Positions 1 through 64,000 of a DNA stretch of 64,000 bases are shown here, piece after piece (position 1 is the stretch's first letter; each line of letters opens with the position of its first letter). The notes beneath the pieces were generated by a model, which did not search any database, was not told where the DNA came from, and saw only the letters and a program-made list of their open reading frames with translations. This stretch comes from Eutreptiella sp. 'Long Island Sound 2002' (Eukaryota > Euglenozoa > Euglenophyceae > Eutreptiales > Eutreptiaceae): the NCBI GenBank assembly GCA_964036045.1, contig OZ038384.1, positions 99,001,600-99,065,599 on the forward strand. Reading direction: 5' to 3'. A program made the translations under genes and the position numbers.

Positions 1-1800
1 GCCGCACTTGATTTGGACTTCTTCGATTGGTCATACTCCTTTCCCTATGCCCGAATCAGGTTTCCCTTATACTTGCCACCCATTTGACTTGGAGATATAA
101 GGGAAACAAAATCGAATCGTGGGATCACTTTGAAGAGCCATATCTACGCGCGAGTGTGAGGAATGAGAATAAGGAAGGTTGGGTTGGAACTGCCTTGGTC
201 TCAACTTAATTTAGGAAGCATCAAACGCCTTTGGTGCGCACACATGCCCGGTGTAGCAAGGGAAAAGGGTCAAGAGGGTATAAAGTGATATATAACTCTT
301 GGACCGTGCAACCGAATATTTTAATGCAACTTTCGAGTGTGCTGCATGGGTGTTGGGGTTGCATAGCAACTTTCCTTGGGTTCCTACGTATTTTTAACGT
401 GAAGTTATGTCAATGGAGGGACATGGCATATCATGGTGGGAGCCACATTTTGAGGGTATTTGTTATATGCATGGTATATGTTTGATATGCACACGCCCAT
501 GTTACATATCTTCGTGTGGCCGAAGAGATGGGGAGCCATACGTGACAAGGGCTTTGCCCATGTCCCAATTGTGGAATTCAAAGCGCTAGACCAAGTCTAC
601 CGCGTATGTATTGCTCATGGTATGTTTGACAAAGAGATCCATGGGTGCACTCCCATTTTCATGGGGCATGTAGATATTAGTGGCAAAGGTATCTCCATGC
701 GCCCGATTGGGGATCCAAGTGGGGGAATTGTTCGTAAATGGTTCCAATCATTTGTGTATTGAACCATGAGCGGATATCATGGGTGAGCATAGAGATATAC
801 TATCATGACAACTTTGTATTTGGTCATATTTTCATGTTTTTGACCTCAATTTTTGCTCATTTTGGCGTTTTGTGTACTCACCTGGTCAGCTAACAGCAAG
901 AAGCCTATGGAGAGTCGAACCATGGTATGTTGTTCATATGTTGGCATATGCTTTGGAGTTGAACACCACCATATGCCGGATTGTGTACTCCATTTGGCTT
1001 GGCGCACGAAGGATTTCAAGAATTGGTCTCAAGATCATGGACTGACTTGGGCAGTGCGTGGCGCCCATATCCGAAGGGGTTTCGAGGGTAGAATGGGGAT
1101 GTACATGGGCATTGGCCTTTGGTCTCTATCCTCCATGAATACGAGACTTCGATTCCATGCATGCTTTGAGCCTTCGGATAATTAGTAACTTCAATTTTGA
1201 GCATATATGTGATATATGGCCAATATGGTGTGAATTGGCAGTTTTTTGGCATGTTATGAGTTCAAACTCATAGGTCATTTCTCCAAGCCCATTCGACTCC
1301 AAGTCCATCCAAGGTTATGTCAGGGTAGGGCATGGTCCTGAGTGCCACTCTAGGCCATGACACGCCACCTTCCCTATTGGGCTAGGATTTAGAGGCTTGG
1401 GAGTGAACACATTTTTGGGGTTTGTGTAGTGACTTGTGACACATGGCATTCAGCCATCTCATTTGATTGGGTTCAGGGCAATATGTTGGTGAGTCAAGGG
1501 AAGGTCTTGAGTCCAGGGAATGAGGGGTTTATGGCTGTGAATGTGTACGTTAACCTCTTTCCCCAACTTTGCATTATTTCTGTTCATATGCCAATTTCAG
1601 GGCTTTCTTCCTTGGTGCAATTCTTGTACATGCCCGCCACCGTGGGAATACCGGTGTGCTGAACGAAAGCCCGCAGCCTGATTTGGATTGTGAATTGGGT
1701 TATTGTTGGATTTGTGGGATCTGGTTGCCATTCAGGGTTGAAGGAGGATTGTATTTTCTATTTTCTATATTTTTGGTTTTGGACCCTGGATTTTGATAAA
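1..1800 (-). repeat. Dispersed repeat family E, copy 1 (diverged, inverted)
   Basis: Positions 1 to about 440 match the reverse complement of about 19725-19290 over several hundred bases with scattered substitutions and small indels, for example the stretch around the shared GCACTTGATTTG and the later CTTTCGAGTGT and TTGCATAG words. Beyond about 440 the match fades to short shared words. No open frame has domain-like content; the short ORFs here are not conserved between copies. The left end lies outside the window and the right limit near 1800 is approximate. The type of repeat is not recognised. Confidence 0.6.
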
Positions 1801-2071
1801 TGCAAGCATTGATCCGGAGCAAGTCAGCGGGGATTACAGGCGGAAGGGGTACAGCGGGGGCCGGTCCTGGTAGGGACCTTCTTTACTAGCACGGATGGTC
1901 ACGGTCAGGCCTCCATACGTCGCTTCTACGTCGCTTCGGCAGCCGGCACACGTGGACGCCCCTTCCTCACGTCGGAGTACTCGCTCCCCAGGTTTGACGA
2001 AATCCCTGTGGCGTGGGACGTTGTGCTTGGTCTGTGTGGCTTCCGAAGACTTTGCTGGCGACGGCTGTCTT

Positions 2072-2577
2072 CTACCAACGCTTCCTCAACGGACACTTCG
2101 TTGGCTGGGACATGGGCAGGCACATGTGGTACAGATCCGGACCACATATTTTGCAGTGACCCGCTGCATCACGAGTATGCCGCCGGTCCTCTGGGATCTC
2201 AGGCATTTGAACAATAGGTGCCCACAGCGGCACCGTCATGGATAGTCGCTGCATGGCGTATGCTGCATCGTCAGCGGACTCTGAGCTCGTTGATCCTGCT
2301 TCACTCGCCGCGCGAAACTCCATGGACTCCCTTGGACTGGTTTCGAAGAGCTCCTGCAGCGTTGCTTCATCCAAATCCGTCCACCAGGGATCTCCTTCGG
2401 CTGCGCTGTCATTGGACTGGCGTTCGTACTCCACATGGCTTCGATTGCCGTCGCTCCGCGCCTCCTCAGTGGTTGCAGCGCTGCTTGACGCCCACTCGGT
2501 ACGCGATGACGAACTCGTTGCACGCGAATCTGAGCTGGGCAGTGGATAATTAAAGTCACCGTCGTCATCTGACATGC
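2072..2577 (-). CDS. Hypothetical acidic/Ser-rich ORF with a Cys/His cluster
   Basis: An ATG at 2577 on the reverse strand opens a 168-residue frame. It starts with an acidic MSDDDGDF segment, continues Ser/Glu-rich with a WWTDLDEATLQELF stretch, and ends with HCKICG followed by HMC and a further Cys, which could bind zinc. A second reverse frame (2147-1926) overlaps its end and reads like a continuation after a frameshift. I do not recognise the family. Composition looks protein-like, unlike the microsatellite just upstream of the ATG, which also extends the frame artificially. It could be an exon of a host gene or a fragment of a mobile element. Confidence 0.35.
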
Positions 2578-2624
2578 GGTGTGGCCTGGGCAAGGTGGGT
2601 GCAGGACGTGCCATTCCCTGACGA

Positions 2625-2785
2625 GGTCGGTCGGTCGGTCGGCCGGTCTCTTGGTCGATCGGTCGGTCGGTCGGTCCGTCGGCGCATCGGTCCGTCGGTC
2701 CGTGGGCGTCGGTCCGTCGGTCCGTCTGTCTCTCCGTCCGTCCGTCCTCCTTACCGCTCCGAACCCGTCCGTCCGTCCGTCCGCC
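2625..2785. repeat. GGTC/CGTC tetranucleotide microsatellite
   Basis: Long runs of GGTC units change into CGTC units across this stretch. It produces open frames of repeated Pro-Thr-Asp-Arg on the reverse strand and Val-Gly-Arg-Ser on the forward strand, which are artefacts of the repeat. Confidence 0.9.
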
Positions 2786-2799
2786 CGTACTCCATCTGT

Positions 2800-3430
2800 C
2801 AGTCGGGCCGTCCTGTAGAACCATTTATGAATTATTCTGTAACAGGGCCAGAGCCCTAGCCCCTTGGGTTCTCCTGGTCTTGGTGTTTGGCGACCATTTC
2901 CGTTGATCTCCGCTGCTGTTTTGGAAAAAACCTTGCTGATTTTATCCAAAAATCCTGCAAGCAACACCTGAACCCCGTCAGTGGCATGCACACTCAACAC
3001 GTTTCATGTCGTCTTTTGCATCCTTCTGTCGGAGGTTCATCCATACCCATTGTACGAATAATTCATAGACCCTTGCCGGGCCTCACCACTGGCGCATACC
3101 TGCAGACACGTAACATACAAAGAACAGGGCATGCACCTGGCCCTTTTCGTGACGATCTACTCTACAACATTCGAGAATCGTCTTTATAAATGCGGGCATT
3201 CGCAATAATTATAACTACAGCGTTCAAAAGGCTTTTTATGCTGTAAATCCGTGATTTTCCTAAACTCTGTAGTCAATGCTGACGGTCACATCGCTGATCT
3301 GGCGACCGCGTCTCGCGCTTTGTAGCGCGCTCTGTCTCCCAGCGCTCCAGCGCTCCAGCGCGCTGTGTCGCAAACAATAATAAAATACAAAATATGCAAA
3401 AGCATGTATAAAAAGTAGACAGAAAAAATA
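2800..3430. other. Unassigned stretch between microsatellite and element A
   Basis: I see no gene here. It contains GCGC-rich inverted words (about 3310-3360, CGCGCTTTGTAGCGCG) followed by an AT-rich tail at 3370-3440. This might be the truncated end of element A, but no LTR could be matched on the other side of A. Confidence 0.4.
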
Positions 3431-3501
3431 GAAATATTAAACACGTCGCTGACCATTACGAGGTCTGTGCCGAAGACGGTCGTGGGGCAGCCGGACCGGC
3501 T

Positions 3502-5973
3502 TCAGGTGGCCTTGTCACTGCTGCCCGTGAGTTTGTGCCGAACCAGAAGGTCCAGCACTCGAGTGACGTCCCTCTCGTGTGCCTCCGGGAGCTCCTCGTA
3601 GCTCATGCTGGGGTCCCCGGACGCGATGATCACGTCGTCCACGAAGGGGTCCGCACAGTCACGCACCGGCTCAAGCAGGGTCTCCAGCATCCGCTGAAAA
3701 GCCGCATTGCCGTTGGTAACGCCCATGGGCATCACCTTCCACTGGAGAGGTCCAAGTGGGGTGCTCATGGCTGTGCAGGCACGGGACTCCTCGGCGAGAG
3801 GCATCTGATGATAACCATGTTTCAGGTCAATCACCGTGAAGATCCTCCGCCGGTGTTGTTTTTGCAGCATGTCCTCAATGAGGGGAAGTGTATAGCTGTC
3901 ATGCTGCATTTGGGCGTTTAGGACGCGGTAGTCGACCACGAGCCGCCACTCACCGGCAACCTTCTTGGGGACGACGAAGCACGGAGAGGCCCATTCGGAG
4001 TGGCACGGCTCGAGCCTGCCTCTCTGGATGAAGTCACGGAGGATCTTCTCCATGGCCTGTTTCCTCTCGCCCCTCAGGGCAAACTCCCGGTGCCGATACA
4101 CACGGGGGTCCTGCTTCAGTCGTATCTTGGCCTCGCCATACGGTCCACGCACCGGTGGAGGAAACACAGGCTTTCCGCTGAAGAAGGTATCCCCATACTT
4201 CTGCTTCAGCCTGGCCCTCAATGCCTGAATCTTGGGGCAATCGTCGGACTCCGCCTTGGCTTTTCCGGGCACTTGAACCACGGAGCTTACTTGAGGGGTA
4301 GCTACTCCGCTCGTCTTCAGCTCAGGCGGTCTTCCCAGGTGGCCCAAAGGGCCATCTCTGGTCTTGCCTCGGAATAGATCGTTGTAGGTGGGTGGGTTAC
4401 CCCCGATTGGCTCGTCCTGGCTGGACAGGTGGTCCAGTACCCTCCTTACGAAGGTATCTCCATCGTAGGAACCAGAGACGATCGAGTCCACTTCCCACCA
4501 GGCTTTGTCCTGGCCTTTGCCCTCATGCTGGTTTCCCCAGTCGTGAAAGGGCTGATCCATATACCCCTGAACCAGATCCCACTCTTCTTCAGTGAGGGGG
4601 TCTTCCGACTCCGATTCTTCGATGTCAACAGGGGGAACCGCAAAGCATTGCCGCCACCGCTCCGCTATGATGCGGTTGACACAAACGAAGTCCGTGGCGT
4701 CGGCCTGATCAAGGCCCCCATCCACATAGTGGAATTCCGTTGGCCATCTCTGGGGTGGCATGGGCTGTCCCTTAGCGTCCTGATAGACACTCTCTCCACC
4801 CGGTAGGACGACCTTGTTTAAGGTCATGTTGGTCAATGAGGCTACCCAATGTCGGGTACTTTCCTCCTCGGTGCATCCCATAGGAACAACCAGCACTGCC
4901 TGGGAGCGGTCCTTGCGAATCTTCGCTATCGCTCTTGGAATGTCCCAACGGGGGCAATGGATCCACATCAATCCCTGATGCGGACCCCAGTGCTTCTTCC
5001 ACGCGGAGTCCTGGGCGCTCCAGTGCTTCTCACACACCCGCAGATGGGCGGAGGTTCCTGAAGAGAACGCATCCAGGGCCAGATCCGAAGCTCCCAAGTC
5101 CGCGACAACTCGGCTCGCCACTTCCGGCCTTACGCCGTACTCCTGGTTTGCAGGACCAGTTGGCTCAGTGTCCAGTGCGGCCACTTCGAGCTGATTGCGT
5201 TCGGGGTGGATCCATTGGCATTCCACATGGTGCTCAGGTGACGAAAGCCACGAGAGTTGGTCGTTCTGGTACAGGGTCATGGAGGCTTGGGCCGGGAGAA
5301 CGCCGGAGTCCGTCTCCATCATGAAGTCGTATCCAACGATCATGTCCCAGTCCATCTCGGCCTCGTAGAAGCGACCGTGCAGGAGGATTTCCTTGCTGAG
5401 GTCTGGGCGGCTCAGCTCACGATGGTTCACGAACTGCAGCCCGATGGCCGCTTCCTTGGTGCCTCCCACCATGTACTGGCCGTTCGCCACCTTCAGCCTG
5501 ACAGGTTTCCGACTGTCGGTCAGACACTCTGGCGGAAGTAGGCCAGCCTTGACCAAGCTGACTTGAGCTCCCGTGTCGACCAACACGTCGAAAACCTTTT
5601 CCACTTCCCCGCATAAGGCACGGACCTTAAGATGCAACTGCCGCTCGCGACCGACACGGCGCACGGCGTGCAAACTCAGGATCTCCGGCCGTTCCAGAAG
5701 CTCAACAAGCGACTGGTGCAGGTCGTGGACAATGGGCTCAGGCTGCCCATCTGCAGCATCCAGCTGCGGTCCGGGTGATCCTCCGATACTCTCGGATAGA
5801 TCCTGAAGTACAACAAACACATTCTTGGTCGCGAAGGACGGACGGGTGCAAGGGTTCGTGCCTTCACTTGCCCTCACCCCGCCTCCGCGACTGGGTGCCA
5901 GACCGGGCCTTCCGCCCGCGGCAGTCCCCTTGTGCTTATCGACTCCCGACTGGGATGGTTCGGCGCTTCCCAC
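3502..5973 (-). pseudogene. Element A pol: aspartic protease, Dam-like module, partial reverse transcriptase
   Basis: This 823-residue open frame encodes a retroviral-type protease at about residues 128-215 (DTGA at 133-136) and a Ty3/gypsy reverse transcriptase at about 615-790 (LVVDYRVLN, DLKHGYHQ, and FVDD as the YxDD box). Between them, at about 283-410, lies a module that reads LALDAFSS, then a Trp-rich segment, then a WIHCPRW / KIRKDRSQAVLVVP segment. That resembles the Dam-type adenine methyltransferase-like module known from DIRS-type retroelements, with HCPRW in place of the NPPY-type catalytic motif, so it is probably inactive. The frame is still open upstream to the TAG at 6027-6025. 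It terminates 40 or so residues after FVDD, lacking the thumb, RNase H and integrase. Confidence 0.75.
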
Positions 5974-6127
5974 GTCACCATCCTGCGACCGCCCTAGCTG
6001 GGGCCCTTGGCTGCAGGGGCTCCGCTAGGGGGCGTCGGTTGTGGAAGAAGGGGTGTTCTCCTCCGCATCAACCTCGTTGACGCCCTTCTTCCTTCTTTTC
6101 GCTGCGAGTAGGCTTCTTGTCCTTGTC

Positions 6128-6754
6128 CTAATTCTGGTTGTTCTGGTTGTTCTCCTTGTTCTTGTTGTCCGACCTGGGGACCCAGTTCCGCTTGATCTCC
6201 TGGATCTCCTTGGCCAACTCGGTCCCCTGCGACACCAGCTTGGAGAGCTCGTCCCTGTCCACCTCCACCTTGGCTTCCCGGATACCCGCGGGCGCACGCT
6301 TCTTCGACCCGTGCGCCTTCTTGTAAGCCTCCGTGTCGGCCTTGTGGACGGGGCATGTTCGGTGGTCATGGTTGAAGCCTCGCTTCCTCCCATAACACAC
6401 GAAACAGCCCTGAGGGTGAGCTCGTATGAACTCCCCAAAGGACAGCGGAGGGTCGCCAATGCGGCGAGGGTCCCTCTTCTCCTGCTTCCTCCAACCCTGC
6501 TGCAGGGGCTTCCAGTTTCCCGGTTTGCTCCCCGCGCTCAGGTTGTTGGCCACGAAGGCACAAATGGCCACTTCGGCGGGCTCATCGTCGTCGTCATCGT
6601 CGACGAGAGTCTCATCGCCGCCGGCTCCCGCTGGGTCCATGGCAGCTTCCCCGCCAGGTCCCTCGCCAACGTAGTTGACGTCGCGGTCGCCGGGCCTCAA
6701 CCCGCGGGTGTGGTGGAGGTTTCGGTACTCCTTGAGTACTTCCCGGCAACCCAC
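6128..6754 (-). pseudogene. Element A gag-pol junction with zinc knuckle
   Basis: The 208-residue frame overlaps the end of the gag frame and is shifted relative to both gag and pol, so an indel near 6750-6700 and a second near 6150-6128 separate them. It holds an Asp-rich run (DDDDDDE), then CFVCYGRKRGFNHDHRTCPVH, which looks like a CCHC-type nucleic-acid-binding knuckle, and ends Asn/Gln-rich. The sequence after the second indel continues in the pol frame up to the TAG at 6027-6025. In an intact element this would be the nucleocapsid end of gag. Confidence 0.6.
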
Positions 6755-8389
6755 TCCAGGATCTCGTCGCAGCTCATCTGCGCCGGGATGGGCTGCAGAC
6801 GGATGGTCTGGCCGCTCAACTCACACTCGTCAAGGCGCCACATCGCGGTCTTCTCGCGATCGCCCGAGACGGTGATGAGGAGAGCGTTCCGCAGGGAGTG
6901 CCGTTTGACATCCCGGGCCACGTTCTTCCTCGTCCATGCCACCACGTTCGTATGATACTCTTTGGGGAGCATCATCTTGACCGTGTGGTTGGACTTGGCC
7001 CGCTTGGATTCCTCCCTGGTGACCCTCTTGATCCATGCTTCCGGCAGCATGGAGAGCAGGCGACCCTGCTCGTCACCCTCGTTCCAGTCCTCCACGTTGC
7101 GGCGGAAGAGGGTGTATTTCTCTCGGAAGTCTCGCCAATCTCGTAGGCGGATCTCCCGTCCATCATGCTCAAGCTTGATGGACTTCCAGCGCTTGGCCGC
7201 CACCTGCGGAGCGTCCACCCGCTCCTGCTCGTTGAGCCACTTCTTGGCTTCCTTGAGGGTCTTGATTCTCCCCTCCTTGGTCGCCACGAAGTATAGCTCT
7301 CCGAGCACTTCCGGCAGGCGGTACCTGAACCGTCTGAAGACATATCTCTCCGCATCCGCGGGATCCATGTCCTCAGTGACGGTCAGCCCCCAATCGTCCA
7401 GCTTCTCCAAGAAGCGGTCGAGGTTGAGGGGGTTGCCATCGTACATGGGGGGCTTGATGTCCTTCAAGTCTTCCCAAACGGCGGCATCCGCGGCCTTAGA
7501 GACCATGAACGCCGGCCGCGAGGTCGACCGAGGTTCCCATCGGCCTCGCCCACGGACTCCCACGGCCGCCACGTCCATCTCATCCATGGAATCCCTGTGG
7601 CTACGCCGCCGTTCCTCCATGTACGCTGAACCTAGATGTTCACGCCGTACTCCTTCCATGTACGCATCCTCATCACGGCGCCGGCGGCTGCGTTCAGCGG
7701 CCTCCCGTCGTACACCACGCGGCGGGCTGATGTCGAACTCCTCCAGGTCCAGATCCAGGTCCTCACCTTCACCGACATCCCACCCCACGTCTCCTCTGGG
7801 GACCTCATCCCTGAGTCCACCATAACGTCCACCAGCCATTGGGATTGGCTCCGGGGCTGGTGCGGGGCGCCGGGGGCGTACCGGTGTCCGCGGTGGAGCA
7901 CGGCGGTTGCGGTGCTCCGCGCTGAGCCACTCATCACGCCAATCCTCACTGCCACTGCCGGGCGGCATGCGCTCGTTGCGGCGGCCCGCGCTGTGGTGAG
8001 AGGGGGCGGTGAGAGAGGGGGCACTGGCGCCGGGGCGACTCCTGGGGGCTCCGCCGGGGGCGTGGGGTCTGCCTGGACCTGGTCCGGGTCCCCAGCCGTC
8101 GTCCGACGAGCCAGACTCCAGGGGTGGGTGGTCGCTGCCGACGCTCCCACGGGCCTCCAGCGCGTCCAGCCTCTGCTGCAGGCCGCTGATGACCGTGTTC
8201 AGCTGCCTGGTCTCGGCCCTGGCGATGTCCAGCTCTCTCTGCGCGCGCGCGGCGACCTCAGAGATGCGGGTCATCTCGCCCTTGCCCGTGTCTACCTCGC
8301 GCTCGAGGAACTGGACCCTCCTGCGGAGGTAGACAATCCACCGCCAGGTGGTATCCGGGTCGCCGTTCCCTGGTGGGTCGTCGGGGTAC
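6697..8389 (-). pseudogene. Element A gag, 3' part (capsid-like region)
   Basis: The frame resumes at 8389 just beyond the composite insertion with PDDPPGNGDPDTTWRW. It continues with a coiled-coil heptad segment, an Arg/Pro-rich linker, and a helical domain containing PPMYDGNPLNLDRFLEKLDD, typical of retrotransposon gag (an Ile/Val-x-x-Phe-x-Gly-like start followed by helices). It ends at 6697. The apparent N-terminal 70 residues upstream (8613-8390) are translated LTR of the insertion and do not belong to gag. Removing 8390-14814 and one GGTAC copy joins this frame in phase with 14820-15178. Confidence 0.7.
8385..8389. repeat. Target-site duplication GGTAC (left)
   Basis: GGTAC immediately precedes the TGTAAAGG terminus at 8390 and is repeated at 14815-14819 immediately after the opposite terminus. 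Five bases is the usual length for LTR-retrotransposon integration. Confidence 0.85.
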
Positions 8390-8896
8390 TGTAAAGGGAA
8401 GCTCAGGACAGGACAGAACAAGGTTGGTTTCTTCTGTGGACCTCTGCATTTGGCAGGGTCAGGATTACAGCAATTATGTCTAATTTTTGTTTGTTGTGCA
8501 TGACATAGCCCCATATAAGTTATTTGCTGTGGTGCGTCGCAGATGCCGCTATTTGGGCACTGCAGGGCACGCGTGCGCACTGATTTGTGCATTGTTTCCT
8601 TTCTGAGAAGCACTGATTTTTATTATAAAAAGATCAGATTTTGTAGGATTTTAGCATGTTTACAGTGTATGTATTGTGCTGAGCGTCCATTATTGTTTAG
8701 GCCATGAAACGGCTTATCTGTTGAATCACTCCGTATCACCAAGTCAAGATTGATCAACTCATTTGATTTATTGCGTGCGGCAATTACAAGAAGGGCGTCG
8801 TTTCAAGGTTTTCAAAATGGGACTGCAGGAGATTCAAAATCAGAGGTTTGAAAATTCTGAGTACTGGCCGAAACAAGACTCTGAGGTCTTGAAATA
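8390..8896 (+). repeat. Element L 5' LTR
   Basis: The 507-bp sequence matches 11365-11871 in direct orientation with few substitutions. It starts TGTAAAGGGAAG and ends CTTGAAATA. A TATA box (TATAAAA, 8634-8640) lies 245 bp in. The first ~261 bp (to about 8650) are shared with the R LTRs; the remainder is unrelated to them. Confidence 0.85.
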
Positions 8897-9953
8897 TTCA
8901 ACAGATAAACACGACGTTTCTTTGCCTTTGCCTGTAGCTGCAGATGAGATCAATAAGAGTGAGGAGTGCAATCACAGGAGTCTACGGCCCGGCCGAGCCG
9001 TCAATCAAGACACCATCAAGGCGCCGTCCAGACCAGCGCCAGCCCCGCCCAGGACAACACGGCCGCCGCAGCGCCTTTCAAGTGGAGTAACAGAAGTGCC
9101 ACGATGTGCTGAAGCCGCCGCCATCACAGCAGTGCAACGACTCGTCGCACAGGAAGAACGAATAAGGCAAAGTCTCAGGTATGAGCAACAAGTCATCTGC
9201 GCGAAGAGGTACGCGAACTTTGGCCACGTTTTTCAAAAGCTCTATTGCCGGTTGTTCCAGCCTTCGTTGAATTCGGGGCAGACAAGTACGCCGCCGAACG
9301 AACTGAAATAGCCAGGGAAGCGCTCATTGAAGGAGCTGGCGGATTCCAGCAAGGCAACGCCAAAGAAGAACACCGCAAAGTCGAATGCGCCGCCGAACAA
9401 GAACAAAGCGTCTGAGTACTCAGGTGTGTTGGCGAATTTGGAGACCTCGTTGGAAAATTCCTTGAAGCGATCCTTAAGTGACCTCCGACGAGTTGTGGAA
9501 CTGTTGGGTAACTGTTCGCCCTCTGTGTCCGTCAGAACGAACAAATGGAACAAGTTCGTCAAGAAGCAAGAACCAAGGCCCGTTTCAAGTGTGACGAAGC
9601 GCCGGCAGAACGAATCCCAAGTGACTGAGTGCCGAACGGACGAGTTACAAGCGAGTTTGGATGATTTTGACGCGTGGACAGTAACCTCGGGAGATCCTGG
9701 TGGAGTTCAGCAGCGAAGGAGCTCCACAAATGAGTCGTCGAACGTCGCGAGGCCCAAACAAAGGGGACAGCGAGCAGGACGAGCTGTGCAGCGTCGCCGC
9801 GCTATAGCCAAGTTCTTTGAGGTATTAAACTCAATCCAAGGTCGCGCATGCCGAGGTACAAGCGAGAAGAAGATCGAGTGCCCTACGCGAGACATGTTGG
9901 GGCAGTCTGTGGTGAACTCCAAGGAGAACCAAGGGAATCCCTTCTTGGACTGA
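8817..9953 (+). pseudogene. Element L gag-like basic protein with an internal amber codon
   Basis: An ATG at 8817, inside the downstream part of the 5' LTR, opens a frame through 9953 broken only by TAG at 9309-9311. The protein has IKAPSRPAPAPP near its start, a helical segment ending KRYANFGHVFQKLYCRLF, a Lys/Arg/Ser-rich middle and, near the end, RGQRAGRAVQRRRAIAKF. The first and last of these motifs recur in the R protein (13373-14248), and the last also in the D-block ORF. The family is not recognised. By position right after a 5' LTR it is likely gag-like, and its basic motif suggests nucleic-acid binding (inference). Single-base reversion of the amber would give one ~378-residue frame. 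Confidence 0.55.
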
Positions 9954-9979
9954 GCAGTGCTCTTTAAAGCGCGCTGCTT

Positions 9980-10410
9980 TTGCCGTTGGCGCGCTGGCTG
10001 AACCGCAATGCCTTTGGTGTGCTCAACGAAGGGAGAGGCCTCCGGAAAATAGTGGATCATAACCATCAACAAAATGATCAACAAGTTCGGAAACTTCACC
10101 AAGACCTCATGGGGTTTCATACTTCGTTGAAGCAATCATACGACAGACTTGTGGAATGCGCAAGCAATGTAGACAAACAAACGGAGACCATCACCAACTC
10201 AATTTCGACATCAACAAGCATGCTTTGGCCATGATTCAACTACAAGAGGAGCAACAACAAGCCAGCTCTTCACATCAGGGGCCATTGGTTCAATATGGTG
10301 GAAATTTTCCACAAACACCACAAGATCAATTGATACCTCATCAAGAAGGGCCCCAAGAGTTACCACCACATCAAGATAGTGCAGTGGATAATATGGGAGT
10401 GCAACCGTGA
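9980..10410 (+). pseudogene. Element L second ORF, Gln-rich, frameshifted
   Basis: Two overlapping frames (9980-10234 and 10156-10410) together read as one protein with a shift around 10200-10230. The first part is helical with heptad-like spacing (VRKLHQDLMGFHTSLKQSYDRL); the second is Gln/Pro/His-rich (QLQEEQQQASSSHQG). Element R has no counterpart at the matching place, so this ORF was gained by L or lost from R. Function is unknown. Confidence 0.35.
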
Positions 10411-11364
10411 GCGTTGTTCAATTTGCGAGCGCTTGCAGCGCTTTCTTTGTCAGCTTTTGGCGCTGTGAGCGCCGTGTGGTATATATCTGCCACAGATGGC
10501 AGAATGTGATGTAAATTACAATGCATCCAAAAGTTGACTTTGTCAACGAGGTCTTTTTTGGCCTCTTTTTGGGCGCCAAGCGCCTTGTTTGCTGGCACTG
10601 ACATGTTGTAGATACTATTTTGGATCTGCAATGAGCAGTGGTGGGATACACCCTGCTTTACACTTTGAGTGAACTCTGGTTTACTCAGTTTTGCAATTCT
10701 GTTTTGCTTTGCACCTGCCTGCTTGTGAGCAGTGTGTCTTTTTTTCTTTTTCAGCTGCTTCTGTCTTGGAGAAAAAGCAGAGTGGTTTTCCCGTTTGTTT
10801 TTCTGCTTTTGTTGGAAAAAGCAGGGGTTTTCTTTCAGTATTTTTATACTAAATTTTATCTGTGCCATGAGCACCTCAGGTTGTGTGCCATGAGCACTTA
10901 TCAGGTTTTTACACCCTTTGAGGAGTTTGAGTGGGTATAGGTTGAAACACCACTTCACCACGCCCCTAGGGCACTGTTTTGTGACAGAAATCCCTTTCAG
11001 GAGGGTAAAGCTATCTATGGTATCAGTGGTATTCCACTAGCATGATCTGCACATAAATAGTAGCTGTTTTTACCTGGAATGGATAGAAATAGCCAGATCA
11101 CAGACAGTAATATCTGTATTGTACTGTATTGTAGGTTAAAGCCTGCATGTTTTGCTATTTTTTTTTCTCGGGTCAGCAACTCATTTGGGGAGTGCTGAGC
11201 CTGGGGGGGGAGTGTAAACATGCAAGGCAGCCTTTTGGGTGCTTGCGTTTTACACCCACCCAGCTCTGTCTGAGCTTTTCCCAGCCCTATGGTAAAACCC
11301 TTCGCACCCTTTTGTTTTGGGGTCTCAGCCACACATCAGGGTATTTGTGGGCTTGGGGGGGGAG
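10411..11364 (+). other. Element L non-coding 3' region with duplicated polypurine tract
   Basis: This region is homologous to 12374-13370 in inverted orientation. It has no credible frame. It ends in GGCTTGGGGGGGGAG directly before the 3' LTR, the expected polypurine tract. A second G-run with the same follow-on bases (GGGGGGGGAG then TGTAAA, about 11203-11217) lies about 153 bp upstream and mimics an LTR start. Confidence 0.65.
11355..11364 (+). promoter_or_regulatory. Element L polypurine tract
   Basis: GGGGGGGGAG abuts the 3' LTR start TGTAAAGG. The mirror sequence CTCCCCCCCC at 12374-12383 abuts the R 3' LTR, supporting a conserved plus-strand priming site. Confidence 0.75.
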
Positions 11365-11871
11365 TGTAAAGGGAAGCTCAGGACAGGACAGAACAAGGTT
11401 GGTTTCTTCTGTGGACCTCTGCATTTAGCAGGGTCAGGATTACAGCAATTATGTCTAATTTTTGTTTGTTGTGCATGACATAGCCCCATATAAGTTATTT
11501 GCTGTGGTGCGTCGCAGATGCCGCTATTTGGGCACTGCAGGGCACGCGTGCGCAGTGATTTGTGCATTGTTTTCTTTCTGAGAAGCACTGATTTTTATTA
11601 TAAAAAGATCAGATTTTGTAGGATTTTAGCATGTTTACAGTGTATGTATTGTGCTGAGCGTCCATTATTGTTTAGGCCATGAAACGGCTTATCTGTTGAA
11701 TCACTCCGTATCACCAAGTCAAGATTGATCAACTCATTTGATTTATTGCGTGCGGCAATTACAAGAAGGGCGTCGTTTCAAGGTTTTCAAAATGGGACTG
11801 CAGGAGATTCAAAATGAGAGGTTTGAAAATTCTGAGTACTGGCCGAAACAAGACTCTGAGGTCTTGAAATA
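11365..11871 (+). repeat. Element L 3' LTR
   Basis: This is a direct copy of 8390-8896 at the same length (507 bp), with TATAAAA at 11599-11605. It ends at the junction with the R 3' LTR. Confidence 0.85.
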
Positions 11872-12373
11872 CTTTTCAAAATCCTCCAATTTTGAACTCG
11901 TGTGCTTTCCTTTTCAAAATCCCGTCACTGAAAACCCAAGCGGACACGGCAACGAACGAATACAATACAAACCCAAGACTGATTGAAATCTTGAACTCTT
12001 TCACTGTATTCACAGATCCGTCAGTGTGTCCATACTGAGATCAAACGATCCCATTGCACACTATACAAACAATAGACATTCAGCAATGCATTACATACAT
12101 TAACACACGCTGAATCCTACAAAATCAGATCTTTTTATAATAAAAATCAGTGCTTCTCAGAAAGAAAACAATGCACAAATCAGTGCGCACGCGTGCCCTG
12201 CAGTGCCCAAAAAGCGGCATCTGCGACGCACCACAGCACATAACTTATATGGGGCTATGTCATGCACAACAAACAAAATTTAGACATAATCGCTGTAATC
12301 CTGACCCTGCCAACTGCAGAGGTCCACAGAAGAAATCAACCTTGTCCTGTCCTGTCCTGAGCTCCCCTTTACA
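11871..12373 (-). repeat. Element R 3' LTR
   Basis: The 503-bp sequence matches 14312-14814 in the same orientation. Read on the reverse strand it begins TGTAAAGGGGAGC, shares ~261 bp including the TATA box with the L LTRs, and then diverges completely. Confidence 0.85.
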
Positions 12374-13372
12374 CTCCCCCCCCAAGCCCACACATACCCT
12401 GATGTGTGGCTGAGACCCCAAAACAAAAGGGTGCGAAGGGTTTTACCATAGGGGTGGGAAAAGCTCAGACAGAGCTGGGTGGGTGTAAAACGCAAGCACC
12501 CAAAAGGCTGCCTTGCATGTTTACACTCCCCCCCCAGGCTCAGCACTCCCCAAATGAGTTGCTGACCCGAGCAAAAAAAATAGCAAAACATGCAGGCTTT
12601 AACCTACAATAATATACAGATATTATTGTCTGTGATCTGGCTATTTCTACCCATTCCAGGTAAAAACAGCTACTATCTATGTGCAGATCATGCTAGTGGA
12701 ATACCACTGGTACCATAGATAGTTTTACCCTCCTGAAAGGGATTTCTGTCACAAAACAGTGCCCTAAGGGAGTGGTGAGGTGGTGCTTCAACCTATACCT
12801 AGTCAAACTCTCCAAAGGGTGTAAAACCTGATAAGTGCTCATGGCACACAGCCTGAAGTGCTCATGGCACGGGAAAAACATAGTATAAAAATACTGAAAC
12901 AAAACCCCTGCTTTTTCCCAACAAAAGCAGAAAAACCAAAAAGAAAACCACTCTGCTTTTTCTCCAAGACAGAAGCAGTTGAAAAACAAAAAAAGACACA
13001 CTGCTCACAAGCAGGCAGGTGCACAGCAAAACAAAAATGAAAAAACTGAGTAAACCAGAGTTCACTCAAAGTGTCAAGCAGGGTGTACCCCACCACTGCT
13101 CATTGCAGATTCAAAATAGCATCTACAACGCAAAAGAAAGCAAAGGCACATGTCAGTGCCAGCAAACAAGGCGCTTGGCGCCCACGAAGAGGTCAAAAAA
13201 GACCTCGTTGACATACTGAAAATGTACATGCCAGCGAATCTAAATCAGATCCCTGCATATATGCAGCCCAAAAGGCTGTACACTGTGCAAAGCACAGTTG
13301 TTCACACAAAGCATAAGAAGGCGCTCGCAGCGCCAAAAGCTGTCAAAGTTGAGCGCTGTCAACGCCAACTCC
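12374..13372 (-). other. Element R non-coding 3' region with polypurine tract
   Basis: This is the inverted homologue of the L non-coding region, including the C-run (G-run on the reverse strand) next to the LTR and the second tract around 12520-12537. Substitutions and indels are frequent relative to L, so this is not a recent inverted duplication. Short open frames are not conserved between the two. Confidence 0.65.
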
Positions 13373-14248
13373 TTACGAGAAAGGATTATTCGTGTCCTCG
13401 CATCTTCGTGGTTGTACAGCTTGGCCCCACGTCTCGCGTGGTGGGCACGCTGCCACTTGTGAACTGGATCTCTTGCCCTGATACAGCCAAGTCCACTTTT
13501 TAGGTCCCACCATTGTCTCAAAAAGCTCGAGCAGCTTGACGGCTGCATGGCGCCGCTGCACAGCACGTCCTGCTCTTTGGCCGCGCCACCGTTTACTCGC
13601 ACTTTCCGTGTTCGGGTACCTGCTTGTTTGATTCGCGGTTCCTTGTAGGTTACGTTCATTTGCTTGGTCTCGTTCTTGATGACTTCGACTCCACGCGTTC
13701 TTGGAACTCCCACGTTGCAACTCCTCCCTTTGGCCTCGCAAAGCTTGTTTCTCTGAGACTTCGGTTCTCGTTGCATTCTCCACCTTGACTTCGTTCTGCC
13801 TTGGCGCCCACTTCACTTTTTCGGAAGCTACAAAACAATGGGAGAGACTTGCGTTCTCAAACTTGCGCTGTCTTCTATGCCCCATTTGTTCCATGCCGCT
13901 TGCTTGTGACTGATGACGGCTCAGTTCTTGCTCGAAGGCACATACCCTTTTTCCGAAGTCACTCAGCATTCTTTGTATCTCGATCGTGGACCTGCGCACT
14001 TCCTCAGTGGACTGCGCGTCGTCATCCTTGAATTCCTTCACTTCGCAAGGGGGCTGGTTGGAAAACAGTTGACGGAAGAGTTTTTGAAATTTATGTCCCC
14101 AGTTTGCAAAGAGTCGTGCACGGAAGAAGTCGGCAGTGTACCTGAGCTCATTTCTCAACCGAAGTTCCTCTTTTTCGAACTCTTGCAACGAAAGAGACGG
14201 CAGTGGCGGCGGCGAAGGGGCTGGTCTTGACGGCGCCTTGATAGCCAT
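13373..14248 (-). CDS. Element R gag-like basic protein (intact)
   Basis: The ATG at 14248 follows the R 5' LTR by about 64 bp and opens a 291-residue frame that ends NPFS-stop at 13373. It begins MAIKAPSRPAPSPP, then a helical part with ELRYTADFFRARLFANWGHK and FQKLFRQLF, a charged Gln/Glu/Arg-rich middle, and RGQRAGRAVQRRHAAVKL about 60 residues from the end. The L protein shares the N-terminal IKAPSRPAP, the FxxxFQKL-x-RxLF segment, the basic motif and the NPF ending. No known domain is recognised. Its place in the element and the lack of pol suggest a gag-like or RNP-type protein of a non-autonomous element (inference). Confidence 0.6.
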   Translation of the reverse strand: MAIKAPSRPAPSPPPLPSLSLQEFEKEELRLRNELRYTADFFRARLFANWGHKFQKLFRQLFSNQPPCEVKEFKDDDAQSTEEVRRSTIEIQRMLSDFGKRVCAFEQELSRHQSQASGMEQMGHRRQRKFENASLSHCFVASEKVKWAPRQNEVKVENATRTEVSEKQALRGQREELQRGSSKNAWSRSHQERDQANERNLQGTANQTSRYPNTESASKRWRGQRAGRAVQRRHAAVKLLELFETMVGPKKWTWLYQGKRSSSQVAACPPRETWGQAVQPRRCEDTNNPFS

Positions 14249-14311
14249 GGGGTGTGATCTGCAGTAACCTTGGGTTTGGCGGTCGTGACGATCTTTTGGG
14301 TCGTTTGATCT

Positions 14312-14814
14312 ACTTTTCAAAATCCTCCAATTTTGAACTCGTGTGCTTTCCTTTTCAAAATCCCGTCACTGAAAACCCAAGCGGACACGGCAACGAACGA
14401 ATACAATACAAACCCAAGACTGATTGAAATCTTGAACTCTTTCACTGTATTCACAGATCCGTCAGTGTGTCCATACTGAGATCAAACGATCCCATTGCAC
14501 ACTATACAAACAATAGACATTCAGCAATGCATTACATACATTAACACACGCTGAATCTTACAAAATCAGATCTTTTTATAATAAAAATCAGTGCTTCTCA
14601 GAAAGAAAACAATGCACAAATCAGTGCGCACGCGTGCCCTGCAGTGCCCAAAAAGCGGCATCTGCGACGCACCACAGCACATAACTTATATGGGGCTATG
14701 TCATGCACAACAAACAAAATTTAGACATAATCGCTGTAATCCTGACCCTGCCAACTGCAGAGGTCCACAGAAGAAATCAACCTTGTCCTGTCCTGTCCTG
14801 AGCTCCCCTTTACA
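14312..14814 (-). repeat. Element R 5' LTR
   Basis: The 503-bp LTR lies at the right end of the composite, directly followed by the GGTAC duplication. On the reverse strand it begins TGTAAAGG. No TGG-type primer site follows its inner end, so the primer is unclear. Confidence 0.8.
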
Positions 14815-14819
14815 GGTAC
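14815..14819. repeat. Target-site duplication GGTAC (right)
   Basis: This is the second copy of the 5-bp duplication. Deleting the insertion plus one copy restores the gag reading frame of element A. Confidence 0.85.
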
Positions 14820-15178
14820 CCAGGGGGTCCTCCAGGAGGGCCTCCGCCGGGTCCGCCCGGTCCAGGGGGTCCTCCCCCGCCCGGTGGTCCGCCCCCAGGG
14901 GGTCCACTTGGTGGGCGTCCTCCAGGGGGTCCTGATGGTCCTCCGCCAGGGGGTCCCGGTGGGTCTCCGCCGGGTCGCCTCGGTGGGTCCGAGGATGGGC
15001 GCTTCCTCGTGATGCAGAAGTCCATGTCGTCATCCTCGTCCATGTCGCCCCACCTGGGCGTCTCGGTCTCGGAAGACTCCGAGCTCCGGTAGGGAGGAGG
15101 GAGATCCTCATCCTCACCTTCCGGCTCCATAGGGACGTCTCCGCCTCCTCCGCCCGTCCAAGCCACCACTTGACGATG
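14820..15178 (-). pseudogene. Element A gag, middle part (Gly/Pro-rich)
   Basis: This stretch reads in the same frame as the 5' part after a TGA at 15181-15179. It encodes an acidic segment and then a Gly-Pro-rich run that ends GGPPGY just before the insertion; the insertion then gives an artificial L-stop. The TGA is compatible with a single transition from CGA or TGG. Continuity of frame on both sides of the 6425-bp insertion shows this gag was one gene before the insertion. Confidence 0.7.
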
Positions 15179-16786
15179 TCAGCGGCCTCGTTCATCCCCT
15201 GTCGCTGGACCGTCGCTGGCGGTGAAGAAGGGGTCACTGTCGTGGGGGTGTCCGCCCGCTGGCCTCCGTGGCCTCTCGGGAGTCTTCCCCTTACCCTTCC
15301 TCCGTCGGTGGGCGGTGGGGCCACTGCTCCCACTGCTGCCCGTGTCGGCCTCATCCAGCGTGATCTTGGAGGAGGTGTCCCCTTCGAAAAGCTTTCGAAG
15401 GGTCTCCACTCGTGATCCTCCTGGGGGAGTCTCGCGGCGGAGTTTGGCCTCTGCCTCCTCCATTGCGGCGGCGGTGGCTGCGGCAGCCCGCACTTCGGCT
15501 TCCTCCCGAGCACGAGCCGCCTCGGCTTCCCGGGCCTGCTGCAGCCGCGCCTTCTGCGCTTCCAACGCCGCCAGCTCCGCCTCCGTCTTGGCCTTCTCCT
15601 CAGCGACCTTCCGTCGCGCGGCCTCGATGGCGTCCTTCTTGGCGGTGTCCGCCTGGGCCTTGGCCGTCGCTTCGGCGTGGGCACTTTCCTCCGCCTCCTT
15701 CTTTGCCCTCTCTTGGGCAAGCGCCTCTTCCAGCGCCCTCACCTCGGCCTCCTTGCAGGCAATGGCCTCCTGCGTCAGGCGGGCTTCCTCGTCGGCTGCC
15801 GCCAACTCACCGTTGACCTGGGCAGTCGCTGCCCCATGGGCGGCTACGGCCGTGAGTCCGGCCGCAATGGCCGCCACGGTCTGGGCGTGGATGGCCATGC
15901 CATGCGCCCACTCCGCAGCCTCCTCCTGGGCGATGCCGACGTCGCCTTCCACGGCAGCGCTGTGCTGCCTGGCCCGTTGCCGGGCAACCCGAAGGTTGCA
16001 GGGCACCCCACAGGCGCGCTCACAGGCGCGCGCCACGTCTCTGTCGGGAGCGACGCTGCTGCTGGAGCTGGCCTGGTCGGCCGGCATCCTCCCGCGGTGG
16101 GCCGACTCCACGTCGCTGCTGGGGCCTGCTGGGGCCTGCTGGGGCCTCAGGAGCAGCGGACGGGGCTTGGCCTTGGTCTGCTTGGCGACTTGGATGAAGT
16201 CGCCGAGGGTGGCGTGGCCGGGGTGATGACCACCATTGGCCCGTTGGGGACTGGGGGCTGGGGTTCCGCCCTTGGCGCCTTGGGCGGCTTCGGCGGCCAG
16301 GGAGTCCTGGTACTCCCGCCACTTCCGGTCCCTCTTTCTGTCCCCGGCGGACCGCTTCTCCTTCCCCGGAGACGCGCTGCTGCTGCCCTGCAGCCTGCGC
16401 TCGCTCCCCTGTTCCGGGAAGTTCTTTTCGATCATGTCCCACATGGAGACATTGATCGAGGCGCCCGACGGGTAGGCGTTGGGGTCCTCGTCCTCCTCAA
16501 TCCCGTCGGGTCGCAGCCCTTCGCCGGGCCTGTCCGGCCGGGTCCAGGTCCTCCAGCGCCTCTGCTGGAAGCGGAAGGCGAACCCTTCCGCCCGCAGCCA
16601 GTCCTCCACGGCCTGCAGGCGGTCGGGGGCGATGTCCGTGCGGAGCTGGAAGCTCCTGGGCATGCCGCCTTCGCACTGGGGGTGGCTGTGGCGGTAGTGC
16701 TGGTCCCATACCAACCCACGCAGTAGGTGCGCTGCATGGGGGTGGGGCCGCGGCCACGTCCTGCCCGCTTCTTGCCAGTTTACCAT
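15179..16786 (-). pseudogene. Element A gag, 5' part with Ala/Glu coiled coil
   Basis: The ATG at 16786 begins a 535-residue frame. The N-terminal part has SFQLRTDIAPDRLQAVEDWL and a Trp/Arg-rich segment, then a low-complexity linker, then about 180 residues dominated by Ala, Glu, Lys and Arg (about residues 290-450), predicted to be a long coiled coil. It ends at the TGA at 15181-15179 and the same frame continues beyond. The product is unlike standard short gypsy gags and is assigned to gag by position upstream of the capsid-like domain. Large forward-strand open frames over this region are antisense shadows of the Ala/Glu-rich coding. Confidence 0.6.
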
Positions 16787-17193
16787 GGCAGCGGGGGGCG
16801 GACTTGGTCTTGAGGTCCTTGGTGTGCACTCGTTCCACTCAACGAACTGGTGGTGGTTGTTGAGGCGGGTGCTGCAGCACTGGATTGGAAGTGCGGCTGG
16901 TGCTGGTCAGCCGGTGGTTGTGGAGGTGGTTGACGCGGCCTTGCTGGTCGGCCGATGGGTCTGGTCTGTGAACCTCCTTCACAGTCGCGGCGCGGTCAGG
17001 GCGATGCTCTGGACGGCGCTGCGGGCTCCGTGACGAACTCGGCGCTGTCGCTGGGCGGCGCTGCGAGCCGCTGCGCTGCGCTGCGAGGTGCTGCGCTGCG
17101 CTGCAAGCTGCGAGCTGCTGCGCCGCGCTGCTCGGGGTTGCTGGCCCCGAGTGGCACGCGAGGGCTGGGTAACCCCGCGGCGGTGAAACACTT
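16787..17193. other. GC-rich leader of element A with CTGCG repeats
   Basis: This lies upstream of the element A gag on the reverse strand. Short CTGCG/CGCTG repeats occupy about 17050-17140. No LTR or primer-binding site could be recognised with confidence; a 5' LTR may have been truncated by repeat E copy 2. Confidence 0.4.
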
Positions 17194-20070
17194 TTGACGT
17201 GTTCCCGTGGGGGGCCGGCCACGGGACGCTGCGGTGGACACGCGCAAGTGAGCAGGCAGGCAAAGCACTACGCTCACAGGGGCATCAATGCGCTCATGTC
17301 ATGTGACAAAGCGTTTCAGGATCCTTGCCACTCTGCAACAAGGAAACGAAAGTATGTACAGCAACACATCAGGATATGTACACATGGGGTTAAGACTGGA
17401 CTGGGGTAAGGGCATCACAGGACAATAGACACTCAGTCCTAACTCATATCCCAATCCCAGGTCCGACCCTCTCAGTGGCTGGTGGGGGCGGGGGCTCAAA
17501 CACAACCCATGCCCTGCTCAGTCCGGACCCTGAAACCCTGCCAATAGGGGGGGTGTATCGCCCAGCCACAGGCGAGTTCCTGGAAACCAAGAGGCTCCAA
17601 GGCCAACCGACAGTGGCTCCCAATGCTCCCTTAAAGGGAGGTCCGAACTCCACTCTGAGCGAGAGATATGGCCCCGCCATTATCCCTCAGGAGTTGGTAG
17701 CTGAAAATGGGCTGTTTCAGCCCAAACTGATATTAGCTCAAAAATCTCCAAAATTGACCTCTCGTCTGGACCCGCCAGAGGTAGGGACGAGGCAACTGAC
17801 CCTATGCCCTTCGAGCACGAACTCTCTGGAGCCCTCACCCATTTTGGCTCCCTCTGAGGTCCCGGCATCAGGGCACCACGTGTTCGTCGAGTGGGGTCAT
17901 GATGCCAAAATCACCAAATTCGGCGTCATTCCCACGCGCGGCTCGCCCGGCCAGGGCAAGGCCAATGGCTCACAGGTTAGGAGGCAGGACCTAGGACTCA
18001 TATCTGAGTGTACAACTTGGAATTAGGTCCGGGCTCCCTGTGGGCAGAGAGAAATGGGGCCGCCAATTGACCACACTGAGGGGTGAAATTGAGGTCCCAA
18101 AATGGGGTCATTTTGGCTGCTCAAAATGAGCCAAAATCAGGGGTGCTCCCAATAGTATATCTCCACGCCGGCTTGGAGATCGGATCCGCCATTCCATATG
18201 CGATCCACTGGGAGTCCAACAAAGACTCCCATGCCCTTGGCTCTCAAAGATCTCCATGCCACTCGGTGTGGTGACGATCCCAATTGGGTCCACAAATGCC
18301 AAAATGGCAAAATTGCCCACACTCACTTTGGGCTAGCGCCTTGACGAAGGTTGCTCCGCTTCGCCCACGTGGTGTGTGAACCATGGGGACCAATATACAT
18401 AACACGCATGTCATATATGGTCCATTGGTCCATGCGTCCGGCGTGCACGGGTGGGCTCAACATAGTGCACGGCGGGCAGCAAAAGTGGAAAATTGCTCAA
18501 AGTGGTCAAAAATGCGCACACTCATGGTTAGGGCAAATGAGGCACATGCCCGACTTGGTCCGGAGTGTGCCATAGGATTGGTATCAAGTCATATGTGTCC
18601 AACATATCTTTTGGGCGTCGCCCAACACCTCCGGTTTTGGGAATGGCGGGGTCGCCAAGTGAGCCCATGATTTGGGATAGTCCCAAATTGCCAACATGGT
18701 GGCCACGGTGTGCCAAGCCCAAGAGGAGTTTTTCGCCGGGTCCAAGATATGTTGGGCACCGAAGTATGTACCCTCATATCATACTTGGGTCATGATGTCA
18801 ATTGAGCGCAACGTTGAAATACACGGTCGCCACTTGACATCATGACGGGCCAAAAACGGCAAAATTGGCACAAAGATACACAAAAGTGCTTTGAAAGGTG
18901 CACAATTATATTATAATATCTTCGGCTTGGATCGTGCAATCAACTAATCCTTCTAAACATAATGACTTGACACCAATGACCTTTGATTCCACATATGTGC
19001 TCCACTTGGGGCGCTTTGAAAGGTCACGAGCGCTACTTCCCAAGTGGGCACATGAAATTATGGAAAATTGCAAAACACACACCTTGCTCCCAACGCATCG
19101 CTTCGGGATCGCCACACAAGCTTCCCTTCACGAAGGTTAGGCATGCAATTGATCGTAGGGAGTATGGAGAAGGGGCTTGCACAATATGAGGTCCATTGGC
19201 GGGTTTGGCTTGGAGCGATGGACTCGCCAAATGGGCACGCAACAAAACACAAGGCACATACTCCATATTGCCCAAAAAGGTAGCTCCCCCCACGATATGT
19301 CATGCCCCTCCAAGGGCATAACTTTGTGTCAATTGCTCATAGGAACTCAAGGAGAGTTCCTATGCAACACCAACACTTGCGCGCTACACTCGAAAGTTAT
19401 CTTAACGCACGCAATATCATGGCCAAAGAGTTATAACACAAACTCTACCCTCTTGACCATGATCCATTACACTAGCGCGCACGTGTGGAGACGCAAGGCA
19501 TATAATGCTTCCTAAATTACGTCGGGAGTATTGTGAATACATCCCACGTTTCCTAATTGTCATTCCTCGCATGCGGCACGAGATATGACCCTCACAAGTG
19601 GCCTCACGAATCAACTTTGTTTTGCCCATATCTCTAAGACAAATGGAGGGCAAGACAAAAGGAAAGTTGATTCGTGCATAGGGAAGCACGTAGGTCCACT
19701 CGAAGGAGGTCAAATCAAGTGCGGGGATGTCGAAGTCGAAAATCCGATTTCGACATCCTGAAAAATTCGGATTAAGGTTGCGAGTGTAGAATGTGAAAAT
19801 TGCGGATGCATCAATGCAGTTGCTGAAGACTTTAGAGCCTTCGTCACGGATAGCGCTAGAATTTCCATTATTAACAGTTAAACTGGCGGTTACGGTAAAG
19901 TCGCGATCCAACCGCCAGCTGCCCAAACAGTGAATATCAGAACGGAAGCGTAAAAATTGACGGAAACAGTATGAAAATAAAACCCTGTTGGTTCCTGATA
20001 TTCTGATATATAGATCTCCGCTGGCGGTGCATCGGTTGCCGATGCGGGGCTTCACGGCACGGAACACGCT
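17194..20070 (+). repeat. Dispersed repeat family E, copy 2
   Basis: It begins TTGACGTGTTCCCGTGG. Positions 17194 to about 18450 match 60020-61262 in the same orientation at roughly 90% by eye. Positions about 19290-19725 match the start of the window in inverted orientation. The sequence is rich in short GGTCATTTTGGC-like words. There is no conserved coding frame. The longest frame (19417-20067 reverse) is not kept in the other copy. The right edge is approximate; type unknown. Confidence 0.65.
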
Positions 20071-20102
20071 CCCGCCGGGCCCGCACCGGGCGTCAACGGG
20101 CG

Positions 20103-20180
20103 CCTTCCGTACATGGGGTTAGTGGACCGGAGACCGGTCTTCCCTTCCGTACATGGGGTTAGTGGACCGGAGACCGGTTG
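20103..20180. repeat. 40-bp tandem repeat, about two units
   Basis: A 40-bp unit beginning CTTCCGTACATGGGGTTAG and containing GGACCGGAGACCGGT occurs twice in tandem with almost no difference. Confidence 0.85.
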
Positions 20181-20217
20181 TATGCCCTAACCTAGCCCTT
20201 GGGTTCTGGGTACCGCT

Positions 20218-20448
20218 TCAGTAGTGCGGCGGTTCGAATGGATCGAGAGGTAGATTCGGACGAGTTCGCGCTGATGCTACCGACAAGCAGCGGCCAGTTG
20301 AAGTCGTCCTCGCTGGGGGTTCGATCGCGTCAACATCGATGACGTTCGACGATGTCGCTCGAGAAGGCGGAGGTCGAGAGGAAGCTCGGGGCGTCCGGGA
20401 TGTAGTACCATAGGCGGAGGCTCCGGTGTTCGACCCGGAACCTCGCAT
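20218..20448 (-). CDS. Short 3' ORF of element B
   Basis: A 76-residue frame starts with ATG at 20448, 50 bp after the pol stop and in a different frame. It is Ser/Thr/Arg/Pro-rich with one SSNVIDVDAIEPPA segment. No domain is recognised. It may be a small accessory ORF of the element or chance. The proximity to the pol end and the even composition argue weakly for coding. Confidence 0.3.
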   Translation of the reverse strand: MRGSGSNTGASAYGTTSRTPRASSRPPPSRATSSNVIDVDAIEPPARTTSTGRCLSVASARTRPNLPLDPFEPPHY

Positions 20449-20497
20449 GAGTTTTTAGAAAAACCACGCTGCAGAGAAGAGTAAGGGTGTTACTCAG

Positions 20498-23400
20498 TTA
20501 CTCAGGGTGGAGTCGAAGGAACTCAAGGTACACAGGATCCTCCTCTAGAGCCTTGCTCGACTCCCAAGACCATGTGTCGTCATCCCATTCACAACGGTAC
20601 AGGAATGTGCGGCGCTTTTTAGATCCCACTCGACGTCTAGCCACAATCTTGACAAGTCGAGGAGATTCTCCAGTTTTGACAGGGGGCATCGGAAACTCCC
20701 ACACCGGCTGTCCCTCTCGATGGACGTAGGGTTTTATGCTGTCTCGATTGAAAACTCGCAACCCATCGAAGGGGGCAGGGATGTCCAGTTTGACATTCTC
20801 GCCCTTGTTCAGTACCTCGAGTATTTTGTAAGGGCCGCACCAGACAACATCGAGTTTCCCTTTATGTCGATATTCAGGCACCAACACCCGGCATCGTTCA
20901 CCGACTTCAGGCACTCGAACGTGTCGGTCCATTTGCAGGACCACATGCATCTGGCGTCGACGTTCCTCGGCAAGCATTGCACGCACAGAATCGAAGGTAC
21001 GTTCTGCTCGTTGCATGTAATCATTCACGGTCGATGGTTCATGTGCATGAGAAGTCATTCGGGGAAAATCCAATGGAAAATGGGGTGTTCATCCTTCATC
21101 TATCTCGAACGGGGATAGTCGAAGACTATTGGATGTCAGGTTGTTGAACTGGATTTCGGCGAACAGGAGGTCGACATCCCACTCGTTGTTGCCGAAGATG
21201 CCGTGTGTACGCAGGCGCTGGAGGATGGACTGATTGCTGCGCTCCGCCAGGCCATTGCCTCGAGGGCGGTGGGCCACTGTTTGATGCATCTCAATCTTGA
21301 AGCACTGGGCCAACTCCTTCCACGCCTGAGACTCGAACAGCTTGTCTCGGTTAGAAACAATTTGTCGAGGGCATCCTTTCAATCGAATAACCTCACGTAG
21401 GAACACATAGATGAGGTCGTCGGCTGTCATATCCTTGCGACAAGGGATGAACATTCCACGCTTGGAGAATCGGTCGACTACAGTCATGATGGCATCATGG
21501 CCCCTTGTGGTCGGCGGCAATCCCGAGACCCAATCGATGGACACACTGTGCCATTTGGTGTCGGGCACCGGCAAGGGTCTTGGGACTCTGGCGGTGTCGA
21601 CTCGTCTTGATTTCGCCGCTTGACAGACATCGCAACTTAGTATGTATCGCTCGACATAGTGTCGTAGGTGTGAACATACATAGTCGCGCTTAATCAGGGC
21701 CATGGTTCGAAGGACTCCTGAGTGGCCATAGAACTCCGACTCGTGATACATAGCCACAATCGACGGAACCAGCGTTCGGGGGACAAGCACACGTTTGCCC
21801 ATCATCGACAAATGGAAGAATTTGCCATCATCGAAGGACAACTTGGCATCTCGAAGCTGGTGTCGTGCCGCAGGGCTTCGAATTGCGACTTCGTAGATGT
21901 GTTTCGTCCGGGGGTCCTCCCGATAGGCTGTCGCCCACACAGCTGTCGAAGTCAAGTCTTTGCACTGATAATGTCGATGTACTCGGCGGTGTGTACCCTT
22001 AAGACTCGAAGGGTACGGCGTGTTCGACCCAACCTTCGGCAAGGGAACCGATTGCAACGTGCCGTCACGGTGACGTCGACAGCGAATCAGTTCCGCCATG
22101 GTCGGTGCGTATCGAAGTTCATTGCCAAAGGTGACTCGAAGGGGGCGATCCATGCTTACATCGGGGAGGTCGTCGGTGTCAGTAGACGTGTCTGGCTCAT
22201 TGCCAGCCTCATCGAGATGCATGTTTGGTTGGTGTGAATTCTCAGCCATGATCTCGTCCGATGGTGCTGGATCCAGTCTCAGGTCCTCCAGCTCCGCAGT
22301 TGTCGCGCTGGACGGTCGCGGCTCCAGGTCCTCCGGCTCGACGGCGGGTTCGGTGTCGAATTGGGGGGCTGGTTCCGCAAGCTCATCTGCGTCAAGTTCC
22401 TTCCCCACGGAGCGTCCGCTTCGTAGTGAAACTTACAGGTGGTCGTACGGCTGGGGCCACACCTCGTCATGAGAGAATGAGTCTTCGAGTACATGTAGGA
22501 ACTCATCGACAGGTTCTCCTTCCGGTGAAGCCCAATCTTCGACCAGGGGAATTGCGAAAGCCCGTGTACGTGTAGCATTTTCGATCTCCATCAACTGCCG
22601 CGAAGTTAGACGAGAGCAGGCATCTGCCGCAGGGTTCTCGAGGCCCGGCACGTACCACAACGTTAGGTTGTATTCCTCGAGGAATTGGGACCATCGTGCT
22701 TGCCGTGGTGTCAGCGGTCGAGGACAGGTCTTGAGATATCGAAGACTTTCGTGGTCAGTGTGCACGTGCACCTGCTGCGGTCCTCGAAGTAGGTGAAACC
22801 ATTGTTTCAAGGCTAATACGATGGCCAACAACTCCTGTTCTCGAATCGGGTATCGAGGTTCGGCAGGCTGCATTTTCCGCGACATGAAGGCAATAGGTCG
22901 AAGATGTCCCTTGTACTTCCCATGCGCACATCGTTGCGCCAGCGTAGCACCCACGCAGTCTTTCGAAGCGTCTGTGTACAGGTGATACGGCTGTCGGGGG
23001 TCGATAGCACTGAGATGTGTCGCGCTGATCATCGCCTGCTTCAGCTTGTCGAAGGAAGCTTGGTGGACGGCTGTCCATTCTCACTCGAAGTCTGCCTTAA
23101 ACATTGCAGTCAGAGGGGCTCCGACAGCTTGGAACCCTTCGACAAACTGCTGGTAAAATCCACACAATCCAATGAACTGTCGACCTTCATGGACTGTAGT
23201 TGGTGGAGGCCAACCTCGAATGACCTTGATCTTTTCGGGGTCCATGTGTACTCCATCTTGGTCGATGATGTATCCGCAGAAGGGCACTGGACTCTGAAAG
23301 AATGTGGATTTATCGATGCAGGGGAAGAGCTGGTGTTCACGGAGTAGTTCATGTACCAGGTCGAGGTGTCGTTGGTGTTCGTCCGCATCCTTCGAGAAGA

Positions 23401-25186
23401 CGAGGATGTCGTCAATGTACACCCATACAAAGATCCCCAAGTGGTCTCGAAGGACATCATTCACGACGCGTTAGAACGTCGACGGTGCATTGCAGAGGCC
23501 AAAGGGCATAACAACCCACTCCAAGGCGCCAAGTTGTGTGTTGAAGGCGGTTTTCTCGATATCTTCGTCTTGAATTCGGATCTGGTGGAACCCACTAACA
23601 AGGTCAATCTTTGAGAATACGGTGGAACCCCCCAGTGTACTCAAGATGGATTGGATCGATGGCAAAGGATATCGATCTCGTACAGTTCGTGTATTCAACG
23701 CTCGGTAGTCGACGCACATACGCCATTTACCATTCGCTTTCTTCACCAGTAGGCAACCCGCTCCGTATGGACTCGAGGATGGTCTGATGCGACCAGATCG
23801 ATGCAACTTGTCCAATTGTCGTCGAAGTTCATCTAGTTGGCTCGGATCCATTCTGTAAGGGTGTACCCACGGTGGATTTTCTTCCGAATCGAGGCGTATT
23901 CGATGATCTCTTCCAGGTCGATGCGGAGGTAGGTCTCCATATTCCGCTTTCTCCCGGTCGTAGAGGTCCGCCCACTTGTGTAATCGACTCGGTAGTTTGC
24001 GTCGGACAGGGTCAAGCCCGTCATCATTGCCATCGCTGGCTTGCATCTTATACATTTCATCGACCGGCACTGCTGGTCGAGGCATGCAACACAGAAATAC
24101 TTGATCTCCCGTGAGATCAGATCGACGGATCTCTCTTTTGAGTTTCGGCAACGAAATGTACTCAATCTCCATATCGCTGCACTCCTCATCGGTGATACCA
24201 TCTTCCGTTTCGGACTCATCGTACGTGTCAGTACTGCGCTGAACGTGTGTCGACGAGTGTAGGTCAGGGTGTTCGTTGGCATGTGGGGTAGGATTCCCAA
24301 CCGGACTCGCTTTCGAGGAACTGGATGAAAGTATCGAAAGAAGGTCCAGCTTTGAAGCTGCTTGAAACTGTAGCTGGGTGGAATGTCGTGATTCGCCAAA
24401 AGACAACCGGTTCGAAATCGAACCATGTTGGATGTCGGCGTATCGCTCCTTCCAGTTGACAGTTGGATTGTAGCTTCGAAGCCATGGTAGTCCAAGCACT
24501 ACATCCGGCAAAATCTCCAAGACCTTGAAGTGATGACGAAATACAAGCTCTCCAACTCGAACATAAGCTCGCGTGTAGTACCGTACTTCGACTTGGACAC
24601 CTCCTGCTGTCAAGACATGTCCAGGGTTTCTCAGTTTATAGAGGGGAAGTCGCGCCCTCTTTGCTGTTTGCATCGACATAAAGTCACTGGTCGCTCCACA
24701 GTCGACCAACAGTTCCACGCTGGAGTCAAAGGAGTCTTCACGACATGCGCAAATGCGCCCTCGAACCGTGAACAGAGACACATGCTCAGGTTGGGTTCCT
24801 TCGACAGTGACACTTCCAAGCGTCGAATTCTTTTCGGGTTTATTGGTGCTGGTGGTGGTGTTCAGCTCTTCTCGAGGACGTCCGCCACGAGGTCTTCGGA
24901 ATTGTTTTCTAGGCCGTTGTAGGCCTTTCTCTGCTCTTGGAGCGGGATCGAAACCGTCCCTTGCCGTCTCGACTTTGATCTCGTTTCGGTGTGTTCGACC
25001 GTGATTCCCTGCGTTCTCGTCCTCGGGATGGCGGTCGACCTTTTGGACAGTCGCGAGCCAAGTGTCCTTGTTCGCCACAATTGTAGCAACGTCTGCTTTC
25101 TCGACCATCTTGGCGTCCGCCATGTTGACGTCCGAACCGTTCACCAATGTAGGCATGTAACTCTTCTCGAAGCTTGGCAATTGCAT
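20498..25186 (-). pseudogene. Element B pol: PR-RT-RNase H-IN-chromodomain with four stops
   Basis: One reverse frame runs from about 25186 to 20498, interrupted by TAA at 23473-23471, TGA at 23083-23081, TAA at 22435-22433 and TGA at 21091-21089. It encodes a protease with DCGA (about residue 133), reverse transcriptase (CVDYRALN, FSKIDLVSGFHQ, then YIDD just after the first stop), RNase H (LYTDASKD near 22985, VHTDHES), an integrase HHCC finger (GHSGVL to CDVCQ), a DDE core (SIDWV, SNRDKLF, LAERSNQS), and a C-terminal chromodomain-like segment (RRTFLYRCEWDDDTWSWE). Each stop is one transition from a plausible sense codon. gag is in another frame, so a frameshift links the two. Confidence 0.8.
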
Positions 25187-26576
25187 CGAGATTCATCGGC
25201 TCTGCCACGGTCGAAGCCGTGGGCGCCGCAGCTGGGGTCGGCATCGGGGTGACGTGTGGCGTTGGCATAGGGTTCGATGGAAACGTGGAAGTCGAAGTAG
25301 GTGGGACCATCATAGGCAGGGGTCTCGACACTGCAGGACCCAGGGTGTGATCTGATGTCGTTCTCGATGCGTTCTGTACTTCTTCCAGTTGATACCCAGC
25401 CGCAATGTAGGCTTCCGCGATGGTCTCTACCAAGGTATCGAATCCAAATGGATTATTACAACGCCATCTCGAACGGACTTCAACGATGTACTGCCGGCGC
25501 ACAGCGTCATTCGACAACCCTTCAACAAATCGACAGCTGACGAGGTAACCCATCTGGAGTTCATTCGTGTTGACCTTCGACTTGATAAGGCATGTACGAA
25601 ATTTTCGAACGTAATCTGCATGTCGGGGAAACTCGCTCTCTTTCAAGCTCAACATTCTCGACAAATACACTGGCTCATGGGATATGCAGTCGAAACGCTG
25701 GCCTAACACACGCATGAGCTCGAACCAGTCGTCCTGTACAACTTTCGTCAGGCTATGAGAGTACTCAGCGGCATCACCATCGAGGAGGAATGACATCGTT
25801 GCTGCCTGATCGACAGGTGAGATGATGTCCGACAAAGTGGAGGCTCGTAATAGATCTTCTTTCCATGTTCGAAATTCTCCACATCCAGGTTTACCCGTGA
25901 ACCTCTTGACCAATTTGTTCAGGCGCTCGACGCGGCGTCCCAAAATCTCCTGCGAAGGAGCACGTTGAACTACGAACTGGGGTAGTAGTTCGAAGGTAGG
26001 CCGCTGTGGGAGTGGTTGTTGTGGAGGCTGAGGTTGGTTCGAATTCGAAGAAGACGGTGGTTGCGGAAACTGTTGTTGTTGTGGTTGCGGAAACTGGATG
26101 TTGTTCGGAGGTGGTGGACTCGAAGTTCGTACAAATTCGTTGAGAAGAGCGTAACATTGCGACAATTCATGTTGTACGCGTCGAAGCTCATTTGCAGCAG
26201 CTTGAGTTGCATTTTCCGTCGAGGACTGCAAGGTATCGATGCGCTGGCCAGTTGCTGCTGTAGCACTTGCTGCTGTTGCCTGCAATACATCGACGCGTTG
26301 TTCAGTTGCTGCGGTAGCACTTGCTGCTGTTGCCTGCAATACATCGATGCGTTGTTCCAATTCGATAACTTTGGCTTGAGTATCTGCAAGCTTCTGCGAA
26401 CAGCTGTGAAGATCACGAGAGAGACATGGAAACCACTCGCTTTCTCGACTAGCGATGCGCTCTGCGATGAACTTCTCTAACGAGGTCGAAAATTCGTGAT
26501 GCAAGGGTGAATCACTTCGAAACAAACTGTCTCTGATGAAATGCAGCATAGCTGCGTCGTCGAAGGGCCGCTCCAT
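24909..26576 (-). CDS. Element B gag with CCHC zinc knuckle
   Basis: The ATG at 26576 opens an intact 555-residue frame. It begins MERPFDDAAMLHFIRD and has a coiled-coil part with near-identical repeats of VDVLQATAASATAATE. A Gln/Pro-rich linker follows, then a capsid-like helical domain from FELLPQFVVQRAP to about residue 420, and the knuckle CYNCGEQGHLARDCP near the C-terminus, followed by an Arg/Ser-rich tail. It overlaps the start of the pol frame by about 280 bp in a different frame. Unlike pol it has no stop. Confidence 0.8.
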   Translation of the reverse strand: MERPFDDAAMLHFIRDSLFRSDSPLHHEFSTSLEKFIAERIASRESEWFPCLSRDLHSCSQKLADTQAKVIELEQRIDVLQATAASATAATEQRVDVLQATAASATAATGQRIDTLQSSTENATQAAANELRRVQHELSQCYALLNEFVRTSSPPPPNNIQFPQPQQQQFPQPPSSSNSNQPQPPQQPLPQRPTFELLPQFVVQRAPSQEILGRRVERLNKLVKRFTGKPGCGEFRTWKEDLLRASTLSDIISPVDQAATMSFLLDGDAAEYSHSLTKVVQDDWFELMRVLGQRFDCISHEPVYLSRMLSLKESEFPRHADYVRKFRTCLIKSKVNTNELQMGYLVSCRFVEGLSNDAVRRQYIVEVRSRWRCNNPFGFDTLVETIAEAYIAAGYQLEEVQNASRTTSDHTLGPAVSRPLPMMVPPTSTSTFPSNPMPTPHVTPMPTPAAAPTASTVAEPMNLDAIAKLREELHAYIGERFGRQHGGRQDGRESRRCYNCGEQGHLARDCPKGRPPSRGRERRESRSNTPKRDQSRDGKGRFRSRSKSRERPTTA

Positions 26577-26650
26577 TGTAGATCGAAGTCCAAATCAAGT
26601 TGACGGCGTTGCGGCGTCGAAGATTGATCTCGAAGATTGATCCTCCCCGC

Positions 26651-26667
26651 CACCTAGCTGGCTACCA
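26651..26667 (-). promoter_or_regulatory. Element B primer-binding site candidate
   Basis: Two bases inside the LTR, the reverse strand reads TGGTAGCCAGCTAGGTG. The initial TGG pairs with a tRNA CCA end; the donor tRNA is not identified. Confidence 0.5.
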
Positions 26668-26669
26668 CT

Positions 26670-26969
26670 TGTTGTGGTTTGTTTCTTGGGAACTCGACTG
26701 CACTCCTGTGCCTCTTTGTTTCTCAAAATCCGAAATCCAAAATCCCAATCGACAAACCTCGCAGGATCTTTAGACGGGGCACCAATAATAACACAATCTC
26801 GAAGACATAAACCCTGTTCAAAGATCGAAGTACCTTACAGCGCTCATTCACAGTTGGCATTCGATGCTTCTTTATTATTCACAGACTGTCAGCGCGATTG
26901 CGACTGCGACTTGCGATTTGCGCGCTGTTGTGCTGCGCTGTTGCGCTGCTGCTGTTCGAAGCCATAACA
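26670..26969 (-). repeat. Element B 5' LTR
   Basis: The 300-bp segment reads TGTTGTGG at its left and CCATAACA at its right, giving TG...CA ends with an imperfect inverted repeat. The right end abuts an in-frame codon of element C. No second copy was found on the left of element B. Confidence 0.7.
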
Positions 26970-29894
26970 CCAGGGTCGACTGCCCTACGTCTTGTTGTAG
27001 ACTATGGTGAGGTCAACAAGAAAACCCAGAACCACTCAGGGAGTATTCCTAACATGGAAAACACCCTGGAGCGTATTGCCAAATGCAGGTATAAGACCAA
27101 AATGGACAAACGCTCTGGCTTCTGGCAGGTTGACCTAACCGCCGCAGCTCAGGAGCTGCTTGCCTTTATAACCCCTAAGGGTCGTGTCTTCAAGTGGAAG
27201 GTTATGCCTTTCGGGGTGGCTAATGCCCCAGCGCTCTTCCAGGAGCTTATGAACAAAATTTTGTACATACTGAGGCGCAGGCCTCTAGTACAAGAGTTGA
27301 TTTCTCGGGGTGCAGAAATGGAGGCTCACATCGACGACGTGAGTTTGGGTACTAATACCAAAGAGGACCACGTCCTTCTCCTCCGTGAATTTTTCATTGT
27401 CTGTCAAGAAAACCATCTCCGAATCAAACTTGAAAAATGCGAGTTTATGAAAGAGGAGATTGAGTATTTGGGTTTCGACGTGGGGTATGGCTGGTGGAAA
27501 CCAGCCGCGTCTAAGATGCAGCCCCTACAGGACATGCAGATTCGCGATGACCCTAAGAAGGGTCTACACGATGTGAGGAGTTTTGTGGGCGCCTGTAATT
27601 TCTATCGGCGTCACATCCACAATTTTACGTACTCCACTGCACCCCTCACTGACCTGATCAAGAAAACTACTCCCTGGAGGTGGACCTCCAGAGAGGAAGA
27701 GTGTTTCCAGGAGTTGAAGAAGAAGATTGCCTCCTCCAACTGCCTGGGAGTGCCCCGCCCTGAGGGCGAGATAGTCCTGATCACTGATGCCAGTGATGTA
27801 GGGGGGGGTGGTACGATCTACCAATGGCAGGAGCTTAACCCCGCTGAACTAACCCACTGCCATTATCGTACTACTGGACTGAACCGTGATGGTTCGTTGA
27901 AACATGACTATCCTACCAGTGAGTGGCGACTGGTGCCACTGGGACACTGGAATTGGAAATGGAACCAAGCGCGTTCCAACTACAGCACCTATGACCAGGA
28001 ACTCCTGGCCGGTATGTTGGTGCTATCGTCACAACCCCGACTTCTGGGATCTAACCCTATTGTCTGGCTGTGTGACCAGGAGCCTGTGAAGTCTTTTCAG
28101 AAGGGCCCACCACCAGAAAAAGCAAAGCTAAAACGGTGGTGGACTTACCCGAGCCAGTTCAGGCTGACAGTGCATCACATCCCCGGGATTCAGAATGAGC
28201 TGTCTGACTATATATCGCGCAACAACTTCGATGCGCTTATTGGTGAGAGCTCTGAGGCGCTCGCCAAAGAGGCTTTCCAGCGTATGGATGTCCAGCTTGA
28301 CCTGTCCATGCGCACTGCTGGAATCCTGGAGGGTTGGAGTCTAACCGACTATCAGTCAGAGTATGAAGAAATTCTCCAAACCCTCAGCACTGGCCTCGAA
28401 CCCCGTGCCATTGACGGGCACCAGTGGTATAAAAACAATCAGTACCTCTTCTACGAGGACCGAATTGTTGTGCCTGAGGCACGACTGGATGGGTGCCTAC
28501 AGTGGTCCCATCTCAGTTCTGGTCACACTGGCGCTAATCGCTCAGTGGACTTCTTCCGTGAGTGTTTCTACTCTAGTCTAACCCTGACTGAACTGAGGTC
28601 GCGTATGCAGACCATTGTGGATGCTTGTGGCTGCCATGCCAGCAAGCAGAGCGACAGTAGGGATAAGGGCCTGATCTCCAGCTTACCCATACCCTATTGT
28701 GCTAACTCTCTTCTCTACGTGGATTACATCCACGGCCTACCACGCTTTGGCGGCTATGATAGTTGCCTCGTGGTCACCTGTGGTCTATCTCGCTTCACCC
28801 GTGTGTTCCCTTGCAATAAGAAAATCACAGGTGAGCAGACTGTAAAAATGTTGGTCGAACAATGGTTCGAACCCTATGGAGCACCTAAGCAGGTGCACTC
28901 TGATGAAGATGTACGCATCCGCAGTGATACTGGGTGGTACAAACGAGTGCTAAATGCCCTCAACGTGGAGGTAACCACAGATGTGCCCTATACTCACACG
29001 TCTAACCCTCTCTGTGAGAGACAGAACCGTGTGGTGGAGCAAAACTTCAGAATCCTGATGAAACAGGAGCGCACCAAGGACTGGGTACGCCTAGTGCCCT
29101 GGGCAGTTCTGTCCATGAACTCGCAGCGGAGCTCTTCTACGGGTTTCACCCCCCACGAACTGTTCCATGGAGGACGACCTGCTTGGTTCTTCAAAACCCC
29201 CTTTCCTGAGGACTTCAAGAGCCCTGTGGGAGATTGGCTGGAACACAAGCAGTCTCTGGCTAACCAGGCTGGTACTAACCTGAGGCACATTCGTGACCGT
29301 GAACAGAGCCGACGGAACCGCCTACGGCGACCTGCCAGCTTCAAGGTTGGTGACCCTGTTTTGGTACACCATTCACGCCTACCCTCCTGGCCACGTAACT
29401 GCCTACAGGACCCTTACTTTGGACCCTATCGTATCATCAGGATAGATGGATCCAGGATCCATGTCAGGTGCAGTCCACGTCTAGGTGGTGAACTGCTGTG
29501 TGCACCTAAGCAGTTGAGGCACTATCACTCCCCTGACGACTTGTCTTGGGATGAGTGGCGCCTCAGCGACAGTGAGATTGAACGTATAGACCTAGAGAAC
29601 GCTGCCAGTCCAGAGGAGGCAGACGAACTCGAAGAGATGACTGCCGATGAGATGGCAGTCGATGGTTACTGCGTGGTTGCAGGTATTGCTCGCCACGAGT
29701 ATAAACAGGGCTGGAAATTCCTAACCCTGTGGGATGGCTATGGGTTGTCTGAGGCAACCCGGGAACCTATGTCAGCCTTCATACAACCAGATGGGAGTAT
29801 CAACCCCATCTTCCGCACTTACCTCGTTGAGAACAACGAGGGGCAGCTCCTAACCCGTGCTGAGACTATGTCCCAGGGTAAGAAGCGAAACTAA
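26970..29894 (+). CDS. Element C pol: RT-RNase H-integrase-chromodomain, 5'-truncated
   Basis: From the element B junction the frame reads PGSTALRLVVDYGEVNKKT and stays open for 974 residues to TAA at 29892. It encodes a gypsy reverse transcriptase lacking its N-terminal fingers, with HIDD where YxDD is usual (about 27330), an RNase H domain (LITDASDVG, STYDQELLAG, WLCDQEP), and an HHCC-like finger (HLSSGHTG to CGCHASK). The integrase core has DDE candidates in YVDYIHG, VHSDEDVR and LCERQNRVVEQ, and a C-terminal chromodomain-like part (YCVVAGIARHEYKQGWKFLTLWDGYG) follows. The 5' portion (gag, protease) is absent beyond element B. The long undamaged frame suggests C is younger than A, or was until B entered it. 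Confidence 0.85.
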   Translation, partial: PGSTALRLVVDYGEVNKKTQNHSGSIPNMENTLERIAKCRYKTKMDKRSGFWQVDLTAAAQELLAFITPKGRVFKWKVMPFGVANAPALFQELMNKILYILRRRPLVQELISRGAEMEAHIDDVSLGTNTKEDHVLLLREFFIVCQENHLRIKLEKCEFMKEEIEYLGFDVGYGWWKPAASKMQPLQDMQIRDDPKKGLHDVRSFVGACNFYRRHIHNFTYSTAPLTDLIKKTTPWRWTSREEECFQELKKKIASSNCLGVPRPEGEIVLITDASDVGGGGTIYQWQELNPAELTHCHYRTTGLNRDGSLKHDYPTSEWRLVPLGHWNWKWNQARSNYSTYDQELLAGMLVLSSQPRLLGSNPIVWLCDQEPVKSFQKGPPPEKAKLKRWWTYPSQFRLTVHHIPGIQNELSDYISRNNFDALIGESSEALAKEAFQRMDVQLDLSMRTAGILEGWSLTDYQSEYEEILQTLSTGLEPRAIDGHQWYKNNQYLFYEDRIVVPEARLDGCLQWSHLSSGHTGANRSVDFFRECFYSSLTLTELRSRMQTIVDACGCHASKQSDSRDKGLISSLPIPYCANSLLYVDYIHGLPRFGGYDSCLVVTCGLSRFTRVFPCNKKITGEQTVKMLVEQWFEPYGAPKQVHSDEDVRIRSDTGWYKRVLNALNVEVTTDVPYTHTSNPLCERQNRVVEQNFRILMKQERTKDWVRLVPWAVLSMNSQRSSSTGFTPHELFHGGRPAWFFKTPFPEDFKSPVGDWLEHKQSLANQAGTNLRHIRDREQSRRNRLRRPASFKVGDPVLVHHSRLPSWPRNCLQDPYFGPYRIIRIDGSRIHVRCSPRLGGELLCAPKQLRHYHSPDDLSWDEWRLSDSEIERIDLENAASPEEADELEEMTADEMAVDGYCVVAGIARHEYKQGWKFLTLWDGYGLSEATREPMSAFIQPDGSINPIFRTYLVENNEGQLLTRAETMSQGKKRN

Positions 29895-32293
29895 TCTCCC
29901 TGTGTCAGTCTACTGACAGGTGCAGTGAGCACTCTTCTGCAGACGTGCCTGTGTATGGGTGTAAGAGCAGTTGTCACAGTTGCCCCGCATTGCATCGCAG
30001 GACAGGACCGTTAGCCCCCCGTGACAACCACTCCCTGGCCGAAGGCCATTGGTTTTTTCACAGACTACTGCTTACTGAGCACTGCACTGACCCTGTCTGT
30101 GCCCTGCAGACCCATGCCTATGGTTTCCAGCGTGAGCCAGGTGGCCGCTTATCAGGATTGCAGCCACCCAGCGAGTGTGTGCCTTGTTGACCATGTGTTG
30201 CATGGGTACTGCCCTAATGTAATGACCTTGGAGAGCCAACGAAGAACGGTGGCTTACTACACCAGGGGGGAATGACAAGCAAGGTGTTATGAGGCAAGGT
30301 GTGACTTCCCTCCTTGGGGACAAGCGAGCCCACAGTTAGGACCCCTGACTGGTCCAGACCCATGGGGTTCTACCCTTCCTTACAGGGTTTACCATACCCC
30401 TAAGTGTGCTACGTATGTCTGTATGTGTCTCACTTCTCTCCCCAGCGTGGCTCCCGGAGACCGGGCTTCGCTGACGTCGGACCGAAGGTCCTAATCAGCT
30501 ACCATTACCACTCCTATGGCGCCCAATTTCTGTGCTGGCGCCTATCCTTGGGGTAGGACGGCAAAAGCCCTACCTACTAAGAGGGGAGGGGTGGCCAAGT
30601 GTGCTAAGGGCATACAAAACGCCCATTTTTGCTACAGGCCAAAAGCTAACGCACTCCCCTGCCCACGAGGAAAAGCACGCGGGACAGGAGACACCACTAC
30701 ACTACACTCACTAACGCCAGCACCGGCCTTCGAAGGCAGGGTGAGCACTCATCACTTGCACTCACCTCCTGCCAGGCCTGCTGACCCTAACCCCTACACA
30801 CGCTACTGGGTGCTGCTATCGAAGTTCACTCAGGCCCTAATGGCCCTCCTGTGAAGAAGACAAGAGAACACAGCGCTCCTAAGCAGCTGTGGCCTAACAG
30901 GGGACGCCACAACGCGTTTCCCCTGCTAGGGCTTGGAGGGAAGGGGTGCTCTCGTTGCGTGCACAGCGCAGATGTCGTTGAAGTCGGACTGCCCTCGCCA
31001 GTACTGGCTGAGGCACAGTGATTTGATTTGTGATCAGCGCCCCTGTTTTGCTGGGGCAGAAAAATGGATAGCCGCCGAAGGCAGCTGCTGCGTGCACCAA
31101 TCACCCTTAACCTCTCCCACCTGTACAACAGAGGCAAATGAAGGGGTGTTTGCGACGGAGGAACCAAGCCACACTCCAGGTATTATACCCTTCTTAGTGT
31201 GACCTATAATACACTGTCCGCAAACACGCTGACGGATCAGCTCCCCTGTCAAGCAAGCAACCTCTAAGAGACTCCTCAGGTTCTCTTAAAGAACGTACCG
31301 AGGAGCCTCTGGGTAACCTAAGCAAGGTTTACGGTGCGCAATTCGCGTGGCCTACCCTTTAATGCATCATGTGCACGCAGGGAAGGGAGGCTGAACCACT
31401 GACTCAACCAGGAGGTGAGCTCCTCCTAGGCTAACCTACCTTACTCACCATGCATCGTGTGAATGCCGAATTGAAACGAACACAAAACAAGCCTAAGCGT
31501 TTTAAGCAACCCTACTTTAACGCCACGGCCGCACACGAACAAACGCTTTCTTTACTTACCTGTGAAGAAGAAAACACGGGTGAATTTGGGATACAGGTAA
31601 AGCGTCACAGCGTGTGGATGCCTCGATTAGGCACATGCATCGCGAGCACAGCGCATATTCTAACCCTACGTGCGCGCTGCGCGCTCCATTCGCATCACAT
31701 ACCTTTCATTCCTATTTTTACCTGTGCAGAGCACGAGAGAAGAACAGACCCCCCAACGAGCACAGCGTTGACAACCCTAACGTTTTGACGAAACAACCAA
31801 CACGAACGCAATGCGTGAGTGTGAGGTGACACTGACATACCTGAGAGATGGGTTGTCGACCTGCTCTGTGGTGTGGGCTGAATTTGAATACTTGACTCTG
31901 AAGTTTATAAAAATTTTGATGCAACTGTGCAAAAATTTCCTTTAAAACTTTAAAAACTACGGCTCATACCTTCTTCTCCAAAAGCCGTTTACGCTTGCGC
32001 AACCCTTTTCTTGGAGTCCGCTTCCTTTGCGCTTGTCTGCGACTTTTAGTTATGTGTAAAAATGACGATTTCCCGCGTGGTTTCGTCGATTTTTAACGAT
32101 TTCACTTGCTAAATCGCAACCCCTTCCGCTAAACCGCAGGAATCACTCCCTGCTGGTTACATTTTCTATTTTTTCCAGCTCCTGGGGGTTTGTGTCCTCC
32201 ATTGGGAGTATTGCTCCGCCCTGGCCCTTGGTCAGGACGTATACTAAAACGCTGTTTATACAGCGATAGCCGTTCGCATTAGAGCGTTCGACT
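29895..32293. other. Region downstream of element C, possible 3' LTR, no gene seen
   Basis: A G-run (AGGGGGGA, 30264-30271) followed by TGACAAGC at 30273 could mark a polypurine tract and LTR start. A second LTR copy is not in the window, so this is unproven. A TGGCGCCCAA word at 30514 resembles a primer-binding site. The rest is non-coding as far as can be seen; open frames are short and of uneven composition. Confidence 0.4.
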
Positions 32294-32359
32294 GTACCCT
32301 AGTGGGTAAGCATATGTGCTCTAGGGAGGGAGTCCTGGGTTCAATTCCCACTACCCCCA
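32294..32359 (+). other. tRNA-like sequence (SINE-type head or tRNA relic)
   Basis: It contains an A-box-like TAGTGGGTAAGCA and a perfect B-box-like GGTTCAATTCC with TGGG/CCCA T-stem. The acceptor stem does not pair, so a functional tRNA is unlikely. It resembles the tRNA-like sequences in D1 and D2. Confidence 0.4.
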
Positions 32360-33003
32360 AACTTTTTCCAAAAGTTTTCGTCGCACGCCGGCGACTTTTG
32401 AGGAATGCCCCATCGAAGGGACATCATTCACGGTACATTACACTGTTTTTCAAGGGTACCTACAGTGTGATAGGCTTCTATGAAGTGATGAGGATGTTTT
32501 TGGTAAGTTTAATGCATTTTCTGAGGTAATTTTGGGAATATTTGAGCCTTTTTCCTTGGTCCTACTAGCTTGATCAACTAGTACTCCAGGGGGGAGTAAG
32601 AAAAAGTCACTGCCATGTCTTTCTTGGAGGGCTTGATCCAGGCCAAGCCCCCCTTAAAACCCTTTTGTTGATGCTAAGACAAACTTAAGTGTTTTTATCT
32701 CTCTTTTGTTGCCTAAAGTACACTTTCTCAAAGTAACTAGGGTTGTGACCCTAGCCCCCCCATGAAGTTCACCCCTACCACTCAACTGAGCGGAGGTACC
32801 TTCCTTCATGGAGGACATACCAAAATAAAACAGGCATTTCATGCTTGTTGGCCTTGGAGGTTAAGCCTAAGTGGTCTTCCACCCCAAGACCCCTATACTC
32901 AATTGTTTCTACCACTTATTGTGGTCCTACTTTGTAACTGTTTCTGAATTCAGTTGCTTGCCCAAGTCATTTTCTGTGTGGTCCTGACGTCTATACCTTT
33001 TTC
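32360..33003. other. Intergenic stretch before block D1
   Basis: Nothing recognisable is seen. Short frames lack conservation and no repeat from elsewhere in the window was matched here. Confidence 0.5.
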
Positions 33004-33118
33004 TTTTTTGCAACACCCTGTGTATCAATGTATGCAATTGGTATGCAGCACAATGTATGCCTTTTTGACTTCGGCGAGGAGGTTGAAAATCATGCAGACA
33101 ATTTCATCAACCCCTCAG

Positions 33119-33310
33119 GCGGCAGGGGTTATGTAGCCACCTTGACTACTTGTGGGCTACGTCTGATTCTGCCCCTCGCTCTGAAGCGATGGGGACCCCC
33201 CGGGCGGCAGGGCTAATGTAGCCACCTGGCCCATTTGTGGGCCACTTCTGATTGTGCCCCCCGCTCTAAAGCGGTGGGGACCCCCCAGGCGGTAGGGGTT
33301 ATGTAGGCCC
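33119..33310. repeat. 85-bp tandem repeat in D1
   Basis: The word GGCAGGGG(T/C)TATGTAG recurs at about 33121, 33206 and 33291, an 85-bp period with about 2.2 units. The unit includes TGTGGGC and GGGGACCCCCC. The same array is at about 53800-53990 in D2. Confidence 0.8.
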
Positions 33311-34814
33311 ATAGCAATGTTCTTAAGGCATCCGAAATCAGTTCCACGAACGCTAGCTTCCAATCTCACATTGTACCCACAAAAATAGACGGCAGCAAAG
33401 CAGTGGGAGACAAGACAAGAGTCCAATATTTCAAAGTTTTGCCAGTCCACATAGTATTCATTAGAGGCAGTTTAGCAGCAACTCTTTGAGCCTCGCACTG
33501 GTTGTACGTTGGCATGTACATAAAATTCGTTGGTCGCAGAAATATGGAAAATGACGGATACTAGATGCAAAATGCAACAAAACACGTAGCGTAAGAAGGA
33601 AAAACAGACACTCTGAGTGATTCATTTCACAAACGAAAAAGCTCTGCTTATTTGCGGTGAAAAGTAACACAATGTGCGTAGCGTACACTAAAAAAAGTAG
33701 CAAATGAGGGCAACACAAATAATACAAAGGTACACAAACTCTTTGGTTCGGCGCACCTACGCGACATCTTATCAAGACCATATGCATTGTAGAAATCGCC
33801 AACCCGTGCTGCGGAGTGCAGCAACGTGCCTAGCCGTTGAGCCACACACCCCCACCTGACCCGAGCTTCTGTGCACATCGGAACAGGAGCACTGTGTACA
33901 CACGTCCGGACTCCCGGGTAGGGCTCTTGTATGTGAGCCATGGCAATTTTGTCTTTAAGACACCCCCATCGAACTAGAAAGATTGAAGTCACAGAGACAC
34001 ACACATCCCACGTCAACAATACTAAAGCATCGCGGAAAACTATGAGAAAATACTAAACATAATTAGACGGAGAATGTTGAGAAACACCATGTGGCAGAAA
34101 AACCACAAAAAAAACATAGTGATTTTATATATAGCCCCAAAACCCCATGCTAAAGAAACTTTCAAAGGTTGGCAAAATCGTCATCGGATATACTCTTTGG
34201 TAAACCGATACTAAACGACAGCACGGGATTTATGGCTCAATAGCCCCGGCATAAAGCCGCTCATTGTCAACGTTGAGCTCCGATGCTAGAAGCGTTCCTT
34301 GATAGGCAAAGGGTTTCACACACACGCAGCCATCAATCCCGCGCTTGTACCCGTGTCCCATCAGAGGAAGGCCCTAGAAGACTAAAGCAAAAAACAAAGA
34401 AACCCAAGAAACACTTGTATCTTGAACTGTGGAGATGTCTGTCACATTCAGTGCCAAAATTGTGCCGATCACAAGCAGCAGATCAAAGACTGTTGATGTG
34501 AGGACTGGACCTTCATTTACAAGTGGTGTACCCCGTGATACTACTAAGAAAAAGTGCTTTTCCAATGCTTTAGGGTATACTTTAGTTGTATTAGAGATGC
34601 TCTAAGCACACAGGCATTTCTATCTTAGTATTGGCCCAACCAAAAGTGGTGATAACACATTTTGACCTATGGAACCAAACACTAAATCAGGATATGGAGT
34701 GGACCCCTTAATCCCCTAACAATGTGAGGCTATTCATCTTTTCCTGAGTTGACTGAGAACTGACATATCCAGGGCAGAGCCTATGAATTTATCTATGTTT
34801 TCTCAAGAATTCTT

Positions 34815-34892
34815 AGCTATCCTAGTGGTATGCACCCTAGGGGGCTGGGCACCTCTTTTTGAGAGGTCCTGGGTTCAATTCCCGGTCAGCTG
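34815..34892 (+). other. tRNA-derived sequence in D1
   Basis: The 78 nt have an A box (TAGTGGTATGC), a B box (GGTTCAATTCC), a perfectly paired T arm (CTGGG/CCCGG) and an acceptor stem with five of seven pairs. No CCA-adjacent context or good anticodon arm is seen. A SINE head or tRNA relic is more likely than an active tRNA. An almost identical copy is at 55496-55573. Confidence 0.45.
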
Positions 34893-35084
34893 TAATACAG
34901 TAGTAACTAACCCCAATTTTGCCAATCCTGCAACTGGTTCAATCTGAACAATAATCTGCAATAATGGGCCGTATTTCCCAAAACCTATGTTTTCTTGCTG
35001 TACTTGGCAGAGAACACAAACCCTCAGATCCCTGGTAGCACTTCTCAAGTCTTGAATTAGTGGAATCTTGAATATGCTCTCACG

Positions 35085-35196
35085 GAGCGATTTATTTGCA
35101 ATCCTGCAACATAGGTTTCAACCTATAAGAGTAGAAGTAGACATATCATTCACACTCAATCAAGAATTGAGTATCATGCAGAATTGCACATGCACA
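35085..35196. repeat. 112-bp target-site duplication, left copy (LINE in D1)
   Basis: The sequence from GAGCGATTTATTTG to GCACATGCACA is repeated at 36411-36522. In D2 the same sequence occurs once with no element. The boundary at the left is ambiguous by a few bases (CTCA shared with one mismatch). Confidence 0.85.
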
Positions 35197-36410
35197 GGTA
35201 GGTAGGTAGGTAGGTATCTTCGGGAGCTCGGGATGCCTCCTTTGACATTGCAGGAAGAAGGTCTTACCAAGGGGACGTCCTGTCCCTCCCACTGCCCTAT
35301 GTCAGGTGCCTCTTGAGCCGCTCCCGCATGTGCTTGGGAAGGCATTGTCGCGGCCACCCGGTCCATGTGTCCCAGGTGGGAGGGTGTCCCCACATGTGTC
35401 CATGGGTAGGGCCACATGCCCCCTCCTTTGGGCGGCAGCTCTGGGGGGCTGCCCAGCCGTGTGGAGTATCTCTCACCACAAGGGGTATTGCTCCCGCTTG
35501 TCTACGGTACGACCGCCTCACCCTTGTGGCTTGAGTTGCGGGGCCACTCTGCTTGGCAGGTGACCCCCTCCTGGACTGTGTACCGGCTCGCCTGTCACCG
35601 GTTGCTTCCATGGCTCCGGGTGACGTTTGCCATGGTCTCCGATGCAGCCTGGCCGGGCTTGGACCAGTGGCCTTGGAGTACCGCTCCTGCCACTGGCCCG
35701 GTGGGTCGGCTGGGTCGCCCCAGTGCGTCCGACCCATGGGGTATTGGTTCTTTCCTGTCCCTCGGCCGCCCTACGTGTGTGCAGTGTCCTGGGCCGCTGG
35801 GCTCCTGTTCACCGGTGTGCCCGCGCGGTTTGCTGTGGTGCGTCTGCGGTGTCCTGGGCCAGCTGGCTCCTGTTCACCGGTGTGCTCGCTCGGTGTGTTG
35901 TGTTGCATGTGCGGTGTCCTGGGCCACTGGGCTCCTGTTCACCGGTGTGCGTGCTGTGTGCGGTGCGCGTGTGCCATGGGTGGTTGTGTCCCTCTTCCTC
36001 CCCCCCTAATTTTCGTTTTTTTTTTTTTACTTGTTTTTTTTTTTTTTTTTACTTGCTTTTTTTTTTTTTTTTTTTTTGGGGAAAAAAAAGGAAAAAACAA
36101 AAAAGAGAAAAACAGGGGCGCGCGTACACTGCAGGCACAGGCACGGGCAGCTGGTGCGGCGGTGCAATAGCGTTGTGTCCTCTGGCGTGTGTCGTCGGTG
36201 CTGCGGCGGCGGTCGCGCCCCAGGGGTGCGGCTCGCGCGTCCTGATGTACACGGGTATGGGTCAGGGTGGGTTTGGTGAGGTGTCTCTTTGCTTCTGGTG
36301 CTGGCTGGTTAGGCGGCTGTGTGGGCTGTGGCTGTGGGCTGTGGTTACGTTGTTCCCTCGGCGGGCTTGGTTAGGAGTCAAGGGTTAGCGGTTTCGGGGT
36401 GTGGCTCATG
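35197..36410 (-). mobile_element. 5'-truncated LINE 3' end with CCTA tail (copy 1)
   Basis: On the reverse strand the element ends in (TACC)5 at 35197 and is truncated on the other side. It matches the 3' 1.2 kb of 50595-52076 in inverted orientation, with only the tail end in common position, which is the pattern of 5'-truncated non-LTR retrotransposition. The fragment lies wholly in the 3' UTR; long T-runs at 36017-36080 (A-runs on its own strand) are part of it. Open frames here contain Phe or Lys homopolymers and are not genes. Confidence 0.8.
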
Positions 36411-36522
36411 GAGCGATTTATTTGCAATCCTGCAACATAGGTTTCAACCTATAAGAGTAGAAGTAGACATATCATTCACACTCAATCAAGAATTGAGTAT
36501 CATGCAGAATTGCACATGCACA
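36411..36522. repeat. 112-bp target-site duplication, right copy (LINE in D1)
   Basis: This is the second copy of the duplication, directly continuing into sequence that is contiguous in D2. Confidence 0.85.
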
Positions 36523-37271
36523 CATGGGTTTCCCATATAGGCAAATTCTAATGTGTGTCTACAAAATCACACCTATGCACTCTTGCACATAAAACATGCA
36601 ACCAATTTACTATATGGCTCCCTACACTGAATTCCTAATAGCTACAAAGCTAAATCACTGTTATGGGGGCAATGCCAAACCCATTCCACTCCCCTCCCAA
36701 GCCTGAACATGGGTGTTCAGCCATGTTTGGGCTGAAAATGTACAAACATGGGTTTGGTGTTGTCCCATGGGCAGCCATAGTATAGGGAAAAAATGCCTTT
36801 AAGCATCTGATTTCCATTGAAATCAGTATGTGGGTCTCACCTGCAGTCATACCTACTAAAAACCCTGCTGCACATGATACAACTTTGCTTTTATTTTACA
36901 AAAGCATTGCAGCGCTCTCTGTCCAAAAAGCTGCTGTGTGTTCCCGCATCCTGGGTGCCTGGGCTGCCCCCTCACTACTTACTGCAAAAGTTTCCAACCC
37001 TGCAGCTTTCATGAAAGAGAGGGAAAAAAAAATACAAACACCCATACCTGCACTGCAACCCTGGCAAGCTTGCACAAGAGAAATTAGCGGATCAGGTATA
37101 TAGGCATGCACAGTGCACAGCGTTTGTAAACATTGCACAGGCAAAGCACTGTGCAGATCTCTGTACTCAGTAAAGTACAACGCAGCGCTGCACTGAGTGT
37201 GCAGCTGCTGATGGTATAATGCTGATATAATTATAAAAAAATATAATCATGTAACTCAAATGTGAGTAAAA

Positions 37272-37988
37272 TCAGTGCTCAAAAGGCAAACAAAAGCAAA
37301 AGCACTTAAGCGTGCAACCCTTGAAACAAAAGTTGTAACTTACCAGTTTCGTTATCACACGCTGTAGCTGCACACGCTGTCCTCCTCGTCGACCTCTTTT
37401 TGTTCTCCTGACATTTGCGTCGTTGTCGCTTTCACTGGATGCTTGAAACTGTTGTCGCCGTTGCATCTTGCCACTTGCCTGCTGTCGCCCTTTTGGACCA
37501 GCATAGCTCGTTCCATGGTCGCCATATTCCCCAGTACTCGTGTCCTCGAATCCTTCTACTTCTGTGATGTCCTCCCTTTCACTTGGGCTCTTGTCGTAAC
37601 CAGTCCGTGCCTTGGTTTTTGTTTTTCGAACACTTCGCTCCAGCTTGCGTCCATCATCGGCACCGCCATTCAGCTCTCCCTCCGGCTATCTGGTTCTCAT
37701 CTCCTTCATCTTTCCTCTTTTGCACCTCGCCGTGTTTGCCTCCTCGTAGTTCATCGTCGCCTTATCTCCTCTGGTGTCCCTCACGCCCTTGGTTACTTCG
37801 TACTTGCTCGCCTACTGCTGTAAATATCCCTGTATTTGGTCATGGGTAGGCAATACCTCAACTCGGCTCCTCAGTTCTTGTATTTGTCGCTGTCCCACCG
37901 TCAGTGGCAACAAGATCTTGCCCAGAACCATCTTGACCTCTTCCATGCGTTGTTCGAAGGTCGCCAATAGCCCGCTACTCCTTTCCAT
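37272..37988 (-). pseudogene. D1 copy of the D-block coiled-coil/basic protein, nonsense-broken
   Basis: This is the counterpart of the intact ORF at 56661-57338. The ATG at 37988 is kept, but TAG at 37814-37812 replaces TTG of the other copy after QGYLQQ. The C-terminal part still reads RRTKRGRRGGQRVQLQRVITKL before a short insertion changes the end. It shows that D1 and D2 have begun to decay independently. Confidence 0.6.
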
Positions 37989-38829
37989 CAGTCTTCGCGC
38001 AGCTGTTACCAGCTCCTCTTGCTGCTCTTTGAGCTTCGTAGTCTCTAAGGTTTGGAATCGATTTTGGCGATTAATCGATTAATCGGTTAATCGGCGATTA
38101 TCGTCGATAATTTTTGAAAAATTGCATCGAATCGGTTATTTTTTAAAAAAAATCGCAATCGCATTGATTATTTAGTTAGAAATGCCGCTGCGAAGCGCAC
38201 TCTCAAACGCCGCAAGCCGCAACCGAGAATGTCTTGTGGTTCACAGAAGAAAGATGCAAGTGCAAAGCAACATATTGAACCAACAATGCGTGTTATAAAT
38301 GATCTAAAAATGTAAATTCACTTGTTCCAACAATTTGGCTTCCAAAAAATGATGCACAAGTCCACGAGATCATTGGCACACAGTTGAAAGTACAGTGACC
38401 AAAATGGTCGAAAATGGTCCAAGAATGTTTCAAAAGTGATCCACGGATCACCTACCCCATAACCCCCCCCCCCCTCCCCACTGCCTAGTGTTTGGATCGA
38501 AAATGATCCGGATCACCCACCCCATAAACCCCCCCCCCCCCTCCCCTGCGTGCCGCACAGTGGGCAAAAAACAGGCAGAGCCCTCACACAGGGGATGCCC
38601 AACACAAAACCTGTCCAATGCAATGTACAGGAGTAGGAACAGTTTTTGGCTTTCACACAATACCTTCATGCTACTTATGCATAGTTTGCTTGACCGGTGG
38701 TCTCATTGGCTGTAGTCACTACCCATCCATTCACAGTTCCAGTGCCAGCCAGTCTAAGGGAGGAAATTAACGTTGCCTGAAAATGCAGTTTCATATCCAC
38801 AGAACCATATAAAATTAAATTCTATATGT

Positions 38830-38924
38830 AAAACGGGCTATTAACCCGTTTTACCGGCAGTAAAACGGGCTACGCCTCGTACAGCCTGTTTTACTGCCGG
38901 TAAAATGGGTCAATAGCCCGTTTT
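38830..38924. repeat. 42-bp-arm palindrome in D1
   Basis: The left arm 38830-38871 and right arm 38883-38924 pair with about three mismatches around an 11-base loop (ACGCCTCGTAC). The arms themselves contain the smaller palindrome GTAAAACGGG...CCCGTTTTAC. Further AGCCCGTTTTTTTT repeats follow to about 38960. It could form a cruciform or be a foldback/MITE remnant. Confidence 0.85.
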
Positions 38925-39318
38925 TTTTAAAAGGGGGTTATTATAGCCCGTTTTTTTTGGCAGAAAAACGGGTTAACCAGACCGACGTTAAGGTAGTAGT
39001 TTTTCCGAATCCGAGTGCACAAAAGAGAAGCGGATAGAGCGTGTTAAACCGTTTCCAGGGATCCGAAAAAAGGCTACTCCCTTCCCCGTGCCTGTAGACC
39101 CGGGTCTTATAATTTTTTGTCCCTGAGCCCAGGCGAGTGGGTCTTATATAGTGGTCTTTGGCGAGTGGGTCTTATACATTGTTGATCTGGAGCTTACTGC
39201 GACCTGTTTTCTTAACCACCAAAGAATGCCGGTTTCGGTGATGCAATTTTTGTCAATATTTATTTTTCAACCAAAAATAATGGGGTGGCAATGACATCAT
39301 TAGAATGTCATCACATTC

Positions 39319-39519
39319 TCACATAATAATTGAGGACATTGATTGATGAGGAAATTTTGCGGTTGCACATTCATAAACCCCACCCCCATCCCCATCCTCA
39401 ACCTCTGCCACCTCTATTTCTTCCTCCAAATTCTTTGCGTTTAAATGGATATTAGGATCCTCGTCTTCCGGAACTTCTTCATCATGTGGTTCGTGAGTGT
39501 GTGCATCAAATTCACTCAT
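39319..39519 (-). CDS. Acidic C-terminal-type ORF fragment in D1
   Basis: The ATG at 39519 opens a 66-residue frame that starts MSEFDAHTHEPHDEEVPEDE and continues with NLEEEIEVAEVEDGDGG. The frame is broken in D2 by a one-base deletion near 58865. The style resembles the acidic tail of DDE-type DNA transposases, and the flanking GGGTCTTATA repeats (39105-39180) also recall such transposons, but no catalytic domain is visible. This assignment is tentative. Confidence 0.3.
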   Translation of the reverse strand: MSEFDAHTHEPHDEEVPEDEDPNIHLNAKNLEEEIEVAEVEDGDGGGVYECATAKFPHQSMSSIIM

Positions 39520-39705
39520 AATTATGACACTGAAAAAAATAATGCCAACAACAGTAAAATTTATGTGGAATTGTACTATGGTGAGGATGAGGATGACGAG
39601 TACGAAGCAGAGCAGATTGTTTCCAAGAAGATTCATCGTTGCAAAGCATTGTACTTGGTTCGTTGGAAGGGTTACAGTGGAGAGGATGATAAACCACTTT
39701 TGTAG
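39445..39705 (+). pseudogene. Chromodomain fragment in D1
   Basis: The last 37 residues, from 39595, read EYEAEQIVSKKIHRCKALYLVRWKGYSGEDD, matching the start of a chromodomain (Tyr-x-Val/Ala-Glu-x-Ile, then YLVRWKGY). The expected aromatic Trp-x-Pro part is replaced by KPLL-stop. The upstream part of the frame is antisense to the acidic ORF. It may be a relic of a chromodomain retroelement or an exon of a lost gene. Confidence 0.45.
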
Positions 39706-40667
39706 AAACCATCGTAGTTGACCGCAGTGTCCGACCCGAATGATTCCGTCAAGGCAAACATACCAAAGGACATGCATACACACGATCGATGAAAGCGCGA
39801 TAGCGCACTGGGACTCTGGTGTGGCAAAGGAGAAAATAACACGCCAAACATCAACCCATGTCACGACACATGTCACAGCACACCCAAGGACCCTCCCCCG
39901 CCCTCTATGTCATGGTGGCACAACCGGCAAAGGTGACACGGATGACACAAGTGCCACTCATCCTAGTACATGAATCATTGCGCACCATGGCGCATCCCAA
40001 GTAGCGGCCACGTGACATGACATAGCCCAATCCCCCCCCCCTCCGTGGCTGAGTAAGCTCCATTTGACCACGGAAATGTCCAACAACCCAAAACATCACC
40101 ACGATACGATCATAGGCAAAGCACAAGAAGACGCGCCAAGAAGCACAAGAACATGTGCCACCCAATGCATCTCAGAGCATGCCCTTGGACAGTCTCTTAT
40201 CGACCTTCCAATGTCACCAACTAAAGGGACCGAAGTTGGTGCCGATGATGATTCGTCATGTTTCTTTTTTTTTTTAGCCCCGCATTCCTTCCCAATGTCA
40301 ATGCCACTACCCATGTCCAAATGGACTCAATATTCCGTTTGCCAATCAATTTTTTGGTGCAGAAGCGCACATTAGTCCGATCCACTTTCGTTCGTTTTGG
40401 ATGTTGCTAAGTGTGATGTGCATGTTGTAACATCGAGCAATACAGCAGTGGCCAATTCCATTCAGCATCATGTCTCAATGAGAGTGTCAATGAGTGGTCA
40501 ATCCATTTAACCAAAACCGAAAAATCAAAAAAGCACGATGTGTCTTAATGTTCAGATGTGCAGATGACACATGCAACCTGGCAAGTTGACTGGCGGATGG
40601 AACTGCAGGATCATTCACCTAAGTTTCTGAGCCCACACATGCTGAGCCAAAAGCCAATTTGTCGTGT

Positions 40668-41312
40668 GCTCCACCCAGCGGCCGTTACTCAGCGGCTGAG
40701 GAAACCACAAAGTTTCAGTACTATTCGGAAGACCCGGTGGCACCCAAATCCCACTTCTAAGGCTCACAAGCACGCAGTCTCCTCGCTCAGGTGGGCTCTC
40801 GGTAAAAAGGCCCTGGTTCTTGCCCCTCCCAGATGCAGCATTCTGCGGACTTGTTGAACCGCACCTGTTCTGACAGGCATTGCACAGCTTTGCCTTGCTT
40901 TGCCTGCCTTTCAAACCACATGACGAATCAAATGCAAAGCACTACCCCTTCGAAAGTTTGTCTTTCTGGTGGGGCTTCTGTCTGATGAGAAATCAAGTAC
41001 ATCTTTGCTAAAAAGTGTAACCGTTTCGAAGAATGCAAGTAATTATCGTTTCGCTGCATTTTTTGTTATCTTCAGAAAACCAAAAGGAACAAGAAGAGAG
41101 AAGCACCTTTACCGTGCATTGAGCCAGCATTGAGCTTTGAGAGAAACGTGAAATGGTGCGTGCGTGCTATTCTTGCACGAGTACAAGCACGAACACGCCA
41201 AACACTTGCCCGTCGAAATTGTGGAAAAACAAACAGCCCCTTTTCAAGGTTGAATTTTGCGAGCGAAGGCTTTGTTTGCACCGATTACCTTGCATCTTGT
41301 AGCCTCGTCAAA
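40668..41312. other. Upstream region of the DUF288 gene
   Basis: This is non-coding as far as seen. The frame of exon 1 is open back to 41130 but has no in-frame ATG there. No TATA box stands out. Confidence 0.5.
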
Positions 41313-41860
41313 ATGTCAGCGAAGGTGGAATTGAGCATGAAGCAGTTGATGGGTATGGTGATCGGGCTTATCTTCATCACAATGTTTCTTTCAAATGGCG
41401 GCTCCTCGCCGACCCATGCAGTGGTCTCGAAGACCATTAGTGGCACGACAGGGATGCTGTTCAAAATGAAGAAATTTCGCGAATTTCCCATGCAAGAGCT
41501 ACGCAAGAGCAACACGGATCCCAACCTTTGGCTCGATGATGCTCGACGATGCAAACAATGGGCCGTATCCACGACCATTTGGGAACCCTCCAAGACGTTG
41601 CAACAGATGGCTCGACTAAAGAGTTGGTGCATCGTGGTCGTTTTGGACAAGAAGACCCCCGTGCCGTTCCTTGTCAACAATGCCGTTGTTCTCGGGGTCG
41701 AGGATCAGAAGAGGCTCCCGTACCGCATCGTGAGGCGGCTGCCATGGAATCACTTTGGCCGGAAGAATATCGGCTTCTTGTATGCCGTGCACCATGGTGC
41801 GGAGGTCGTCTACGACTTGGATGACGACAATGAACTCTTGTACCCCGACGACCAACAAAA
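41313..41860 (+). CDS. DUF288 gene exon 1
   Basis: The first in-frame ATG (41313) precedes the signal anchor. The exon encodes the first conserved block through DDDNELLYPDDQQ. The donor is GTATGT at 41861. Phase 2 at the end. Confidence 0.85.
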
Positions 41861-44800
41861 GTATGTGTCGCTTACTTATGTGGTCTTGGGTACTGTTTTG
41901 ATACAACACCGCATGCAACAGTGCATCCATTCTGATCATCACCAAAGCATTGTGTTACATTATTGTGCCATTAGGTTGCCTTGAGCCACTTGGGCCTTAA
42001 CTTTTGCTTGCTTGTGTTGAACGCAAACCTCGGGTGAAAGGAAGCAATTGTGGTTGGCACCGCGAAACTGAACGCTTCCAGACCTTGACCTGTATCCGTA
42101 TGGAGTTGCTTTGCAAATTAGGCACCAACACGCGGCAAACACCGCCGGGGCCAAATCATTGCGCGGTGCATGTTCGACCGATAATTCCACCGACGACGTT
42201 TTTACAGGGCATTTCCCGTTTGCCACATTAGACAGTGCGTGCGCGGGCGACATTTTTCCGTTAAGTGGCTGCCTTTTGACCCACCATTGGGAAAAAGTGT
42301 AACGTGATTGTATGTGCTGTCTGGGTCGGTTTTTCCCTCTTGATGATGTTTGGCTTTTGGCGATGAAGTGGACCCTGGGGAAGCGGTCGCTCCGAGCACG
42401 AACGAGTGTGCACCAGGGTGGGAAGGAGGTTGGGACACTTTTTCTTTCTTTCTTGGTCACGTTGTCGTTTGTTTGATCGTGCATTGTAGCAGTGCTACGC
42501 ACACTCATGGTACGGCTTTGTATAAGTACCGGGAGGTCGACCGACACATGTCCGGTGAGTGTGCTTGGCGAATAGCGCCCAAGGTCGAGTCGAGAGGCGT
42601 CAGCCTTTCATGTTGGTTTGCACTTGGCGCCCGCACTAGTTTTCAGTCTAATATGCATCTGAGCAGTGCCCTCTTGCTTCTCGCTATCTGCTTGCTCTGT
42701 GCCCTACATGCAAATGTGCCACATGTAATGTAAGGGGGCTGAACACTGGACGAACGTTCCGGGCGCACCAAGCCCCCACACCAACCCCCCATACCAACCC
42801 CACATCGTTGGTGTGGTGTCGAGAGGTGTCATGCATGATCCGGGAGTAGGAAGTCTGCGGTCTCGGGGACGTTCTAGAGTACACACGAGAGTGGATAGGG
42901 GGCTCAACGGCGCAAGGTGTTGGTGCACTTCGTTTACCTCTGCAGCTCTGTCCCCTTGACGATGCGAAGCAAGGTGCTCTCACCACCGCCCGGACTCGAC
43001 CTCTTCAACCCGTACCCGATGTTCGGCAACGAAGGGGGTTGGCCACGAGGATTCCCCTTGGACCAGATCCTTAACAAGACCACCTATGCCCCGACTCACG
43101 TCGAGGATGTGACGGCGAAGAACAACTTCTACGTGCATCAGTCTCTGGCCGACCACGATCCTGACTACGATGCCATTTACAGGTCGACATTTGCGGGCTT
43201 ATCGCTGCTGCGCTGTGCTTTGCAACGCTTTGCGATGTACTTCCTGTTGCGGCCTCATTGCTGCGCATGTACAGTCCAACCGCAGGTTGGGGTATCCAAC
43301 CAGACTTGCAGAAGCAAAACCAGGAGAAAAAAGAGCAGAGCGAGGAGGTGGGGGGAGGGCGGCAAGCACAAAAACCAGCGTAGCCAGCGACAGGCAAACA
43401 AAAGAAAGTGGTGGTGGGGTGTGTGCCATCCAGGATGAGTGGGTCTGCCGGTTGTACTTGTTCATCTTTTGAGAAGGGAATCCTCCGCGTGGCTAACCCC
43501 AGCAGCCAGGGCAAAATATTTGGACTAGGTGAGAGCGGGGCAGTTGTCCCTCTGCTCACAGACTCTGCTTCTGCCCCTTCGCCGTCCCTCCCGGCGCCGG
43601 TATCTCCACACAAAGTCTTTCCCAAGACAGCGGAGTTTAGAGGGTGCTCACCACCACATCTGATATGGGAAATGTCACACAGGGCCAGGGAGTTCCGGGT
43701 CATTAAGTGTTACCCATTGGTGGTGCTGGTGGTGGTGGTGATGGTGGTGGTGGTGGGGTTGACTCAGTAAGTGTGCCAGTTGGCACTTTCTGATGTACGG
43801 GGGACGGTTGAAGGGGACAGAAAACAGAGTAGGGGAGAGTGTATGGGGCACCATGGAGAACCATTAAAAGGTGGAGTGTGTTTGCCGGATGGCACTTCCG
43901 GTTTGACGCCTTGGCTGTATTTTGAGGAAGGCGTGCCTGCTGATCGACCAACGCTTGGCGATGCGGTGTTTCCGCTGGGTTGCGGAAGTTTCGGGGGGGG
44001 GGGGTGAAGTTTTGTGATTGATCGTGCATTGCTTGTCCTGCTGCTCACGATTGCGGCCTGCTGCCGACGATTGCAGCATGCTGCCCCCATCACAAACACT
44101 CTTGAAGCTGCAGAGCGTGATCACAGTGCATTGATCTGATCACAGTGCATGGGTGCGCAGCAGAAGATGTAGTAGAAGGAGAAGACCACTTCTAGCAGCA
44201 CACACACTTGTTCAAATTGTGGAGCAAATTTTGAACACCCGTTACCAGCCTTTGTGCCTCTTGTTGGCTGGTAACCTGAAGCACAAAAATCCCCACCATC
44301 AGTCTCTCTAGTGCCACTCCTGAGGGTAACGCATCGAACCATTCCGTTACTCTGAATCCTTCTAATCACTTGGTGCTTATGTTTGGGTCTGTGGCAGCAC
44401 GATTGTCCACTCCGGTGAGATTACCAAATGGTAGTAGTTGCTCGTAACGGTGTTTGCGGTACGCATCCGTGTTTAACCCTTTTTTGCCCGAGTACACTGG
44501 AAACTTTGCAGATTTGCCACAGAAATCTGTGGTAAAAAAGCGTGAAATTTGACACTTTTGCGAAAGTTCGCGAATTTGCATGACAACACCTTCCAAAAAA
44601 ACCGTCAAATTTGACGATTTTTGCCCCGAATACACTCAGGCAAGAATATGGGTGGCCGGGTGTGCGCTTATTCCGTTGGCTACGCGCACCATGGATAGGC
44701 AAAGTTTTACCAGCGCCAACCTGTTTCTTTTTGTTTTTGGCAGGGGATGGGTCTGTGTGTGTGTGTGCGCGCGCGGGTCCCTGGCTGTTTCATGCCCAAT

Positions 44801-47800
44801 CCATTGCCCAACCGGCACAGACCACACATGATCGCTTCATGTACTTTGCGTCTTGACTCATCAGGCTGACTCGGCCCCTTCCGGTCACCTTCGCGCGCAA
44901 CGATCCAGTCTCGTTGCCCCCCGGCACGTTCTGCCCCTACAATGCGCAGGCCACCCTGCACTTCAAGCCGGCGTTCTGGGGCATGCTGCTGCCCATTACC
45001 ATTCACGGCCGTGTGTCCGATATTTGGAGGTATCCTTCCCCCCTCCCGAATCCTGACCCTCAGAGTTCCTCCTCCTGCCGGTCGGACCGTCACTGGGCCC
45101 CAGAATCGCGTGCGCCGAAAGTACTGCCCCCACCCCCACCCCCTTGTGCGTCCAACGATGCTGAGATTGACGCCCTGACAGCAGACTTTTCGTGTGTCAC
45201 CCGTTGCATCCACTTCCATTCCTTATCCGGTCTTTCAGGAGCTACATCACGCAGCGGCTGCTCTGGGACATCGGAGGTCGCATTGTTTTCCGCAAGCCTT
45301 GGGTTGTGCAGATCCGAAACGCGCACAACTACTTGGCCGATTTTGACAGTGAGTACGATTTGTACACGAAGGTCAGCGCGGGCCGTGCTGTTGGGCGCAT
45401 GAAGGTCAGGGGGGCTTTGCAATGCCAGCGCCCACCAGGCAGAGGCCTCGGGGGTAAGTGTCCGTCGCATCACCCGTCAGGCAAAAAAACGGACTGTTTT
45501 AGTGTTCTTTTGCAGTTGTTGCCTGTTGCACTTACTATTGTGGTGTTTTCTTGTGGTGTTTTGTTTTCGGCCATCTTTCCTCATACAGCAACTTGCCATA
45601 CACAATCAGAAATCACAGAAGATTGCGCCTTTCCAAGAAAGCACTGCCAACAACATTGGCCTCAACCTTTGAAGCAAAAAAGGGTATTTGGGCCTGAAGC
45701 TGCCTCAGCCCCCACCCCCTTCCCGTGCCAAATTCAAACAAACAGAGCAGAAATCTGCTTGACAGACGAACAAATTTAGCATGCAGGCGCTGGAAATGAC
45801 TCGCACCCATGAAACGCTTGGTCCTCCAAGGTTCAGAAAAGGGTCGTTGGTCTCAGAGGCCGCACAAATAACCAAAGCATGCAAAAAAGCACAGCTGCTG
45901 CTGGAACAAATGACCACCACCTTTGCAGCACCACATAAACAACCAACTCCATCCCATAAAGCATCCACACACGACAAAGATTAATTGGATTTGAATCCGC
46001 ACACCACAATGCTCACATGATCTCTGCACCAACGGCTCCTCCCTGCGCACCATTCTGACGGCCCCCAACCACCCAAGGTCGTTAATCCCCTGACCTGAGC
46101 TCGAGCTTCAGGCTCATGTCAATCTCATGAACTGTCTGACTGGTAGTGTTTTGCTGAACTTGTTTTCTGCATCTTTTTTTGGCGTGCTATTTTGGTCATT
46201 TTTGATTTTGTGTTGCGCCAAAAATGGGGGTTTTCTTATTTTGGATATTGGAGTCTGCTATTTGACCAACTGTGGTTGATGGTAGGGAGTTGATTGGACC
46301 TTTGAGGGAGCATGCACCGCTTTCACCAATTTGTGACTGCGTCCATGCCAACGGTGCCAAAGTCCTGCGGCGCCCGTGGGCGAGCCGTTGGAATAATTCC
46401 GCGACCGCGATTTCCCACCGCGTTTTGCACATTAAGCTGGGGCCGCAGTCTCTCCTCTGTAGAGGGCGATGGTGTCAACGGATCAATGTGCACCCCTGGC
46501 CACCATTTTTGTGGCCACTCCAAATGGCTGTTGAATTCTTTTTGTTGGTTCCGGTGTTTCTGGGTTCTAAGGGAATTGTTGCAGGCAGGCTTACGTTAGA
46601 ACGGCCGACAACCAGAGGAGGACCCCCCCCCGTCCCCAGACCAAAGTGACCATCTTGGGAAAAAACCGAAATTTACAATAGGGAATATCTGATCGGGACA
46701 TTTTTGGTACACAAAACTGTTGGGCCCCAGACCCCCCCCCCCCCCCCTCCTCTCTTCTAATGTTAGCCTGGTTGCAGGCCTGCAGCGCGAGACGGTGGCC
46801 CCCACACCGACGGGATGAGGGTGAGTGAGCCTTTACTGCCATACTGGATGGACGTGGACAGGGGAGCATCATCTCAGGGCGCTCCCCGGTACAAAAAAAA
46901 AAAGCTGGTTCACCAACACTCAACAGTCAAAATTGGCAGCGTTTGGCGGTTGACCGGTATTCGCGGTCGGTTGGGTGGTAACTGCCAGCTTGGCGCTGAT
47001 TGACTGGTTGGAACAATAATGAGTGATATGGAGCGTCTTGGCTCCCTCAGCAAAGAAGCCGGGCACAGAAGTTGTCTGTTTGTGGGGCAGGGGGCAGGGC
47101 GCAATCCCGGCCCGAGCAGCGCAGGTGCGCCTCGTGCATTTCTTCCGCGGTCCCTGCGGCACGTTCTCGCCGCTGTCTTTTGCCAGGCGACCGGCCTGGT
47201 GCAGTACCTGAAGGAATGGGATTCCGAGGAGCGCAGCCTCAAGCGGCGCCTGCTGCAGCTCTGCGTGGACCTTTACGAACGGGGGATCTTTGAAAAGGTG
47301 TGCGATGTGGCATGCGGTGTGTTGTGTTGTGTGTGAACCGCCCGCACCGCCCCCCTCCCTTTTGGTGGACCTTCACTCAAGCAAAGGGAAGGGCAGCGAA
47401 TGGCGATCGGCCAGTAGGCGCCGCCCGCTGCAGACGAGAACCACACACCAAGGCGACCTGCCAAACCCCCCCCTCCCCTCTCCTCCAGTAGCTCTTCGTT
47501 GGTGGCTGTGTTAGACGAGGGAAGTCCACCAAAGGGTCCACCCAATCCTTTAGCTCACTTTCATTGGATCTGTACCCCCTCCCCCCCCCCCAGGAGTCTC
47601 TCTCCCCCAGGCCGGAAGCGGCGGGACGCTCTTGACGGCCACGCCGGTACATGGGGGGGGGGGATTTCGTGGCACTTCAATTTCGCGTGGGAAATTTCGC
47701 GTTTCAAATTGACCGCGAAATTTCCCACGCGAAATTCAGGGTTCTCCACGAATTTCTCGCACACCAGCACTGCACATTGTGGACTCTGGCGGGGGGTTGC

Positions 47801-49353
47801 CACACAAAATCCAGGGGGCTCCGCGAAATTTCCCACAGCGAAATTTACCACCGCGAATTTGACTTGGCGCGCATCCCCCCCCCCCCTTGTCATGCATGGT
47901 GTCTTTGATTTCATCAAATGAGAGCGCAACTCTTGCCGTGCTGTACGCAGGCAATAGACCGAAGAGCGGGTGTGCACTAGGTTCTCGCTCTGACATATGT
48001 AAGTGATTGAGTGGCCACAGTGACCCGGGGGGGGGGGTTCGTTGTACGGCAGACACGCAGTTGCGGTGCTGTGTGTTAGGTGCGAACGCCGAGCGCTGGG
48101 GCCGCTCCAGGTGAGCACCATGGTACGACGTGGCGTTGCAGATGTTCTACAGCGTGTCGAGCACGCGGTTGTGGGAAATACAATGCGGAAAATGCAATGC
48201 ACGTCAGGGGTTGATATGGAATGGCATGTGCACTGAATCGTGAAAGAGAGTGAGAGAGTTGGGGTGAAGAGTGCTTCAGCGGATTGCTGAGTCGTTTTTG
48301 GGACGCTCCTGGAGGCTGCGTGTCCCGCGAAAATATTGCGAAAGGTTGCAGGTCGAGGCTTAGTAGCCGCCCGTCCTGAGACCCTTGCGGTTCCCGTCAG
48401 CCAACACAGCAGCACCTTTTTGCAACCCTGCCCAATCATGTGTGTCACGTCTGGCCCAATATGCCTGGGTAGGGGTTGTTGAACGGTGGAAAGGGTGGTC
48501 CAGGGGGGGGGCTGGGCTCCGCGAACGCGGAAACGACACCAGCAGGAGCACCGGCCGCAGCGGCCGACAGAACGCAGCGACCCAACGCAACATGCGAAGG
48601 GAAGAACGGGTGACTGTCCAGGGCCCCGTAAAGGAAGAACAACCAGACGGAATGGCACACAGGGGGGGTTTCGTAAGGGGACAAGTTCATGTGGGGAATT
48701 TCGTTTTGCAGTTTGGTGCTGAAATTTTCCCCACAAATTTTTTGTGCCATTTGGGGTACTTCCTGCCCCTTGTGCCTCTCTGGTGGCGGTAGCCCGGTAC
48801 TGTTGTGCTGTTGTCGGTAGTCCGTCTGTTCGCCACGCCCGTTCATCTTGATGGCCCCCCTCCAAAATGGGAGGTGCCCACGACAATTTTCCTCGCCCAA
48901 ATTGTTACCGGGCGAAACCCCCCCTGTGGGCACTGCGCGAGCAGCAGAGCATGGCTTAGAGAGTGTTGTGGAGGGGCCTCAAGGAGTTGGAGGGTGCAGT
49001 GGTTCTGATAATCCTCCACGACCCTGTGAGCCACCTGGGCCAAGTGAACAGGATGAGACCGTGGGGGTTGCTACTGCATCGTTGCTGTGGAGGTAATTGC
49101 TTTTGTTTGAATCCCGACGGAAGTCGCTGTTGGTCGGCCCAGTCATACGCAACCCAAATCTTGTCCACCAGCCCAAGGTGAGCATGTGTGGCCCCAATCC
49201 AGTCCACTGTGGAACGTGATTTTCGTGGTTTTCGGTACCGATGCTCCTCCATGTTTCATCTTCCAGGAGGATGTGCTGCTGATGAATGACTGGCTACACG
49301 ACTTGAGTCAAGCTGGGTATGAATTTCCGCTGCTAACAACAATCCGCCAGTGA
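41313..49353 (+). CDS. DUF288/STELLO-like Golgi membrane protein, six exons
   Basis: Exons 41313-41860, 42946-43182, 44865-45029, 45239-45371, 47187-47297 and 49267-49353 join into an open frame of 426 codons plus TGA. All five introns are GT-AG. The N-terminus has a single hydrophobic anchor (MGMVIGLIFITMFL) after a short basic stretch, as in type II Golgi proteins. The DUF288 hallmarks follow: WCIVVVLDKKTP, LPYRIVRRLPWNHFGRKNIGF, VVYDLDDDNELL, then NPYPMFG, LPPGTFCPYNAQATLHFKPAFWG and WDIGGRIVF. In plants STELLO proteins assist cellulose synthase in the Golgi and carry a putative glycosyltransferase fold; the function here is inferred from family only. At 426 residues it is much shorter than plant STELLO and resembles a stand-alone DUF288 domain. 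No exon has a stop or frameshift, so this is probably a working host gene. Confidence 0.85.
41861..42945 (+). other. DUF288 gene intron 1
   Basis: 1085 bp from GTATGT to CTCTGCAG. No repeat or gene of its own was recognised. Confidence 0.75.
42946..43182 (+). CDS. DUF288 gene exon 2
   Basis: The acceptor CTGCAG precedes 42946. The exon encodes LDLFNPYPMFGNEGGWPRGF, LDQI and the segment ending DYDAIY. The donor is GTCGAC at 43183 in a split Arg codon. Confidence 0.8.
43183..44864 (+). other. DUF288 gene intron 2
   Basis: 1682 bp. It contains low-complexity GGTGGT repeats (43719-43760) and G-runs. Around 44520-44640 there are inverted AAATTTGAC/GTCAAATTT words that could fold into a hairpin. 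No coding content is evident. Confidence 0.7.
44865..45029 (+). CDS. DUF288 gene exon 3
   Basis: The acceptor ATCAG precedes 44865. The exon encodes LPPGTFCPYNAQATLHFKPA and WGMLLPITIHGRVSDIW, a strongly conserved part of the family. The donor is GTATCC at 45030. Confidence 0.85.
45030..45238 (+). other. DUF288 gene intron 3
   Basis: 209 bp, the shortest intron, from GTATCC to TTTCAG; C-rich in the middle. Confidence 0.75.
45239..45371 (+). CDS. DUF288 gene exon 4
   Basis: It encodes SYITQRLLWDIGGRIVFRK through SEYDLYTK. The donor at 45372 is GTCAGC, chosen over the stronger-looking GTGAGT at about 45351, because only this keeps the conserved spacing to the exon 5 block. Confidence 0.75.
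45372..47186 (+). other. DUF288 gene intron 4
   Basis: 1815 bp including long C-runs (about 46732-46747) and an A-run near 46895. No gene is recognised within it. Confidence 0.7.
47187..47297 (+). CDS. DUF288 gene exon 5
   Basis: The acceptor TGCCAG precedes 47187. It encodes ATGLVQYLKEWDSEERSLKR through ERGIFEK, matching the family's GRLIKFLxxW segment. The donor is GTGTGC at 47298. Confidence 0.8.
47298..49266 (+). other. DUF288 gene intron 5 with AATTTCGCG hairpins
   Basis: 1969 bp. It contains a perfect 23-bp-arm hairpin (47679-47736), several further GCGAAATTTCCCAC words to 47860, and a related looser hairpin near 48692-48745 (GTGGGGAATTTCG against CTGAAATTTTCCCCAC). Poly-C runs are frequent. 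Open frames here are not conserved protein. Confidence 0.7.
47679..47736. repeat. Perfect 23-bp hairpin in intron 5
   Basis: Arms 47679-47701 and 47714-47736 are exact reverse complements around a 12-base loop (TTTCAAATTGAC). The arm core is CGCGTGGGAAATTTCGCG. Confidence 0.9.
49267..49353 (+). CDS. DUF288 gene exon 6 (last)
   Basis: The acceptor CTTCCAG precedes 49267. It encodes EDVLLMNDWLHDLSQAGYEF to the TGA at 49351, matching the family's final W-L-x-D-L-x-x-x-G-Y element. Confidence 0.8.
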   Translation, partial: EDVLLMNDWLHDLSQAGYEFPLLTTIRQ

Positions 49354-49661
49354 GATTCAGGGCTGTAGCCAGAGCGGGCAACTTGCATGCCTGCTGCGAA
49401 TTCCCAAGGGTCTACACGGCAATGCCTGGTCGATGAAGTGATATCCCAGACGTGGGAGTCACAGGCTGGGCCATCTATTTTTTGGCTTGTACGTTGCGGG
49501 GTTTTGTGTTGATGTTGGTGTGTTGTGAGCTCTACCAGATGTTTATCTATGTGGAGGTGCCTGGCTGCTTCAACAATTCCATTCCGGATGGACGGACGGA
49601 CGGTTGGACGGGCGCGTGGACGAGAGAAACGTGTGTTTGTGTGTGTGTGTGTGTGCGTGTG

Positions 49662-49693
<32 letters not shown>

Positions 49694-50025
49694 GGTGGGT
49701 GGGGCAAGCGCAGCCAGACAATGACAATGCTTTTGTTCTGACTGTGCCTGACTAGAATCTGTGCAAACAGGCCTTCTTGACTGCTGCCTGCGTCTTGGCT
49801 GCTGCCCCTTTGTTACGTATATCGCGCGCGCGCGCGCGTGTGTGTGTTCTGAGTGTCTAATTTGTCTTCAAACGGCGCCTAGCCTTACATGACTGATTGC
49901 ATGTTGTGTATGGCTGGAAGAGAAGTTCAACCTCCACTGCCCAGTGCGCAATTGTGCTTTCGGCCTCGGGTTGCGTGTGGCTTTGGTTGTTCTTGCAGTG
50001 TATGGTGTATGGTGTATGGTGTATG

Positions 50026-50060
<35 letters not shown>

Positions 50061-50408
50061 TGTATGTGTGTGTGTGTTCGTGTGTTCGTGTGTTCGTGTG
50101 TGTTGCTTGGATATGGGTCATTTGATATAATCATCTGTGCATTAATAGTTGTATCTCTGGTTGGATGATGCTTGTGCATATTTTTTTTAGCTTTCCCTTG
50201 TAGCCCAGGAAAGCGGAGCCCGCGACCACAATCCAGGAAATGCACATTTTCAAGCTGCAGACATCCAAACCATTCCGCAATAATGCAGTGCTTGCAATTG
50301 GTGTTAATTTTCGGCTGGCCCTCACGATTCCTTTGTTCCCTCTACTCCTTCAAATTACCTCAATGTGCACGCATTTGCCCCCAGTGCTGCTGCCCGGCGC
50401 AAGTTTTC
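49354..50408. other. Downstream of the DUF288 gene: TG and CG microsatellites
   Basis: It holds GT-rich tracts at about 49632-49700, CG at about 49822-49840 and TGTG/TGTA at about 50010-50105. The open frames of repeated Val-Cys or Thr-His across these tracts are artefacts. No poly(A) signal was singled out. Confidence 0.7.
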
Positions 50409-50594
50409 TCTATGGACCCATTTAACTCTTTGCCCTGGGGACTAGGTACAGGCATATTGCCAGCAGTACCTCAGCCTCATTTCAAGTACCTTTTGTATTT
50501 TGACAACGGGTGGGTATAAATCTTGGGGATCCCAGAGAAAATGAACACATGATTTTGGCATCTCCCCGTATGATTCTCCTGATTCAGCCCTTCT
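50409..50594. repeat. 186-bp target-site duplication, left copy (LINE copy 2)
   Basis: From TCTATGGACCC to CAGCCCTTCT, repeated at 52077-52262 with two differences (C/T near 50435 and near 50483). Confidence 0.9.
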
Positions 50595-50753
50595 CCCGGG
50601 CATCGCATACTGCTTGCCGCCAACCCCTCGGTCCTCAGTGAGGTCCTCATCGGGCACGCCGACGCCCTGCGCGTGCGCCCGCTGCTGCCCAACCTGCACG
50701 CTGCGTACGCCCCCGGCACGCCCGTCGACCCCTCCGTGTGGGACTCTCAGTGA
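50595..50753 (+). pseudogene. C-terminal fragment of the LINE protein
   Basis: The frame reads PGHRILLAANPSVLSEVLIG then HADALRVRPLLPNL and ends PVDPSVWDSQ-stop at 50753. Third positions are GC-rich, and the composition is protein-like compared with the UTR that follows. Too short for family assignment; presumed end of an element ORF. Confidence 0.45.
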
Positions 50754-52076
50754 GGCCACCGGCCACCGGCCGGCCCGCACGCACCACCCCGCACTCGCCT
50801 CGGGCGCACGACCCCGTGGACGCCGCTACCCACACGCCCGGCCCCGCGCAACCGCCTAACCGAGCCAGAACCCAAGCACAAATCAAACCCGAGCCACACC
50901 CCGAAACCGCTAACCCTTGACTCCTAACCAAGCCCGCCGAGGGAACAACGTGACCACAGCCCACACCCACAGCCCACACAGCCGCCTAACCAGCCAGCTC
51001 CAGAAGCAAAGAGACACCTCACCAAACCCACCCTGACCCAAGCCCGTGTACATCAGGACGCGCGAGCCGCACCCCTGGGGCGCGACCGCCGCCACAGCAC
51101 CGACGACACACGCCAGAGGACACAACGCTATTGCACCGCCGCACCAACTGCCCGTGCCTGTGCCTGCAGTGTACGCGCGCCCCTGTTTTTCTCTTTTTTG
51201 TTTTTTCTTTCTTTTTTTCCCAAAAAAAAAAAAAAAAACAAGTAAAAAAAAAAAAAAAAAACGAAAATTAGGGGGGGAGGAAGAGGGACACAACCACCCA
51301 TGGCACACGCGCACCGCACACAGCACGCACACCGGTGAACAGGAGCCCAGTGGCCCAGGACACCGCACATGCAACACAACACACCGAGCGAGCACACCGG
51401 GCAACAGGAGCCAGCTGGCCCAGGACACCGCAGACGCACCACAGCAAACCGCGCGGGCACACCGGTGAACAGGAGCCCAGCGGCCCAGGACACTGCACAC
51501 ACGTAGGGCGGCCGAGGGACAGGAAAGAACCAATACCCCATGGGTCGGACGCACTGGGGCGACCCAGCCGACCCACCGGGCCAGTGGCAGGAGCGGTACT
51601 CCAAGGCCACTGGTCCGAGCCTGGCCAGGCTGCATCGGGGACCATGGCAAACGTCACCCGGAGCCATGGAAGCAACCGGTGACAGGCGAGCCGGTACACA
51701 GTCCAGGAGGGGGTCACCTGCCAAGCAGAGTGGCCCCGCAACTCAAGCCACAAGGGTGAGGCGGTCGTACCGTAGACAAGCGGGAGCAATACCCCTTGTG
51801 GTGAGAGATACTCCACACGGCTGGGCAGCCCCCCAGAGCTGCCGCCCAAAGGAGGGGGCATGTGGCCCTACCCATGGACACATGTGGGGACACCCTCCCA
51901 CCTGGGACACATGGACCGGGTGGCCGCGACAATGCCTTCCCAAGCACATGCGGGAGCGGCTCAAGAGGCACCTGACATAGGGCAGTGGGAGGGACAGGAC
52001 GTCCCCTTGGTAAGACCTTCTTCCTGCAATGTCAAAGGAGGCATCCCGAGCTCCCGAAGATACCTACCTACCTACC
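50595..52076 (+). mobile_element. 5'-truncated LINE with (CCTA)n tail (copy 2)
   Basis: It is 1482 bp, begins within a protein-coding end (50595-50753), continues with a ~1.3-kb 3' UTR containing A-runs (51222-51262), and ends in TACC repeats at 52058-52076. The 3' 1.2 kb is the same as the D1 insertion in opposite orientation. This copy carries about 300 bp more at its 5' end, the hallmark of variable 5' truncation. Confidence 0.8.
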
Positions 52077-52262
52077 TCTATGGACCCATTTAACTCTTTG
52101 CCTTGGGGACTAGGTACAGGCATATTGCCAGCAGTACCTCAGCCTCATCTCAAGTACCTTTTGTATTTTGACAACGGGTGGGTATAAATCTTGGGGATCC
52201 CAGAGAAAATGAACACATGATTTTGGCATCTCCCCGTATGATTCTCCTGATTCAGCCCTTCT
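52077..52262. repeat. 186-bp target-site duplication, right copy (LINE copy 2)
   Basis: This is the second copy of the duplicated target, directly after the CCTA tail. Confidence 0.9.
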
Positions 52263-52645
52263 GAAGTCTGCGAGAGTGACCAGTTGTTCTGACCACAGTG
52301 TCACAGCATTTTGTCAACTCTCCCGTAAATGAAACATTCGTCAAACGCCCCCAGAGCTTGCCAATTTTTGTGATTGTAGTTTCGCGAGTGCAACAAGTGC
52401 AGTGTGCAGTGTGATTATTACACTGCTGTTGCATGCCAGCCATGTCACTGCACCCAGACTGGTATGAGCCAGCACCACAGAATTTTTCCATTGCAGTGGC
52501 ATTCAGGGGCAATTCACAAGGCCCCTTTTGACCAAGGGCTCAACATTACCAAGTAGGCACCAAATGCGGTTTTGAGCGGCAGGATGTTGGATCAGGTTAT
52601 ACCAATTGGATTATCTTGTGTTTGTTTGTGCTGTGTGTTGTGTAG

Positions 52646-53029
52646 ATGATGTCTGACAAGTGGTGTTACAAGGTCCAGGGATGCATGGGATTGGATAGAG
52701 GTGGGTCCAAGCTTTGTGGTCTGCAAGCACAGGCTGAGCTACTACAAAATGAAGTTTTGCTGATGATGGAATTAATTGCTGGCAACTGGTGCCCTATGGA
52801 ATGCCCTACACAGACACCAATTCACCACATCTATCAAACCGAAGCATTACTCCCCACCATGCAATTTTTTCTTCGCCTGCACATGCGTGATCAGTTTTTA
52901 AGCAAGACATGCACATGCACCCTGAAAGTTTCAAGTAAATTTGTTCAAATGGATGTGCAACGGTCTGTAATAGATCTGCAGCGGCAGCTCCACCTGCGCA
53001 AGCCACAGGTGCTCCGCCACAAGAAGTGA
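52646..53029 (+). CDS. Hypothetical 127-residue ORF
   Basis: ATGATG at 52646 opens a frame with several Cys (WCYKVQGC, KLCGL, CTCTL), a Leu-rich middle and a basic C-terminus (RQLHLRKPQVLRHKK). No family is recognised and no second copy exists in the window. It may be chance. Confidence 0.2.
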   Translation: MMSDKWCYKVQGCMGLDRGGSKLCGLQAQAELLQNEVLLMMELIAGNWCPMECPTQTPIHHIYQTEALLPTMQFFLRLHMRDQFLSKTCTCTLKVSSKFVQMDVQRSVIDLQRQLHLRKPQVLRHKK

Positions 53030-53684
53030 TAAAAAATAATTGATGTGGGTGCTGGTGCATGCGATGCAGTTTTGCTTCATTGCAATTTTTGGGTTGCATT
53101 CCCCATGTGTGTGCAAACCAAATCAGTGCAAATCAGTGAACCCTGCCCTGTATGTACATGGATGTTTGCTGTGGGTGCTAACTTTTGGCCCTTTGTGCAA
53201 ACGGGAGACCAGTCTGGCTATCCCTAGTTGCCCTGGCTTTTGGGTTGCTGTCTTTGTAGTGGATGTTCCATAGCAGATCCAGTTTGCCCAGGTAGAGTTT
53301 GGAAAAAGGAAAAGTAGGAAGAAGTAGTGTGTCTGACTGTGCTGCTCTGGTCGTGACACTGATTCAGTATTTGATAGATCAACTAGTGAGGTGGGTTCCA
53401 AACGGGCTGATTGTTGGCGATTGAGTAGTTAATGGATCATTTAGCAAACCGGGTTCCAAACTTGAAGAGCAAGGGTATCATTAAAAGGGATTTTGATCAA
53501 CATGAACATGGCCCATAGGGTGTTGTTCAGCATGCGTCTTCGGGTAACATTGACACTAGGGTGTCAACGTGTGTTTTTCCAACAATAACAATGAGACGAA
53601 ATATTTGCTAAGTCGGAACATATTTGAACACATCCCAACAATTTCAAAATAGAACAGCGGGATTGAGGTATGAGATTTGCCTTT
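53030..53684. other. Intergenic stretch before block D2
   Basis: Nothing recognisable is seen in this stretch. Confidence 0.5.
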
Positions 53685-55495
53685 TTTTTTGCAACACCCT
53701 GTGTATCAATGTATGCAATTGGTATGCAGCACAATGTATGCCTTTTTGACTTCGGCGAGGAGGTTGAAAATCATGCAGACAATTTCATCAACCCCTCAAG
53801 CGGCAGGGGTTATGTAGCCACCTTGACTACTTGTGGGCTACGTCTGATTCTGCCCCTCGCTCTGAAGCGATGGGGACCCCCCGGGCGGCAGGGGTTATGT
53901 AGCCACTTGGCCCATTTGTGGGCCACTTCTGATTCTGCCCCCCGCTCTAAAGCGGTGGGGACCCCCCAGGCGGTAGGGGTTATGTAGGCCCATAGCAATG
54001 TTCTTAAGACATCCGAAATCAGTTCCACGAACACTAGCTTCCAATCTCACATTGTACCCACAAAAATAGACGGCAGCAAAGCAGTGGGAGACAAGACAAG
54101 AGTCCAATATTTCAAAGTTTTGCCAGTCCACATAGTATTCATTAGAGGCAGTTTAGCAGCAACTCTTTGAGCCCCGCACTGGTTGTACGTTGGCATGTAT
54201 ATAAAATTCGTTGGTCGCAGAAATATGGAAAATGACGGATACTAGATGCAAAATGCAACAAAACACGTAGCGTAAGAAGGAAAAACAGACACTCTGAGTG
54301 ATTCATTTCACAAACGAAAAAGCTCTGCTTATTTGCGGTGAAAAGTGACACAATGTGCGTAGCGTACACTAAAAAAAGTAGCAAATGAGGGCAACACAAA
54401 TAATACAAAGGTACACAAACTCTTTGGTTCGGCGCACCTACGCGACATCTTATCAAGACCATATGCATTGTAGAAATCGCCAACCCGTGCTGCGGAGTGC
54501 AGCAACGTGCCTAGCCGTTGAGCCACACACCCCCACCTGACCCGAGCTTCTGTGCACATCGGAACAGGAGCACTGTGTACACACGTCCGGACTCCCGGGT
54601 AGGGCTCTTGTATGTGAGCCATGGCAATTTTGTCTTTAAGACACCCCCATCTAACTAGAAAGATTCAAGTCATAGAGACACACACATCCCACGTCAACAA
54701 TACTAAAGCATCGCGGAAAACTATGAGAAAATACTAAACATAATTAGACGGAGAATGTTGAGAAACACCATGCGGCAGAAAAACCACAAAAAAAACATAG
54801 TGATTTTATATATAGCCCCAAAACCCCATGCTAAAGAAACTTTCAAAGGTTGGCAAAATCGTCATCGGATATACTCTTTGGTAAACCGATACTAAACGAC
54901 AGCACGGGATTTATGGCTCAATAGCCCCGGCATAAAGCCGCTCATTGTCAACGTTGAGCTCCGATGCTAGAAGCGTTCCTTGATAGGCAAAGGGTTTCAC
55001 ACACACGCAGCCATCAATCCCGCGCTTGTACCCGTGCACCATCAGAGGAAGGCCCTAGAAGACTAAAGCAAAAAACGAAGAAAACCAAGAAACACTTGTA
55101 TCTTGAACTGTGGAGATGTCTGTCACATTCAGTGCCAAAATTGTGCCGATCACAAGCAGCAGATCAAAGACTGTTGATGTGAGGACTGGACCTTCATCTA
55201 CAAGTGGTGTACCCCGTGATACTGGTAAGAAAAAGTGGTTTCCCAATGCTTTAGGGTATACTTTAGTTGTATTAGAGATGCTCTAAGCACACAGGCATTT
55301 CTATCTTAGTATTGGCCCAACCAAAAGTGGTGATAACACATTTTGACCTATTGAACCAAACACTAAATCAGGATATGGAGTGGACCCCTTAATCCCCTAA
55401 CAATGTGAGGCTATTCATCTTTTCCTGAGTTGACTGAGAACTGACATATCCCGGGCAGAGCCTATGAATTTATCTATGTTTTCTCATGAATTCTT

Positions 55496-55573
55496 AGGTA
55501 TCCTAGTGGTATGCACCCTAGGGGGCTGGGCACCTCTTTTTGAGAGGTCCTGGGTTCAATTCCCGGTCAGCTG
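55496..55573 (+). other. tRNA-derived sequence in D2
   Basis: This is the copy of 34815-34892, with AGGTATC instead of AGCTATC at the start, which weakens the acceptor stem. A and B boxes are intact. Confidence 0.45.
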
Positions 55574-56660
55574 TAATACAGTAGTAACTAACCCCAATTT
55601 TGCCAATCCTGCAACTGGTGCAATCTGAACAAAAATCTGCAATAATGGGCCGTATTTCCCAAAACCTATGTTTTCTTGGTGTACTTGGCAGAGAACACAA
55701 ACCCTCAGATCCCTGGTAGCACTTCTCAAGTCTTGAATTAGTGGAATCTTGAATATGCTCTCACGGAGCGATTTATTTGCAATCCTGCAACATAGGTTTC
55801 AACCTATAAGAGTAGAAGTAGACATATCATTCACACTCAATCAAGAATTGAGTATCATGCAGAATTGCACATGCACACATGGGTTTCCCATATAGGCAAA
55901 TCCTAATGTGTGTCTACAAAATCACACCTATGCACTCTTGCACATACAACATGCAACCAATTTACTATATAGCGCCCTACACTAAATTCCTAATAGCTAC
56001 AAAGCTAAATCAGTGTTATGGGGGCAATGCCAAACCCATTCCACTCCCCTCCCAAGCCTGAACATGGGTGTTCAGCCATGTTTGGGCTGAAAATGTACAA
56101 ACATGGGTTTGCTGTTGTCCCATGGGCAGCCATAGTATAGGGAAAAAATGCCTTCAAGCATCTGATTTCCATTGAAATCAGTATGTGGGTCTCACCTGCA
56201 GTCATACCCACTAAAAACCCTGCTGCACATGATACAACTTTGCTTTTATTTTACAAAAGCATTGCAGCGCTCTCTGTCCAAAAAGGTGCTGTGTGTTCCC
56301 GCATCCTGGGCGCCTGGGCTGCCCCCTCACTACTTACTGCAAAAGTTTCCAACCCTGCAGCTTTCATGAAAGAGAGGGAAAGAAAAATACAAACACCCAT
56401 ACCTGCACTGCAACCCTGGCAAGCTTGCACAAGAGAAATCAGTGGATCAGGTATATAGGCATGCACAGTGCACAGCGTTTGTAAACATTGCACAGGCAAA
56501 GCACTGTGCAGATCTCTGTACTCAGTAAAGTACAACGCAGCGCTGCACTGAGTGTGCAGCTGCTGATGGTATAATGCTGATATAATTATAAAAAAATATA
56601 ATCATGTAACTCAAATGTGAGTAAAATCAGTGCTCAAAAGGCAAACAAAAGCAAAAGCAC

Positions 56661-57338
56661 TTAAGCGTGCAACCCTTGAAACAAAAGTTGTACCAGTTTC
56701 GTTATCACACGCTGTAGCTGCACACACTGTCCTCCTCGTCGACCTCTTTTTGTTCTCCTGACATTTGCGTCGTTGTCGCTTTCACTGGATGCTTGAAATT
56801 GTTGTCGCCGTTGCATCTTGCCACTTGCCTGCTGTCGCCCTTTTGGACCAGCATAGCTCGTTCCATGGTCGCCATATTCCCCAGTACTCGTGTCCTCGAA
56901 TCCTTCTACTTCTGTGATGTCCTCCCTTTCACTTGGGCTCTTGTCGTAACCAGTCCGTGCCTTGGTTTTTGTTTTTCGAACACTTCGCTCCAGCTTGCGT
57001 CCATCATCGGCACCGCCATTCAGCTCTCCCTCCGGCTGTCTGGTTCTCATCTCCTTCATCTCCCCTCTTTTGCACCTCGCCGTGTTTGCCTCCTCGTAGT
57101 TCATCGTCGCCTTATCTCCTCTCGTGCCCCTCACGCCCTTGGTTACTTCGTACTTGCTCGCCAACTGCTGTAAATATCCCTGTATTTGGTCATGGGTAGG
57201 CAATACCTCAACTCGGCTCCTCAGTTCTTGTATTTGTCGCTGTCCTACCGTCAGTGGCAACAAGATCTTGCCCAGAACCATCTTGACTTCTTCCATTCGT
57301 TGTTCGAAGGTCGCCAATAGCCCGCTACTCCTTTCCAT
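56661..57338 (-). CDS. D-block coiled-coil/basic protein, intact copy
   Basis: ATG at 57338 opens 225 residues. The first ~65 residues are helical with heptad spacing (LLATFEQRMEEVKMVLGKIL, RQIQELRSRVEVL). A charged, low-complexity middle follows, and the C-terminus has RRTKRGRRGGQCVQLQRVIT then KLVQLLF. That basic motif aligns with RGQRAGRAVQRRRAIAKF of elements L and R (shared R-G-x-R-x-G-x-x-V-Q-x-x-R, then K). The frame is open a little further upstream without an ATG. Function unknown; a gag-like or DNA/RNA-binding role is inferred from the shared motif. No LTR or pol was found around it. Confidence 0.5.
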   Translation of the reverse strand: MERSSGLLATFEQRMEEVKMVLGKILLPLTVGQRQIQELRSRVEVLPTHDQIQGYLQQLASKYEVTKGVRGTRGDKATMNYEEANTARCKRGEMKEMRTRQPEGELNGGADDGRKLERSVRKTKTKARTGYDKSPSEREDITEVEGFEDTSTGEYGDHGTSYAGPKGRQQASGKMQRRQQFQASSESDNDANVRRTKRGRRGGQCVQLQRVITKLVQLLFQGLHA

Positions 57339-58178
57339 CAGTCTTCGCGCAGCTGTTACCAGCTCCTCTTGCTGCTCTTTGAGCTTCGTAGTCTCTAAGG
57401 TTTGGAATCGATTTTGGCGATTAATCGATTAATTGGTTAATCGGCGATTATCCTCGATAATTTTTGAAAAATTGCATCGAATCGGTTATTTTTTAAAAAA
57501 AATCGCCATCGCATGGATCATTTAATTAGAAATGCCGCTGCGGAGCGCACCCTCAAACGCCGCAAGCCGCAACCGAGAATGTCCTGTGGTTCACAGAAGA
57601 AAGATGCAAGTGCAAAGCAACATATTGAACCAACAATGTGTGTTATAAATGATCTAAAAATGTAAATTCACTTGTTCCAACAATTTGGCTTCCAAAAAAT
57701 GATGCACAAGTCCACGAGATCATTGGCACACAGTTGAAAGTACAGTGACCAAAATGGTCGAAAATGGTCCAAGAATGATCCAAAAGTGAATCACGGATCA
57801 CCTACCCCATAAACCCCCCCCCCCCTCCCCACTGCCTAGTGTTTGGATCAAAAATGATCCGGATCACCCACCCCATAACCCCCCCCCCCCTCCCCTGCGT
57901 GCCGCACAGTGGGCAAAAAACAGGCAGAGCCCTCACACAGGGGATGCCCAACACAAAACCTGTCCAATGCAATGTACAGGAGTAGGGACAGTTTTTGGCT
58001 TTCATACAATACCTTCATGCTACTCATGCATAGTGTGCTTGACCGGTGGTCTCATTGGCTGTAGTCACTACCCATCCATTCACAGTTCCAGTGCCAGCCA
58101 GTCTAAGGGAGGAAATTAACGTTGCCTGAAAATGCAGTTTCATATCCACAGAACCATATAAAATTGAATTCTATATGT

Positions 58179-58273
58179 AAAACGGGCTATTAACCCGTTT
58201 TACCGGCAGTAAAACGGGCTACGCCTCGTACAGCCTGTTTTACTGCCGGTAAAATGGGTCAATAGCCCGTTTT
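58179..58273. repeat. 42-bp-arm palindrome in D2
   Basis: Same structure as in D1, with arms 58179-58220 and 58232-58273 and loop 58221-58231. Both arms are unchanged relative to D1. Confidence 0.85.
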
Positions 58274-58839
58274 TTTTAAAAGGGGGTTATTATAGCCCGT
58301 TTTTTTTGGCAGAAAAACGGGTTAACCAGACCGACGTTAAGGTAGTCGTTTTTCCGAATCCGAGTGCACAAAAGAGAAGCGGATAGAGCGTGTTAAACCG
58401 TTTCCAGGGATCCGAGAAAAGGCTACTCCCTTCCCCGTGCCTGTAGACCCGGGTCTTATAATTTTTTGTCCCTGAGCCCAGGCGAGTGGGTCTTATATAG
58501 TGGTCTTTGGCGAGTGGGTCTTATACATTGTTGATCTGGAGCTTACTGCGACCTGTTTTCTTAACCACCAAAGAATGCCAGTTTCGGTGATGCAATTTTT
58601 GTCTATATTTTTTTTCAACCGAAAATAACCTCTTTGGGGTGGCAATGACATCATTAGAATGTCATCACATTCTCACATAATAATTGAGCACATTGATTGA
58701 TGAGGAAATTTTGCGGTTGCACATTCATAAACCCCACCCCCATTCCCATCCTCAACCTCTGCCACCTCTATTTCTTCCTCCAAATTCTTTGCGTTTAAAT
58801 GGATATTAGGATCCTCTTCTTCCGGAACTTCTTCATCAT

Positions 58840-59058
58840 GTGGTTCGTGAGTGTGTGCATCAAATCACTCATAGTTATGACACCGAAAAAAATAATGCCA
58901 ACAACAGTAAAATTTATTTGGAATTGTACTATGGTGAGGATGAGGATGAGGAGTACGAAGCAGAGCAGATTGTTTCCAAGAAGATTCATCGTTGCAAAGC
59001 AGTGTACTTGGTTCGTTGGAAGGGTTACAGTGGTGAGGATGATAAACCACTTTTGTAG
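58840..59058 (+). pseudogene. Chromodomain fragment in D2
   Basis: This is the counterpart of the D1 fragment, with EEYEAEQIVSKKIHRCKAVY and LVRWKGYSGEDD at 58948-59058. A one-base deletion near 58865 puts a different upstream sequence in frame. Both copies stop at the same place. Confidence 0.45.
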
Positions 59059-60019
59059 AAACCATCGTAGTTGACCGCAGTGTCCGACCCGAATGATTCC
59101 GTCAAGGCAAACATACCAAAGGACATGCATACACACGATCGATGAAAGCGCGATAGCGCACTGGGACTCTGGTGTGGCAAAGGAGAAAATAACACGCCAA
59201 ACATCCACCCATGTCACGACACATGTCACAGCACACCCAAGGACCCTCCCCCGCCCTCTATGTCATGGTGGCACAACCGGCAAAGGTGACACGGATGACA
59301 CAAGTGCCACTCATCCTAGTACATGAATCATTGCGCACCATGGCGCATCCCAAGTAGCGGCCACGTGACATGACATAGCCCAATCCCCCCCCCCTCCGTG
59401 GCTGAGTAAGCTCCATTTGACCACGGAAATGTCCAACAACCCAAAACATCACCACGATACGATCATAGGCAAAGCACAAGAAGACGCGCCAAGAAGCACA
59501 AGAACATGTGCCACCCAATGCATCTCAGAGCATGCCCTTGGACAGTCTCTTATCGACCTTTCAATGTCACCAACTAAAGGGACCGAAGTTGGTGCCGATT
59601 ATGATTCGTCATGTTTCTTTTTTTTTTTAGCCCCGCATTCCTTCCCAATGTCAATGCCACTACCCATGCCCAAATGGACTCCATATTCCGTTTGCCAATC
59701 AATTTTTTAGTGCAGAAGTGCACATTAGTCCGATCCACTTTCGTTCGTTTTGGATGTTGCTAAGTGTGATGTGCATGTTGTAACATCGAGCAATACAGCA
59801 GTGGCCAATTCCATTGAGCATCATGTCTCAATGAGAGTGTCAATGAGTGGTCAATCCATTTAACCAAAACCGAAAAATCAAAAAAGCACGATGTGTCTTA
59901 ATGTTCAGATGTGCAGATGACACATGCAACCTGGCAAGTTGACTGGCGGATGGAACTGCAGGATCATTCACCTAAGTTTCTGAGCCCACACATGCTGAGC
60001 CAAAAGCCAATTTGTCGTG

Positions 60020-61262
60020 TTGACGCGTTCCCGTGGGGGGCCTGGCCACGGGACGCTGCGGTGACACGCACAAGCAAGCCGGCTGGAAAAACACTGCGCT
60101 CACAGGGGCATTATTACGCTCGTGTCATGTGACAAAGCGTTTCAGGATCCTTGCCACTCTGAAACAAGGGAACAAAAGTATGTACAGCAACACATCAGGA
60201 TATGTACACATGGGATTAAGACTGAACTGGCATCACAGGACAATGGACACTCAGTCCCAACCCATATCCCGATCCCAGGTCCGACCCTCTCAGTGGCTGG
60301 CAGGGGCGGGGGCTCAAACACAACCCATGCCCTACTCAGTCCGGACCCTGAAACCCTGCCAATAGGGGAGGGTGTCCGGCCCAGCCACAGGCGAGTTCCT
60401 GGGAACCAAGGGGCTCCAAGGCCAACCGACAGTGGCTCCCCATGCCCCCTTAACGGCAGGTCCCAACTCCTCTCTGAGCCAGAGATATGGCCCCGCCATT
60501 ATCCCCTAGGAGTTGGTAGCTGAAAACGGGCTGCTTCAACCCAAACTGATATTAGCTCCAAAAATTCCAAAATTGACCCCTTGTCTGGACATGCCAGAGG
60601 TAGGGACGAGGCAACTGACCCTATTCCCTTCGCGCACGAACTCCCCGGAGCCCTCACCCAACCTGGTTCCCTCTGAGGTCCCGGCATCAGGGCACCACGG
60701 GTTCATCAAGTGGGGTCATGATGCCAAAATCACCAAAATTGGCGTCATTCCCACGCGTGTCCCTCCGGCCAGGGCAAGGCCAATGGCTCACAGGATAGGA
60801 GCCAGGACCTTGGACCTATATCTGAGTGCACAACTTGGAATTAGGTCCGGGCTCCTCATGGGCATAGAGATATGGGGCCCCCAATTAACCACACGGGGGG
60901 GTGAAATTGGGGTCCCAAAAGGGGGTCATTTTGGCTGCTCAAAATGAGCCAAAATCGGGGGTGCCCTCAATAGTATATCTCCACGCCGGCTAGGAGATCG
61001 GATCCACCATTCCATACGCGATCCATCGGGAGTCCAACGTAGACTCCCATGCCCTTGGCTCTCAAAGATCTCCATGCCACTCGGCGTGGTGACAAACCAA
61101 ATTGGGTCCACAATTGCCAAAATGGCAAAATCGTCCACACTAACCTTGGGCTAGCACCTTGACGAAGGTTGCTTCGCTTCGTCCACGTGGTTTGCGAACC
61201 ATGGTGACCAATATCCATACCAACCATGTCATATATGGTCCATTGGTCCATGCGTCAGGCGT
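60020..61262 (+). repeat. Dispersed repeat family E, copy 3 (truncated)
   Basis: It begins TTGACGCGTTCCCGTGG and follows 17194-18450 in the same orientation until CATGCGTCAGGCGTGCC. There the sequence switches to the coding part of a LINE. Confidence 0.75.
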
Positions 61263-62564
61263 GCCCAGGGGAACCCCATCTACGTCTATCACCCCACAGC
61301 AATCGCCCGCCTACCCATACCCAGCGACACCGACATCATCTACTTCACTGACGCATCCGGCACCCAGCAACGCACCCCCACGGTCGGTTGCGCCTCCGTG
61401 CGCATCACCCGGCACGCGGACGGCCTCCACGTGGAACACCACACCGGGGCCACCATCTTTGGGGCGTCCTCCCACGGCGAACTGCGCACCATGGCAGACG
61501 CCGTCACCGCCACACCGCCACCCACGACGATCCAGCCCCGCAACATCTGGGTAGTCGTGGACGCCACGGTCGACATCCACCTCACCTGGCGCCTTGCGGA
61601 CCTGCCCCTCCACAAAGCACTCGAGTCCGACCTCACCACACAAGCGTTGGGACTATGGATGGCCTTCAGGGGCATGCACCCCCAGGACGCCCTACACATC
61701 GTCAAACAGGAGTCACACCGCTACGCATACCGCAATGGACGCGCAGACACGCAGGCCAAACACCAGAACACCAACCACACCCCAGGGCTCAAACGCGTGC
61801 GACTGGACACCCCACAGCACAGCCACCTGCAGCACCTGCCCCCGATACCCCCGACCACACAGCCCCCCCAATGGATGCCCGAGGACACGCCGTACACGGA
61901 TCGAGACAAGCAGTACCACTACCCCACACCCATCCAGCAACTGGCCACCACACTGGGCCACCCAGCGAACACCGAACTCCTCCGATGCCTCAAAGACTCC
62001 GTCCACACCCCCCTCTACTACTCCGCCCTGCGCCCAGATAGCCTCCCAGCACACCTACAAAAGCCCCGACTCCAACTCGCCCTCGAACAGCTTCCCCTCC
62101 TCACCCGATACCACCGATGGTATGCGCGCCGCTCGATCCACGTCCCCGCAGGATACACCAAATGCATCTGCAGCCACGCGGAAGAAGAAACATGGGACCA
62201 CTTCAAGGTGTGCCCCCTGTACAGAGGACTGGACACCCTCACAGACTGGAACCCAACCCACACCATCGCACAGCACACCAGATGGCTGACGCAGTCCCCG
62301 GCGACCCAGCAACTCACCACCGTCCTCAAGCAGACGGAGGTGCTCGAGGCGGTCCGCAGGGGACTCGTCCCCACTGCCGTCTACACCTTGCTACTCACCC
62401 ACGCGGAGGACCCCCAGGCCACGGCGGCGCACATGCAGCGGACGGCCATTGCCAAGACGGCGGAGCAGCTCACATACCGCATCCACAAATACCTGCAGCA
62501 TGCGGCAACCCTGCCCCCAACAGACCAAGCCCACCTCCTCAAACTCCTGTTCTACCAACCATGA
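61263..62564 (+). CDS. LINE ORF2 C-terminal part: RNase H and CCHC-like finger
   Basis: The frame is open from the repeat E junction. It reads YFTDASGT (first Asp, about 61350), SSHGELRTMADAV (Glu, 61479), VVVDATVD (Asp, 61560) and NGRADTQAK (Asp, 61746): the four RNase H catalytic residues in order and in the right kind of context. A long linker leads to CICSHAEEETWDHFKVC (about 62164-62217), the zinc-finger-like end found after RNase H/RT in many non-LTR elements. It ends LLFYQP-stop at 62562. The reverse transcriptase and endonuclease are missing through 5' truncation. The first ATG in frame is internal and not meaningful. Confidence 0.7.
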   Translation, partial: AQGNPIYVYHPTAIARLPIPSDTDIIYFTDASGTQQRTPTVGCASVRITRHADGLHVEHHTGATIFGASSHGELRTMADAVTATPPPTTIQPRNIWVVVDATVDIHLTWRLADLPLHKALESDLTTQALGLWMAFRGMHPQDALHIVKQESHRYAYRNGRADTQAKHQNTNHTPGLKRVRLDTPQHSHLQHLPPIPPTTQPPQWMPEDTPYTDRDKQYHYPTPIQQLATTLGHPANTELLRCLKDSVHTPLYYSALRPDSLPAHLQKPRLQLALEQLPLLTRYHRWYARRSIHVPAGYTKCICSHAEEETWDHFKVCPLYRGLDTLTDWNPTHTIAQHTRWLTQSPATQQLTTVLKQTEVLEAVRRGLVPTAVYTLLLTHAEDPQATAAHMQRTAIAKTAEQLTYRIHKYLQHAATLPPTDQAHLLKLLFYQP

Positions 62565-62579
62565 GAACCTACCCCGTGA

Positions 62580-64000
62580 CATACCAACACGGAACCCCCA
62601 CCACGTCTACACACCGTCCACCGAGCACAGCACTGGCACAGCACACACGGGTACCACAGGCACCGCACACACTCCCACCAGCATGCGCGCGCCACCAGCC
62701 CCCATCCCCCCACGCCGCCGTCCGTCCACAGGTACCACCAACCGCCAGCCACCGCATGTCCCTTCTGCGTTCGCCAGCGGCTACCACAGACAGCCCTGCC
62801 CTGCAACCCAGACCACTGGGTCTGCCTGGGAGCCGCGCAACGCCTCACCCACTGCCCCCACTGCGGGGACCTCAACCCCCAACACCGCGAGCGGCCCGCG
62901 GCCCCAGCCGCACCCCCCCCCGCCAGCCACCCAAGCTTCTTCGGGTTCCTCACCGACACCCTCCGGGACCACCTGGGAGGGTACTACGTGGCGGACGCGG
63001 CGGACCACGCATGGACCATAGCCGTGGCCACGGGCAGCACACCCCTGCCCCCCCACAGCCCGACCCTACGCCGCAGCGGAGGCGGCTTGAACGTGGCGGC
63101 CCGCCACATCCTCCTCGCCCCATACCTCCACCACCGAGACCTACACCTCCTGGACCCACAACTCCGGGCCCCCCAAGCAGCAGCCCTGACGCCGGAAGCG
63201 TGGGCCGACACGGCACCAGAGGAGATAGCAGCCTACCTCCGAATCACTTGCCGCCGGTTCAACAACGCCCTCGGCCGACGGAAGGGAACACTTTACCCAC
63301 TCAGCGCACTCCTCTACCCGGCACACCACCCCCAGGCCGCACAACAGAAGCCCCCGGAAGGCTGGGCGTCTTTTCGGGACGCCCACCTGGCCGCCCCCGA
63401 CGAGGCCACCGCCACGCGGATGGGCCTCACGGACCAGGAAACCTACGTCAGAGGCCTCAAGACGAGCCTCCAAGAGGCACACCGCTGGCACGCCCGCTCC
63501 CCGTCGCCCCCACGGGGACAGGGGGGTTCACCCGCCCCCGACACCCACCAGGCCAAGAAGACCAAGACAGGTCAGGGGGCCCGCCAACGCGCCCGCCAGC
63601 AGGGCGCGACGCCCCGACCAAGGCCCGGGTCCAGCCACACCGCACCACCCCACGCCAAGACCCCCGGGGCACACCAACAACACCGCCACCGCCAGTGCCC
63701 ACCACCACCACCGTACCGCAGCACCCAAACCCTGCAGCCCAGTCAGCCACCACCGCCAACACACGTCCACACCATGCCAGGACCACCATACGCGCAGAGC
63801 CAGGGGACATGGCACCACCAACACCACCACCACGCCCCCGTCCCTCCCAACCCCTACCCCCTAATGCCCCCATGCTACAGCGACCCCAACCAGCTACATC
63901 CCCACCACGCTCCAGCACAACCAGGCCCCGCGAACCACCCACCCCACATAGCGCACATCACCGCACCACACCATCACGTATTCCACCACCACCAGCCCCT
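62580..64000 (+). CDS. Downstream ORF with RING-like cluster and His/Pro-rich tail, runs off window
   Basis: A stop-free frame runs from 62580 to the end of the window (473 codons). Its start is unclear: an ATG at 62561 overlaps the stop of the previous ORF (ATGA) but is in another frame, so a frameshift around 62740, or a non-ATG start, is needed. At 62757-62864 lies C-x2-C-x11-C-x3-H-x2-C-x9-C-x2-C, a RING-like spacing. A compact domain follows (SHPSFFGFLTDTLRDHLGG to about 63510), and from about 63530 a Pro/His/Gln-rich tail. No family is recognised. The immediate overlap suggests it belongs to the same element. Confidence 0.5.

What the first reader, a model, noticed from the sequence alone, without database searches (positions are those of the whole stretch)
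8390..14814. Two distinct LTR elements fused tail to tail and sharing one target-site duplication
The composite has U3-type ends on both sides (TGTAAAGG...CCTTTACA) and one 5-bp duplication, GGTAC. Inside are two full LTR pairs in opposite orientation whose 3' LTRs touch at 11871 with 1-2 shared bases. A normal integration gives one element per duplication. The two halves are homologous but diverged, so this is not a simple inverted duplication. Possibilities are joint packaging and end-joining of two cDNAs before integration, template switching, or a stable bipartite mobile unit that moves as a pair.
Basis: partly seen in the sequence, partly recalled or inferred. Interest (0 to 1): 0.88.

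Follow-up and report, generated by a model that had tools for sequence, protein, structure and literature searches.

The report
Two retroelements fused before one insertion
Two different jumping retroelements were joined end to end and entered the genome as one piece, and their relatives in the same genome show that this family often finishes its right end by attaching a borrowed piece before inserting.

Summary
Confirmed: 8390-14814 holds two LTR elements, L (+) and R (-), joined tail to tail inside one 5-bp duplication, GGTAC. Without the insert a host frame runs open through the site, so it entered in one step. The junction GAAA-TA-CTTTTC shares one TA of the two LTR ends. The exact junction occurs only here and in a near-identical duplicate contig. 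L and R elsewhere have their own duplications, so they are not a stable pair.

Unexpected: the fusion extends the family's ordinary way of ending. Many other copies do not stop at the LTR end: the U5 stump carries 4-42 nt of the tail of an internal 42-bp cassette (polypurine tract, TGTAAAC..TTTTACA), then the duplication. In scripted tests 36 of 48 right ends finish in CA plus the expected duplication; wrong duplications gave 15 of 1172. Five other tail-to-tail composites each have one duplication. Three unlike R-U5 types carry 10-12 nt complementary to the bases just after their LTR, as in Tf1 self-priming.

Best reading: before integration, U5 ends are joined to DNA with a TGTAAA-type end; here L and R capped each other. 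Enzyme, autonomous partner and host are unidentified; some copies (at least seven without duplication, one bare U5) do not fit.

The parts
8385..8389 (.). left copy of the 5-bp target duplication GGTAC
8390..8896 (+). L 5' LTR, TG..TA
8714..8725 (+). L self-primer candidate TTATCTGTTGAA (LTR bases 325-336); second copy at 11689-11700
   Evidence: 12-nt exact complement of the first 12 nt after the LTR; 0 of 400 shuffles
8817..9311 (+). start of the L ORF: begins inside the LTR, crosses the LTR end; stop at 9309-9311 in this copy, relatives are 378-392 aa
8897..8908 (+). L primer-binding site TTCAACAGATAA
11203..11212 (+). L first polypurine tract (PPT1)
11213..11254 (+). L 42-bp terminal cassette TGTAAAC..TTTTACA
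   Evidence: its 4-42 nt tail caps 38 listed right ends of other copies; coordinates
11355..11364 (+). L second polypurine tract (PPT2), next to the 3' LTR
11365..11871 (+). L 3' LTR
11870..11871 (.). shared TA at the tail-to-tail junction
11870..12373 (-). R 3' LTR
12374..12383 (-). R second polypurine tract (PPT2)
12484..12525 (-). R 42-bp terminal cassette, identical to that of L
12526..12535 (-). R first polypurine tract (PPT1)
13373..14320 (-). R ORF (315 aa from a TTG; database relatives 96% and 86% identical); no Pfam family
14301..14310 (-). R primer-binding site GATCAAACGA; self-primer candidates at 14480-14489 and 12039-12048
14311..14814 (-). R 5' LTR
14815..14819 (.). right copy of the 5-bp target duplication GGTAC

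Best explanation
The composite is one integrase-type insertion of a DNA made beforehand by joining the U5 ends of two cDNAs, a full-length L and a full-length R. Shown: one 5-bp duplication around the pair, an uninterrupted host frame in the empty site, two outer U3 ends, and a junction at both LTR ends. Shown in relatives: many right ends are a U5 stump joined to a piece finishing in ACA, most often the tail of the internal cassette, sometimes a long inverted element. Inferred: integrase prefers TGTAAA-type ends and uses the U5 end poorly, so U5 ends are joined, by end-of-template jumps of reverse transcriptase or by host end joining, to a molecule carrying such an end; here L and R capped each other. 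Inferred: the two RNAs shared a particle, and minus-strand synthesis is self-primed as in Tf1.
For: GGTAC on both sides and open host frame across the empty site. Junction exactly at both LTR ends, sharing TA. Exact junction only at this locus and its duplicate contig. Five further tail-to-tail composites, each with one 5-bp duplication: A, B, C, D, F. Scripted test of right ends: duplication found right after an end in CA in 24 of 30 (wrong duplications 14 of 868) and 12 of 18 (1 of 304). 38 listed caps have a cassette tail of 4-42 nt, none longer; the U5 side stops 0-3 nt past GAAA/GAAAAG in 34 and 10-13 nt past it in 4. Self-complementarity of LTR and PBS in L, R and X. P0004 is L-like to about residue 287 and R-like for the last 108, which speaks for co-packaging and switching.
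Against: Seven copies (L012, L022, L098, L134, L144, L146, L156) have no duplication in the stretch searched and L132 looks like a bare U5 end with duplication ATGCG, so U5 may sometimes be used directly or be joined to chromosome otherwise. L084 has a 54-nt cap of unknown source. The R self-primer match (10 nt) is reached by 4 of 400 shuffles. No integrase or reverse transcriptase of the family was identified; preference for TGTAAA ends is inferred. Joint overlaps are mostly 0-2 nt, which does not separate reverse-transcriptase jumps from host end joining.
Confidence: 0.8

Rival explanations
1. Two sequential insertions at the same place, with the middle duplication and any spacer later lost.
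For: L and R also insert separately.
Against: A second insertion into the first GGTAC should leave GGTAC between L and R; none is there. The loss would have had to stop exactly at both LTR ends. Five analogous composites exist.
Confidence: 0.05
2. Recombination after integration between two separate elements in opposite orientation, with loss of the DNA between.
For: Tandem arrays in the family (L015, L016; L128) show that rearrangement happens.
Against: Flanks would carry two different duplications; here they match and the host frame is continuous. Breaks at both exact LTR ends would be a coincidence.
Confidence: 0.04
3. L plus R is a stable bipartite mobile unit that moves as a pair.
For: Shared U3, 3' region and cassette.
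Against: Exact junction only at this locus and its duplicate contig; of 24 protein-database hits to the junction frame only the window's own spans L|R; other composites have other partners and other breakpoints.
Confidence: 0.02
4. Assembly misjoin at 11871.
For: Reads were not available; C911 could be built from the same reads.
Against: A misjoin would not create matching GGTAC on both outer sides and an open frame in the empty site; two contigs agree; five analogous loci.
Confidence: 0.02
5. The caps are not appended: they are the family's original LTR right end (the cassette being a remnant mini-LTR), which copies have eroded to different lengths by deletion.
For: The cassette looks like a small LTR: PPT, TGTAAA..TTTTACA.
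Against: Deletions after insertion would not always keep both the U5 end and the last ACA; 5' LTRs of the same copies run straight into the PBS with no cap. Three loci kept 8-11 nt of PBS before the cassette tail in copies without tandem ambiguity (L017, L036, L160; L063 likewise with 6 extra nt).
Confidence: 0.15

Closest known systems
Template-switching complex LTR insertions of Triticeae, rice and maize (Sabot and Schulman 2007, PMC1950507, whole text read)
   Same: Two element bodies in one target duplication; proposed origin in reverse transcription of two co-packaged RNAs.
   Different: There both bodies point the same way and share a third, internal LTR, and the outer LTRs are nearly identical. 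Here they are tail to tail, each keeps both LTRs, and the outer LTRs have unlike R-U5.
Tf1/Tf2/Tj1 self-primed LTR retrotransposons (PMC4600332, PMC7175516; passages seen)
   Same: A 10-12 nt LTR segment is complementary to the sequence directly after the LTR.
   Different: L and R encode no reverse transcriptase that I found. I know of no cassette-derived right end in Tf1 (recalled, not searched).
ONSEN intra-family recombination in Arabidopsis (Sanchez et al. 2017, PMC5668417; abstract and outline seen)
   Same: Pairwise recombination between co-active members.
   Different: The abstract describes recombinant elements and does not mention inverted two-element fusions.
Split-direct-repeat elements PAT and Ngaro (A1-B1-A2-B2; PMC4157794, passages seen)
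   Same: Formal resemblance: LTR ... internal cassette ... LTR ... cassette tail.
   Different: Here there are 5-bp target duplications, the terminal repeat B2 has a different length in each copy, and 110 bp lie between cassette and 3' LTR.

Membership tests
LTR retrotransposon (integrase type), non-autonomous | pair of near-identical direct LTRs | tested here: met
   L 4/507, R 1/504 mismatches
LTR retrotransposon (integrase type), non-autonomous | constant short target duplication | tested here: met
   5 bp in the window and in 36 of 48 scripted tests, six composites
LTR retrotransposon (integrase type), non-autonomous | polypurine tract directly before the 3' LTR | tested here: met
   GGGGGGGGAG at 11355-11364 and 12374-12383
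LTR retrotransposon (integrase type), non-autonomous | LTR of the form TG..CA | tested here: not met
   5' LTR copies are TG..TA; CA appears only in the cap. I therefore call it LTR-type with an unusual right end.
LTR retrotransposon (integrase type), non-autonomous | encodes or is served by gag-pol with integrase | tested here: inconclusive
   no Pfam family above cut-off in the L and R frames; autonomous partner not found
Tf1-type self-primed element | LTR segment complementary to the PBS next to the LTR | tested here: met
   L 12 nt (0 of 400 shuffles), R 10 nt (4 of 400), X 11 nt (0 of 400)
Tf1-type self-primed element | mRNA 5' end lies at that segment and is cleaved to give the primer | not testable with these tools
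   no RNA data
Tf1-type self-primed element | reverse transcriptase of that lineage | not tested
   no reverse transcriptase of this family identified
Template-switching complex element (Sabot and Schulman) | two bodies in one target duplication | tested here: met
Template-switching complex element (Sabot and Schulman) | same orientation with a shared internal LTR | tested here: not met
   opposite orientation, four LTRs; same-orientation arrays do exist in the family (L015)
Split-direct-repeat (tyrosine recombinase) element | A1-B1-A2-B2 repeats with B2 identical to B1 | tested here: inconclusive
   B2 is only a 4-42 nt tail of B1 in 38 listed caps
Split-direct-repeat (tyrosine recombinase) element | integration by tyrosine recombinase without target duplication (recalled) | tested here: not met
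   5-bp duplications; a recombinase gene was not searched for

The most novel reading that the evidence does not exclude
A family of LTR retroelements whose integrated right terminus is not encoded at the end of the LTR. Each element carries a 42-44 bp terminal cassette (polypurine tract, TGTAAA..TTTTACA, CCCACCC) and builds its integrase-competent right end by appending a variable piece of it to the U5 end made by self-primed reverse transcription. When the cassette is not used, another cDNA with a TGTAAA end serves, which yields inverted composites such as this one.
Probability: 0.5. Interest if true: 0.85.

Novelty: new variant of a known kind. Interest (0 to 1): 0.7.

Why it matters
The right end of an LTR element is normally taken to be fixed by where minus-strand synthesis starts. 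Here ends look assembled from pieces, and two different elements can integrate as one. The genome thus keeps a record from which end recognition by integrase, co-packaging and cDNA joining can be read, and it warns that one target duplication does not imply one element. It may also explain how families swap R-U5 and coding halves while keeping U3 and the 3' region.

Tried and rejected
LTR patterns found nothing in viral contigs or genome contigs. Rfam gave no match in the window. Pfam gave no family above its cut-off for the two host and three L/R frames scanned. A tRNA primer was not tested: the bases after the LTRs of L, R and X do not begin with TGG, and self-complementarity fits instead. 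At first I read the L copies as ending in a bare LTR; comparing both flanks showed CA-ended caps. Four protein hits of an L variant (P0030-P0033, with VMGK) run from the U5 end into sequence that I cannot resolve into cap and flank from protein alone. Array E (C2:186138700-186146300) contains inverted R-U5 pieces, but I did not resolve its ends. Whether exact L|L and R|R junctions exist genome-wide is unknown: those patterns did not complete (L|L; R|R). The listing stops at the first 100 of 205 places. The autonomous partner and the organism were not identified.
Full report
What is there. The stretch 8390-14814 has outer ends TGTAAAGG and CCTTTACA and GGTAC on both sides. Inside are L (+, LTRs 8390-8896 and 11365-11871, 4 mismatches in 507) and R (-, LTRs 14814-14311 and 12373-11870, 1 mismatch in 504). 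Their 3' LTRs meet at GAAA-TA-CTTTTC. The 5' LTR copies end GAAATA and GAAAAGTA, so one TA is shared. TA is its own complement, so the joint equals two ends with TA overhangs annealed, or a 2-nt microhomology join.

One insertion. The host DNA looks like a gag-type frame of another retroelement on the minus strand (ORFs; the label is my reading, no Pfam family above cut-off). Joining the flanks with one GGTAC gives a frame without a stop over the 199 codons translated. The genome (2.28 Gb, 2205 contigs, unnamed) holds the exact junction twice, in C7 (the window) and C911. C911 bases 1-20000 match the window with 1 mismatch, so it is the same insertion. In the protein database the frame across the junction gave 24 hits: the window's own, 14 L ends with other sequence after them, 4 ends of an L variant, 3 L copies running on into the internal region, and 2 R frames; only the window's own spans L|R (by eye).

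Anatomy of L and R. The first ~300 bp of the LTR (U3) and the 3' region (10541-11364) agree at about 91-93%, while R-U5 and the 5' internal halves do not align well. Each element has two polypurine tracts. The first is followed by a 42-bp cassette, TGTAAACATGCAAGG..GCGTTTTACA, identical in L and R; the second by the 3' LTR. A related subfamily (L014) has PPT-TGTAAA..TTTTACA-CCCACCC with a different middle, 44 bp. The L frame starts inside its LTR and crosses its end; this copy has a stop at 9309-9311.

Priming. The 12 nt after the L LTR are the exact complement of LTR bases 325-336 (0 of 400 shuffles reach 12); the 10 nt after the R LTR match bases 326-335 (4 of 400 reach 10). A third element, X, found in composite C, has 11 nt at LTR bases 350-360 (0 of 400). 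The three R-U5 parts are unlike, yet each match starts at the first base after the LTR. This is the arrangement called self-priming in Tf1, Tf2 and Tj1 (PMC4600332, PMC7175516, passages seen).

Other copies. I examined 18 loci as stretches of about 10 kb (L011-L028), 33 further sites as 201-nt stretches (L031-L063), follow-up stretches for 28 of those 33, and 18 further L elements taken in listing order from the places: 69 loci. The first 51 were picked from the best matches to the L|R junction query and its halves. The duplication test was scripted for 30 loci: 14 of the 18 ten-kb loci (L011, L014, L016 and L023 left out) and 16 of 28 follow-ups (12 dropped because the U3 start or U5 end was not in the stretch). 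In 24 of 30 the left 5-mer recurs directly after a right end in CA; with duplications taken from other loci, 14 of 868. For the 18 L elements it is 12 of 18, control 1 of 304. By eye, outside the scripted hits: L160 (changed U3 start, GCAAG), L011 (CCGTC), L016 (CCCTC), L023 (ACTTC, end TTTTGCA) and L090 (CCCTG) also fit. Against: L012, L022, L098, L134, L144, L146 and L156 show no duplication in the stretch searched; L132 looks like a bare U5 end with ATGCG; L076 has its 5-mer without CA, possibly by chance. L082 is a tandem unit by its left flank, and L114 is composite D.

Right-end caps. In 38 caps that carry the cassette tail (25 L, 13 R; typed from outputs; other caps such as L068, L084 and L104 were left out) the tail is 4-42 nt and never longer, 42 being the exact start after PPT1. 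The U5 side stops 0-3 nt past GAAA or GAAAAG in 34 and 10-13 nt past it in 4, that is, after 8-11 nt of PBS. Joint overlaps are 0 (11), 1 (13), 2 (6) and 4 (1); 7 have 1-8 extra nt. Three of the 38 (L036, L053, L063) have no left flank and one (L082) is tandem, so their duplication is untested. Five L copies end simply GAAATACA.

Other composites with two outward ends and one duplication. A, C23:20742306-20745078, R LTR plus 9 nt of PBS joined to an inverted left part of L, AGTTT. B, C2:77493293-77494194, R LTR, inverted R piece, and a 3'-region piece ending at the cassette end, GATCC. C, C4:8122195-8127638, R without its 3' LTR joined to inverted X, CCCAC. D, C2:70317830-70322411, full L plus 28 nt of internal sequence joined to an inverted L piece that ends at the PPT1-defined TGTAAAC, CTTAC. 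F, C5:113028662-113032310, inverted cassette, L LTR, inverted L, GTAGG. A, B, C and D are 4 of the 69 loci above, none of them chosen for inversion. F was fetched because one search listed opposite-strand motifs close together. Inversions were not looked for in the same depth at all 69, so 4 is a lower bound.

How it works. The ends seen at these insertions are of three main kinds: PPT2-defined TGTAAAGG, PPT1-defined TGTAAAC, and the cassette end TGTAAAAC. The LTR's own U5 end lacks CA. I infer that U5 ends are poor integrase substrates and are completed by joining to a molecule with one of these ends. U5 donors that stop at the LTR end or within the copied primer suggest end-of-template jumps by reverse transcriptase; short inserts and inverted fragments also allow host end joining. 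In the window the donor for L was R, and the reverse. Protein P0004 is L-like to about residue 287 and R-like over its last 108 residues, which supports co-packaging and switching between the two RNAs. Why DNA should end exactly at the cassette end is not explained; CCCACCC downstream reads GGGTGGG on the other strand, a possible primer site, but this is speculation.

Comparison. Complex elements in one duplication are known in the same orientation (PMC1950507, whole text). My searches for tail-to-tail or inverted cases, template switching, joined cDNA and additional polypurine tracts listed none that I recognised as this; the library is open-access only, and I saw listings except where stated. 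The cassette-derived right end recalls the split direct repeats of PAT and Ngaro (PMC4157794, passages), but the 5-bp duplication does not fit that class.

Limits.

Noticed in passing
window 33001-40667 and 50891-60020: Large near-identical repeats: 36405-40667 and 55760-60020 (98%), 33001-35196 and 53682-55877 (98.6%), with 35200-36407 and 50891-52077 inverted (97%).
   Followed up: no
window 8817-9311: The L reading frame starts inside the LTR and runs across the LTR end and primer-binding site, so the 3' LTR also carries the start of the frame.
   Followed up: partly
protein P0004: Chimeric protein: L-like to about residue 287, R-like afterwards.
   Followed up: partly
L015 220-8389; L016; L014: Same-orientation arrays: L015 has three bodies and four LTRs in one duplication GCCTG; L016 two bodies, CCCTC; L014 ends in a second U3 type.
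   Followed up: partly
L128 (C2:186138700-186146300): Array of L units of about 2.7 kb, each with a short inverted R-U5 piece; ends not resolved.
   Followed up: partly
L144 (C4:18005683-18005833) and protein P0031: L U5 ends that run directly into sequence resembling the reverse-transcriptase frame at window 26898-29894, without a duplication found for L144; either the target or captured partner cDNA (by eye).
   Followed up: no
L084: R copy with a 54-nt cap of unknown origin ending GGACTACA, followed by its duplication CTGCA.
   Followed up: no
C911 (32,986 bp contig): Near-identical second copy of the window locus in the assembly, 1 mismatch in the 20,000 bases compared.
   Followed up: partly
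composite C, inverted element X (C4, about 8124572-8127638): Third member with shared U3 and 3' region but its own R-U5 and internal half; LTR about 556 bp.
   Followed up: partly
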